Source: Ostrinia nubilalis
Taxonomy: Eukaryota > Arthropoda > Insecta > Lepidoptera > Crambidae
Assembly: GCF_963855985.1 (NCBI RefSeq)
Contig: NC_087091.1
Location: 15,754,154 to 15,818,153 of the forward strand
Direction of reading: 5' to 3'
DNA length: 64,000 nt
Below, piece after piece: positions 1 to 64,000 of the stretch; positions within the stretch are counted from its first letter, which is position 1; the number at the start of each line of letters is the position of its first letter. Below the pieces are notes generated by a model, which was not told the origin of the DNA, made no database searches, and worked only from the letters and a program-made list of their open reading frames with translations. The position numbers and the translations under genes are program-made.

Positions 1-762
1 TATCGACTAATTAAATACTTGAATGTACGATTTGAGATAGCAGATGATTTCTGATGCGGTTCGTGGTAAATTAAATGTAAATTCCTTTTGGGAGGGTTGT
101 ATTAACATCAGTCTCTCATGTTACCACGTTTAAGTCGGTTGTTAATTATGGTTCTAATTGTTTTGATTAGAATAATCAATATTGTCCAAAATATTTGAAG
201 CAATATTTAGTAAAACTTGTTGTTTGACTTTCCTAGATTATAACTTTTACACAAACAACTGAATGGAGATGATGATTAAAATACTCACCGCGATTTCAAA
301 ATGTAAATACGACCGAAAATTATGGCTATTAATGCTATAAATTACCACCAATAATTTGAATTCTCCCATACTTGCATAACACCGAAATGTTCCATTGCAA
401 TCGAATGTACACAAACGAGCACAGTTTTCGTGTTCGCGTTGTTTTGTCCATCGGGTAGTTAACCAACTGCTGGAGTTTGACACTTTTTTCATTTAACATT
501 TTCGGCTTTAGTTATAAAACTTTCGAATTGGTTACGTTTGGAACAGTCTAAAAACTGGACAGCTTTGCTTGCAAATGAAAAACAAAAAATGAGATTTTCG
601 ACTCTACCTATTTGTAGGTACCTATGTCTTTTGAATGGAACAAGCCTTCGACGTAACATTAAAATCTTATTATGAAACGATGTTATATTATTTAGATTTA
701 TAGTATGTATTAGTATTTGATTGAATAAACAAACACTAATATTCTCGTTTATTGTTTACAGG
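1..762. other. Non-coding sequence, no recognised feature
   Basis: AT-rich sequence. One 81-codon Cys-containing minus-strand frame (247-492) has no recognisable domain and no splice support, so I do not call it a gene. Confidence 0.5.
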
Positions 763-780
763 TCTTACAAGACATCAAGG
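763..780 (+). CDS. Candidate 18-nt microexon of the upstream TET transcript
   Basis: A pyrimidine-rich tract ending in TTTACAG at 762 is followed by 18 nt and then by a strong GTAAAT donor. The 18 nt read VLQDIK in phase 0, which is compatible with the phase-0 start of the first recognised TET exon at 17430. If real, the following intron would be about 16.6 kb. The evidence is splice-signal geometry only. Six residues are too few for homology, and a chance acceptor/donor pair in AT-rich intron sequence is entirely possible. Confidence 0.25.
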
Positions 781-2097
781 TAAATACCACTTTTATTATC
801 CTTCCATTTCATTAGCGTCAGTCAAACCCTTCTTGTCGTTAATTTCTGTAAAAACACGCTTTTGGCGTCGGCGTACGCAATTCGAACGCTAGCAATGCAC
901 GCTTCTTTTGTTTTACCTGTACTTTTTTCTTTTACGTAGCTGTCTGTCAGATAGTCCATTGTTTAAATTTGAATATGCTGCTACTTTAGCACTTTACTTG
1001 CTTCTTTTTAATTTAGGGCTGATTTTTCAACCGTCGGATAGCTTTTAACTGAAGAATATATTTGGCACTTTGGAAGTGCCAGGAGGAAAAATCAGACCTT
1101 AAACGATTAATTTAATTTACCTAATAGAGTCTCTTATTGCTTAAAGTAGTTATTGATTAATTAGAAGTTTTCTTACTTGTTTAGTTACTGTTACTACAAG
1201 TTAAGTTTGCCTTAAAATTGTTTCCCAGTTCAGAAGTGTGTTAACCTTCTTAGAATTTCAAGGGCACCTTTTTCTTGATATTCGGAAGTAATTTGTGTAC
1301 CCAAGACACATTGCATCCGTGGAGGTTCGATACTTGGGGTAGGGGTGGGGCGGCGGTCGATGGGTCACCGACCCCGGGAGATTTCGATGCCACCCTGTAC
1401 CGCCTTCCACTTATTATTTATTAAAATTTTCAACTGCTCTTATTGTGACAGTGAAGTTTGACGAACCGTAATTCGTAATTAAGCGAACAATTCGAAGGTG
1501 TGTTGACAAAGTTTAATTAGATTAGGTTTGCAGTCACAATTTAATCTCGTGAATTAGTTAGACATTTCTAATTTATTCATTTGTTTATCATTCAGTTCCT
1601 GCTAACTGCTAATACCACATTTTCACAGGAAAAGAGTAACAAAATGTAGAGTTGACTGTTTGGATCGTTTGGATATTTTAGATTACTCTAAGGTGGATTA
1701 AAATTGCTAAAATGCTACAGAACCAGCTCTATTACTTTATTTATAAACATAACCAACAATAAGTCAGTTTTATAGGGAAATAAATTAACTCATAGTTAAT
1801 TGGTTCTCACGAAAACTTCAAAACACCTGTAACGCACAGAGTATACCCAACATCGTAAATAGTTATTTCCATTATGCAACACTCATTGCACAGAAACAGT
1901 GCATCGGTCAAATCCTAACTGCACACTCGTGCATCCATAATCCCAGGTCATAAGGTTCATTTCGAGCCATTTTTGAGCGAGTGTCCCATCTCCTTCGCTC
2001 GCGCTAGTGCTGCTTCACTCAGCCAACAATCGCAGTCGAAGATTCTATTTACAAAACATTTGGTGCGACGTTGCCGCGCCGCCTGCGCCTGAGTCGG

Positions 2098-2105
2098 TGA
2101 CGTCA
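2098..2105. promoter_or_regulatory. CRE-like palindrome TGACGTCA in a GC-rich patch
   Basis: A perfect 8-bp cAMP-response-element consensus lies inside the only CpG-rich block of the first 5 kb (about 1980-2270). A single 8-mer match is weak evidence. The GC-rich context and a donor-like GTTAGT about 160 bp downstream make an alternative first exon conceivable. Confidence 0.25.
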
Positions 2106-2994
2106 TGCAGATAGCGCTGTCCTTATCGCACTGTGCTGGCTCTTTCTAAACACCGCAGCTTTTCCAGTCAAAGGAGTCCACAAAATCAAAAGTTAAAAAT
2201 AATTTACTCGCCATTGCTAGCCCGTAGAAAGAACTCTACGTCTTAGAAGGTCACAGTTTGCGAGGTTAGTTTGTTATCGGTGATTCACAAAATTTTTAAT
2301 TAGGTATTTTTAGCATATTGGTATTTACATATTATTAAATTTTCAAACAACAATTTATGTTTTAATTGAAAATGTGTGTTAGAGCTACCGTAGAAATAAA
2401 GATAGAATAATTAAAAAAAAACAGCTTCCGATTTTCAGGAAAGGTTCTGTCTTTATACTTTGGCTCAATCGATAGCAAGTTTTTGTATGGAACATCTGAT
2501 TTTTCTCTCACTGTGAGCTTTCATTTAAAAGTTTCTCATAATGATGAGGTTCCTGTTTTAAAAACAGACCTGTATAATTTAATTTTGAGCTTTCAGTAGG
2601 AAATATTAACTCTACTTTATTTCTCAGAATAACCTTTTATTAATGAAGTTGTCACTAAACAAAGAGCCTATTCCTTAACAATTACCAATTTGTTGTTCCC
2701 ATTTAGGTAATTCTAACTTTCTTCAAATTAAATAAGTTATGGTTAAACCTGGCTTTCGCTACACGCCACCGTGTTTGGATACGATGACAGATGTTATCAA
2801 ACATGGCCGCAAATTATCGCCACTTGTTGCCGTAAACGGCGCTGTTTGATAAACATTAGCCGTTTGTTATCCGTCCGTAACATAACATCTGATGGTGGAA
2901 CCGACCGCTGATTTAGTTGTTTGTCTATTAGTGACATTTCGTGACATGTCACATTTTTACTCACCTGTTCGGTAATGATTTACTAATCGTTTAA

Positions 2995-3110
2995 CCCTGG
3001 GTTGCATCTTTAACTCTAACGTCAAAAGTCTGTCAAATTCCTACAAAATCACCGATTAAAGTTATAGTTACGATTAAAGTTATGGTGATGCCACTAATCC
3101 TAAAATTTCG
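2995..3110. mobile_element. Degenerate copy of the GTTGCACC-type MITE
   Basis: It shares the order of motifs seen in the better copies at 5937, 6061, 46132 and 50246: a GGTTGCA start, ACGTCAAAA, TCTGTCAAA, an ACCG-like core, and two ATTAAAGTTA segments before a GGTGATGCCA end. It is more diverged than the others and is probably an older copy. Confidence 0.5.
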
Positions 3111-5936
3111 CATTTTTTGTTGGCTTAATTAGATGTATCTATTTTATGTTAAGCTAAATTACGTATACGTATGAAGCTACAGTAAACGAGAATTTTGTTA
3201 ATTAGCGGTAGAAAGTTTTGAAAACTCCTTCCCTTAATATAAATTTCATCTGACAAGTTAAAACAGTTTTCCCTTTCGCTACCAAAGAGTAAATTAATTT
3301 TATAATACAACAAAAAAACTGAAAAAAGTCCAAATATTAATGGTCGGACTATCAGATACTGTCCACATAATTATAACGACATAAAGTAGAAAAAGAAATA
3401 AATTGACCATCGAAATCGTGTTCGATATTTAAAAATTCAAATCGGCCACACATCAGGCAATTGTTTTTTAATAAACACGACGAAGGCCGGACCGCACAGT
3501 GGAACCTGTTTGGGCATTCCGCGCACGACGCCAGGAAGCAATCAATCCGTGCACAATGGGCCAGAGCTGGGCCAATCGACGCACAATGACCACAGATTAT
3601 GACCGATTGAGAAAAATTACGGATTAAATGAACATCCTACGTGAACAAGACGGTTGATGACGCATTTCCATCCCTTATTAGATGCAAATTCAAGGAATTT
3701 CTTGAATTTGGGAAACTCGGACATAATTTCTTCCCCACTTTTGGGAATACAGGTACGTAGGGCTGCACTAAATACTAAAAAGATTTTTCTAAATGACTCT
3801 AAACACAGGCCAGGCGGCTTGGCGTCATAATTTTCATGAAAGAATCATGTCGACGACTTAATATTCTCTATGACTTTTAACAATATGTCAAAAGTCGACG
3901 AGTCATATCGGTGGGTAGGCGGGTTTTATACACACATTCCACAATATTTTTCTAGAGTCAATAAAAATGCCATAACCTGAATAAATGATAAGCTCTACAC
4001 AACTCTACAATTACTACAATAACGTATGATATAATATACAATGATCCGCACATATTGCTGACGCGCGTCATTATTTTCGGATATCTGGCTGGCTGCCAAA
4101 GATGATGCGACAGAATTTGCCTTTTGTGAAAATATTCGATACATCGATCTTATTCAATCAGAGCTTGTGTCTGAGGAAAAGTTAAAAAGAAAGGAAAATC
4201 TTTTATTATTGTACATGTTAATAGTTTTAGCTTTTGCTGTACCTACTTAAACACTTTATATTGCGTCTTCTAATGGTATGAAAACTTCATGACAAAACAT
4301 AGCGAGATTAGTAATCAAAACAACTTATAAATTTAACAAGATATCAAAAGCTTTGTGTTTTGTTATTAGTTTGTGAATTGTTATTGTTATTAACAAATAT
4401 TAGAAGGGATGATTTATTATATATATTATTTTTATTAGTCTACCATAATTATTTTAGGTCTAGACTTTTGTCTCAAAAGTTTTTTTTAATTCATACATAT
4501 AAATTATTACATAAAATGTCGTCATGTACATACTTATTACAAAACGTGTCATTGTAACTTGGAAGCCCACAACTTTTGTATAACAATAATGTAATGTAAA
4601 ACCATAAATCATTAAGATAACTACATTTACTACCCATTTCGTTAGCACGATAGTTTCATTCGATAAGGTTGTATTAACAAATAGAATCGATTAATAATAT
4701 AGCTGACCTCCACAATCGATTGTACGATTAGATAGCATCGATCTGTGTAATCGCGGAAAGTGAATGTTATACAACCATTACATTATAATCCACACTAATA
4801 TCTAAACACCATTCAGCTCACTGTTATGAACTCTGAAAGTATCATACATATCTAGCTTGGTACAAGTGTAAAGTGGTAGAGCTATTGAGTTTATTGGATT
4901 TAACATTATTTTTCTAACATAAGTAACTATCATTTCAAATGAATATGCCAAATATTAAAAACAATATACACCGTTTATAGGGATACCACAAATTAAAAAT
5001 GCTTTGCTCGTAGATTTTATGAAAATGTAGCGTCCTGAAGACAAAATAACTAAAGATTTCAAAAGGAGTAAAGTTGCAATAACTCCTTTAAAAACAATAA
5101 ACAAGAAGAAGTACATGGATCGATATAGACATTGAGCGTAAGCTTAGCTAGTACCACTAGTAGATTATAGGTTTTTGGCCATTCGCATTTGCCTTTGCGC
5201 CGAGTCAGGGGTCAACCCTGTGCCAACCCTGTGTCCAAGTGCCCGAGCAACTGCACGCAGGAGGATTCAATGAGTGCTGCTGACAACGCCACTCTTGTGG
5301 CAGAGTTTTGGGCTGACACTGTGTAGGTTTGTTGTCGACACGATAAGAAGAAGGGGTCAACCCCCTTTTTCGATGCCCCGCTACACTTTTTCACTTGTAC
5401 CACCCACCCCCACCCGCCTAGTACAGAAATAGCCTGTAGCCAACGTGGGCACACACGTGTTTTTGCCTCGGTACTAATACTACTACGCTCCGTAGATATC
5501 TCAACACGTGCTATCGGGCGCGGGAATCCGGTGTGGCTTGTTGCTATCGATTGAATATTAGTTTCAATGTTCGATAACAGCAAGTTAGTTTTGTACTCAT
5601 TTGTTTAAACTTTAAACTCATCGCTGCGTATGTAAGGTTATGCTAAATTAAAGTGTCATTTAAAACAATAGGTTGGAGCCATTTTTAAAAAAAGTTTTTA
5701 ATTATCATTCTAGTCCAGAAATTTATTAAAAAAAAGCCATTTAAGTGACTTTTTATAAATGATTTCGTGCTTGAAAATGAAGGTATTGTATTATGTCAGT
5801 AAAAAAAGTTTAATAACTCCATGATAATAACTACATATTTCTCTAGCTAGACAACACGCTATCTCCATTATTTGTACAGGCAGCGCCATCTCTTGGCTAT
5901 AGGTAACTTCTCTTATTTAGAAGCGCAAGTGAAACT

Positions 5937-6060
5937 TAGGCTGGGTTGCACCATCTTACTATACTTTAACAAACGTCAAAAATCTGTCAAACTCCATACA
6001 AAAATCACCGGTTATCGTTACCTATAGCTACGGCCAAAGTTAGGTGGTGCAACTCACCCT
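5937..6060. mobile_element. GTTGCACC-type MITE, copy 1 of a tandem pair
   Basis: About 124 bp with inverted ends (GGTTGCACCATCTTACT and its counterpart AGGTGGTGCAACTCA). The core has ACGTCAAAAATCTGTCAAAC and CACCGGTTATCG. It abuts a second copy directly. Further copies at 46132 and 50246 show that it is a dispersed family. Confidence 0.8.
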
Positions 6061-6183
6061 TAGACTAAGTTGCACCATGTTACTTTAACTTTGACAAACG
6101 TCAAAAATCTGTCAAACTCCATACAAAAGGCTCCGGTTATTGTTACTGTTACGGTTAAAATAAGGTGGTGCAACTCAGCCTTA
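6061..6183. mobile_element. GTTGCACC-type MITE, copy 2 of a tandem pair
   Basis: Same architecture as the preceding copy, starting TAGACTAAGTTGCACCATG and ending GGTGGTGCAACTCAGCC. The head-to-tail arrangement suggests insertion into the end of the first copy or a local duplication. Confidence 0.8.
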
Positions 6184-7177
6184 GCCGGCATTTACATAAA
6201 GTACAACAATACAGTAAACAAAACTCAAACCTATAAAACATTACTATTACAGATATAATCGCGTAACCCATATCGATATAACATTACGCAATCCTTGTAA
6301 CAATGGCAACAAATAAAATTAAACTAGTATAGGAACCGTGCCAAAGAAATACGCGAGTGTACGTCACGACGCGATTTATTGGTTGTAAAACAATTTAATA
6401 TTTCCAATGCTATTTTCCACAACATTGGTGTGATTACAGTTTTAAACTGTGAGAAATGTAGAGTAATTTAATCAGAATCTAACAGAGATGGGGCAAAGAT
6501 TGCACTAATGTAAGAAAGCTTTTGTACTCGTACTGTCACATATCGAGTAATGAAGTCTGTAGTGATGGTAGTGATGACTTTAAGAAAAGTAGGGTCAAGA
6601 GTTCACTCTTTCTTATCTCAATAATATCGGAGTATCATCGCGAAATATCATAACAGTGAATGTTGTTTGGGAAAAACTTACAAAAATGAATCAGTTTGAA
6701 ATGTAAGTTGAATTGCAAAACTTTTTAAGAACGTAAAAATGCCAGAACATAAAAAAATATTTGTTCCAAATGCGATAAATTCCCGCAGTAAATCAGAGTT
6801 CTCCCTTTTTAAACGGTCTCATGAATAGCTGAATAATATCCTCGTAATGAACCACTTTCCCTGATATATAGCCCGGCGTAGTACCCAAGTCATCCTTTAC
6901 ATACAATTAGGTGTATAAATATTGTCTTAAGTTTGCTAATATTATACCTATGTTAAAATATTTTAGTTAGCGATAAGGCTTTTATTTAAAGTTTAGCAAC
7001 CCATGTGGCGATCATGCGCATATATCGCAACCAGAATGGTCTGGTGTCCAAAGATGTTAGGCTATACCGATTTGAAGATGATGATCAACTAGATGGTACT
7101 AACTATGAGCTAGATACTAATCGCCTCCCCTGAAAAAAGCCTAGGTATGCCAATAGGGGCGATTTAGATAGTCACCG

Positions 7178-7294
7178 ACAGTCAAAGATACCTACTATCG
7201 AGATGGGTGACCACCTATCTTTGACTACCACTTGAACAGTCAAAGATACCTACTATCGAGATGGGTGACCACCTATCTTTGACTACCACTTGAC
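7178..7294. repeat. Tandem duplication of a 58-bp hairpin-forming unit
   Basis: Two nearly identical units start at 7179 and 7237 (CAGTCAAAGATACC...). Each has complementary ends, AGTCAAAGATA and TATCTTTGACT, so each unit can fold into its own stem. This may be a duplicated small palindromic element. Confidence 0.85.
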
Positions 7295-7837
7295 TGAGGG
7301 TTGTAAGTTTGCTGCTTTAGTTGCAGGGTTGAATCCTATAGAAGTCAACATGCAGATATTGTAGAATAATGTAGAATGCTGAATATCATTAATATTCTTA
7401 TTTGATAATAATTATGCTTATTCGTTATATTTGTATAGTCAACATTTTACAAAATAGGTAGAGAATCAATAGGCTTCTGGACGGCTCACTAAGTTCCAAG
7501 ATATTTAAATCCATTTCAATTTAACCGATTTATTTTAATTTCCACCTTGCATTTTTTGGCTTCTTTAGAAAGGCAATTGCATAGAACTTAGAAAAGAATT
7601 AAACATTAACATTAAAACTTAAAAAATAGAGTCCACCATTGCACTAGCATAGCTAACTCCGCTACCAAGTCTCTTTGAGATAAAAGTTTTCTCGTAATCT
7701 AAGTCAGTGAACCCAAGCAAGCTAGTTTAAACTTCGAGGACATTTTTAAATTACTTTAACTTTAATTTGTATTCTTTCCTAGGTTACCTAGGTACTGTCG
7801 TCAAGAATTATACGGCACTTTTTAGAAAGAAGAATAA

Positions 7838-7975
7838 ATAAATAATAAAATAATAAAATCTTTATTGGCAACAAAAACACTTACATGCACAAACATTGTT
7901 GCGTTAGCAACTGCATTAGTCAAGGACTGTGTCGCAGTTGCTAGCGCCCACCTCATACAGGCTGACATTGCAGAC
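7838..7975 (-). mobile_element. 3' end of a non-LTR retrotransposon, minus orientation
   Basis: Read on the minus strand the segment ends in AATAAAGATTTTATTATT repeats, the A-rich polyadenylated tail form of insect LINEs. No coding part is preserved. It may equally be the tail of a SINE sharing the same 3' end. Confidence 0.4.
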
Positions 7976-8218
7976 TTAAAAGTATTTTTGTTTTAATTTT
8001 AGGCTTAATTTTAACTTCTATTATATAAATTAAATAGTTAAGTTTACACATTATTTAGAAGTAGGTACCTAACTGTGAGTGTGTGTGTATAAATTCGTGT
8101 GTGTTATAAAGAAGGTTTTGTTTTGTAGAGAGGCGTTTCAGATATTTTTAGAATAGATGCTGGTATTGTCAGTTTGCTATGGCTATCAAAAATACATAGC
8201 TATATAGAATAGGTGCCT

Positions 8219-8355
8219 TACGCCCGTATTCACAAACGATGCTTGCTTAAGTGAAGGTACAAATCGATCGCACAGCGTTGAATAGAGCTCGTGATTGGTT
8301 CGTGTGTCACCCTGTGCGTCCACGCGTACAATGAGACCTCATAGTCCTTCTGTCA
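8219..8355. mobile_element. Truncated copy of an ACGCCCGTATTC-type MITE
   Basis: Closely matches 20115-20268 from ACGCCCGTATTC through GATGCTTGCTTAAGTG to CCTCATAGT. The opposite inverted end is missing here. Confidence 0.7.
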
Positions 8356-9209
8356 ACGGACCACTACTGATATTATCAGAATCTCAATTTTAGTGACGGG
8401 TGAGATATTTTAAATTTCATTTTATTAAGAAGTTTTAGTCAGTAGACGCATCGTCTGGGAACATTAATTAAGTTTGAGAAACTCAGTTCTAGAGTTTAGA
8501 TAGAGCTGTCTAAATAATATTACCATAGTATAAGGGAACAGTGCCTAGAATAACTTTGTATAGCACTTGAATTTTGCGCACGGAAATGAGCGTTCAACTA
8601 TTATGTAACTTAATTTATTTATATACTTTTAAGAAAACCACAATGAACTGAAAGAGTTTAAGTTGCTTTGAAATTATTGAAATTATTAATGAATGACACA
8701 ATTGAGTTCGTAAACGACAGAAGGATATTATGTAGGTAGATGTATATTATAGGACAGGGATAGTATTTACTTCATGTAGTAACTGCTTTAGTATTCAAGC
8801 GTCTTTCACTATGCTATTGATGTTAAGTTTATTTCAGGATCTTCATGATCTTTACTATGATTTTTGCCCAAAAATCTTCCAGCAATGGCACTTCTTTTAT
8901 ATAAAACTCTTGAGAACCCACTAGTACCAGGCCAATAGGCCTATCTAATACATATATCAGTTTATTAAATCATTTCTATTTGCGTCCAAATCCATGTCAT
9001 TGAAACATCAAGGTTGGCAGTTTGTTACGCTCCGTGAATACGAATGTAAAACTAAATGCCTACTATTTGGTATAATTGTAATAATACAGTTTTATTGGCT
9101 GTACCTTTTACTGTACCTAATTCATACAATTATTACATAAATATTTCACGATTTTAATGGATATCTTGCAGTAACGTTGTCGTTCGAACCGCCGGGATAT
9201 CTTTTTGCG

Positions 9210-9445
9210 TCTTTTTCTTCTACTCATGCGTATCCTACTAATATTATAAATGTAAAAGTTTGTGAGAATTGATGTTAGATATTTGTTGGATTTTAGTGAA
9301 ACTTTACAGTAGGTATTGGTCATTTCAATAATGGTTCAGTCCATTATTGGTCATCAGAATAACATAAGGCAATTTATAAAGACATTTGTAAAGTAAGTCA
9401 GTTTTTCCGTAAAAGCCTGAATTGCGGGTAAATCCGCAGGCAAAA
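9210..9445. mobile_element. Dispersed repeat with a CTAATATTATAAATG head
   Basis: Starts with the CTAATATTATAAATGT...AGTTTGTG motif and continues through GTGAAACTTTACAGTA. The related segment at 38125-38290 shares these blocks. It resembles a common moth intronic repeat, possibly Helitron- or SINE-derived; I cannot assign the class. Confidence 0.5.
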
Positions 9446-11029
9446 GCTTAGTCTCATTATGCCAGTGTTGGCCTTATTACAGCTCATTCTAATTACCAAA
9501 AAGATTCTATTTTTGCTTCCAAACCAAACGCGTTCCACTTTAGTTTCCTTGAGGTGTTATCGCGCCCTATTTCATGGGGCCGCGGAACACCATGATTAAT
9601 TGTTCATACCCGTCGACTAGTCGTCCGATAACACTATCTAATAGGGTCGCGGTTGTAACCATCTTACATGGAAAATTGATAACGTGTTTGGGGAAAAATT
9701 AACTAAAAACTTAAGTTATTTTAGTCGATTTGTTTCTTGTTTACTAGTATTTATAATATCGGTATACATTAAATTACACACTCAACCTCTTACATTAATA
9801 TTGATAGGTTTGCATAGTGGTGCGGGGTGATATCCTTCATGAAAAGACTGAAAGTTAAAACAATTTGCCTCTGAAAACAAAACCCAATGCAAAATTAAAA
9901 CATTCTTTAATCTTAAAGTAGTAGCTGTAAAAAGCATAGTAAGGCGTCTTTAATAACCTAATTAAGTTAAGATCAAAAATTTATTTAATTTATTTAATTA
10001 AGTTCAAGTAAATTTTATTCGCTTAAATAAACATGAAAGGTAAATGGACTTTCCTTATCGCTTAACTTTAACATATCTATGACTCACCGAGAACTAATAC
10101 AATAATATACCTCAACATGAGCCAACTGACTCAACTTACTGAGAAACTGAAAACAACAATGAAATAATGCACCATAAGTCATCTGTGAAAACAAACAAAA
10201 CGTGAACACAACGTAAACGCGGTCGAATTAATTCGTAAGTCACAAAATGGCGGATTTACGCGTTTTGATCCCGCGCCAAAAAGATCAAAGGTGAAGCCTT
10301 GGCCTGATAGATTAACTATATCGGTGAAACATAGCATGACTGACTTTCCATAACGCTTTAAAGTAACTGGTACTATTTTATAAAATCACTTACAAAACTA
10401 TTAAAAACGTCGCAAGATGCATATTTAATGACACCCATTTATTAAAAGTGTATCATTTTAGACTTGATAGAGATAACGAATCGGAAAAATTTATTGGAAA
10501 TTACTAACTTAAAAAACTTCATCATCATCATAATCAATTTTCACCACGCAGCAACACAAAAGTGCAATACAATTTCAAAAAAGTCACCTAACACGTTTTA
10601 GGTACAAAAACAGGACAGCGCCTTTAAAAGGCAGCTTTTACAGTAATTTTTGGCTGCAAACACCAGCGGCATCGTATATTAGTAATGAGTTTACCCCTAA
10701 TGAAATGGAGCAAGACAATCAAATAAAGCCAGTTGCAGGAGTTGGACAAAGCCCGAGTTTGCAGGGCCGGCCAAGTTGCGGCGACAAAGGCCCTTTGTTT
10801 AGAGCTAATGCACAATGCTTTGTTGCTCGAGCCGAATTTTCATTTATTGTGTGGCTGTCGTGAGTGTGCACGCGTCTTAAAATAAAAATGTACATTTTGA
10901 ATGTTTTTAACGGTTGCTCACAGAATTTTCGCTGTTGCCTGCCAGTACAGGCTATTTCTGCGGCTATAAACAACAATGTTTTTTTTTAGTTTCTTTGTGT
11001 TTCCTTTCATCAATCATTGTTAATTTTAA

Positions 11030-11204
11030 GAGTAGGCGCACACCGTTGATTTTTCGTCGGCCGATAGTTTAGTCGGGCAGTTGATCAGTATGGGCATGTA
11101 TGGGAGGGCGCACACTACGCCGATTCGATTTGGCCGATTCTTCATACAAATTAAAACCGGGCACAACTACCGGCCAACTAAAAATCAACGGTGTACGCCT
11201 ACTC
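11030..11204. mobile_element. 175-bp foldback MITE
   Basis: The two ends are inverted copies for about 23 bp (GAGTAGGCGCACACCGTTGA and its complement, with one mismatch). The interior is rich in GGCCGA and CGGCC words. No coding capacity. Confidence 0.85.
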
Positions 11205-11847
11205 TAATGAGTTAGGTAGAGACCCAAACTCATATAATTATCGTTCTAGCCACCAATAGGAATAAGTAAAGAATATTTTAAGGTCTTGGACGTATAATTC
11301 GTCCAATCACTATGGTCTCAAGGTCTATGTCAAGCACTAGTAGAGTCATAAAGAAAATTATCCCTTATCGTATACCAATACATTTTTTTACAAACTTTTT
11401 CTATCCAATAATAATATCATAACTCAAAAAGCTTCTGCGATATTTAATACTTTTACTCTCAGTATCTGTGCCTATTCAACCACGCAGATATTCTTTTTAA
11501 TATCACAACTTTATACTTGAAAGCTCCGGGAAGCTTTAAATTCGGTGCGTAAAGCAGAAGTTTACGGCGCTTTTTATAATCCTATTTGAAGCTATTGTTA
11601 AACAAAGTTGTTTAAGCACAGCAAAAGCACGAATGTGTATTCTAGCGTGGGATTCCCAGCTGCAAACGCAGGTAATATTATATTAATACAGATTGTATTG
11701 TTGTTTAATGAGGTGTAAGAAGGCGTATTTATAATTATCCAAAACTTGATGGATCGTATTGGGTTATTGAACTGAAAAGAGTAACGAAAAAATATAACAA
11801 GTACTTTGAAATCATATTTTTTCAATACACAAACGTATAGTGTTATA

Positions 11848-13701
11848 CAGGGTGTCCCGTAATGTAACGTCAAGCCGGAACTGGGTGTTGAGGCAAGTTG
11901 TGCTGGTTATCAGAAAAATATAAAAAAAAATCTATGTGGCATATTTTCAAAATAATAGGCATTTAAAAAAAAATCTAAAAATTCTACTCTAGGTGACGGT
12001 CCTTTTACTCGTGTTGCCACAAATCTTCACTTTTTCCAAAATTTTTTTTTGTTCTGTAACCCTGAATAATGCTTCTTTAAATTGTTATCAAAATTACAAA
12101 ACCAGCTGCTCCAGCTTGGATGAAAAAAATACATTATGCCCAAAAAAAATTTCAAAATAAAAATTTTGCCTAGTTTAAACTGACTGTACTGAAAAAAAAA
12201 TGTACTACGCGAGTGTGGCAAGTGACGTCATAATTTGGCGCATTTAGTAAGGATTCCAAAATGGTATAACACTTGGTAAATTTTTGCGGTAATTTTCGAC
12301 AATTTTTGGTTTTTTGGAAATAGTCCCGTTTTTAACTTTATCTACCTTGGTTAAAAAATATTATTCTAATGTGTCCAAAATTCAAGTTTCTGTGACTGAC
12401 TACCGTACAGTCTGTCACAGAAACTTTTGTCACCATGACAGTAATTAGTAGTTGACATACTGTGACAAAAGTCACCCGTGCGCGCGCGCCTTTACTACCT
12501 GCTCTGCCTGCACTTGTACTTGGTAACAGGGATAATAAGGATATGAAGTTTCGGTTATGGATACGGTTACGGATATTAGAATAATATTTTATCGGTTTCG
12601 GTTACGGTCACGGATATGGAATCATTTCAGATTATCCGAAAGTTTCGGATAATTTCGGTTCAAAAATGTAGGTATAATACAAATAGCAAGATGCTGCGTG
12701 AGCGTGACCCACATAGCTACTTTATGTACAAACTAAGACGACACCTATGTATGATAAAGGTAAAACAGGCTGGCATATTAGATGGTGCCAGCGAATGCCA
12801 GACAAGTTGGTAACAAATATTAAGATTTAAAGTACAATTCCAAGACGGGCCGCAGACCGCAAACTGCAACCGCAAACTGCAAAACTATGAAATCGGCCGC
12901 GCGGCATTGCAGCTGCGGCGTGTATACTGCAGATTTCATAGAGTTTTGCAGTTTGGAATTGTACCCTTAGACTCCGCCTTTATCCGAAACTATCCGTAAC
13001 TTTTGAATCAGTTTCGGTTACGGTTATGGATATTTTTTTATTTCGGATATCCGATAGTTTCGGTTACGGTTACGGATATCCATAACATCCCTGTTTGGTA
13101 AGATGGCCCTCTCCGTCCCGCTCATACCTTTTAAAATGGCTTCTCCACCTCACTTAAGCCAGAAACTTGAATTTTGGGCACATGAGAATAATATTTTTAA
13201 CCAAGGTAGATAAAGTTAAAAACGGGATTATTTCCAATAAACAAAAATTGTCGACAATTACAGCAAGATTTTACAAAGTGTTATACCATTTTGGAATCCT
13301 TACTAAATGCGCCAAATTATGACGTCACTTGCCACACTCGCGTAGTACAATTTTTTTTCAGTACAGTCAGTTTAAACTAGGCAAAATTTTTATTTTGATA
13401 TTTTTTTTGGGAATAATGTATTTTTTTCATCCAAGTTGGAGCAGCTGGTTTTGTAATTTTGATAACAATTTAGAGAAGCATTATTCAGGGTTACATAATA
13501 AAAAAAAAATTTGGAAAAAGTGAAGATTTGTGGTAACACGAGTAAAAAGACCGTCACCGGGAGTAGATTTTTTTTATTTTTTTTAAATGCCTATTATTTT
13601 GACAAAATGCCACATAGATTTTTTTTTATATTTTTCTGATAACCAGCATAACTTGCCTCAACACCCAGTTCCGGCTTGACGTTACATTACGGGACACCCT
13701 G
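11848..13701. mobile_element. Large foldback element with ~545-bp inverted arms
   Basis: The sequence starting CAGGGTGTCCCGTAATG at 11848 returns as its reverse complement ending at 13701. The arms run to about 12392 and from about 13157 and differ by scattered mismatches and small indels. Both ends are flanked by TA (11846-11847 and 13702-13703), as in TA-targeting DNA transposons. Matching ~64-codon frames in the two arms simply mirror the inverted repeat. The arm junction also holds a nested hAT-like element. No transposase is visible. Confidence 0.9.
12527..13093. mobile_element. hAT-like MITE nested in the foldback element
   Basis: Ends are CAGGGAT... and ...ATCCCTG, flanked by an 8-bp near-duplication (CTTGGTAA at 12519-12526, TTTGGTAA at 13094-13101), the hAT signature. 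Inside are many degenerate GGTTACGGATAT words and, at about 12840-12965, a further small inverted repeat around AAACTGCAA and TTTTGCAGTTT. Insertion postdates the outer element. Confidence 0.8.
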
Positions 13702-14255
13702 TATATTAAAGTATTAGTTTACACTTTTATGCTGAAGTTGTTCACTTGAGTTTAGATTTAATAAAAATAGACAGTGGAGGGGATTTTTTTTTTAAGATTA
13801 TCAGTAATTTGTTTACTTACTTACTTACGTTTTTTGAACATCAAATGAGCCTAAATTTCTTCTCAAGCTCTATAACAGCATAATATACTGATTCAATCTG
13901 AATTAAATCAGTATTTAAGCTTGTCATAGAGTCATACTTTTTGTAGCTTTACTGGTTTCATTTAATTTAATGACAGTTATTATTTTTATTGTCGCCAAAG
14001 TTATTGCAACTAAGTCCGAGATACGTTTCATCCGATCGCCGATACTTTGTGTCGAGTTCTAAAACGACCATAAAATAGCCGTATTACTATTGCTAAACCT
14101 ATCCTTTATATCTGAAATAAACCATTACTTAAAAAGTTTAACTATGTTGTGGTTAAACTGTAAATAAAAGGCGATTAGTGTCACAGACGCCAGTGCGCAT
14201 CCATTAGGTTACATGTTCGACTCTGGACCTGAGTCACAGTATAATAAATACTAGC

Positions 14256-14352
14256 CTTATGCCCATTTTCACCATCAATCCCTATTTTTTAAGTGACCCC
14301 TATGGTAACACATATCAGGCATTTTGTTTTCATATGGGTCACTTAAAAATTA
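14256..14352. mobile_element. TTTTCACCATCAATCCC repeat, copy 1
   Basis: Shares CATTTTCACCATCAATCCC, AAGTGACCCCTATGGTAACAC and a closing GGTCACTTAAAAATTAG with segments near 35756 and 38715. The inner AGTGACCCCTAT and ATGGGTCACTT halves are roughly inverted, as in a MITE. Confidence 0.65.
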
Positions 14353-15032
14353 GTAATAAGACAAACCTATTTTGTGTAATAAAGCAAAACCTATGCTTAG
14401 GTACATACCTAAGTAAATTCAGCTTGATTGAAAAAAAACTGGTCTGACCTGCCTGACGTCAACTCTATAAAAATTAGTTTCTTCCTACTCTACCATTCAC
14501 CCCACAAGTGAACTTCACTCTCATAAAAACTATGAAATTTAATAATTAAAAAAATTGTCAGACAAACACTAGGGTTAGCGAAACGAACTCACCTCGCGTA
14601 CGAGCGTAGAAATGCATCGAGGCGTGTGTAGCTATCTCACGGGACACTGCACACTAAAGCGGCAATCTACACTAGGATAACACCCAACTAGTTCTGTATA
14701 CAAATGCATTATTGAACATTATTATACACATTTATTGAATAACATTGGGTTTTTTTCGTAAAGCTTTTTTAAAGCTCCGTACATTGCACCTACTTATTGT
14801 TTTTTACAAGTAGGTATACGATCGCAATCTCACTGATGGTATTGCTATGATGCAATTTAAATTGTATGTAGTAGACTCAGAATACGGAACAAACCAGAAA
14901 CCGTCAACGGGCGTAAATGTGTATTCATATAAATTACTCCAAATCGCACTAATTTGACTTTAGAGCAATTAGTCAATGGCCGGCGCGCGCATTGTTTACA
15001 TATCCGTCAGATTGACACTTTATAATTAAATT

Positions 15033-15740
15033 ATGCCGTCTTGTGCCGTTCCAACATGTAAGAATGCTACTGGAATTACGAAGAAAGTGCATGGGATCAT
15101 GTTTTATCCGTAAGTAGCACATTTCCAATTCATTTTAATTAAATAATAATTTTCAAAAAAAATCACGGTTGTATTTTGTAAGTGTTGCCACAGGTCAACG
15201 GAATATTTTACCCTACTTTTTTATATTGAATTACATTTGTCTATAAAAAATTCACGCGTTAATTTTGTTAGCGTTACCACAGAATAATGGAAAATGTTCC
15301 CCATCCTTTTTGTTTTAATTAGTTTTTAGTGTAATTTCATCCATGACATGACAACCTGATTAATTAAATTATAAGTGCCACTTTTGGTCTAAACTGAATA
15401 AATATTTTTGATTTTGATTTGATTTTAATATATTGAATTAATTTATAATATTACTCCCTAATAATGAGGAGATAATAAATTACTATCGTGAATTTCATAC
15501 TTTCCCATTTATTCAAAAGTAAGGCATTGGTATCAACAGATCAGCAGCAGCAATATTTGTATATTTAAGTAATTAATTATTGCTTACATAGGTACTTACT
15601 CTGATTTTCTTTCAGGATACACAGCCAGAGTTGCCTCGCAATCAAATTCAAGTATTGGTGAAGTTTTTGATTTGGATTCTGTTTTTGACTCCAAGAAAAG
15701 TTAAACTAAAAGCACTACTGCGCCGTAAACAAATGTTTTG
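15033..15740 (+). pseudogene. Internally deleted THAP-domain gene copy
   Basis: At 15033-15109 an ATG-started segment reads MPSCAVPTCKN...KKVHGIMFYP and meets a GTAAGT donor. That is the N-terminal half of a C2CH THAP zinc finger (MPxCxVxxCxN, then a hydrophobic FP/YP end), which binds DNA in THAP proteins and P-element transposases. After a CTTTCAG acceptor at 15615 a second segment reads SSIGEVFDLDSVFDS, then shifts frame into PRKVKLKALLRRKQM, resembling the basic linker that follows THAP domains. The second half of the finger (W, C, H residues) is absent and the two segments do not join in phase, so intermediate exons are lost. It sits in a TET intron on the same strand. It could be a relic of a THAP transposon or of a duplicated host gene. 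Confidence 0.6.
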
Positions 15741-16752
15741 TTGTCGATATGTTTACATAATAAAGAACCTTAAATTTCTTTTTTGTTTTACTTGGCATTC
15801 TAAAATTTATGTTCGACTTTTGTAATTGACTTTTAAATAACATATTATACCTACATAATAATATAGTAAATTACACTATTTAATAGAAATAAATAATCAT
15901 CTACACTTAGTTACTTCGGAGTAAAAATTAAATTCATAGGTAGGTAGGTACTATCTATGCCTATGGCCAATCATGTCGTCTCGTTCTATCGCAAAGAATC
16001 ACCATTTGATAAGAGCGAGAGCAAAAACGGAAATGGATAGTTAACACTGTGGCCGTGTGTACTTATTTCACTTACTTATTTTTTACTTGTTTAACATCTC
16101 TTTAAAAAATTACATAATTTTACCCCAAAAATGGGGGTGTCACACGGCGCTAGTAACACTAAAGGGGGTAGAGGGGCGCGGGAGGGGAAGTATTTTGGAC
16201 ACAAGTTGCCGCGTAGAAATGTTATCGAACACTCCTTCTGGTTTGTTCTGTATTCTGAGGTAGTAGATACCTGGTTAGTGTGTCTATTACTTTCGTCTCT
16301 AGGCCATACTGTTCAGAGTGTTCATGGATGACTAATGACTAAGCAAAGTAATGCTATTAACACATTAGAAATTATTACTCAAGTTGAATTGTAATGTGGT
16401 GACACTGAATAACAATAGCTCTTTTTATGTAAGTAGATACCTATTGTTACAATTATGACTATGATTGATCGGGAAAAAATGTGTGGATCTATGCTATTGT
16501 AACTGTCTCTCGACACGTTGCATTCCACATTTCTCTAGAATGTTTTCCCAAGGAAAGTGCGCAAGTAAAACAATCGACTTTATTGCAGCCCATAGGTACA
16601 TCACTATTTTCATGAGCAACAATATAATTAACCGTAAACCACTATTTATATTACAAAAACACCAATCATTGTAAATAAGGCTCATTATTCTTTAATAACA
16701 AATAATAACTAACAACCAGTAATTTAAAATTTTCTATTTCCAATTTCAAATT

Positions 16753-16866
16753 ATGGAACGCGATCGTGAACAGCTCTTGCTACGCTGGTCGGTGGACGGG
16801 CCAATCGCAGCCCTGGATTTGAAAAAGGAAGAGGCCATTGAGATAGATGAAGCGTATTACCGTTAA
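16753..16866 (+). CDS. Short ORF of 37 codons with coding-like composition
   Basis: An ATG-started frame in the TET intron reads MERDREQLLLRWSVDGPIAA and ends EAIEIDEAYYR before TAA. It is more GC-rich and charged than surrounding intron sequence, which is why it stands out. I recognise no family. It could be a fragment of a degenerate mobile element, an unrelated exon, or chance. Confidence 0.25.
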   Translation: MERDREQLLLRWSVDGPIAALDLKKEEAIEIDEAYYR

Positions 16867-17429
16867 TACGATGCGCGGAACGCTGTTATTATGGCCACAA
16901 TTTTATATTGTTGGTTTATTATTAAGCCCTTCGTTGCAGCCTCTATTATAGCGTTTTCCTAGGAACAATTTAATAATAACTAGAGGTTCTATGGTATTGC
17001 CAATGTAATTTTAAAAAGATCCCTACCATTTAATATCGAAGATGCTTTTCCGCGTTGCCTTCGGAAATGATCTTATGGTAGATTTTCCAAAATCACAAAC
17101 AAATTAGGCACTCTTACCCATTTAGAAGTAGGTATAGGTTAGCTTTTTCCAAAACAGTTTGAAAGATTCTTCAATTGTATTCATTCCACAATAATAGACC
17201 AACACAACCAACACTCGTAGGGCTCATATTAGAGCATTATCTTTTTCCAAAATTCCAAACTGACTTGTCACATCAATTTCAAAGCTTTTTATCCAAACCT
17301 TTTTGGTATTTCAAAATCTACTCTGTTCCCATCTCCGCCTTTGCATGCCGGCTTATAATTACTTCACTCCTCACTGCCTTCACAGCATGCCTTTAAGTCC
17401 ATGCATCTCACCAGTCTCCTCTTCAACAG

Positions 17430-17627
17430 AGCTACCGCGGCCGCAAGCCCCTCGGCGGATCAGCGGGAGTGCCCGGCGGCCTGAGTCCCGGCGTTCCCGT
17501 GGTCCCGGGCCTGAGTCCCGTGGTGCCGGCCGCTGCTTCTCCCGGGCCCGCGCCCGCGCCCGCTGCCCCCAGCCCAGCCCCGGCCACCACGCCGCATATG
17601 AAGCAGGAACACCCCAGTCAGCCAATG
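17430..17627 (+). CDS. Tet: TET exon 1 of those recognised: Pro/Ala/Gly-rich segment
   Basis: 66 codons in phase 0, from a CTTCAACAG acceptor to a GTAAGG donor. It encodes a GC-rich, low-complexity segment ([20 protein letters not shown]) ending in [11 protein letters not shown]. Its phase and frame fit the next exon exactly. An alternative acceptor at 17413-17414 would add five residues (SPLQQ) in frame. Assignment rests on strand, phase and style, not on domain homology. Confidence 0.7.
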
Positions 17628-20600
17628 GTAAGGGTCAACCAACTTAAGCAATGACAATCATAACCTAAATCACTGCCCTGCAATTGGAGTATAGCTCCAA
17701 CTGCAACTGCATTCCAATGGCACTAACATAAAAAAAACCTTTAAGTTACCTTCTAGAGACGTTAACTTTGGCTTCATTGGCACTTCTTCACCTTCGTATG
17801 GGTTGTTGCACTAGCAACCATGAGAACCAACCTTCAATACTAACCATAAAAATTACGTCTTACGTTAGTTACCACATTCAGCTACGTGCTACGGATCAGT
17901 TTGGGTTACGTTAGCGTTACCACATTCAGCAACGGTTCAGTTTGGGACTTCTTTGTATAAGATCGTACGTAACCCTGGTGACAATTTATAACCCACAGAA
18001 TTGACGCAACCAGATCATTCTAAGGAAAGCAATCCAAACTGGTAATGGGGAACGCAAAGCTACCCTCGTTTATCGCTGGCACCCGAAATACATGAGGTAC
18101 ATATTCCAGAAGATGACTCTTCTCTCGTACGTGATTTCGTAGACAAGCGTGCAAACTTACTCGTAGCTGCGGCGAATTCAATACTAAATTAAAAGTCGTA
18201 ATTAACCAAAAATCAAAACTAGGTAAACTTAAATCAATGACAATACGAGTATACTTGGTCCAGATTCTGTAACGGATCGCTTACATTGTTTCAGCATTCT
18301 GAAAACATCTGAAATACAGGAATATTCTTTACTGTCTTCAAACAACTTTGTGCTAGCATGTATACCGTTACCTTACCAGGTGATTTCATACCAAAACACA
18401 TTTCTTATTGACCTATTAAAGTAATTGCCTCTTTACAGCGCTAATAACATCATCGTGCCGCCAGTTAAAGGCGTATCGCCGTAATTATACGTCGGAGTAA
18501 TAGCTGTGACGCGCAACAAGCTGCCCTAAACAAACTGAGGCTAATATTCTTATAATAACACAGTATTAGCAATTTTGTATTACTTAAAAGCTGGTCCTGA
18601 AGATTAAGTAAGATCAATACTTTTTTGTACTGGAACCTATACTTATTTCCATACCTTCTCCACTACTTAAATACTGTTCTTAGTAATGATCATGAAACCT
18701 TTGTGCCTACAACAATAGCTCAACGCTTAATTTAAAAAAAAACTTTCCTCTTATTGAGTTTACTCTTCTTAGTAATTTTATGAAACCTTTAAGTGGCTTC
18801 AAATAGTTGGCCGCTTTTTATATTAAAAAACTTACTAAGTTAATAGGTACCACCAGTCTCAAGTTACCCATATTAATTCACAGATTGTCCAAATGGGGCA
18901 CACAATAACAAAATAAAAAAGCAATCTTCCGTACATCCCGGCAAATGCGATCCACAATTTGTACAGAAAATAGCAAGTCAAGCTAAACACGGCGGCTTTT
19001 TATGTATCTAGTAATAGAGTCGATTTCGCAACAAAAATATGGTCTGATGTAGTACTGTTGTCTGTACGTAAACCGTCTCCAAAGAAGTCTCTAATTCGTT
19101 TATCCTGCTATCCGCCGCAACAATTTTGATCATTTTAATTGAGTTTCTTGTGTTTTGTCACAAAGTTTCCACTTATTTGGGTAATTTTTTATGATTTAAT
19201 AGCGCAATTATTTACAAAGATGTTTTGGAATTGTTTTTTCTTTTAATTCATCCGAATCCCACACAAAAGAAAATACAGTTCGGTAATTATATCAACAAGA
19301 GTAATGCAGTACTTAGATAATATGATTCCAAAAGTTTTTCTTATTAACTACTGGAGATAGGAAAAACTTCTAAGTAATTGTAATGTTATGCTGCCTTTTG
19401 GCTCGATGCCTAGCATGCTCCCATTCTTCCTAAACTAATTAAAAGTTTCTTGCAATCTATGAATTCGTTGCAATTAATGTCGAAACATAGTAATGATAAT
19501 AAGGCTCCGTATAATTACGGTAAGTTTAATAATCAAAATTAGAATTTTAGTTTACTGTCTCCTTACTCTAAAGATGTATAAAAATCCAACGAATTATGTT
19601 TAAAGCCATCCAGATATTTAGAGCATTTCAATCAATCTTAATTAAATAACATTGAAGCACGCACGTCTTTTAAATGTACTTAGAACCTCTTGAATATGTT
19701 CTACTTACTAATATTAGGTTAGCTTAGATACTTATACTTCGAGTTTCCCTGTCACCCTGTATAGCTGAAACACTTTTATATGTTTTATACAATTGTTTTA
19801 TAATACAAGACAAAGGTATACACGTATGTAACGAGCCAAAATAATTCTTCCCAAGGCCTATTCCCGCGGCACACTGATTGTCCGTATTTTGATTTACATT
19901 CGCAACAAATCGTATTTTAGCTCCAAACATTTGCCGAACATTCCGGGAGCCATTGTGCGATTGTTGTAAATAATTACTATTGACTTTGCTATAACGAGTG
20001 AGTTACGGTGCTGAGAACAATCCTGTAACTATGTGGTGAGGGTAACCATGCTTGTGGGTAACGCTCCCGCGGCTTTTGTGTTTACTACCCTACTGTTACC
20101 ACTACTTATTAAATTACGCCCGTAATCATAAACGATGCTTGCTTAAGTGAAGCAGCAAATCGAATGCAAAGAACGTTGAATAGAGCTCTGTGATTGGTTC
20201 GTGTGTCACCCTGTGCGTCCACGCGCACTGTCAGACCTCATAGTAATGTTTGCGAATACGGGCGTTAGACATTTTAAACGATTATTTAAATATTTCAGTT
20301 AGTCGGATCGGTTAATGATAGTTATTCTTGAGTCACTCTACTAAACCTAAAACTCAAAACTGATGTCAAATTCAAACCACTGTAGAGCTTTGTAACGGCA
20401 TTTCTATATTTTCAAATCTAAGTATTCGTCCCTCTTACTTGAAACGAAATAGTCGGGATAAGTATGGGCTAAAGATAGACCCCTAAAGAGTATTATATTA
20501 TACTAGCGGCCGCCCGCGACTTCGTACGCGTGGATCCCGTTTTACTCCCTTAGGGGTGGAGTTTCGTAAAATCCTTCATAACACCTAACTGCATGCCAAA

Positions 20601-23600
20601 TTTCAGCCCGATCCGTCCAGTGGTTTGGGCTGTGCGTTGATAGATTACTATGTCAGTCAGTTAGTCAATCAGTCAGTCAGTCACCTTTGAGTTTTATATA
20701 TATGTATAGATAAAGAGTATTCTTTGTCTGAAAATTGATCGATCCCAAGTCTTTTCCCTAATTTCCCCTTCACAAGCTTTCCATAGTTTACGTACAAAAT
20801 ACCAAGAAGGTACCTACTGCTAGTACACAAGCACAAGTCCCAACTTACCGTCCAAGTACAGTTAGCAGTCAAAGTCCAGTCATAAATTAGTCTACCGTTC
20901 CAGCCGAAGAACTGGCCACTCTACTCGTAACTGCGGCTCAGTGGCAAAGTTCCGAACTGAAATCCAGCTGTTTGCTGCACTCTGCTCGAATTTGTGTGCT
21001 TCGATCACATTCTGAGCTAATCTGATTTAGAATTGCTGAGAAGCAGTTTAATTTTGTTACTATAGTAAGTATATAGATATATCTATAAAAGCGAAAGATC
21101 ACTGATTGACTGACTCACTCATCAGAAATCTCAGAAACTCCAATGCTAAGAGGCTCAATTTTTGCATCGGGGTTCCTTTTAGAACTTAGGTGCTCACTAA
21201 GACGGGATTTTGTGTAATTCAACCCCTAAAGGAGGTAAAACGGGATCCACGCGTACCTACGAAGTCGCGGGCGGCCGCTAGTCATTGATATAGGTAATGT
21301 TACATTACCATTATTATTACATTACTAATGTAACATTCAGTATGTACTTACGTAATCATTGCAACTTGAAAATAATTATTAATGTTAATTCAAAAGGTAG
21401 GTATCTGGTAACATAATATCTATAACCTTCTATTGAACAAAAAGACGAACCTACAACTCCAGTTTTCGTTTATAAAAATGTTCGCAAGTGAATATAATAA
21501 TTAACAACAATAACGTTCAGCCATGCATAATTCATGACAGTTACCGCGCCAAAATCATAATTACACCAGTAATTGTGTAATAAACCTGTAATCTCTTTAC
21601 GGGATCTCATTAAAGCGACAAAACAAAGTTTTAATTACGACCCACACACCATGTTAATAAAACACAGGGAGAACTTGAAGCGTAAAATTAAAATCTTTCA
21701 AAGTTGCCATAATGCTGTGTAAACGTATAATTATTTCGCTCAGCGTTTACAGAATAGGCGTTTTTCGCGGTAAGCGACTTCAGGCTCTATTTCGTCAAAC
21801 GGAGACTTTTAGGCCCATTTTATGAAACAAAGTTTTACATATTTTAATGAATGTGGATTGGTCCGTCCAGACTCGATCAGGATCTCAATAAGGACATTGA
21901 GATTGCAATTTGACAGAATAAAGTCCTCACTAATTAGTTAGTCCTTCGACGATTTCGACGTTACTAACTTAGAGATATGAGTGACCTACTTAGGATCAAT
22001 CTTATTAAACGCACATAGTAATGACGCCTAATCTGTAAATCCTTCAAATTATTTAATAATACAGTGTGTCCGGGCATGTAGTGATCAAACTTTAAAGGCG
22101 TAATCTATGGACAATTTTATCGATGAAAATACTTCAAATTTGGGGCCTGACCCATTTCTCGAAAAATTACATCGATTTAAGTTTTTAATTTTTAGTTTAC
22201 ACCTCTTCTTTAAAAAACAAGTGAAAGCGTGGGTAGCTTAACATTGATAGGCAAATATTTTATATCATGCGATAGCCAATAAAATTATCTATTAGTAGAA
22301 GAAGAAAGCAGACACAAGTTTCATACATTTTATGGGAGTAAGAATGGATTTAATTAGAAAAATACATTACTTTTTTCACTTCTTTTTCAGTTATTTTCCA
22401 ACACAAGAAAAACCAGGTCGTTAAGGTATGTTTTATTTGCATAGTATTTTTAGTATTTGAGCTATTCTACAAAACGAATGTAAATTTATCAGTCTACGTC
22501 TATTAGTTTCGACGTAATTGTTGAACAAAGATACCCCTTCCCAGCGGTTTCCATAGTAATTGGAATAGGTTGTGTGATTCTTTCAGGCAGTGCATTTTCG
22601 CATGTCGCGTGCGCTATGGAAACCGCTGGGAAGGGGTATCTTAGTTCAACAATTACGTCGAAACTAATAGACGTAGACTAATAAATTTACATTCGTTTTG
22701 TAGAATAGCTCAAATACTAAAAATACTATGCAAATAAAACATACATTAACGACCTGGTTTTTCTTGTGTTGGAAAATAACTGAAAAAGAAGTGAAAAAAG
22801 TAATGTATTTTTCTAATTAAATCCATTCTTACTCCCATAAAATGTATGAAACTAGTGTCTGCTTTCTTCTTCTACTAATAGATAATTTTATTGGCTATCC
22901 CATGATATAAAATATTTTCCTATCAATGTTAAGCTACCCACGCTTTTACTTGTTTTTTAAAGAAGAGGTGTAAACTAAAAATTAAAAACTTAAATCGATG
23001 TAATTTTTCGAGAAATGGGTCAGGCCCCAAATTTGAAGTATTTTCATCGATAAAATTGTCCATAGATTACGCCCTTAAAGTTTGATCACTACATGCCCGG
23101 ACACACTGTATAAACGTATGATTGTCCTGTTAGAAACATGTTTATCCCGCTTTTCGTTTGCTCAACTTTACTTATTAAATTTCGTTTTTTAGGTGCAATA
23201 TTAAAAACATTTTTACCTGTTAAGAGTCTTTGACAGCTCGAGTTGCCTTTTAATTAACGTGCTTTGCTTCTGAATTGTAAAGAAGTAGTTCGGAAATAAG
23301 TTCATTATGTGTTTAAAAACTTTTCGTAACAGCGCGCTTTTATTGAAGTTTTTGTTAATTAATGAACTGCACAAAAGAGCTGTTTAATGGGCAGTAGATT
23401 TTTGGGTAACAATCCATGAATCGTACGTAATTATAAAGGCAATATCTAAATATTCAGTTATCATTAATAGTACCTTACTGAAAGGATGGCCTACGGACCG
23501 CATTAATTCTTACAATCCTTTTGGTTTTGGTAGACCTGGCGAGCCAGAAACAATAAGTAGTTTAGCATGCTTAATCTTAAGTTTTGCAAATACGTCAACC

Positions 23601-26600
23601 CGTAACGACCGTGAAAATATACCTACCACCGTTACATTCAGATACTGCTTTAGCGACTACATAATAGAGTAGGTATCTCATTAAGGTTGCCCAATCCATT
23701 TGGATGAAGTAGGTTCAGTCCACCCTTGAATAACACTTAATTTAGCTAAGGACGCCAAAGATCTGTCTAATTATTGCAATATAAAATCAAAGTCGTTTAT
23801 ACCAGTTTCGTAGTAAATTAAACTGTAAAACATATGGATAAACGCTAAATACTAAATGTAGAGCTATTCACAAAAATCGATCGATCTAGCCCGTATAGAT
23901 TAACTCGAAGGCAAGGGAGTGAAGTTTAAATAAGTATAAAAAAATATATAATATTTTACATGGGAACTAAAGATACCTACGGCAACAACAACGTATCGTT
24001 AAGCTACATTGTAGAGTATAAAGATATCTTTAAACTATTGTGTCTCTATTTGTTATTTTACTACGCCTCATTATAACAAAGTCTGAGTGACCGGCCTCGG
24101 ACACATATGAGTATTAGGGCGCTTCACACGGCAAACAATGTGCAAGGCTGCCGCAGCCTCGGCCTCGATAGCACTGTGATGACAAGTGTTTGTTACGAAA
24201 CACTTGCTTACTTATTATTTACTCAAATATTTTTAAAGAATCGTACATAGTCCTTATTTACTAAACCGTTCATTTGCTTTGTTACAGGCACCAATGCCGT
24301 TCTACGCGGGAGATCCCAACAGATTCCCTACGACATGGCAGGCGGATCCAACACAAGGTAAATATCAAATCATCCATCATTAACTGTTATGCACATTAGA
24401 TTTAACACTATAGTAGAAATCATAAACCAAAACTTAGTCTTAATTATTGTTCCAGGTTGGCAGAACCAGTTTGTCCAACAACTACCAACGCAGGCGGGTC
24501 AGACGACGCTAGACTATCAGGGCAACCACACTGCGTACGCGACGTCGCCCCACTACCAGGCCAACACCACGTACACCGTCCAGAACGTCGCTACCACCTT
24601 CGACGTGACTAATAACACGTACTACCAAACTGGGGTTCAGTCCATACCAGCGCAGAGGCCGCCGTCCAACCGTGGCGCGTACACTCCCGTCCCGTCGCCG
24701 AGGGCTCCGCACTACACCACGGAGTACCAGCAACAGTACGCACAACAAGCTCCCACACCCAGTGGCAACGCAGGCAACGATTCCCGACCGGCATCTGCCG
24801 CTTCCTACCAAAACACCGTGCCCACATCGGCTGCGCCCGTTTACACCGTCAGCCAACAAAACTATGAACGCACAGAGTACACGTCTGAGCACACAGAGGA
24901 TTACAACTCTGAGAACGGCACGACTGACGCCAGCAACGATGGGGAGAGACAGGAGCAAACAACACCCAATGGACAGCATTCGGGAAACGCCGAGCCTGGG
25001 TACCTGCAGGGGAGCAACGGTCCGCGAGCTTCACTAGATTGTAGCGGGTATTCAGGCGGCTATAATGGCGGACAGTATAGGGAGAACGGCCAACAGCAGC
25101 AGCAGCAACAACAGCAGCAGCAGCAGAATCAAAATGACTGGCAGCAACGCCAGTGGCAGCATAACCAAAGATTACAAAACCAACAGATGCAAAATCAGCA
25201 ACAACAGATGCAAAATCAGCAGCTTCAGAATCAGCAACAACAACAGATGCAGAATCAGCAACAGCAACTTCAGAACCAACAACAGCAACAGTTGCAAAAT
25301 CAACAGCAACAAATGCAAAATCAACAACAGCAACAGTTGCAAAATCAACAACAACAGCAGATGCAAAATCAACAGCAGCAAATGCAAAATCAAATTCAAA
25401 ATCATCAAAACCAACAGATGCAAAATCAGCAGATGCAACAACAAAACCAGGAGAACGCTGAACAGCAAATGTTCTCTCAATCAGACAGGGTTAATTTAAA
25501 CTCGAGACTGAAAACGATGATATTAAATAAACAGAATCATACCCGAGACGGCACCAACACGCCGCCGGATAAAGGCGACCCTGGAGAAGGGCCGCCTCGG
25601 GTGATAGACGATAGAAAAGGCGGGGTGGGCTCCGTCGGTGATGATAGGAACACTACCGGTCATTTTTTATCGTATAGCCACCATCTCCGAGATAATTACC
25701 GAATAGGCGAGCAAACGTACGCGCTCGCTGGTAATTATGCACAAAACGCCCAAGCCTATGGCGCGGGTGAATTCGGAGGTGGTGGCCACCAAGTATGGGA
25801 GGGGGGGACAGGGGTCCCGAGAGGTTATGATAAACACGCTACGTCGAAGAACGTATCTAAAACTCCTCAAAAGTTACCGTCTTACGCAGACATGAGGGGA
25901 CAATTCGGTGCCTACTCGAATGAACAGTATGGAGCCCAAAAATATGCAGAAATTTACGGTAGTGATAGTTTAAGTTTTAATCAACAAGATAATAAAGATT
26001 TTCAATCGAAGATGCTTATTGGACCAGTATCAGAGATGAATCAACAACTTCGTGCCCCGTCGAGGGACACCAACGCACAAAGAAGAGCTTATGATAGGGA
26101 AGCATATGATGCAAAATTTAGACATCCATCAGCGCCTTTAATTCCAAAATTGGAAATCCCAGATAATACGTATCAATACCACAAAGATGAAAGGTTATTA
26201 AAAACTAATCCCCAAGTTGCCATGAATCAGAATCAGTATTTAAAGCAGAACGAACAGGCGCAACAGAATAGTATTTACCGTGACTACCCAAACGGTATGA
26301 TTGCGAGACCCCAACAAAATACTGTGTTACCGCCAATTTCCTCAATAAAACAAGAAAATTTTGGCCAAAAGCCGCCTAACTTTCAACACTTTCAACCTTA
26401 TCCTTTTGAAAGAAGGCAAGAGCCTGAAGTATATTCTCAAATTCCTCGGTTACAAGAAAATGTGGGTTTTCAAAGATACAGTAGAAATTGTAATGAACCT
26501 AAGCCTAACAATCAAATGGACAACAGAATGGATTCTGTTAAAAATATGTCTACGGAACCTAAGCCACCGTATTACATTGAGCAGATCAAATCCGAACATT

Positions 26601-29600
26601 CTCCTCCAGGAACTAAAATTTACAAAAACAATTATCCGCCACCTAGAAACGAACCCTATATTTATCCTGGAGACGGTGGTCCAGTCACGATAAAAGACGA
26701 AGTGGGATACTCCTGCTGTCGTCAAGGTTCCACTAAAAAACCACCACCTGAGCACTTAAGGGACGGTGCGTGTCCAGGCCTTCAAACCAAAGATGAGATA
26801 TTAGAAGAAGACCCAGACAGCACTGACAAGAATGATCCTAAGAGCCAATCAAAACCTGGCACGCCTGGGCCCGATCCTATGGGTAAAGTTCCTAAAGAAA
26901 ATCAGTTTAATTATTCCAAAGAATATCTAGAGAATCTTGAAAGGTTAAGGAATAACTCCAGAACCGAAGTGCCTGACTGCAATTGTTTTCCAGCTGATAA
27001 GAATCCTCCTGAGCCTGGGAGCTATTACACTCATTTAGGTAAACATTAGGCCCATCATTTAAAACATTTGAGACCTTAGTTCGCTAATAGGAAATTAAAT
27101 TAATTCCAATTTTCATTTTAGGAGCTGCGTCATCTCTAGCGGAACTTCGCAAAGATCTAGAAGCCCGAACCGGCTTGTCGGGGAAAGAACTGAGAATGGA
27201 GAAGATCTGCTACACGGGGAAAGAAGGGAAATCTGCTCAAGGCTGTCCGATAGCCAAATGGGTGAGTGTATGGATCCCAAAATTGGTATTACTCATACAA
27301 TATCTTTAAAAAAAAACATCTAGTGAATACTTGTGTATTTAGTCAACCTGTCCCTATCCCTAAACAGATTAATTTAAAGATTCACGTTTTTAAATCTCAA
27401 ATCAAGAACATCGTTATTTTACTGGATTTTGGGGCACATTCCATAACAATGAGGGCTATCGTTTTAGCGCTCACCAGTTAGCGCCATTGTAGAGTAAGGT
27501 CCTGTCACTTGCTAGTAGCGAAGACAGTGGCACCAACTGGTGAGCGCTAAAGTGGTAGGAGGACTATCGCATTTGCACTCATCAAGATGGCGCCACTGTA
27601 GAGTAAGGTCCTGTCAATCGCCAGGGGTGCCAACTGTTAAATATAAAAACGATAGCCCTCATTAAGTTAACCCTTTTTATCATAATATGGTACACACATA
27701 CACAGTGGTCAGATTCCCATTTGCGCAAAAAACTCAAATAATACCTACCTAACCAATTCCAGGTGATCCGCCGTTCCAGCTACACGGAGAAAGTGCTCGT
27801 GGTTGTAAAATGCCGCGCGGGCCACAAGTGCGCGACCGCCTGGATCGTGGTGTGTCTGGTCGCGTGGGAGGGCATCCCGCAGTCCGAGGCTGATCTGGAC
27901 TATACTCTGCTGTCGCATAAGCTGCACCGCTACGGGCTACCCACTACCCGTCGCTGTGCTACTAATGAGAACAGGACTTGTGCTTGCCAGGGTAAATACA
28001 TTATTTATTAAGAATCTATCTTTACTGCAGCCTGTAGGAGTTGCTATGACAGCATTTCAAAAATAAGATGTCCAAAAATTACTGGACGGTTGGATATGAA
28101 CGTTAGTGCTAGATAGCTTAGTTAGACAGTGTTTAATATTATACAGGCGACAATCATAGACTCCTTGACTTATTATTTAAAACTACAGTTAATTTTTTAC
28201 GTTTACTAATTATAATCCTACCTATACTTTACCTAATATGTAAAAAGCTAACCGTCAATATTAAAAACCGACTAAAAGCACTACAGCATTAATTATGTCT
28301 TCTTCATAAGCTTTTCCCTGGACCAATTTAGAAAGTTTGTATAGGTAGGTACTTATCTCATTTAGAAAAAAAAATTAAATTAATTCTTATTTTCAGGACT
28401 AGATCCAGAAACGTGCGGTGCATCCTACAGCTTCGGCTGCTCGTGGTCAATGTACTACAACGGCTGCAAGTACGCCCGCTCCAAGACCGTGCGAAAGTTC
28501 CGTCTCTCAGTCAAGACCGAAGAGAGCGAGATCGAAGAACGAATGCACGTTCTAGCCACTTTACTCAGCCCACTCTATATGAACCTAGCTCCGAAATCCT
28601 TTGAGAACCAATGCCAATTTGAAAAGGAAGCCTCGGACTGCCGACTCGGGTTCAAGCCGGGAAGACCTTTCTCTGGTAAGTATAAGTATCATCCAAGTGG
28701 TAGTTAAGGCATAATTATGAACGTAACAATGCCGTAATCGGATGACATAAAGCGACATAATGGAATTACCGGTTTAGTATCTTTTTTATAGTGCCGTAAA
28801 CTTATAATGAGCAATGGTGACATCAAAAGACCGACTAAAATATCATTGACATTGCAAGGCATATTGCTTGAAATTTTTTCTTCTGTACATTATGTTAATG
28901 TTATCTTTTTTTAATTTATTCATTTTCAAGAGCGAGTTAAATCTATGTAAGATATTAATTTCACAAAAAATATTTTTGCGTAAAGGGTAATTTTTCCATT
29001 CCATTCATTTACTTTTTTTTGTTCTATGGGCAAGTGCAATGTCAAGAATTAAGTCAATAAGGTTACAGTCTTGGAGGTACTTTGAAATATTTTTTTGTCC
29101 CTCATTAATATTGTATGTTATGATGATGAGGTAGCGTTAAATATCTGGTCTTTCCAGGCGTGACAGCATGCATCGACTTCTGCGCGCACGCACACCGCGA
29201 CTTACACAATATGAACAACGGTTGCACAGCTGTAGTGACTCTAGCACGACACCGCGCGCTCGCTCGTCCGGCTGACGAGCAACTCCACGTTTTGCCGCTA
29301 TACGTGCTCGATGCGACGGACGAATTCGGCTCGAAGGATGCGCAAGATGAAAAGCTACGCAGCGGCGCGCTGGAGATCCTCGATAAGTGAGTGGTGACGT
29401 ATATCTCTTCTTTTATTGTGCAACCTAAGGAAAGTTTCTCATACCAATTGAGTAGTTTGATACCTTAACTCAGTATTTTTCAACCTGTGGGTCGCGACCC
29501 CCTGGGGGGTCGCGAAGCCTCTATAGGGGGGTCGCGAGAGGTTGTAAAAACTACCTCAGTAAAAAAATTCTTATAAAGACAGATTAATCCGAAATCGAAT

Positions 29601-32164
29601 TATACAAATGTTGTAAGGATTTAAGTATTCGGTCCCAACAAACATCTTTGCAACATTATAAAATGCATGAAAAAAAAAGCGAACGGTCGGGGGGTCGCCA
29701 AAATTTTTTTCATACTAGGGGGCCGTGTCATGAAAAAGGTTGAAAAACACTGCCTTAACTAATTTCAAACTAGAACTTACTCAAAACACACTTCATTTTA
29801 GCCCAGATAAACGAATGTTAGCTACTAATAATTAAGTATGATTTAATCATACATATTTAGTTTTTTCCTAAACATGACATTTAACAGAATAAACCTCATT
29901 CCAGATTTCCCATGGAAGTTCGAGTACGGTCAGTGCCACTGCAGCCGTGCAGACGTCACGGCAAGAAGCGGAAGGAGGAAGAGACGTCCGACTCGGCCAA
30001 CGCCTCCAACAACTCGCAGCAGAGTCCCGGCGGGCAGAAGAAGTCTCAGTGCTCCACGCCGGCTCCTCGCACCCCACAGCCGGATAACAGGAATAATGCT
30101 AGCCCGCGAAGCCAGAGCAGCGCCTCCCCCCGAGCCCATACCCCCGCTTTAAACCAGCCCAATACACCAACCTTTACCAACAACCCCCACTACAACTCGG
30201 CGTTCGTCAACCCCAATATGCACAACCAAAATCCCGGCCTCATCAACACCAATCTTAGCAACCCGGCTCTATTAGACATGGCCACCATGATCGACAACTT
30301 CACCGACGCCCAACTGCAAAGCAATCAAATCTCCAGCACTGTGCTCGACTCGCCCTATAATCCTTACGATCAGAGTTACAACCTCCACCACCAAAACGCA
30401 CTGTATAACCCGAACGGTGTACCATCGTTAGTGGAGGGAAACGCTTGCCAAAATCCCAACCCGAATCAACTTCCAAGTTTTGCTTCTGGCTTACAAAAGA
30501 GAGACCACTTCAATGCTCAAAACCCAAATCAACAGATGAATGCGCTTCCCCAAAACCAATGGCCGGACTTCGCTAACGCCGAAATGTTCAACAACGTGGT
30601 GAAGGAGGACCCGGACTCGACCACGGCCCATTTGAACGTTCCACCTAACTACAGTCCCGATTCCAATCGAAGTGAAACTAATTCAGATCCAATGTCCCAG
30701 AAAAATCCTACAGAACCGGATAAACAGAACATGATCGCCAGAGACATGGTTCCTAAATTGTCCGAATTTGAATTGCCCAGCTCACCGCGACTCACAGAGA
30801 TATCTCAACATCCTCAAAGCAAACCCGAGTCGCCGGCTCCTTCACAAATACCAAAATCTCCCAATAATGACGCACTTAATCCGACAGAAGTGCGAAAGAG
30901 CGTGTGGAAATCTCCGGAATCAAAGAATTGGGACCCTACGAAACCAAAGGAACAATTGGTATCAGAGAATGAGAATAGTTTGTTTAGGGTCCCAAAAGCG
31001 AGGCCGCCCTCACGCTCCCAGCACAGCAACCCACCAGAGGGAATGGAGAACTCCACCTTTTTGAAGCCGTATCCTCCTTCTGAGAGACCGCATTTGAGTC
31101 AGGGATACGAGCACAGAAGTCCTTACGACAATAGGCTAACAAATAACCCAACACCTCAAACAACATCTGCTCCTCCAACAAATTTCACGATAAATCACGA
31201 GGAACAAAATATAGCCTTAGCCAACAAAACAACCACCGAGTTCACTGGAAATAATTTTCATGCCGTCAATCAGAATTCCTATGGAAATCAAACTTCTATT
31301 CAAGGGTTCGGCAACTACCCACAAATGCCAAACGCATATTCATATCCGCCTAATCCGTATGGACATTTTAATCCTTATGAAAATAGTTATAACGATTATA
31401 ATAGTTTAGCCTACTACAACGCCGAGAAATATAAACGGGAGGAGCTTCTGAGAAACCCGCATTGCTACAACTCCTACGGGTATCAATACAACCCTAACTT
31501 CGCATCAAACTTTTATCAAAATCCGAGTCCAAACTGGTGCCAATCTTCGCCGAACTGGTGCCTGTATCCACCCCCATTTTCTATTCCTTACCCACCTGAA
31601 CCACCAAAAGCAGAACCCATTGGGGAGGTGACTGACTTTACGGATAATCTCGAATGTTTTAAAGACAGCCAGATGGGTGGAGTGGCCATCGCTTTAGGCC
31701 ACGGGAGTGTGCTGTTCGAGTGCGCGAAACACGAGATGCACTCGACGACTGCGGTCAAAACTCCAAACAGAGTGAACCCTACGCGAATTTCCCTGGTATT
31801 CTACCAGCACAGAAACCTGAATCGTCCAAAGCATGGGCTGGAGGAGTGGGAGGAGAAGATGCGACTTAAGAAATTAGGGTTGAATCCTTCAACGCCGAGC
31901 ACTCCGGGGCCGAACTCGAACTCAGTGTCCCCGGCGTCTACTCCCGGGTTAGAGCAGAGGCAGGGGGAGAAATGGAAAAATAACGAGGACGCGATTCCCG
32001 GCGGGTACACTTCTCTAGCGGCACTGGTGGAAGCGACGAACGCTGCGCGAAGGAGCGGCCAGCTTATGCTGCGAACGGACACGCAAACTACCATGTCTTG
32101 GACGACGCTGTTCCCCATGCACGGTTGCACTGTCACGGGCCCCTACCAGGAGGCCGCCACCTGA
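17430..32164 (+). CDS. Tet: TET methylcytosine dioxygenase (eight exons, 5' end outside or unrecognised)
   Basis: TET enzymes are nuclear Fe(II)/2-oxoglutarate dioxygenases that oxidise 5-methylcytosine in DNA; insect members are also implicated in RNA 5-methylcytosine or DNA N6-adenine modification. Exons 17430-17627, 24288-24357, 24456-27038, 27122-27261, 27763-27991, 28397-28675, 29158-29386 and 29905-32164 total 5988 nt, exactly 1996 codons including the stop, with all junction phases matching. Family hallmarks in order are [23 protein letters not shown], the Cys-rich region ([35 protein letters not shown]), [36 protein letters not shown], then after a long insert [23 protein letters not shown] and [16 protein letters not shown]. 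No CXXC domain is seen; it would lie upstream or be absent from this isoform. The long Q/N-rich N-terminal half is poorly conserved in the family. The match is unambiguous. Confidence 0.95.
20115..20268. mobile_element. ACGCCCGTATTC-type MITE, complete copy
   Basis: About 154 bp with inverted ends: ACGCCCGTAATCATAAAC at the left and GTTTGCGAATACGGGCGT at the right. A truncated relative lies at 8219. Confidence 0.8.
20505..21281. mobile_element. Repeat with inverted GCGGCCGCCCGCGACTTCGT ends
   Basis: CTAGCGGCCGCCCGCGACTT at 20504 reappears inverted at the right end, followed on both sides by TACGCGTGGATCCCGTTTTAC. Between them lie TCAG microsatellites and an AAGTCC-rich segment. The two ends may be one ~780-bp element or two opposed copies of a short dispersed moth repeat. 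A related ACGCGTAGGTACGAAGTCAC block occurs near 54445. Confidence 0.7.
22062..23108. mobile_element. 1.05-kb near-perfect palindromic foldback element
   Basis: Begins CAGTGTGTCCGGGCATG and ends with its reverse complement, flanked by TA on both sides (22060-22061, 23109-23110). The arms are about 495 bp each with only a handful of mismatches; the unique loop (about 22557-22613) is under 60 bp. No coding capacity. The high arm identity implies recent insertion or arm homogenisation. The end motif resembles CAGGGTGTCC of the 11848 element, suggesting related families. Confidence 0.92.
24288..24357 (+). CDS. Tet: TET exon 2 of those recognised
   Basis: 70 nt between TTGTTACAG and GTAAAT, read in phase 0 as [20 protein letters not shown] followed by PTQ and a split Gly codon completed by the next exon. 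Short and without a named domain; assigned by exact phase fit on both sides. Confidence 0.8.
24456..27038 (+). CDS. Tet: TET exon 3: large N-terminal low-complexity region entering the catalytic domain
   Basis: 2583 nt from a TTGTTCCAG acceptor (frame [11 protein letters not shown]) to a TTAG|GTAAAC donor. The first part is Tyr/Thr/Gln-rich. A long Q/N/M tract (about 25091-25470) follows, then a basic, Tyr-rich linker, and finally the start of the Cys-rich catalytic module ([45 protein letters not shown]). The frame would run in-frame through the donor to a stop at 27047-27049, so intron retention would truncate the enzyme before the active site. Confidence 0.93.
25091..25470 (+). repeat. CAG/CAA-rich tract encoding (QQQ-M/L-QN) repeats
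   Basis: Inside TET exon 3, interrupted CAG and CAA codons encode runs of Gln punctuated by Met/Leu-Gln-Asn ([13 protein letters not shown]) over about 115 codons. Mixed CAA/CAG usage argues against simple recent slippage. The 5' 30 codons also contain a purer poly-Gln run. Such tracts often vary in length between individuals. Confidence 0.95.
27122..27261 (+). CDS. Tet: TET exon 4: start of the conserved Cys-rich region
   Basis: 140 nt, completing the split Gly codon and reading [18 protein letters not shown] then [18 protein letters not shown], a signature segment of the TET Cys-rich N-terminal subdomain. Ends on an intact Trp codon before GTGAGT. Only an 83-bp intron separates it from exon 3. 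Confidence 0.96.
27447..27663. mobile_element. MITE with TGAGGGCTATCG inverted ends, in a TET intron
   Basis: AATGAGGGCTATCGTTTTAG at the left matches the inverted right end AAAACGATAGCCCTCATT. Inside, GTAGAGTAAGGTCCTGTCA occurs twice about 120 bp apart, as do GGTGAGCGCTAA-like words. About 215 bp, non-coding. Confidence 0.8.
27763..27991 (+). CDS. Tet: TET exon 5: Cys-rich region
   Basis: 229 nt reading [20 protein letters not shown], then [19 protein letters not shown] and ending [15 protein letters not shown]. The Cys and His positions match the zinc-binding pattern of TET Cys-rich domains. The donor GTAAAT leaves one base for the next exon. Confidence 0.97.
28397..28675 (+). CDS. Tet: TET exon 6: Cys-rich region and DNA-contacting segment
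   Basis: 279 nt reading [20 protein letters not shown] and continuing [17 protein letters not shown], one of the most invariant stretches of the family, ending [12 protein letters not shown]. It separates exon 5 from the iron-binding exon by canonical splice sites. Confidence 0.97.
29158..29386 (+). CDS. Tet: TET exon 7: HxD iron-binding exon
   Basis: 229 nt reading [20 protein letters not shown]. The Fe(II) ligands His (29193-29195) and Asp (29199-29201) of the HxD motif are intact, so the enzyme is predicted to be catalytically competent. [11 protein letters not shown] and [13 protein letters not shown] follow. The donor is GTGAGT at 29387. Confidence 0.97.
29471..29752. mobile_element. 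hAT MITE in the TET intron before the last exon
   Basis: Ends CAGTATTTTTCAACC and GGTTGAAAAACACTG, flanked by a perfect 8-bp duplication CCTTAACT (29463-29470 and 29753-29760). The interior has GGGTCGCGACCCCC. This end type and 8-bp target duplication are diagnostic of the hAT superfamily. Confidence 0.93.
29905..32164 (+). CDS. Tet: TET terminal exon: low-complexity insert and distal catalytic half
   Basis: 2260 nt from a CTCATTCCAG acceptor to TGA at 32162. It opens with a basic segment ([20 protein letters not shown]), then about 530 residues rich in Asn, Pro, Ser and Tyr: the disordered insert that interrupts the double-stranded beta-helix in all TETs. The fold resumes at [19 protein letters not shown] with the second iron-binding His (31739-31741) and [15 protein letters not shown] carrying the 2-oxoglutarate-binding Arg. 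The tail is [12 protein letters not shown], matching the family's conserved VTGPY end. Confidence 0.96.
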
Positions 32165-33300
32165 CGTCGCGCCCGCCGCGCCACCCCCGCGGCCCCCTAA
32201 TCAATAAGCTCCTTTAACTCTCAGTAGTCGCAGTCGATGCGAGCTTCCCGAACGTTCCGTAGTTCCTGGATCTTAACTTTAGGCGCTGAGGATGCGTACT
32301 TTGTGCGTCCCAAATTCCTGTTTAACGTTGGAATTGACTACCGTTCTATCGAAGTATTTTGTAACCGAGTGAGTTTTCAATCAAAGATAAGTTTAAGTTT
32401 AATAGTGTTTATCGCATTTCAGCTAGTCTTACGTTATCGCTTAGTGTCGATCGTGTATCGTTCGAGTGACCGTAATCGTGTAGAGTTCTTTGTATATTCT
32501 TGTCGTAATTTTAGTTTGCGCCGGGGTCGAATCGGCCGTTTCTGGAATTAGTTTAATTATTTTTACGTTCTGTGCTGTATAAAATAGTGACGTTTAGCAT
32601 TTTGTCTGCATATTTTGTCGATGTTTTCTAATTAAGCGCATAATCCGCTTTATGCGACGCAATGATCTCAATAACTACTAACCTACGAGTATGTATGTAT
32701 GTGCTCAGAACAAAAGTACAAAACATCACGAGGAGGTTGTGCGTACTCGACGACGTGTTTATTGATATTTTTGTACCTTTGTCTGTGTATTAGTTGATTT
32801 ATTTTATGTGTATTTTGTAATGATTACCATTCCTCTGCCTTTGTTTACATTGATTGTTTTGGCATTTCATTAGTTACTCGAAACATGGCGTTGTCGCCGC
32901 AGTGTATTTTATTCAACAAAGACATGAGTGCTTTTCTATTAGGTTAAGATGTGTGTATTTTTAACTTTTTAGAATATTTAACTTATTTATATTATTGTAT
33001 TACGTGAATCATTATCAAATCATTTCTTTGTAATAATTTAGTATTATGGTAGACGTTAATATTTAATATATTTGCTTTATGAGTCGACATTAAATTATTG
33101 CAGTTGTTTTGTGCATGTTCAAGGAGCCTTCTTTACTCTCGAGTGCCTGTACTTTGGCTAGCCGATGATATTATGTGGAGCGAATCTTCTCACTCATGTG
33201 ACCTTATTGTTTGTTCGTGTAATTGATCACTTTCTTGTTTAGCGACGATAAATTTTATAAATTAGAAAACATACAATAAAAGATGAATAATAAACATACA
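32165..33300 (+). other. Probable TET 3' UTR
   Basis: Downstream of the TGA the sequence becomes AT-rich. The best early polyadenylation hexamer is AATAAA at 33275-33280, followed by a second AATAAT. The actual cleavage site cannot be read from sequence alone, and longer 3' UTR forms to about 34200 are possible. Confidence 0.5.
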
Positions 33301-35129
33301 TTTATAAGAATAGGATACGTTCAAGGAAAAAAATCAGGCGCTTGGAAAGATATAAAGTAGGCATATTATTGAAAATGAATGAAAACATACTGATAAATAG
33401 TTATTAATATATAATTAGAGTAAGAAAAAGTTTGTTTTAAAGATTAAACTATTGATATAGTTTATATTTTTTACGTGTACGTATTTATTGAATGGTAAAT
33501 TTATTGGGACGAACGTGAAAATTATTTATAAGTAAAAGTTTTGAGAGCAAAACTTATAAAAACTAAGCAATAATAGACATCGGGGTCTATGTACATTGTA
33601 ATACGTAGGAATGAAATATTATAACGAATGGTGCGAAATTGTCGTCGGTCTTATGGAGTGCTTGGCGTTTGGATTCTTACGAAATTGCCTAAATTGTATT
33701 CGGATATTGTTTTAAGTGAAGCGTTGGTAAAATGCCCTAGAGTTCTTGCCATTTTACTAGTTGCCAATCATGTTAACTGATGCATTGAGTGACAAGACAT
33801 ATCAGAGCAATCGCAGTTGTATCAATAGTTTGTAACCGAATCGAGCAGAAACAGGCAAGGTTGTACTAAATGTAATCGAATACACTTCCTTAGATTATCT
33901 CGGGTCTTTTGTAAGAAACTAATGTATCATTTAGGTCACTAGCAACCTGTGATATACCCATTAACTCACGTGCGTGTGTGTCTGTCTCCAGTGTGTTCTA
34001 GTATACCATTGAAACCAAATCGACCAGTATTGACAAAATGTTGTAACCAAAAATACAATTTGTTTGTAGATGGGTATTGCCAATGTGGGTTTTATACGAA
34101 ACCGCTTTTGTGTTACGATGGACTTTGTAACGATATTTTTATTATTGTCTTCTGCCAAAACAAAAGAGTAATCGAATGTGTCATGTAAATAGAACTACCA
34201 TTATTTATTAATACAATAATTTAAAAAGACTTCGCATGTTTCATTTATTACCCCATTATCAAACTTCACACCTTATTTCATTTTCAAATACTTAGGTAAG
34301 TACATAAACATAGAATAAGGACTTGCCATTTTAAATAAAAGACAAATTATTTTAGTTATTTTTTATAAAATCCAATATAAAAAAAACAATAACAACACCA
34401 CGAATTATCTTATAAATATAATATAGCTTAATTTAGTAAAAATTGATTTATATTTAATCAAAAAAACTTAAAAAACCGTGGAATATTTTCATAGACATTT
34501 TAAGACGAGAAAAATCTCAAAATTATAAAATATTTTTCATACAATTCATCGATTTGAGCATTAAAATTATTTCATTGTCAGTCTTAGCACTAATTACTTA
34601 ATTAATCTTACATAAGTTTTTTTTGCATTGGTAACCCCACATATTTGTAACTTTATTTTAACATGTTTACATTTATACATAGATGTGGAATGTATTTATT
34701 ATGGCTGTTTTTTACATACGTTAGGAATTTAAAACATTTTATATTAGCCTCAAAAATCTTGTTTAAATACTTATGGTAGAATCTTTAATATTATTTTAAA
34801 ATATATGATTTTGGACACATTTTTTTTACAAAAATAGGTCAAAAACTTATTTTTATTTCATCTTAACAAGAATTTTGATTTTCATGAAAAACTTAATAAG
34901 TACTGTACAATAATACTTAAATATTATTAGCAAATTGAACGTGGGACGGATGAGTAAGTACCGAAGTTTTCCAGTTCTAAAGCTCTATACTTGAAGCTCG
35001 TAGTTTTTCTTTTCCACTAGGATACATGTTTTTTTATAGGTATGTTTGGTCAGGGTCTTTAGACATTTTAATATTAGTGATCCTTTTAAATCAAAATCTA
35101 AATTGGGAAGTTGAAACGATAATGTTGGT
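33301..35129. other. Intergenic space between convergent TET and PDSS2
   Basis: AT-rich sequence without a supported gene. On the minus strand an AATAAA within AATAAAAATAAG near 34845-34856 could polyadenylate PDSS2. The last ~100 bp begin the GCGACTACGGC-rich repeat region. Confidence 0.5.
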
Positions 35130-35755
35130 GACTACGGCGCGACTTATTCGCGACTACGGCTCAACTGCTACGCGAATACTACGCGACTATGGCGCTACAG
35201 TTTCGTTCGCTGCTTCTTGCTGCGCCCATATTAAACGCCGATGTACGATGTTTGACTATGCATTCTGTCTTATTTACTTATAACTGATACAGAACATATA
35301 TCCTAGCGTTCATTACTTTACTTTATATCTCGTGGTGCAAAGCGACGATGATGTTGGCGAGCGCAGTGCGCGCGTCACCGGTCGGGAAGCTATCGAGCCG
35401 TATGTGTATATATCTAAACGATCAAATATGAGATAGATATTATATCAATTTGTGGAGCCTAGCTCTTATTTACCAAAGACTATATTTAGAACATGTATCC
35501 TAGTGACTCCTAGCCCCGTACGTCAAATCTCGTGGTGCATAGCAACGATGATGTTGGCGAGCGCACGCGACCAACGGCGCGACTGCTACGCGGCTACGGC
35601 GCGACTAACTATAGTAGCTAAGTTTGCGCTACTTCTTACAGCACCACATTAAACGCTGATGTTTGACCGCTGTATGTGAGTGTGTGGGAGTTTCCGCTGT
35701 GTATATGCTTATGGCTCTTATTTACCTATAATGACATAGAACATGTATCCTAGTG

Positions 35756-35871
35756 GGTCTTATGCTTGTTTTCACCATCAATCCCCAATTTTTGTGACCC
35801 CTTTGAAAACAAAATCCCTGTTATGTGTTACCGTTATAGGGGTCACTTAAAAATAAGGGATCGGGCACTAG
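35756..35871. mobile_element. TTTTCACCATCAATCCC repeat, copy 2, inside the array
   Basis: Related to 14256 and 38715. The tandem paralogue at about 35500-35520 reads straight from CCTAGTG into ACTCCTAGCCCCG, i.e. it is the empty site, so this element inserted after the array duplicated. Confidence 0.75.
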
Positions 35872-35888
35872 ACTCTTAGCCCCGTACC

Positions 35889-36047
35889 TCAGATCTCGTG
35901 GTGCATAGCAACGATGATGTTGGCGAGCGCAGTGCGCGCGTCGCCGGGCGGGAAGCTGTCGAGCACGGCCACCGCGCGCGCCACGTGCGAGCGCTGCAGC
36001 CGCTTGGTCTGCGCGATGCCGTCGCCTTCTACCACCGCGCGGTATAG
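35889..36047 (-). CDS. PDSS2: PDSS2 last exon (C-terminus)
   Basis: Read on the minus strand from a CCTTCAG acceptor: [20 protein letters not shown], then [20 protein letters not shown] and VAMHHEI before TGA at 35889-35891. The ALxxFPPxxARxALxNI pattern is the conserved C-terminal helix of PDSS2. This is the only complete copy among several partial ones in the surrounding array, so it is taken as the functional exon. Confidence 0.93.
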   Translation of the reverse strand, partial: LYRAVVEGDGIAQTKRLQRSHVARAVAVLDSFPPGDARTALANIIVAMHHEI

Positions 36048-39000
36048 CTGAAGGTAGAAGAGTTATATGAATGGAGCAGCGCGACTACGACGCGACTACA
36101 GCGCGACTGCGACGTTACTACAGAGTGAATGCTATTCTACTGAGGCGCAACTGCTACACGCTACGTTGCGACTGCTACGTGATCGACAATAGTGATTGAA
36201 TTTCTTGCGCTGCCTCTTCTAAGCAGTGCCCACATTATTTACAGTGTTCATTTAATGAAAAAACTTAGTGAAACGTTTAATCACACGCGCGCCACGTGCG
36301 AGCGCTGCAGCCGCTTGGTCTGCGCGATGCCGTCGCCCTCCACCACCGCGCGGTATAGCTGAAGGTGGATAAGAGTTAAATGATTGGAGCAGCGCGACTA
36401 CGACGCGACTACAGCGCGACTGCGACGTTAATACAGAGTGAGTGCTATTCTACTGCATCGCAACTGCTACACGCTACGATGCGACTGCTACACGAGACAC
36501 GACTACGGCGCAACTGCTACGTGATTGACAATAGTGATTGAGTTTCTTCTCTTCTAAGCAGTGCCCATATTATTTACAGTGTTCAGTTAATGAAAAAACT
36601 TAGTGAAACGTTTAATCACGAGCGCACCACGTGCGAGCGCTGCAGCCGCTTGGTCTGCGTGATGCCGTCGCCCTCCACCACCGCGCGGTATAGCTGAAGG
36701 GACACAAGCGTTTGACCATAAGGTTTCTTTCAAATTAGACGTTTTCAGCAGGACGTCTATCGTGCGTTTGCAAGACCGCACACTAACTATTGGTGATTGT
36801 CATTCCGACGCAGTTGTCATACAATTTACCGTGTGCAGTCCTGCAAAAACGCACGACATCGTCCGACTCAAAACGTCTAATTTGAAAGAGCTCTAACGTT
36901 ACTACGGTTAACAGTACGACGCGATTGCTAGGTACTTAAATAGTTTAAATACGACGCAATTGCTAGGTACTTTAATACGACGTGACTGCTACGTAACTAC
37001 GAAGAGACTGCTACGTTACTACGAAGTATCTGCTACGTTACTACAGAGTGACTGCTGTGACACTAGATTGCTACGTTACTACGGAGTGACTACTACGGCA
37101 CGACAGCTACACTATTACGACGCGACTGCTACACGGCTACTACGGCGCGACTGCTACCTACACCTCTACGGAATGACAAGTGAAATTGGACTTCAACTCA
37201 TTAATTTCTAACATTTCGAATGAACTTCTTTTTAAAATACTACATGATACGGAAAATAAAGCGATTGTTTTTCAGAGCATCTTTCACACTCACCGCATGA
37301 TAATCTACGTCGTGAACGCTGCGGCGGCCCGGCTCGATCAGCTCATAAAGTTCAGGCCGGGCTTGCAGCGTGAAGGCCACTAGTGCTCCCACGATCTACT
37401 TTGATAGAGCATCTTAAACATCCACTCACCGCATGATACGTGTTCTTCGTAGTCCGGGTGCTTTCAGGAGCCCTATGTAGTGTTGCAGCTCCCTGTAGGC
37501 TCTCAGAAAGTTTTTAGAGCGTCATACATATTCACTCACCGCATGATAATCTACGTCGTGAACGCTGCGGCGTCCCGGGCTCGATCAGCTCATAAAGTTC
37601 AGGCCGGGCTTGCAGCGTGAAGGCCACTGGTGCTCCCACGATCTACTTTGATAGAGTAATCTTAAACATCCACTCACCGCACGTTAGGTGTTCATCGTAG
37701 TCCAGGTGCTTTCAGTAGCCCTAGTGTAGTGCTGCAGCTCCCGGTAGGCTTTGAGAAAATTTTTGAAGCGTCATACATATTCACTCACCGCGTGATAATC
37801 TACGTCGTGAACGCTGCGGCGTCCCGGCTCGATCAGTTCATAAAGTTCTGGGCGGGCCTGCAGCGTGAAGGCCACTGGTGCACCCACTAATGAGAAGCTG
37901 GCTGGCTCAGGGCCCGTGAACGCTTCAAGGTCCAGGAACGCTTGCCAGGCCAGAGCCAAGTGACAGCCGAACAGGTAGCCCTGGAACCAAAGAAGATAGG
38001 ATAATAAAATTGACACTATATATTTTATGAGCTATCTGTTTTTGTGAAAAATACTATTGACAGGTAGCTAATAACTCATAAGATAGGTCCCCCTCAATTG
38101 ATGTTTATCATCCGTGGTGCATATCTATACTAATATTATAAAGAGGAAAGATTTGTACCTATTTTTGTATGTTTGTAATGAATAGGCTCAAAAACCACTG
38201 AACGGATTTTGATGAAACTTTACAGTATTATTGTTCATAATCCAGAATAACATATAGGCTATAATTTATGATGATCTGTGAAAAACGGTAGACCAATGAC
38301 GTCACCGATTCGCGAATTCAATTGACTATCATTATAAGAATATGTATAGATTTCAAAGCTCATCGTTTATGTTCGCATATTTCTCAATGAATCACTTTCC
38401 ATGAAATCCACGGGAAGAATAGGAGTAGTCCTATTTTGCCTGAACACCACAACACGGTTGAGAGGGTATACTTAGTCCCGTTTATAGTGTTGACATGTTA
38501 CTAAAATATCACAACAACCAAAATATGTTCTACTCATCTAAAATTAACATAGCAAAATATGGCATAAATCATGAATATTTCAGGCTCATTAGGTGTTTAC
38601 TCATCAATATTAAAATGTTCAACGCTCAGAAATGGATTTGCATAATTCAATAGTAAACCTCGGAAAATCAGATAGCAAACGCAATCAAAGGGTTAGCCAT
38701 AAGCCTTATAATAAACTTATGCCCGTTTTCACCATCAATTCCTAATTTTTAAGTGCCCCTATGTAAACAAAATTCCTGTTATGTTACCACTTAAAAATTA
38801 GGGAAGCACCAATATTTAAAATCCACTGTCTTACATTGTTAGAAGCATTACTTAGAGGCACTCGGACTCTTCTATTGATGGGTAAAAGAAGCATTAATTA
38901 AAAAAAAATGGCCTTCATAGCTGAAAAAAATACGAATTGTCGAAAATAATGATTTGTGTAGATAAACTGTTCAGATTTTTTTTCCATCCATGCTGTAGGT

Positions 39001-42000
39001 ATGTATAAATGTATGTAGATACATTTTCTAAAACAAAGAACCATCAGTCTCCTTTACACGCACGGGTCAAATCGTGCCCTCTTCAAAGGGCCTCCTTCAA
39101 GAGACCGACATGACCTTAAACTGTACAATGGTGGAGAACTTTCTAACGCGCTTTGCTGATGTCGCCAGTACTTGACTTGTGCAAGCGACTGAATCTAATT
39201 CGTAAGTACTCGTAAAATGTTGCGAAAATGCGCGAATAGAACTCTACCATATTCATGATTAAAAGGAAAAATACTATAGTTGTATTCATTTAAAAAATAT
39301 ATTTATACAATTTCATAGGTGGTACCAGAGTTTTCCTGAACGTTTTAAATGTTAATAAATAAATAATAATAATAAATATTATTTGCCAGTAAACATGGTA
39401 TACAAAGATGGAATATTCATAATGTTTCAGACATGTTTAGCCAGAGAATTAAGCATGCAAATTATGGTAAAAAAAAAAACTCAAAACAATGCTCAAAGTT
39501 TAGCCGGGCTTTACAGTTAATAATTCTTTAATGTCATAGAAGTTCTGTGAGACAAGCCAATTATAAAGATGCGCCTTAAATTGATAAATATTTAATTCTT
39601 TAAATTCTTTGGGTATATTGTTAAAAACCATTGTACGCACATAGTCAAACAGCTTTTGCTGTATTGCATGGTTTTTGGAGTATCTTGCAGAACCAGTCTA
39701 TGAGGATCTCTACTATTTCTGGGATAAATGTCACAAGCCCTCAAAAACAAATGCTTATTTTGCATTACAAATAAACTTATCTCTAGGATATACAGTGATG
39801 TTAATGTCAGCAAGCGAAGTTTCTGGAATAGTGGTCGACAGGATGTAAGCGGTGGAACACCACATATTGCTCTAATGCATTTTTTTTGTGCAATGAAGGC
39901 TCTTTTGATATTGGTACTGTTTCCCCACATCAGTAACCCGTATCGTAATATGGATCCTACATATGCGTGATAAATGGTGATTGCAGTTTTAACATCAGTG
40001 ACGTTTCTCGCTTGCTTCAAGGCATAAACAAACCTATTCACTCTATTACAAATATTATATCTATGTGAACTTTCCAATTTATATCTTGATCTATAGTTAG
40101 TCCCAAGAGTTTCGTTAGATAACTATTATAATTCGCAAGGTCTGACATTTTAACTGTTTGTAATTAAACGAACCCCATAAAGTTGTAATGGATAATTCCT
40201 ATATTTTAACCATTATAATTTAATGACGTTAGTTATTGTATTATTAAGATCGTTTACTGCATGATAACTATACCTATGTGTAAATAATGATATGATTTAT
40301 ATTAAAGTAAATTGAAGATTAACCTTTACATACCTATATGTACATAAATATTCCACCTATTTGTACCTATTCCATAAAATATCTTTACGTGGTCGTTTCT
40401 ACAAGACTCCTTACAAATAAAATTTTTAAAAACAGTCATATAGACGGAAGAGTGTGTACTGCCTCTGGTTTAAATGCACCAAGCAACTTTTAACGTAGAG
40501 TTCAAGGTACTTCAATGTCGTCTCAAGCGAAATTATTGAATTTCCGTGATTCCGTTGACATTTCTCGAACCCACCGGACGGACAGGAAGTGACCTTTGAA
40601 AGCACATCTTGCTCGATGCATAGACTGAGTGAGGTGTGTGATTTTAAAGCGGTTTTTTTTTCACCTTGGGTTTAACAGCACACTGATCTCACACATTGTT
40701 AAGCCTTTATTTCGCCTGAGATACAGGAAAAAAATTCCTAGTTCAGGCACATGTATAATTTTACCTTTTGTAGCATAAGATTAGCCTAGAGTTTAAATTG
40801 TCAAATAAGTTATTCAATAAATAATTTATTCTCTATTATTTATTTAATATTGTTGTTTTAAGGTTACGTAGGTTTTTGTAGACCGGGTTTAAAATTTTTA
40901 TTCCTTAGATCGATGCTGGGCGACGCGACTAAAAAAATTCGGTTGACATTCGGGTACTGGGCTCAAAATCCGGAGCTTTCACGCACCTTGGCCAAATTTT
41001 AGAGATGGCAACCATTTGTGCAGTATGCCACCACTAATAGGCCTCTTAAAGAAGCTCAAAGTTGCACAAAGTGCTATGGAAAGGGCTATGCTCGGTGTTT
41101 CTTTACGTTATCGAATCAGGAATGAGGACATCCGTAAACGGACTAAAGTCGCTGACATAGCCTGATGGATTAGCAAGCTGAAGCTGTGACTGAAGTGACA
41201 ATGGTAAGGGTACATCATAGTACGCAGAATTAACGGCTGATGGGGCAGCAAGGATCTGAAATGGAGGCCACGTACCGGAAAACTTAGCGTGAGACGTCCA
41301 CCTACAAGGTGGACCAAAGACCTAATAAAGGTAGCAGGAAGGCTCTGGATGCAGGCCGCTACCAACCGCGCGATATGGAAATCATTGGAGAAGGCCTAAG
41401 CCTATGTTCAGCAGTGGACGTCCTGTGGCTGAAATGATGATGATGATGATGAACACTCGACCGACCTGCGTCTGCAGCTGCGGCTGATGGCCCGCCATCC
41501 GCCCATAGCAGCGTCCTGTCGTCGCTGTCAGTTCAAAAGGATGTATGTTATACCAGTAGGTTTTCAGGAGACACAAAAAACTGTATATATTTTTAAATTT
41601 AGGATGACATACGTCCTTTTGAACTGACAGCGTCCTGTGCTGTGGGGACACTCGACCGACCTGCGTCTGCAGCTGCGGCTGGTGGCCCGCCAGCTTGAGC
41701 GCGGCGGAGCAGCTCTTGCCGAGAAGCGCCCGCCGCGAGCACGTGGCGCGAGGCCCACTCGCGAGGCAGGCAGCCCGCCAGCCGCCCGGCAGCGTCCTGT
41801 GCTGTGGGGACACTCGACCGACCTGCGTCTGCAGCTGCGGCTGGTGGCAGCGTCCGGTGCTGTGGGACACTCGACCGACCTGCGTCTGCAGCTGCGGCTG
41901 GTGGCAGCGTCCTGTGCTGTGGGACACTCGACCGACCTGCGTCTGCAGCTGCGGCTGGTGGCAGCGTCCGGTGCTGTGGGACACTCGACCGACCTGCGTC

Positions 42001-45000
42001 TGCAGCTGCGGCTGGTGGCAGCGTCCTGTGCTGTGGGACACTCGACCGACCTGCGTCTGCAGCTGCGGCTGGTGGCAGCGTCCGGTGCTGTGGGACACTC
42101 GACCGACCTGCGTCTGCAGCTGCGGCTGGTGGCAGCGTCCTGTGCTGTGGGACACTCGACCGACCTGCGTCTGCAGCTGCGGCTGGTGGCAGCGACCTGT
42201 GCTGTGGGGACCCTCGACCGACCTGCGTCTTCAGCTGCGGCTGGTAGCAGCGTCCTGTGCTGTGGGACCCTCGACCGACCTGCGGCTGGTAGCAGCGACC
42301 TGTGCTGTGGGACACTCGACCGACCTGCGTCTGCAGCTGCGGCTGGTGGCAGCGTCCTGTGCTGTGGGGACCCTCGACCGACCTGCGGCTGGTAGCAGCG
42401 ACCTGTGCTGTGGGACACTCGACCGACCTGCGTCTGCAGCTGCGGCTGGTGGCAGCGACCTGTGCTGTGGGGACACTCGACCGACCTGCGTCTGCAGCTG
42501 CGGCTGGTGGCCCGCCAGCTTGAGCGCGGCGGAGCAGCTCTTGCCGAGCAACGCGCCCGCCGCGAGCACGTGGCGCGAGGCCCACTCGCGAGGCAGGCAG
42601 CCCGCCAGCCGCCCGGCTGCGTCCTGTGCTGTGGGGACACTCGACCGACCTGCGTCTGCAGCTGCGGCTGGTGGCAGCGACCTGTGCTGTGGGGACACTC
42701 GACCGACCTGCGTCTGCAGCTGCGGCTGGTGGCCCGCCAGCTTGAGCGCGGCGGAGCAGCTCTTGCCGAGCAACGCGCCCGCCGCGAGCACGTGGCGCGA
42801 GGCCCACTCGCGAGGCAGGCAGCCCGCCAGCCGCCCGGCTGCGTCCTGTGCTGTGGGGACACTCGACCGACCTGCGTCTGCAGCTGCGGCTGGTGGCCCG
42901 CCAGCTTGAGCGCGGCGGAGCAGCTCTTGCCGAGCAGCGCGCCCGCCGCGAGCACGTGGCGCGAGGCCCACTCGCGCGGCAGGCAGCCCGCCACGCCGCC
43001 CATGGGTAACGGGTCCACGATGCAGTCCCATTCTGGAACAACATACGGAGTTAGCGTACTGAAGTAGCATAGATTAGGATGCATGCTAAAGTGGCAGAAT
43101 GGACGTTAGTTTACTAAGGTGTAATATAACATTTAGAATAAATGCAGAGTTAACCTACAGATGTAGCATAGTCCAGAATGCAAGCTAAAGTGGCAGAATA
43201 CACGTTAGTCTACTAAGGTGTGATATAACATTAATAAATTGTCGTCCAAGATGCAAGTGTCGTTCAAAATGGAAAAAAGTTGGAGCAAACTCTCGAATGG
43301 AGACAGTCTTATCAAAATTAGCGAAGGACGTAGGAAGGGGAATCGTGCTTTGTGGTGCTGTAAACTTATGCCTAGCAGTGAACTACCATAGTCTAAAATT
43401 ATAAAATTTCAATGATGAGACAAATCCTCATTCGGTGCTACCTATATACCGAATGGGTATTTGTGAAAGAAAAGTTCATAATCCCGCATTAATGAGCCCA
43501 GTCAATGAGGATAAATATTTTTTGGCATACCATTTCTAGTACCCTAACATTATTAGCGAATCTGACAGACTCTATTGTTATAGGAAACAGAACAAGATTC
43601 ACGTCTCAATTTTCATGACATCGCATCAATAAGTAAGAATAAACATAGAGACGGAAGAATGAAGTAAGCACCCACATTGTTCCTTATTGAGGCGGTGCAA
43701 TTCGCACAGTGGGACACTAACGTTAGCATTCAGGGCGCGAACGCGACACACGTTGAATGTTAATACACAGTGTGCTGTGGACATCACATTACACTGTGGA
43801 ATGTGGTTTTTTACACATCGTAGTTGGTTTAGCCGAGTTTAATAGTGTGGAAAGAAATAGAATGCCCTTTAAGACAAGAAATACAGTTTATTCCTGATAT
43901 ACTGACTTATAGTATGACTGACCAGTTTTTCTGTGGCTAGACCATAATTTTCTTTCAACAATAATAATATGGGTTGAAAACAGAAGACGTCATCTTCATG
44001 ATATTATCACGATAGTCCATCGCTGCACATGTCAATGCTTGTTACACGTCATCAAACCCATTTTTAGGGTTCCGTACCTCAAAAGGAAAAAACGGAACCC
44101 TTATAGGATCACTTTGTTGTCCGTCTGTCCGTCCGTCTGTCAAGACCCTTTTTCTCAGGAACGCGTGGAGGTATGAAGCTGAAATTTATATCAATTACTC
44201 AGGTCTACTGTCCCTTGAAGCTGTGAAAAAATCAAACTTCTAAGCCAACGCAATCAAAAGATACAGCCGTTTATGCCGCAAATTTTCGACACTTGCAAGG
44301 GAATCAAAACCTACAGGGTGCTTCCCGTGAACTCAGAATCTTGAAATTTGGTACGAAGCAACGTCTTATAGCATAGATAAAGGAAAAATTACGAAAACCA
44401 TAAATTTTTGTTACATCACATAATATATATTTTTTTTTAAATTTTAAACTTACTACCCATTTCCTCATAAACGCGTAGAGGTATTAAATTGAAATTCATA
44501 CCAAATACTCAGGTCTATAATACCTTTAAGCTGTAACAAAATCAAACTTCTATGTCAACGCAATCAAAAGAAACAGCAATTTAAGCTGCATATTTTGAAA
44601 CTCGCAAGTACTCGCAAGGGAATCAAAACCTAAAGGGTACTTCCAGTCGACCTAGAATCTTGAAATTTGGCATGAAGCAACGTTTTATAGCACACATAAA
44701 GGAAAAATTCCGAAAACCTTAAATTTTTAGTTACATTACAAAATATATATTTTTTAATAAATATAAACTTATTACTTTTTTCCTCATGAACGCGTAGAGC
44801 TATCAAGTTGAAATTCATATCAAATACTTAGATCTAATTGCCTTTAACCCGTGAAAAAAAAAAACATAGTTATGACTCGATTGTCGTAATGAACGAACTT
44901 TGTAAACCTTGCAGGTTTGTACGGAACCCTCGGTACGCGAGTCCGACTCGCACTTGGCCGGTTTTATTTATTTTATTGGCTGTGCCACAGAATAATACGA

Positions 45001-48000
45001 GTATTAAGTACTACGTACATAAAGTTTTCTTTATTTAAAAAATGTATGCTCAATGACATCAACAAGCAACTTAAAAAAAGTGTATTTTGTGTTTCTAATT
45101 ATTATTAACCAAGCAGTAAAAAATGTCTTTACAATGCAAATGTACGGAGGATACGCGTGCGAGCGCGTCAATGCTCGTTCGTGAGTGCCTTGTCGACTAA
45201 ACATCCCTGCCGGGCTAGGTTGTGCGCCGTGATAAAATCTTATCGATGATTTTAGACGACAAACGTATGGGCTAATCGCATGAAATCGATAAAATTTCGC
45301 GATAAAAGCTTAAAGCGCGCATCCTAGGCCTATAGGAGGGTACGCCGTGGTGTTTTGTTTTCGATGTAAACTCGCGGAGATGAACGCCTGGGTTGTGCTA
45401 CGTACACGCCAATCAAGTAGTTATTACCAAAATTGTGATATTCTAAAAATATTTTCTCATTTTTCGACATTATTATGTTTTAATTATTTTTAACGACCGC
45501 GTTATTGCATTGAAATTACACTTGGCACTGATTTATTATTTGAAATCCTATACTAACGAATAAAGTAGTAATAAAGAAATTACAAAAATAATATTGATAT
45601 TAGAAATAGTTTTAAATTCTTGCTTGAGGGCTCATTAGAAGACTCAATTAAAGCATAAAATTGGTAAAAAATGCATTAATTGAATACCAAAATAGATTCA
45701 CTTTCCCCTAGGAAGTAGGTACCTTCACAGATTACATTATGCTGATGGCCAAATAACCAAGTAAGAGAGAGATGGTAAATTTCCATGCGCTTCGACTAGG
45801 TTCAAAAATCTCGTAATTGTCTTGACCCTGATTGGATTTAAAGTTTCGCCAAGCACATGAGATATTTGATGTGCAGTGACGAATATTATGGACATGGTTG
45901 TGCTGGTCTCGGATCTCTGCTGTATATGGTGATGGTACCCCTTTCATTTTGGACTAAAGTTATTAGCCTAGAGTTTAAACTGACAAATAAGTTATTAAAT
46001 AAAGATTTCATTTATTATTTTGGACTTAGCCAGCATATTTTACTAAACTAAGAGCAACGACCCACTTGATTAGGAACATACAGCATATTTTCCTAAACTT
46101 TATCTGCGTCACAACTTTTTTCAAATTTTAAGGCTGAGTTACACCATCTTACTTTAACTTGAACAAACTTTGTCAATATCTGTCAAACTTCATACAAAAA
46201 ACACCAGTTATCGTCAAAGTTACGGTCAAAAATATGTGCTGCAACTCAGCATAAAAGGTCATTTTCTGGAAATAATAATTCAGTTTATGTTATTTTCAGT
46301 AGATGATACAAACATACATTTATCAATCTATTTATAGACTCTATCTAGTTGTTCTATAAATAGCCATGTTAAATGTGATGAGAGTACTTAGATTGTGTTG
46401 TAAAGTGAATGGCGGATGCGCATGAGTTTACACATTGACCCGGATTGACGTCGCAGGCAAATATGGACGGTTCGTGATCTATTGACTGTTGACTATTAGC
46501 TTTGCCCATTCGAAACTTGGACGTGCTTGTGCAAAGCCATTAATTACATAAAGGTGCGAGTTGGCTCATTAATTATTAGGAGTCGAATGAACGTGAAGAA
46601 GATCTAAATGTAAGGTACAAAATAGAGATGTACTCTAAATGTTTTGTACTAAAACTTTTGGAGTGTGTGCCGAGGAAAAGTGGCGGAAAAGCACCCATAC
46701 ACAAACAGTCTATTATGGGCATTAGGTTGAAATGAAAGAAAGTCTACAAACAAACATGGTACTTTCTTTGTGCGAACATTCTTTTCATATATTTTTCTTT
46801 CTTTTCTTTTCAACCTAAAGACGTCTAATCCACTGCTGAGCAGTAAGGCCCCAAGGATTTCGATATCAACCTGCCCTGCGCTGCCCACACACAAGTGCTT
46901 CTAGCAAGGAAAGATTTTTAAGCAATAAAGTTAGGGAAATAAAATAAAAGAGGAATAAAAGTGTTCTCACCAGAAGCCGGTCCCCACTCCGCCTCCGGCA
47001 AGGGGCGGGAGGGCAGCGGGTTGTTCTGCTCGTCTCGGTCGCCGAGGAACTCCGCTTCGGCTAAGTCTCGCACGGCTGACGACATCAGCTCGACCAGCTC
47101 TTGGTTCCTGTGGCCAAGAAATAAGGTTGAGTTTCGATTGGAGAAAAGGCTGGTTTGCAACGCAGGCTCATATTATTTTGTTCGTCCCTATCGCCGAGGA
47201 ACTCTGCCTCGGCTAGTCGCGTACGGCTGAAGACATCAGCTCGACCAGCTCTTGGTTCCTGTGGCCAAGAAATAAGGTTGAGTTTCGATTGGAGAAAAGG
47301 CTGGTTTGCAACGCAGGCTCATATTATTTTGTTCGTCCCTATCGCCGAGGACCTCTGCCTCGGCTAGGTCGCGTACGGCTGAAGACATCAGCTCGACCAG
47401 CTCTTGGTTTCTATGGCCAGGGAATAAGGTGGACTTTAGATTGGAGACAAAACTGGACACAAGCTTAAGTAAATTCGACTCTATCAGCTCCTTGTTCCTA
47501 TGGCCAAGAAATAAGGTTGAATTTCCATTGGAGATAAGGCTGCGATTGCAACGCAAGCTCATGAACCCGTGTGTACAAAAAAGGAATACATTTTTAGCAA
47601 TTCTCTAGCTTCTTCTACAGTAAAGGTGACTTCTACAGTAAACTCCGCCTCGGCTAAGTCCCGCACGGCTGATGACATCAACTCGACCACCTCTTGGTTC
47701 CTGTGGCCAAGATATAAAGCTTAATTTCTATTGGAGGTATTTACCTATTTATGATTTTCGCCGTTAGCCAATATACCTACGTATTGTCCCGAAGCAAGCG
47801 GTGATGGTGAAGTAGGGCAAGCTATATGTGAGAAATAAATCTAAGAGCATAAATGACTGCCCTGAAATGACTGTCTTTGCCTATTATACCACGCTCAAGA
47901 TGCATACATGATTGTGGTCGACCGGTTGGGGCAGAGCGTGTTTGTTAGGCTTCTATCGCAACATAAGTCTTTCTTGGACTGTTACTTGCTGAGATTATTT

Positions 48001-51000
48001 GCCCATTCCCATGGATAAGGATAATACGCTAATCATTTTCCCGCTCAAAAAATGTAAATAGGCACTGCTGCCTACTAAAATACATTGCGCGCATTTGTGC
48101 GTGTGTCTACAGTCTACACCTAGTGATCTGGAAATAACTTGCATTGAGCAAAACAAAGAGGCGGGTAAGATAGGGAAAGTGGAGAAAACATCGAAACTTC
48201 AACAACAATAAAGTAACTTGATCTATGTCATTTGGAAGAGACAATGTATCAAAACTCTTGGTTCCACCTTTAGTTAAAAACAATACTTTTAGTGCCACCT
48301 TTAACAAAAAAAAACGCTCTTTGACCGTCAATACATGGCGAGACGGAAAATTTGCAAAAAAGGGAAAATAAGTTATTTATTTTCTTATTTAATCTAACCA
48401 AAAATATATCGCTTACTTGACCTATTGTAATTTTTGTAATACAATACTAATAAATATGGTGAGCTAACGTTTGCCGCGATAACTTTGTAGGGCAAAACCT
48501 AGAGTTCAGCCACGTTAAGGTATTGAGTGTAATATCACAAAATAACATAGACATTATTTTGCTAGTACCGTTAATGTTTCCGCAATTGATTATTGAAAGT
48601 ACTTTAACTAAAAGAACATTTAACAAAGCGTGTTTCAGTCCTGAAAAAAATCCCAATAGAAATCGCCTAACAATAAACTGTTACCTAACAATATTTTCGC
48701 CGGTATTATAATAATTCACACCTAGCGTCGCTGAACAGCACTTTCGCTTGCTCCATCAGTATTCTGTCCGCGACTACAACTAGTGGACACATGATAGGTC
48801 CCTACGATACGCCGCACGCTAATAAAACAAAGGAACATCAGTTCTAGACTTTAAAATAACGTTTAAAGCCAATGCTTGTGGTCAAGCTGCTGGTTTATTG
48901 AGAGAAATAAAACAATATGTAGAAATGAAATACAAAATGTTTACCTTCATTTAGATCCTCGTAGATAGACACTTAATTTAAGTGCAAATGCGGTCAATAA
49001 GCTGTTTAAAACTACTTATAAAGTTACCTAAACATAGTTTAAATTCAATAATGAGTCATTGAAGTAATATTACTTATAACTCAATGTAATGAGTTCTGAT
49101 ATTTATGAATGTCCTTCGTAAGTTTATCACGTTCGAGGGCAGGAGAAACTGTGTTCTCTTGCATTTGGGCCGCGGCATGCAGTTCCGTTATGTAGGTATG
49201 GAATATAATAATTAACTAGCCTTAACTAGCAATTGCAAGAACAAGTTACAATAATGATAAGGACCTAGACCTTATAACCTCGGGAATATGTAGCTTGCTT
49301 TGAACAATCGTATTTGTACCCGAGCCTACATAAAAGATTTATCACCTGACATCAAGAGTCGTGTGAAATGAATTTTCACACAGGTACCTACTTATGGCTC
49401 TCGAAGAAAATATAATCTGAGGAATCAACCAAAGAAGTGGCTTATTGTTGAAAAACAGATTGCCATGAAGCAGAAACATCAAAAAAAAATGTAGCTTAAC
49501 CTCGTCAGTGCCAGAGGTATGGGAGCGGCACGGGAGGGGTGGCATTGACATTATTATGACGTGACAGAGCATACAAATCTCACGTCTCGCTGACGTTTGA
49601 CACCAACAAAAAACATTCTTCCGTGCCGCTCCCATACTTCAGGCACCGACTGAGATAATATGCTCTAGACCAGTGTTTCCCAAACTTATTTTGTCTACTG
49701 CCCACTTTGAGAATAAATTCTTTTGAGCGCCCCCATTAAATTTTCAAGAGTCAAATGCTCAGTCGGTTTCTAAGAGACCTCCTAAGTAGATGAAATTACA
49801 AATGTCCTACCAAGCCTTACACAATGCCCCGATTTTTTTCCGGGGTCTCTTACCGCCCCCCTTTAAGCCTGCAGCGCCCACAAGGGGGCGTTATCGCCCA
49901 CTTTGGGAAAGACTGCTCTAGACCTATAGAGAAAAAGTTTTATCAACTTATTATAATTAATGGGCAACTCCATTAAACAATTAAGTTTCTCCCTCGCAGA
50001 ATTCGAACCAGCAACTGGATATTATAGCTCGGTACTCGACCACTAGGCCAAAAATTATCATGATTCTCTTTGAAATGTAAACCATACATAATTGTTTATT
50101 GTAATATCCCTCTCCATAAGACAATAAAATGGGCAATAAAGATCTTGTTCTAGCGCATCTAATAAACATTTGCAACATAATGTTTTGAATGCAAATCAAC
50201 AGCGAAACTTTCCGAGTCACGATTTGACCCGATTATTTTACGGTGCTTAGGCTGGGTTGCACCATCTTACTTTAACTTTTACAAACGTCAAAAATCTGTC
50301 AAAATCTATACAAAAAATACCGGTTATAGTCAAAATTACGGTCAAAGTTAGGTGGTACAACTCAGCCATATTAGTTATTATTTTAAATACTCAGATGAAA
50401 AAGTTGTACGAAAGATTTTCATAAATGGAAATAATTTCCAAGCATAATGGTAACAGAGATAGTTACCTACTTCTAAGTAAGCTAACTTGGCCTATCACAT
50501 TGCCATACTTAGGTAAGTAGGTACTCAGAAAACCTAGCCAAAAATTCGCCATCGCAAATAAGTACCTATACCTTAAGCCCAAAGATGACCATGGCCGAAG
50601 AGAAACTACTTAAAACGATAGGTATATTTAAGTACTTAGCTCTACAATTGATAGATATTGTAGTACTTATACTTACGAGTTACTCGTAGGTCTTTGCCCC
50701 CTACTTAGTAGATTGCAGGGTTATTAATAAAATCGGATACCTAACCGGTATAGTCCAGTCATTTAAGCTTAAATTAGGTAAGAATCTCGGAATTAGAGAT
50801 ACCCAGCTGTAAGTCTGTAAATACTTTTATATTGACACCCTAAAAGTTGTCTCAAAACCTACATATGGTAGGGTGTAAGCAACTATTAAATTTTAAGGTC
50901 AAAGGTCACAAAAATCGGTTTTTTGCGCTTTTTTTGGAAATATCTCATTTCCTATGGGTTTTTTGCTATTTGTATTTATTATCAATATTGTAGAATACTA

Positions 51001-54000
51001 AATTCTCTACAAATTTTGTTTAAAAAATTTTTTTATACGGTGAACCGTTTTCGAGATAGAGGGCGGAGAGCGCGCGGTCACTGCATCACTTCAGGTCAAC
51101 TTAAGCGGTTTAGGTTTTTCATACAAAAGGATTTTCCCGCTAATTCCCGTGGGAATTTCGGTAATTACTTGTTGTAAATAAGCTTTAAGTTTACTAAGGT
51201 ACCTACATGCCAAATTTCAAGCGTCTAACTTCCGTTAAGCGTTTAGATTTTACATACAAAAGGATTTTCCCGCTAATTCCTGTTCCCGTGGGAATTCCTA
51301 AGTAAACTATAACCTGCCCAGGTGTATGAAGAATAATTGTACCAAGTTTCGTTAAAATCCGTCGAGTAGTTTTTGTTTCTATAAGGAACATACAGACGGA
51401 CAGACAGACAGACAGACAAAAATTTTACTGATTGCATTTTTGGCATCAGTATCGATCACTAATCACCCCCTGATAGTTATTTTGAAAATATATTTCATGT
51501 ATAGAATTCTATATGAAGTACAATTAAACACTTTTTGAATGTATATTTTTATTTAATTCAAAAACATACGAATAATCCTAGTTATTGGCCATAAAATTCT
51601 GTAACTGGCCATATGCATGCTAGTTACTGGCCACAGAAAAAAATAATATATTACAGCTAAAGAAATCAATATAACATGAAAAACACAACGTTATCTAAAA
51701 CTGTATGAGATCAGTCGTGAAACAATATAATTTACTCATAGACAAAGTGAATATTTCAAACCTAGGAGCTATAGTTTCAATATAAGTCTCAAATAAACAA
51801 ATAAAAACAAAACTATCTAATCAAACCCTTGTTTTTTGGCTTCTTTATAGACAGCAGCAAATAAATAATCCACTTCATCATCAGATGAATCAGTGTTACT
51901 CTAACTTTATCATCATAAATGACACAAAAAGGAATCGTCATCCTGTTCTGGTAACACTCTATGAGCAATTGGAATACAATTCAAATGATACTTTTCTTGG
52001 CATTGATTACATTCTATAATTCTCTTTTTGATAGGGCACAAGCAAAAATCTCTACGAAAACGAATCACAAATGAGGAGATCCGTAAACGAACTAAAGTCG
52101 CTGACATAGCAGACAATAGGCAGGGCATATAGTACGCAGAACTGACGGCCGATGGGGCAGCAAGGTTCTGGAGTGGAGGCCACGTACTGGAAAGCGCAGC
52201 GTAAGCCGTCCACCCACAAGGTAGAACGATGACCTCATGAAGGTAGCAGGAAGGCGCTGGATGCAGGCCGCCTCTAACCGGCCATTATGGAAATCATTGG
52301 GGGAGGCCTATGTTCAGCAGTGGACGTCCTATGGCTGAAATTATGATACGGAAGTAAGTGCAAACGGTAGTCTTTCTATTTGGCGTTTGTCCTGCTTTTT
52401 GGGCGAATTCAGTGTTTTTTGGTACTTCTTGGCACATTGAAAATATTTGCTGCTTGTCGAATGGATCCTTCCTTGTTTTCTATAAACTTCAAGGCCTTGT
52501 TAAGATCTTCTTGAGAATACTTTCGTCGCTTTGATGCAATCTTGTTTATCTAATGGATGTCTGTGAAACAAAAAATGGTTAGTTTAGTTATTGACACTTT
52601 GCTTTTAGTTACTGGCCACCTATGCCAGTAACTGAAATTTATGGATAGAAATAAATGATTTCTAGCCCGTAGATACTAAACTTTAAAAACATTACAAATA
52701 CGGTGTATTTCCGCAGAAATTCGATGAGCATAGAATAATTTAGTTATTGGCCGGTCTGGCCAATAAACAAAAATAAATACAAATTGTCATTCAGTTACTG
52801 GCCACCCCTCAAAACTGAGGTTTTATTAGATTAACTCTAAATATGCTACTGTAATATTGAAACTTACCGTTTAAAAAACACAATAGCACTGCAAACCACT
52901 GCAAAACACTGAAAACTACTCCATATTACTATTTTTGAAATAAATCCGTCCGTTAACAAATACATTACATAAATACTTCTCCGAGGGCGTCCGGGTACCA
53001 ACTATCAAAAAAATGCTGTTAGAATTGGCACTATGGTCAATAACGGGAAAAAAATGAACTAAAATGAAACCTGATTAATAAAGCAGTTCTTTATGAAAAA
53101 TACAGATGGCCCGACCTGCCCCGTTTCTTATTTTGTGCCGACAAAGTGCAGTATGGCCAATAATTGACGTTGGCCAATAACTGGGTAGTTTACCCTATTT
53201 CTAAAAAAAGCGCAAAAAACCGATTTTTGTGACCGTTGACCTTGAAATTTAATAGTTGCTTACACCCTACCATATGTAGGTTTTGAGACAACTTTTAGGG
53301 TGTCAATATACACGTATTTACAGACTTACAGCTGGGTATCTCGAATTCCGAGGTGAACTTACTATAATGACTGGACTAGTAGTAAATGAAGTTTTCTTCC
53401 ATACTCCACACACTCAAAGTATTAATGGTGTAATAGTATTCAACAACGCACTCATAATTTACAACCGTGCGACTTTCCCGAAACAAAACAATAGTCCCAA
53501 TAATGTGCCGCCTTAATAGGAGAGATGGGAATACAAGATGGGACTGAATAGTAACTTCGGGACTTTCACAATAAACATACAGGCTGGAATTTCGTAATTA
53601 AAAAAAATACTTTTAATACTGTACGTAGAAAATGTTATTCAAAGAAAACATTCCTCTATTTTTGAACAGAAATAGAACTGCATTCAAAGATTTCCAAAAC
53701 TTTTTCTTGCCACACCCCGGAATCGAACCAACTAAAATCTGTTGAAAATTACACCCTGTCTTTTTATTGCATCGATCGTTAGGGTTAAGTATAAGGATGA
53801 AATCTCTCTAAATTGATAATTGAATGAAAGGAAAACCATGAAATCTTAAATTATTTTAATTATATTTCCAGAAAATTGTATGGTATGGTGGTGAATTAAA
53901 AAAAACGAAATCTTTGAATGCCAGTTCTCATTCTTTTCAAAAATAAAAGAAAGATTTCTTTGTCTACAGTATTAAGAGTAATTTCAAAATTCCACCCTGT

Positions 54001-57000
54001 AGAAAATTACACGCGTGATTATACAACCATGGAAAATTTATCAGTTTAACAAATAATGTCTCGTACCAGTTTGACGAACGCCGATTTACTTAATGGCGGA
54101 TTACGTAAGTTGGCTCAGAGCAGGCCTTGAAAGTGCAGTCGTGAAGTTTTGAACCTACTTCAACTATGGCGTTAAACTCGATAAACGCCAAAGAAAACGT
54201 CATGCGAATTGTTTTGCAAGAAGAAACAACACAATTTATAGATTCTCACACTTTGTTAAAATAAACTAATAATATAGATCTTAAGTTTGTTTGTTTGGTT
54301 GAACGAGCTAATCTCAGTAACTACTGGTCCGATTTGAAAAGTTTAGGCTAAGTAGGTATATGTAATAACATCACGCTATGACCAATAGGAGCGGAACATC
54401 AACGAAAATTGTAGCGAAAACGGGAAAATTTATTAAATGATTTTCACGCGTAGGTACGAAGTCACGCGTATAGCTGTTGCAAACTTAATGCTTTTTGTCA
54501 ATTCAAACATGTGTACCTACTATTTGTATAATTGTTAAAGCATAAAAAAAATCACTTGACGGACGATGCGTCTAGTCTAAACCACATTCTTACGCAACTT
54601 AGTGCTTGTGCTATGCTAGCGTCGGGTTTCATCATCATTTCAACACTATGGCCAAATGAGAGCTAAGATTAGTCTAGATTCTAGAAAGAATTATTTGTGC
54701 AACGAGGGCATAAGTACAATGACTAAACAGTGGTGACTTGAGAACGGCTCTATTACCTAAGTAAGGAAGGACCTATAGGCAGTCGATACGGTTATGGTCT
54801 CAACTCAGATAATGACTCCGGTGGAAATATGTAGGTTTACTTAGATTGTATGAATGGATTCGTTCAGTATATTAGATAGACATTACCTAAGTACATACCA
54901 ACGTGCTTGTTAGTAACAAGGTAGCGTTTACGCACGTGGAAATGTAGGCAACTCCGTAACTGGCGTTCACTTCACCCAAATACTGCACGGATCATTGCAG
55001 TCTGCAGCCGACCATTGCGGAATACGCAACGCAACGCAACTCTCTAATTTTATTGTAATCGACAGTTCATCTAATACACTCAACATCAAATAAATCGCAC
55101 CTTCCGCAACGCGAACTTTAAAGATTTTCTTCTGACACAATCATGGTGCCCCAACAATATTGGTGTTATTTGAAAGCCCAATAAAAACACATTTAATTTC
55201 TTAATAAATGATTAACATACCATAAATGTGACTTGAAAAAGACCTCACTTTGGGCTCACCTCTGGGATCAATTAGACCAATTTTTATGGTTATAAAATGA
55301 AATAATGATCTCACGTGTTCTCTTTAACAGATAGATAGCGATTAATCCCAACTTAACAGTTTTATAGCCATAAAAGTTGGCTCAAGCGTAACTACTACTA
55401 CTACCTATTTTTTGAAGAAATGACTCTGGATCCTTATAAAGACACATTTTTGGGAATAAAACCTTTCCTTTAATGAAATGAAGCCAATATTTGTGGGAAG
55501 TGGGAATGCATACATTTGAAAGTGCTTGTTGCAGGAGGTGCGATTTATTTGATGTTGAGTGTAGTACCTACCTATAGTCGAGTGCACTAACGCAAGAGTT
55601 TATAGAGGCGCAGTATTTTTATTGCATGTTAAGTATGATTGCCAGTAGATAAAGTGTCCTTAACCGTTGACATATTATTATGTTCGGCAGACGGTAAATC
55701 CGCGTGATTCTCTCACTTTTGCAAGGCCAGCATAATCCTCAAGTTAGTGAACTCTGAGCGAGAGCTGGCAAGCTTACCACTGAACTACGTTATTTTGGTA
55801 CCAAACAGTGGTTTATTGTAGTAAGGCTTAGCCGCCACATATCGCGCATTCATGCTTAGATTTGTGGCCTATTTTCTAACACCTACCACACCTACATCCT
55901 TACCTCAAGTTGGCGAAATAATAGAAGCCTAATACAGTTAGTCAACAGGTGCTGAGTAGCCCAATCATATTGCCAAACATCCTATCATCGGGCTCGCCTG
56001 TTCCTTGTCGCGCGTCAAGTTTAGACCTTATACTTAGTGCATGAATTTGCAATGTATGGAACAGTGGCTGTTTTCTATTTCCAAATAAGTACTCAAGTTA
56101 TGTATACGCCGATGAGCAGCGCGATGTTATTTTGGAACATCTTATTTCTTTTAAGGTAACAGGATCGGTGGTCTTCACAGTAGTACTCATGCGCGTTCAT
56201 GTTGCCGAGGCCCTTGTGTCTCTGTTGTACTGTAGGGGAGACTGGGTACGGTTGAAACAATTTTGCTTTTATTGTCTATAATTTTGTTGTTTAATAACCA
56301 AGTGACGATTACGATACGTGAAATTGAAATTTGAAGTTTTAGCTATGATATGGCTGTATCATTATAGTTCCCGGGTTACTATTTTTAGAAATATACGAAA
56401 TTAAAAAAAAAAGAAATTTTGTTTCAACCGTCCCCATGCCAGGGGCGGTTGAAACAGCGATTGGGGTCTGTTGAAATATATACAAATAATACAATAAATA
56501 CCAATAAAACGTGTTTTATTTATCATTAATACTACGAATATTAAAATTATGGTAGCAGATGATGACATTAATCAGTCTAAGTATTTAATATTTCTAAAAC
56601 ATTAATTAGCCTTTGATAAGTAGTAAACATTTAAAAAAATAACAGAAATATGATAAAATAAATGATATTTCCAAATCTAATAAACATTAATAAAATAATA
56701 TTAACATTCTGAAGAAAGTTCACGAAAATCTTAATTTTTTTTTCAAACCATACTTTTCCGCCGCTTTTCGCAGTGAATCTCCAGCTTTTACCTCCTCTTA
56801 TGCTTTACCAAGTCAATTTCCTCCCTGAAAATCTTCCTTACCCAAACTCTCGGCATCTACAAAAAATAAACATTAATACATTTTCTGTTTCAACCGTACC
56901 CAAAAAAAATGTTTCAACCGTCCCCAACCCCACTTTTGGTAAAATATACTTTATAGTTTCGACATTAATAATCACACATTAAAAATAGTTACTGTCCCTT

Positions 57001-60000
57001 ATTCTACAAGCTTCATTATAATCGCAAACGCAAATCTGATACATTCACATAAAAAGAACAGATAGTATAAGCGTTAATGTCTGAAGAAAAATACTTACTT
57101 TGGGTAGTAAAAAACAAAATGGTGGTTTATACACAACGTCAACGCGTTAGGAAGTTATTTGGCACTAAATTCGTGTTCGGACCTGTCTTCCGCTTCTTTT
57201 TCCCCTAGGACCCCTCACTCCCCGCGGAACCGTTTACGAGATATTTGCTCTGTTTCAACCGTCCTTTGTTTCAACCGTACCCAGTCTCCCCTACTGACCG
57301 CAAGTTGGCGAGCTCGGAGCAGGAGTTGGCCAGCAGGTAGTCGCCGCTGAGCAGCGCGATCTTGTTCCCGAACATCATGTCGTCGGGTTCGCGGTCACCT
57401 GCCGCGCGTTCATGTTGACGAGGCCCTTGTGTCTCTGTTGTACTGTACTGACCTCAAGTTGGCGAGCTCGGAGCAGGAGTTGGCCAGCAGGTAGTCGCCG
57501 CTGAGCAGCGCGATCTTGTTCCCGAACATCATGTCGTCTGGCTCGGCCACCTGCCGCGCGTTCATGTTGCCGAGGCCCTTGTGTCTCTGTTGTACTGTAC
57601 TGACCTCAAGTTGGCCAGCTCGGAGCAGGAGTTGGCCAGCAGGTAGTCGCCGCTGAGCAGCGCGATCTTGTTCCCGAACATCATGTCGTCGGGCTCGCCT
57701 GCCACCTGCTGCCGCGCGTTCATGTTGCCGAGGCCCTTGTGTCTCTGTTGTACTGTACTGACCGCAAGTTGGCGAGCTCGGAGCAGGAGTTGGCCAGCAG
57801 GTAGTCGCCGCTGAGCAGCGCGATCTTGTTCCCGAACATCATGTCAAAGTCAAAGTCAAAATTTCTTTATTTGTTTAGACTAATAAATAGTTCTTACAAA
57901 TCGTCATTTTGCTCTTAAGAAGCCTCTACATGTCTCATAATCTTTTTACCCTACCAGCGCTTCGAGACCAACATTTGGCAAGTGCTGAGAAGAAGCGCCG
58001 CAACAAACTCAGTCACCACTGTCTGCCGGTTAATATAAATAAATAGAAATAGCAGTAGTAGGTACATTCGATTCAGGAGCAGTTCACTGAATTTACCATG
58101 CATTCTTGTATAGTGTATCTTATAATGGGTATACAAAATTGCGTGGTATATTAAACAAGGTAGTGACGTGCTAATATCTAGACTTACAGATTACATACCT
58201 AAATACTAGTAGAAATGACTCGCATACATAAATTGGAATAACTTGTCGTCGGGCTCGCCGGCCACCTGCTGCCGCGCGTTCATGTTGCCGAGGCCCTTGT
58301 GTCTCTGTTGTACTGTACTGTACTGACCGCAAGTTGGCGAGCTCGGAGCAGGAGTTGGCCAGCAGGTAGTCGCCGCTGAGCAGCGCGATCTTGTTCCCAA
58401 ACATCATGTCGTCGGGCTCGCCGGCCGCGTTCATGTTGACGAGCCCCTTGTGTCTCTGTTGTACTGTACTGACCGCAAGTTGGCGAGCTCGGAGCAGGAG
58501 TTGGCCAGCAGGTAGTCGCCGCTGAGCAGCGCGATCTTGTTCCCAAACATCATGTCGTCGGGCTCGCCGGCCGCGTTCATGTTGACGAGCCCCTTGTGTC
58601 TCTGTTGTACTGTACTGACCGCAAGTTGGCGAGCTCGGAGCAGGAGTTGGCCAGCAGGTAATCGCCGCTGAGCAGCGCGATCTTGTTGCCGAACATCATG
58701 TCGTCGGGCTCGCGGCCACCTGCCGCGCGTTCATGTTGCCGAGGCCCTTGTGTCTCTGTTGTACTGTACTGACCTCAAGTTGGCGAGCTCGGAGCAGGAG
58801 TTGGCCAGCAGGTAGTCGCCGCTGAGCAGCGCGATCTTGTTCCCGAACATCATGTCGTCGGGCTCGCGGCCACCTGCCGCGCGTTCATGTTGCCGAGGCC
58901 CTTGTGTCTCTGTTGTACTGTACTGACCTCAAGTTGGCGAGCTCGGAGCAGGAGTTGGCCAGCAGGTAGTCGCCGCTGAGCAGCGCGATCTTGTTCCCGA
59001 ACATCATGTCGTCGGGCTCGCGGCCACCTGCCGCGCGTTCATGTTGCCGAGGCCCTTGTGTCTCTGTTGTTCTGTACTGACCGCAAGTTGGCGAGCTCGG
59101 AGCAAGAGTTGGCCAGCAGGTAGTCGCCGCTGAGCAGCGCGATCTTGTACCCGAACATCATGTCGTCGGACTCGGCCACCTGCCGCGCGTTCATGTTGCC
59201 GAGGCCCTTGTGTCTCTGTTGTACTGTACTGACCGCAAGTTGGCGAGCTCGGAGCAGGAGTTGGCCAGCAGGTAGTCGCCGCTGAGCAGCGCGATCTTGT
59301 TCCCGAACATCATGTCGTCGGGCTCGGCCACCTGCCGCGCGTTCATGTTGCCGAGGCCCTTGTGTGTCTGTTGTACTGTACTGACCGCAAGTTGGCGAGC
59401 TCGGAGCAGGAGTTGGCCAGCAGGTAGTCGCCGCTGAGCAGCGCGATCTTGTTCCCGAACATCATGTCGTCTGGCTTGGCCACCTGCCGCCGCGCGTTCA
59501 TGTTGCCGAGGCCCTTGTCTCTGTTGTACTGTACTGTACTGACCTCAAGTTGGCCCTTGTCTCTGTTGTACTGTACTGACCGCAAGTTGGCGAGCTCGGA
59601 GCAGGAGTTGGCCAGCAGGTAGTCACCGCTGAGCAGCGCGATCTTGTTCCCGAACATCATGTCGTCGGGCTCGCCGGCCACCTGCTGCCGCGCGTTCATG
59701 TTGACGAGGCCCTTGTGCACGAGGTGCGAGGTGCGGATCATCTCCGTCACCTCGGCCAGGGCGCGTTGACTGCGAATTAATACCAGTCGAATTAGCACCT
59801 ACTGAGATATACAGGGTGTTAGGTAAATCGGTATATGAGCCGACACTAGCCCATGTTAACATGGCCATATAAATGGTATGGTGAAGTCAGAAATTTGGTA
59901 TCATCTTTTTTTTTTTTTTTAATTTTCATACAAAACACATTTAATAAAATCCGATTTGTATGAAAATCGAAATAATTAAAATGAAGATATCTATTTTCTG

Positions 60001-63000
60001 ACTTCACCATACCATTTATATGCCCATGGGCTAGTGTTGGCTCATATACCCATTTACCTAGCTAGCACCCTGTAGATCGTGCCATCCAAGAAAACGCGCC
60101 CCACCAATTTTTGGTCGAAGGAACTGCGGTGTGCGGGGAATTTGATCCAACCGTCAGTCGCGAAATTATTGTAGTATGCGTGTGCACTCATGGATAATTA
60201 GCGTGTACCGATAACACTCACACCGATACCGAATGGTGGGGCGCGTCTTCGTGGATGGCACGATCTATATCTTAGGCCTAGACACGCGATAAATACGCGG
60301 TTTCTGGGTGGTTCTCATTGATGCAAATGTACAAGAAATTCGCCGCAACCTTTCGATTATCGCAGTGTCTGAATCAGGCCTACATTTCGCCTGTCAGCGC
60401 TGACGGTCAGCGTACGTCAGCGTCAGTTCGCTGATCGTCGGCGCTGACCACAGATTATATGAACTACTAATTCTTAACTGTGGCGCTGACAGATCAATAT
60501 GTAATGTAATGAGGATCAGTACTGTTGTAGAAAATTCAATAAAACTAGTATCTACGTTAATCTTTAAGACATAAGAAAGATATATCTTTTTGAATTATCC
60601 AAATCGGACCATTACTTACGAAGATATTAAGTAATAAACATAGGCCGTTTTTGCCGCTAAAAGTCAACGTACGCAGGGCCGCGTGACGTCACTATATCCG
60701 AATCGAGCGCAGCGGGCGTACTATTGGGATGGAAAATATTTTTTTCCAGCTAAACTATCAGTTTTAGAAAATAACTTTTAATAAGATATATTCATCAAAA
60801 TAAAGTAACCTATCGACCAGTAATTTTTAAAAATAAAAATTGTGAAAAATAAGTATCGCTATGTCCAAAAACCACATTTTCATAGGATTCGATGCAATAC
60901 GGAGACGCGGTTGGGGTGAATGTAACTTAATGATTGTTTGTATTGAACATAATAATACATAATATGATGCTAATACCCAGTTTCTGGCCTTGGTGGGAGG
61001 GGGGGAGAGGCAAGTCATACCCAGTTTCTGGCCTGGGGGGGGTAAGTCATACCCAGCTTCTGGCCTGGGGGAAGGGGGGGGGTCAAGTCATAACCAGTTT
61101 CTATGGGCTGGGGGGAGGGGCTAGCCTTACCCAGCTTCTGGCCTGGGGGGAGGAGGGGGGGGGGGTGTTCAAGTCATACCCAGTTGCTGGCCTTGGTGGG
61201 AGGGGGGGAGAGGCAAGTCATACCCAGTTTCTGGCCTGGGGGGGGGGGGTAAGTCATACCCAGCTTCTGGCCTGGGGGAGGGGGGGGGGGGGTCAAGTCA
61301 TAACCAGTTTCTATGGGCTGGGGGGAGGGGCTAGCCTTACCCAGCTTCTGGCCTGGGGGGAGGGGGGGGGGGTTCAAGTCATACCCAGCTTCTGGCCGAG
61401 GGGGAGTCATATCCAGCTTATGCTTATGGCCTGGGGGGAGGGGGAGAGGCAAGTCATACCCAGTTTCTGGCCTGGGGGGGGGTAAGTCATACCCAGCTTC
61501 TGGCCTGGGGGAGGGGGAGGGGTCAAGTCATACCCAGTTTCAGGCCTGGGGGGGGTAAATCATACCCAACTTCTGGCCGAGGGGGAAGTCATGCCCAGCT
61601 TATGACCTGGGGAGAGGAGGGGGGCGGGGGAGTCTTCTAGGCTAAGATTAAATAGATTTCCAGGAGGGAGCTGCTGTCCTTTCCTGCAGCAGCTGGCCCG
61701 CCCATGGGAACGGCGAATAGATAGGTAGGTACGTAGGTTTAACTCAGAAAAACTAAATAACAGGTAGGTATTGCGTGTACATCGAAATGATCTTCATAGC
61801 AATGTCTTGTAGCCTAGGCAGAGTGTATCTGCCTCAGCTATGCCTTATTGTTAGAAGTAAATAAATTAATACTTATACATTTTTATATTTTACTTGGAAG
61901 AAGATATGACTCTAACAACACTTATGAACACTTTATTTGAATAAATTGCCAAATATACCACCGCGGAGACCCCAATCGCGTCCCTGCGTTCCATTGAATC
62001 GTATGAGCGTATGGATTTTTTGCGTTATTTTTCACAATTTCTATTTTTAAAAATTACCTATCGATAGCTTACTTTATTCTGATGAATAAATGTCATTACA
62101 AGTTTTTCTCTAAAACTGATAGTTTGGCTAGAAAAAAATATTTTCTATCCACGCAGTACGCCGGCAGCGTTCGGATCGGATATAGTGACGTCATCGTCCC
62201 CGCGCCGGGCGGTCAGTGAACTTTTTTAGTAATTTGGCCATAACTTCGTCAATTTTTGTCGTAGAACAAAAATTTTTGGACTGTGTATTAAGGATTTCTT
62301 AGCCCTATAAATCTGCATTCACAGCTAAAAATCCAAATGATCCTCATTGAAGGGAACGTTTTCCTAAGTGACGCTGATCACTCGGCGCCGACGCTTCATA
62401 CATTTCGGCTTTCAGCGCTGACGGTCAGCGTGCGACAGCATTTGTTTCAAGTAAAACTTGCAATTCAGATGTCCCATCAGTTGTTTAGCAAGTAAATGTT
62501 CATTATTACAAGTTTGTTAGCTAGGCACCTGCATAACAAATTAATACCTACGTAGCAAGTTCAACATCGCGAATACGATGTTAGAAGAGAAAATCTGTCA
62601 ACAACATAGGCTAGAAACTAAACAAATAGAAGGGCCCTTAGCTATCTATTGCAGATCAATTTTCCTCAACTTTTATAGGAGAAAGTTTACAATATCAAGC
62701 AATATCATTAACATGCCAGATGTGGAAACTTAATGTTGATTAGTTTTACTACACATGTTTTGTAACATAGTATAATATGTAACTTCTATAGTAAGATTTA
62801 GACACATCTTTGGTGTAACTGTGGTTTAACTCCGACTTTGATAGTGGTGCCAGTAGTTTTGAAGTTTGATTTAAATAGTAAAGCCTTTAAAGGACATTGG
62901 ACACATAGTTGTAACAGGAATTCGTACCTTAGTAATTTATAATAAAGTCGGAAATCAATATTTTTTACCATTTAAAGGATAAGTACCTGTGCAGTACTCC

Positions 63001-63118
63001 AGCTGCCTTATCCTGCTCCATATCAGGTATCTCTGGGCTGTGGCCGGCTGCCTTCGACACCAGCAGCACGATGAGGCCCCACGCTTGCATGTTGTTCTTG
63101 CCATTGTAGATCAAATTC
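35889..63118 (-). CDS. PDSS2: Decaprenyl diphosphate synthase subunit 2 (six exons, N-terminus outside window)
   Basis: PDSS2 is the mitochondrial partner of PDSS1; the heterotetramer makes the polyprenyl diphosphate tail of ubiquinone. Minus-strand exons 62987-63118, 59581-59769, 46971-47107, 42872-43032, 37789-37980 and 35889-36047 sum to 970 nt: one base of a split codon plus 323 codons including the stop, with every junction phase agreeing. Signatures are [61 protein letters not shown] and [16 protein letters not shown]. The region where catalytic prenyl synthases have DDxxD reads VHKGLVNMN, the expected non-catalytic state of PDSS2. About 70 N-terminal residues including the targeting peptide lie beyond 64000. 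Five of the six exons are flanked by tandem copies of their own parts. Confidence 0.93.
37284..37788 (-). repeat. Two tandem copies of the 3' half of PDSS2 exon 5 with its donor
   Basis: Units of about 245 bp. Copies at about 37284-37396 and 37530-37645 reproduce the end of the exon ([18 protein letters not shown]...VDYHA) with a GTGAGTG-type donor, plus ~130 bp of following intron (CATACATATTCACTCACCGC). One copy has an extra C in GCGTCCCGGGCTCG that would shift the frame; the other has GGCGGCCCGG. A shorter relic of the donor region lies at 37427-37440 and 37670-37690. Confidence 0.85.
37789..37980 (-). CDS. PDSS2: PDSS2 exon 5 of those present
   Basis: 192 nt, 64 codons in phase 0, minus strand, between a TGGTTCCAG acceptor and a GTGAGTGA donor. 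It reads [20 protein letters not shown], then [20 protein letters not shown] and ends VHDVDYHA. Matches the PDSS2 segment following the conserved KSC helix. It is the full-length copy among the tandem partial copies at 37284-37645. Confidence 0.93.
38125..38290. mobile_element. Dispersed repeat with CTAATATTATAAAG head, copy 2
   Basis: Shares CTAATATTATAAA, AACTTTACAGTA and CAGAATAACATA with 9210-9445. Class not determined. Confidence 0.5.
38715..38806. mobile_element. TTTTCACCATCAATCCC repeat, copy 3
   Basis: Reads ATGCCCGTTTTCACCATCAA, then AAGTGCCCCTATG and CACTTAAAAATTAGG. Slightly shorter than the copies at 14256 and 35756. Confidence 0.65.
39350..40150 (-). pseudogene. 5'-truncated jockey-type LINE, reverse transcriptase C-terminal part
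   Basis: On the minus strand a 161-codon frame (40077-39592) reads [53 protein letters not shown] and [11 protein letters not shown], the C-terminal region after the palm domain in jockey-clade LINE polyproteins. The upstream [15 protein letters not shown] segment is in another frame, so at least one frameshift is present near 40060. The 3' end is an A-rich TAATAATAA tail at about 39355. Inserted in the PDSS2 intron in sense orientation; inactive. Confidence 0.85.
40985..41452 (+). pseudogene. RTE-type LINE 3' end, 5'-truncated
   Basis: A degenerate plus-strand frame reads [20 protein letters not shown], then [42 protein letters not shown] and [10 protein letters not shown], the C-terminal tail of RTE-clade polyproteins. 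Stops and frame shifts break it. The ATGATG microsatellite ending at 41451 is the typical RTE 3' tail. It lies directly against the distal end of the PDSS2 exon-4 array. Confidence 0.88.
41453..42871 (-). repeat. Tandem array of PDSS2 exon-4 3' ends (57-bp and ~190-bp units)
   Basis: About 17 copies of the exon end (HQPQLQTQ) with the GTCGGT donor and a CCCCACAG acceptor-like string. Seven or so are 57-bp units in which CAGCGTCCGGTGC and CAGCGTCCTGTGC alternate, a 114-bp higher-order repeat. Three longer copies include most of the upstream exon ([15 protein letters not shown]). Because 57 is divisible by three, minus-strand frames stay open through the array (41564-43084 continuous with the exon). 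Two copies (about 42281 and 42384) share an identical internal deletion. Confidence 0.93.
41523..41632. mobile_element. 110-bp MITE nested in the exon-4 array
   Basis: CGCTGTCAGTTCAAAAGGA and its exact complement form the ends. It interrupts a repeat unit between GTCCTGT and TCCTGTGC, so it inserted after the array existed. Confidence 0.85.
42872..43032 (-). CDS. PDSS2: PDSS2 exon 4 of those present
   Basis: 161 nt from a GTTCCAG acceptor. It completes a split Glu codon and reads [20 protein letters not shown], then [20 protein letters not shown] and [12 protein letters not shown]. [17 protein letters not shown] is the conserved PDSS2 helix. The donor GTCGGT is weak. Every downstream array copy offers the same donor, so which one is used cannot be decided; the first gives exact phase with exon 5, but so would any 57-bp step further on. 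Confidence 0.88.
43043..43235. repeat. Two tandem ~98-bp units in the intron
   Basis: AGTTAGCGTACTGAAGTAGC... and AGTTAACCTACAGATGTAGC... share GCTAAAGTGGCAGAAT, ACGTTAGT and CTACTAAGGTGT blocks at the same spacing. Next to the exon-4 acceptor but containing no exon sequence. Confidence 0.8.
44066..44966. mobile_element. Composite element with GGGTTCCGTA ends and internal ~310-bp repeats
   Basis: Opens AGGGTTCCGTACCTCAAAAG, followed by a GTCCGTCTGTC microsatellite, and closes TACGGAACCCTCGGTACGCG...CTTGGCCGG. Between them a ~310-bp unit (ACGCGTRGAGGTATnAA... to ...AAATATATATTTTT) occurs at about 44158, 44470 and, truncated, 44788. The ends resemble a repeat common in moth introns; I cannot name its class. 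Confidence 0.75.
46132..46254. mobile_element. GTTGCACC-type MITE, intron copy
   Basis: GGCTGAGTTACACCATCTTA at the left and TGTGCTGCAACTCAGC at the right, with TCTGTCAAACTTCATACAAA inside. Same family as 5937 and 6061. Confidence 0.75.
46971..47107 (-). CDS. PDSS2: PDSS2 exon 3 of those present
   Basis: 137 nt between TTGGCCACAG and GTGAGAAC. It completes the Arg codon and reads [20 protein letters not shown], then LGDRDEQNN and EAEWGPAS. In PDSS2 this is the helix after the [14 protein letters not shown] segment followed by a variable linker. The only full-length copy; four partial ones follow at 47108-47720. Confidence 0.9.
47108..47720 (-). repeat. Tandem copies of the 5' half of PDSS2 exon 3 with its acceptor
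   Basis: Units of about 150 bp. Copies near 47190-47260 and 47335-47410 encode degenerate versions of [19 protein letters not shown] behind a TTGGCCACAG acceptor and share the intron segment AATAAGGTTGAGTTTCGATT. A shorter relic (ELIE-type, about 47476-47515) and another (about 47637-47720) follow. The first copy has lost one base relative to the exon (GGCTAGTCGCG), shifting its frame. Duplication here is on the acceptor side, unlike exons 2, 4 and 5. Confidence 0.88.
47721..49496. other. PDSS2 intron, no feature recognised
   Basis: AT-rich, with short chance frames only. Nothing supported apart from the elements listed further right. Confidence 0.6.
49502..49653. mobile_element. ~150-bp MITE with GGTATGGGAGCGGCACGG arms
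   Basis: CGTCAGTGCCAGAGGTATGG and its inverted counterpart CCATACTTCAGGCACCGACT bound the element; both continue inward as GGGAGCGGCACGG/CCGTGCCGCTCCC. Confidence 0.85.
49671..49915. mobile_element. hAT MITE with perfect 8-bp target duplication
   Basis: Ends CAGTGTTTCCCAAAC and CTTTGGGAAAGACTG, flanked by CTCTAGAC on both sides (49663-49670 and 49916-49923). Confidence 0.93.
49980..50056 (-). repeat. tRNA-derived SINE head (pol III A and B boxes)
   Basis: On the minus strand TGGCCTAGTGG resembles the A box, and about 35 bp later GGTTCGAATTC matches the B box at 10 of 11 positions. A tRNA cloverleaf is not convincing (no proper acceptor stem), so a SINE head or tRNA pseudogene is likelier than a functional tRNA. 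Confidence 0.55.
50246..50371. mobile_element. GTTGCACC-type MITE, further copy
   Basis: GGCTGGGTTGCACCATCTTA to GTTAGGTGGTACAACTCAGCC-like end, with ACGTCAAAAATCTGTCAAAA inside. Same family as 5937, 6061 and 46132. Confidence 0.8.
51060..51480. repeat. Dispersed repeat with duplicated CAAAAGGATTTTCCCGC block and CAGA microsatellite
   Basis: CATACAAAAGGATTTTCCCG occurs at about 51120 and 51252. It ends with a GACAGACAGACAGAC run and TTGGCATCAGTATCGATCAC. It looks like a fragment of a moth dispersed repeat inserted in the pogo-like element. Confidence 0.55.
52058..52350 (+). pseudogene. RTE-type LINE 3' fragment inside the pogo-like element
   Basis: Closely parallels 41100-41445: [14 protein letters not shown], then a deleted segment, GRPPTR-like GKR...[27 protein letters not shown] and YVQQWTSYG. 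It separates the psq and zinc-finger relics of the host transposon. Shorter and more damaged than the 40985 copy. Confidence 0.85.
53379..55959. other. PDSS2 intron with repeat fragments
   Basis: About 54265-54480 resembles a dispersed moth repeat (AACGAGCTAATCTCAGTAAC, ACTGGTCCGATTTGAAAA, then ACGCGTAGGTACGAAGTCAC). A minus-strand B-box-like GGTTCGATTCC lies near 53715 and a tRNA-like GTTCAGTGGTAAGC near 55780; neither makes a tRNA. No exon. Confidence 0.6.
56235..57291 (-). mobile_element. Pogo-like non-autonomous transposon inside the exon-2 array
   Basis: Inverted ends GGGGAGACTGGGTACGGTTG and complement, flanked by TA. The insertion splits the array word GTACTGTACTGACC, whose uninterrupted form is visible in neighbouring units, so the empty site is known. 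On the minus strand about 56862-56735 encodes [10 protein letters not shown] and, after a frame change, [15 protein letters not shown], a pogo/CENP-B N-terminal helix-turn-helix. The words GTTTCAACCGT and TACCC recur near both ends. No DDE core. Confidence 0.85.
57846..58243 (-). mobile_element. 5'-truncated LINE 3' end inserted in an array unit
   Basis: On the minus strand it ends AAATTTTGACTTTGACTTTG, a short tandem tail typical of several moth LINEs, preceded by a frame [19 protein letters not shown]. It splits an array unit within ATCATGTCGTCGGG. No clear target duplication beyond TGTC. Confidence 0.75.
59581..59769 (-). CDS. PDSS2: PDSS2 exon 2 of those present
   Basis: 189 nt from a TTCGCAG acceptor. 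It completes Ser and reads [20 protein letters not shown], then [20 protein letters not shown] and [20 protein letters not shown]. The region equivalent to the catalytic DDxxD of active polyprenyl synthases is VHKGLVNMN, as expected for PDSS2. The donor GTCAGT at 59575-59580 is the first of a dozen identical donors in the array. Confidence 0.93.
59812..60072. mobile_element. 261-bp foldback MITE next to the exon-2 acceptor
   Basis: CAGGGTGTTAGGTAAAT and its inverted copy, TA on both sides. Arms are about 115 bp with a T-rich loop. It lies only ~40 bp upstream of the exon-2 acceptor, so it occupies the likely branch-point neighbourhood of the pre-mRNA. Confidence 0.88.
60075..60265. mobile_element. 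191-bp MITE abutting the previous one
   Basis: Ends GATCGTGCCATCC and GGATGGCACGATC, TA at both sides; arms continue as AACGCGCCCCACCA. It shares its left TA with the preceding element. Confidence 0.85.
60380..62450. mobile_element. ~2.1-kb foldback-like element with degenerate ~500-bp arms
   Basis: Segments around 60700-60915 and 61965-62190 are inverted relatives: CGATGCAATACGGAGACGCG vs ...CCTGCGTTCCATTGAATCG, ACTATCAGTTTTAGA vs TCTAAAACTGATAGT, TAACCTATCGAC vs ACCTATCGATAG. Outer segments share AATGAGGATCA and the palindromic TCAGCGCTGACGGTCAGCGT. The exact ends are not clear. The centre holds a G-rich minisatellite. No coding capacity. Confidence 0.7.
60965..61625 (+). repeat. G-rich minisatellite, units of about 45-65 bp
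   Basis: Alternating AGTCATACCCAGCTTCTGGC and long G runs (5-13 G, e.g. CTGGGGGGAGG). A larger block of about 220 bp (CCTTGGTGGGAGGGGGGAG to ...) is itself duplicated (60990 and 61190). Plus-strand runs of four or more G at short spacing could form quadruplexes. Confidence 0.93.
61626..62986. other. PDSS2 intron, right arm of the foldback element and unremarkable sequence
   Basis: After 62450 I see only AT-rich intron sequence up to the exon-1 donor. Confidence 0.6.
62987..63118 (-). CDS. PDSS2: PDSS2 first exon present in the window
   Basis: 132 nt, minus strand, TTATTAG acceptor and GTACTT donor. It reads [20 protein letters not shown], then [20 protein letters not shown] and VLHS. The [12 protein letters not shown] helix is characteristic of PDSS2. 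Unlike the other five exons, no partial copy of this one is seen nearby. The donor GTACTT is weak. Preceding exons with the mitochondrial presequence are outside the window. Confidence 0.92.
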
Positions 63119-63619
63119 CTAATAACAATAAGGAACAAGTTCCCTTATTTATTGTACAGTAAATTCCTAAGCTATGCTGGGAGAAAATATTATAAACTTT
63201 AATGAAGTGGTTTACAAGGCTAAAATTGCAACGGATTTAAAAGCTGGTAGACTGCGGATTCTAGTTTTCACATAAGGCAAATAAAGCAAGTATTTATCAG
63301 TATTACAGTACAAGTTAAGAATATAGCTAATAAGAACCTAATTTGTGCTTAACACAGATTTATCAACTGTTATTAAAATATTTTTTAAGCCCCAAAAAGT
63401 GCAAGACACCAGGAATCATGCCCCAAGGGCCCGTTGTTTAGCAATTATTACTAGTAGGCTCTACCAATCAAATATTGCTAAACTAATAATATTTCAATGA
63501 ATTAACTACATGATAGAATGCTTTACCAAACACAGAATGAAAATATTTCATGTCAAATTACGCATGATTGGACATATCAAAGTAATTGTTATGAATGTGT
63601 TGATCAAATTGTTTTGATT
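63119..63619. other. PDSS2 intron, no feature recognised
   Basis: AT-rich, nothing supported. Confidence 0.5.
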
Positions 63620-63762
63620 AGTGTAGTGTATGTAAAAAGTGAGGTTATGTTGATTGACAGATGTCATTCTTTTCCCCGCCTTTTTGTTACTTGTTCACTT
63701 GATGGCTACCAAGCCTACACAATAAACTTATTACCAAATAAGTGTGGTTTCAATCATAATAG
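63620..63762 (+). mobile_element. Putative LTR/leader of a Ty3/gypsy-like retrotransposon
   Basis: A TGTAGTG start near 63622, AATAAA at 63721, and TGGCGACGACTAGG at 63763, which has the form of a primer-binding site (TGGCGA...), precede the gag-like frame by 18 bp. The LTR boundaries cannot be fixed without the 3' copy, which is outside the window. Confidence 0.5.
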
Positions 63763-63780
63763 TGGCGACGACTAGGAAAA

Positions 63781-64000
63781 ATGGACCGCAAAGCTGTGAA
63801 ATTCCGTGAATTCAATCCACAAACAGACAATTGGGACAATTACATTGATAGGTTGAACTTTTGTTTTGGGGCGAATGGCATCCTCATGGACCAAATTAAA
63901 CGAGCAAATTTCTTTACAATATGTGGTGCGCAAGTATTTGAGACTGTGTTAGCTCTGATTACTCCAAAAAAGTGCAGTGAAGTGACTTATGAAGACATAG
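63781..64000 (+). CDS. N-terminus of a Ty3/gypsy-like gag/polyprotein, truncated by the window edge
   Basis: An ATG-started frame with no stop to the end of the window (73 codons). The pattern KFREFNPQTDNWDNYIDRLN, ANGILMDQIKRANFF and a C-terminal VLALITPKK matches the start of gag-like polyproteins of insect gypsy-class elements of the K02A2.6 type (F.PxxxxWxxYxxRLxxxFxANxI). Inserted in the PDSS2 intron antisense to the gene. Intactness of the rest is unknown. Confidence 0.8.
   Translation, partial: MDRKAVKFREFNPQTDNWDNYIDRLNFCFGANGILMDQIKRANFFTICGAQVFETVLALITPKKCSEVTYEDI

Follow-up and report, generated by a model that had tools for sequence, protein, structure and literature searches.

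The window, a stretch of 64,000 nucleotides of Ostrinia nubilalis (C4:15754154-15818153), carries the PDSS2 gene on its minus strand. The spliced product of the gene as mapped here is identical at 425 of 426 residues to the Ostrinia furnacalis PDSS2 record P0001. There are seven exons, six of them within the window and exon 1 beyond it, with the following positions.

68404-68714 (window-equivalent), minus strand: PDSS2 exon 1; no array by self-BLAST
62987-63118, minus strand: PDSS2 exon 2; GC 0.55; no array by self-BLAST
59581-59769, minus strand: PDSS2 exon 3; GC 0.65, GC3 0.95
46971-47107, minus strand: PDSS2 exon 4
42872-43032, minus strand: PDSS2 exon 5; GC 0.75, GC3 0.96
37789-37980, minus strand: PDSS2 exon 6
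35889-36047, minus strand: PDSS2 last exon (exon 7), coding part including the stop codon, mapped without the 3′ untranslated part

Divergent PDSS2-like paralogs lie at G000:C18:1427497-1433210 and C27:5439487-5451596. Two of the paralogs give single matches of ~320 residues, one of them with an internal stop, which suggests that they are retrocopies. A second copy of PDSS2 as the origin of divergent fragments was ruled out, since among the 38 matches listed the only ones beyond C4 are these C18 and C27 paralogs, matching at 36-47% in five pieces and at 60-70% in four pieces of 43-46 residues.

Arrays at the exon ends of PDSS2

The exon-end arrays of PDSS2 are unusual. Self-BLAST places tandem partial copies at five of the seven exons (exons 3-7, hence five of the six in the window) and none beside exons 1 and 2. 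The copies cross a splice junction, and at the last exon they also take in its 3′ end; with E-values down to ~1e-75 they are not chance matches. The arrays are listed below.

55935-59580, minus strand: donor-side array of exon 3; each copy takes in exon nucleotides 53-189 and, mostly, 9-21 nt of intron, with units of 146-158 bp in the majority
47173-47736, minus strand: acceptor-side array of exon 4; four partial copies, upstream in the transcript sense, unit ~152 bp
41453-42871, minus strand: donor-side array of exon 5; units mostly 57 bp and 165 bp
37287-37788, minus strand: donor-side array of exon 6; two extra copies, unit 247-248 bp
36286-36700, minus strand: acceptor-side copies of the last exon; two copies
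35319-35565, minus strand: copies of the 3′ end of the coding part of the last exon; two copies

The earlier note on this DNA had described junction-spanning tandem copies at five of the six PDSS2 exons in the window, and self-BLAST confirms this, together with the sides it assigned (donor for the arrays at 59.6, 42.9 and 37.8 kb, acceptor at 47.0 kb, both ends at the last exon). Its statement that the arrays vary in unit length and age is correct as well. In the exon-3 array the farthest copies are degraded, and the array extends to ~55.9 kb, beyond the TRF rows, broken by insertions at ~56236-57291 and ~57846-58235. The insertion at 56236-57291 has terminal inverted repeats with TA at both sides and appears DNA-transposon-like by eye; as it sits inside the array, the array is older than the element. 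The insertion at 57846-58235 starts with AAAGTCAAAGTCAAAATTTC and resembles a dispersed repeat.

Several other repeats lie in and around the gene. An inverted-repeat (MITE-like) insert at 36700-36895, recognized by eye, is placed exactly at the acceptor of the third exon-7 unit, and GC-rich 22-bp minisatellite blocks (35130-37161) flank the last exon and lie partly inside its acceptor-side copies. A 99-bp intronic tandem pair at 43048-43232 is 15 nt upstream, in the transcript sense, of exon 5, and a GC-rich tandem array of 33-44 bp units at 60973-61612, between exons 2 and 3, has no visible exon part. Over the first 34 kb of the window the repeat listings give only short two-copy, simple and CAG-rich repeats, among them a two-copy repeat at 27451-27624.

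Similar arrays in other genes

A local direct-repeat scan of the window and 100 kb on each side of it revealed a second dense repeat cluster beyond the right edge of the window, ~50-100 kb away. Several of its unit consensuses read as glutamate synthase followed by a donor-like GT, and a homology search led to GOGAT proteins. Mapping protein P0121 (Ostrinia nubilalis) gave 40 exons covering residues 80-2050, with residues 1-79 not located and a total ending 3 nt longer than expected. The junctions are GT-AG with one GC-AG; the two that follow exons 8 and 34 were placed manually, and exon G34 may end one base off. Local copies accompany 11-12 of the 40 mapped exons, the twelfth being G32, a single weak match of ~31 bp. 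An exon-by-exon self-search under one protocol thus gives local copies at 17 of 47 exons, five of seven in PDSS2 and 12 of 40 in GOGAT, and in each array one functional exon accounts for the PDSS2 and GOGAT proteins. At GOGAT exons G25 and G26 (window-equivalent 136691-138750, L016) the copies begin at or beside the acceptor, and these could be true alternative exons.

The whole assembly (495 Mb, 52 contigs) was searched with Pfam domains for repeated partial matches. The 138 kinase matches include at least three array loci (C1, C2, C21) and the 92 Helicase_C matches at least two (C19, C8), while 19 AAA matches gave no array. Scoring took in 125 of 659 kinase candidates and 19 of 132 AAA candidates, so that these frequencies are lower bounds; they do not include a pair at C10:14216979/14219344. 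In O. nubilalis, tandem duplication of exon ends has thus occurred repeatedly, in several genes spread over six chromosomes. The usual unit joins the 3′ part of an exon, the donor site and a stretch of intron, and the units form a minisatellite-like array downstream of the intact exon. The earlier note had presented the arrays as the property of a single gene, and had named identical arrays at many unrelated genes as what would refute it. GOGAT and the kinase and helicase genes do carry similar arrays, which refutes the gene specificity, and a PDSS2-specific mechanism is ruled out.

Exon composition and array side

In PDSS2 and GOGAT together, exons that bear arrays are richer in GC than those that do not (0.64 vs 0.57, p=0.001; 17 vs 30 exons). 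Within GOGAT alone and with G32 left out, the difference in GC is 0.62 vs 0.57 (p=0.04) and array-bearing exons are longer, at 191 vs 131 nt (p=0.0004; 11 vs 28 exons in both comparisons).

Arrays with at least two copies fall on the donor side in 14 cases and on the acceptor side in two (P4, P7; p=0.004, PDSS2 and GOGAT). With the acceptor-side matches that are single and weak (G21, G32, G35) the count becomes 14 vs 5 (p=0.06). Inclusion of the PAK, ULK and both helicase loci instead brings it to 18 vs 2 (p=0.0004), and inclusion of both sets to 18 vs 5 (p=0.01). The C1 kinase locus was omitted from these counts because of its complex anatomy, the array of the 3′ end of the last PDSS2 exon was not entered as donor, and the G21 and G25 copies, which lie downstream of their exons, nevertheless reach 2-3 nt into the acceptor side. 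In 11 of the 14 donor-side arrays the copies start in the exon interior, the others being G21, G25 and G26, where they start at the acceptor or within 3 nt of it. Starts also vary within an array (nucleotides 55, 120 and 124 in G34; 54 to 178 in G35). In P3, P5, G06, G11, G14 and G21 the intron part is only 9-35 nt in most units, so that the unit approximately tracks the exon.

Coding signature of the intronic copies

All copies were compared, in alignments, with the functional exon of their array. The exon-by-exon search yielded 107 copies, of which 101 entered the codon analyses, the exceptions being the G32 match and five copies with less than 78% identity; an identity cut-off of 80% was used for the tally of unique differences and of 70% for the comparison of broken with intact copies. 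Unique differences between copy and exon number 69, 28 and 203 at codon positions 1, 2 and 3. Differences present in at least three quarters of the copies comprise 50 synonymous and 7 missense changes; of those present in no more than half, 138 are synonymous, 75 are missense and 9 create stops. At sites covered by at least three copies the synonymous fraction is 0.60 for variants in one copy, 0.74 for those in several and 0.89 for those in all copies, against an expectation of 0.24-0.30. In the exon-4 array of PDSS2 there are 13 synonymous vs 4 missense differences.

Differences among the copies are likewise mostly synonymous. Across 16 arrays the mean copy-copy divergence at codon positions 1, 2 and 3 (p1, p2, p3) and in the intron part is 0.054, 0.024, 0.133 and 0.112, and p3 exceeds p2 in 14 of the 16. 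Copy-copy p3 does not differ from the intron value (p=0.38); copy-exon p3 is higher than it (p=0.05). Random mutation in these exons would place a fraction of 0.30 on position 2 and 0.37 on position 3. In the 16 arrays the observed p2/p3 is 0.18 when copies are compared with one another and 0.13 when they are compared with the exon; C19 gives 0.21 and C8 0.11. Stratified by base and CpG, the p3 vs p2 odds ratio is 8.0, which rules out a CpG or base-composition artefact behind the third-position bias. Faster evolution of the functional exon was rejected as a cause because exon-only changes make up just 19 of 211 differences.

Three independent loci, on C1, C19 and C8, give similar tallies, with a mild bias in that they were first found by protein-level matches. 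The C1 kinase locus, comparing a reference copy with five others, has 23 synonymous and 6 missense differences; the C19 helicase has 32 and 20 among 12 copies (p1/p2/p3 0.08/0.054/0.259), and the C8 helicase 17 and 2 among four. The PAK array (2 missense) and the ULK array (1 synonymous, 1 missense) hold too few differences to inform, and these arrays are too young to tell.

Indels are rarer per substitution in exon parts than in intron parts (0.10 vs 0.27, p=3e-4), and the splice-site bases of the copies diverge less than their intron parts (0.063 vs 0.112). Many copies are without an acceptor. Among unique exon indels 15 of 19 shift the frame (26 of 34 with looser gaps); frameshifts occur in 25 of 101 copies and in-frame stops in 13 of 101. 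Stop changes are only about halved, with 9 observed vs ~18 expected. The synonymous fraction is 0.71 in copies with a stop or frameshift vs 0.69 in those without, and for singletons 0.51 vs 0.59. In sum, differences of the intronic copies, whether from the exon or among themselves, are chiefly synonymous.

Discussion

The copies carry the imprint of selection on coding sequence and lie in introns. We give about an even chance that the arrays are best explained by a pool of exon ends that recombine with one another, the coding signature being observed and the exchange inferred. The broader proposal, that the exon ends of many moth genes are recombining tandem intronic pools in which the working end is the current occupant of a slot and selection on that slot would preserve the coding competence of dozens of non-coding copies, we advance more tentatively, at somewhat less than even chances. 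Duplications would arise by slippage or microhomology repair in GC-rich exon DNA, and only those crossing a junction would survive, because one intact exon then remains. Donor-side duplications would survive best since the true donor is transcribed before the decoys, and with acceptor-side duplication the decoy acceptor would precede the true one; a mutational bias at donors is the alternative to this survivorship. The functional exon end and its copies would then go on exchanging through unequal recombination, and a copy with a missense, stop or frameshift change would be purged once it entered the functional slot. Purifying selection on one slot could in this way keep the whole intronic pool coding-competent while synonymous variants accumulate, and broken copies would be recent ones. 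The pools would also record natural experiments on splice-site order, with donor-side copies tolerated and acceptor-side copies rarely so.

A simulation of this process used 100 chromosomes with 4 or 8 units, s=0.5 and exchange between chromosomes. Copy-copy dN/dS was 0.98 without exchange, 0.60 at 4Nr=8 with 8 units, 0.30-0.63 at 4Nr=20 and 0.20-0.25 at 80; copy-exon values were 0.18-0.38 at 20 and 0.12-0.15 at 80. Exchange at 4Nr of 8 or less is rejected because the simulated ratios miss the observed ones, in a comparison where the observed p2/p3 is a mere stand-in for the simulated dN/dS. With exchange, one-copy variants were less purged than shared ones, matching observation, and the simulation predicts high synonymous diversity of the functional exon in the population. 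Pervasive exchange is also expected to leave four-gamete incompatibility. Of 268 informative site pairs 84 are incompatible, 69 in G34 and 13 in G35, so that 82 of the 84 stand in two arrays and the direct signs of exchange are uneven; P3 has 0 of 6 and G11 0 of 15 such pairs. Points that speak against the recombining pool are this unevenness, the frameshifted and stop-bearing copies, the mere halving of stop changes, the weaker side bias once single matches are counted, and the two PAK differences, both missense. Reading of the alignment shows shared variants in conflicting combinations among the C1 kinase copies.

Some mRNAs might at times take the 3′ part of the exon from an intronic copy, so that ordinary coding selection would act on the copies in place. 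Strong codon constraint on the copies and the lower divergence of their splice-site bases favour such direct use, and the G21, G25 and G26 arrays, starting at or near the acceptor, could be whole alternative exons. Yet copies in 11 of the 14 donor-side arrays start in the exon interior and starts can vary within an array, as in G34 and G35, so that no single splice restores frame, and copies with frameshifts and stops exist; we consider direct use unlikely. Plain minisatellite decay would be a conveyor or treadmill on which copies leave the exon and afterwards undergo neutral drift as intron sequence. The degraded state of the most distal exon-3 copies and the presence of degraded copies beside intact ones speak for it. 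Under clock-like drift at most half of any copy-copy or copy-exon branch would be functional, so that one functional trunk predicts p2/p3 of ~0.4-0.5 or more, and the ratios observed in the 16 arrays, at C19 and at C8 all lie well below this. Values below ~0.4-0.5 imply that both lineages were coding-constrained for most of their time. Mutations coupled to the duplication events could rescue plain decay, which as it stands we hold to be quite improbable.

The arrays might instead be young and built, without continuing exchange, from deeply divergent functional alleles supplied by a large or structured population, introgression or hypermutable exons. In its favour, the copies resemble functional alleles of the past that have gone through a short neutral phase. 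Third-position divergence between copies of 0.16-0.29 in 8 of 16 arrays seems too high for one species, where alleles are expected to differ less, and this origin appears doubtful to us. Allelic differences would also appear synonymous if the arrays were false tandem duplications or allelic mis-joins, and the arrays are seen here in assembled sequence. Up to 16 copies per array, private mutations, insertions within the exon-3 array and chromosome-scale contigs speak against such an assembly artefact, which we think very improbable.

The arrays have parallels in several known systems. Minisatellites or VNTRs are born at short direct repeats in GC-rich DNA, and the present arrays resemble them in their head-to-tail GC-rich units of mostly 57-350 bp, in copy number that differs between arrays, and in internal variants and homogenised sub-blocks. 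Unlike minisatellites, the units described here hold an exon end and mostly a donor, in several genes, and units outside exons would be expected to lack coding constraint, whereas the present copies are constrained. Mutually exclusive tandem exons of the Dscam type are complete exon copies in introns under coding constraint. The present arrays are likewise intronic tandem exon copies with coding constraint, but most copies lack the acceptor side, being exon fragments, and frameshifts affect some of them; as complete exons they fail in the 11 donor-side arrays with interior starts, with G21, G25 and G26 possible exceptions. Multigene families evolve in concert, and silent cassettes may supply a single expression site; one expressed slot with many silent partial copies would be a similar arrangement, with exchange here inferred. 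Selection in the present case is purifying rather than diversifying, and it concerns metabolic, kinase and helicase exons at a sub-exon scale.

Two further comparisons draw on published accounts. Tandem genomic duplication of an exonic AGGT can create a new intron (PMC3443670), and that account shares with the present arrays a duplicated coding sequence that is tolerated because the spliceosome removes the extra; existing introns lengthen here, whereas that model creates a new one. At the unit starts inspected, which come from the last exon and 14 donor-side arrays with as many as 8 starts per exon, an AGGT is absent within 8 nt, and intron gain of the AGGT type is rejected for these. MicroDNA, or small eccDNA, consists of short genic segments often lying between short direct repeats (PMC8414719), with sizes of 100-400 bp (PMC5587290). 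The size range and the genic segments are similar to those of the arrays, but microDNAs are circles and not chromosomal arrays; by analogy the two could share an origin. Partial coverage of the literature yielded no paper on exon-end arrays of this kind, which is weak as evidence of novelty.

The donor-side bias and the codon-level constraint on intronic copies are additions to what the earlier note had observed. Exon-end arrays occur on at least six chromosomes of one lepidopteran genome. If the recombining pool holds, intronic DNA bears the evolutionary signature of coding sequence though it is untranslated, and gene annotation and constraint-based inference would be misled by it. In its evolution the functional exon would then behave like one member of a multi-copy family, with a larger effective size. 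Through the bias of donor over acceptor it would become possible to test, across a genome, whether the transcription order of splice sites acts as a survivorship filter.
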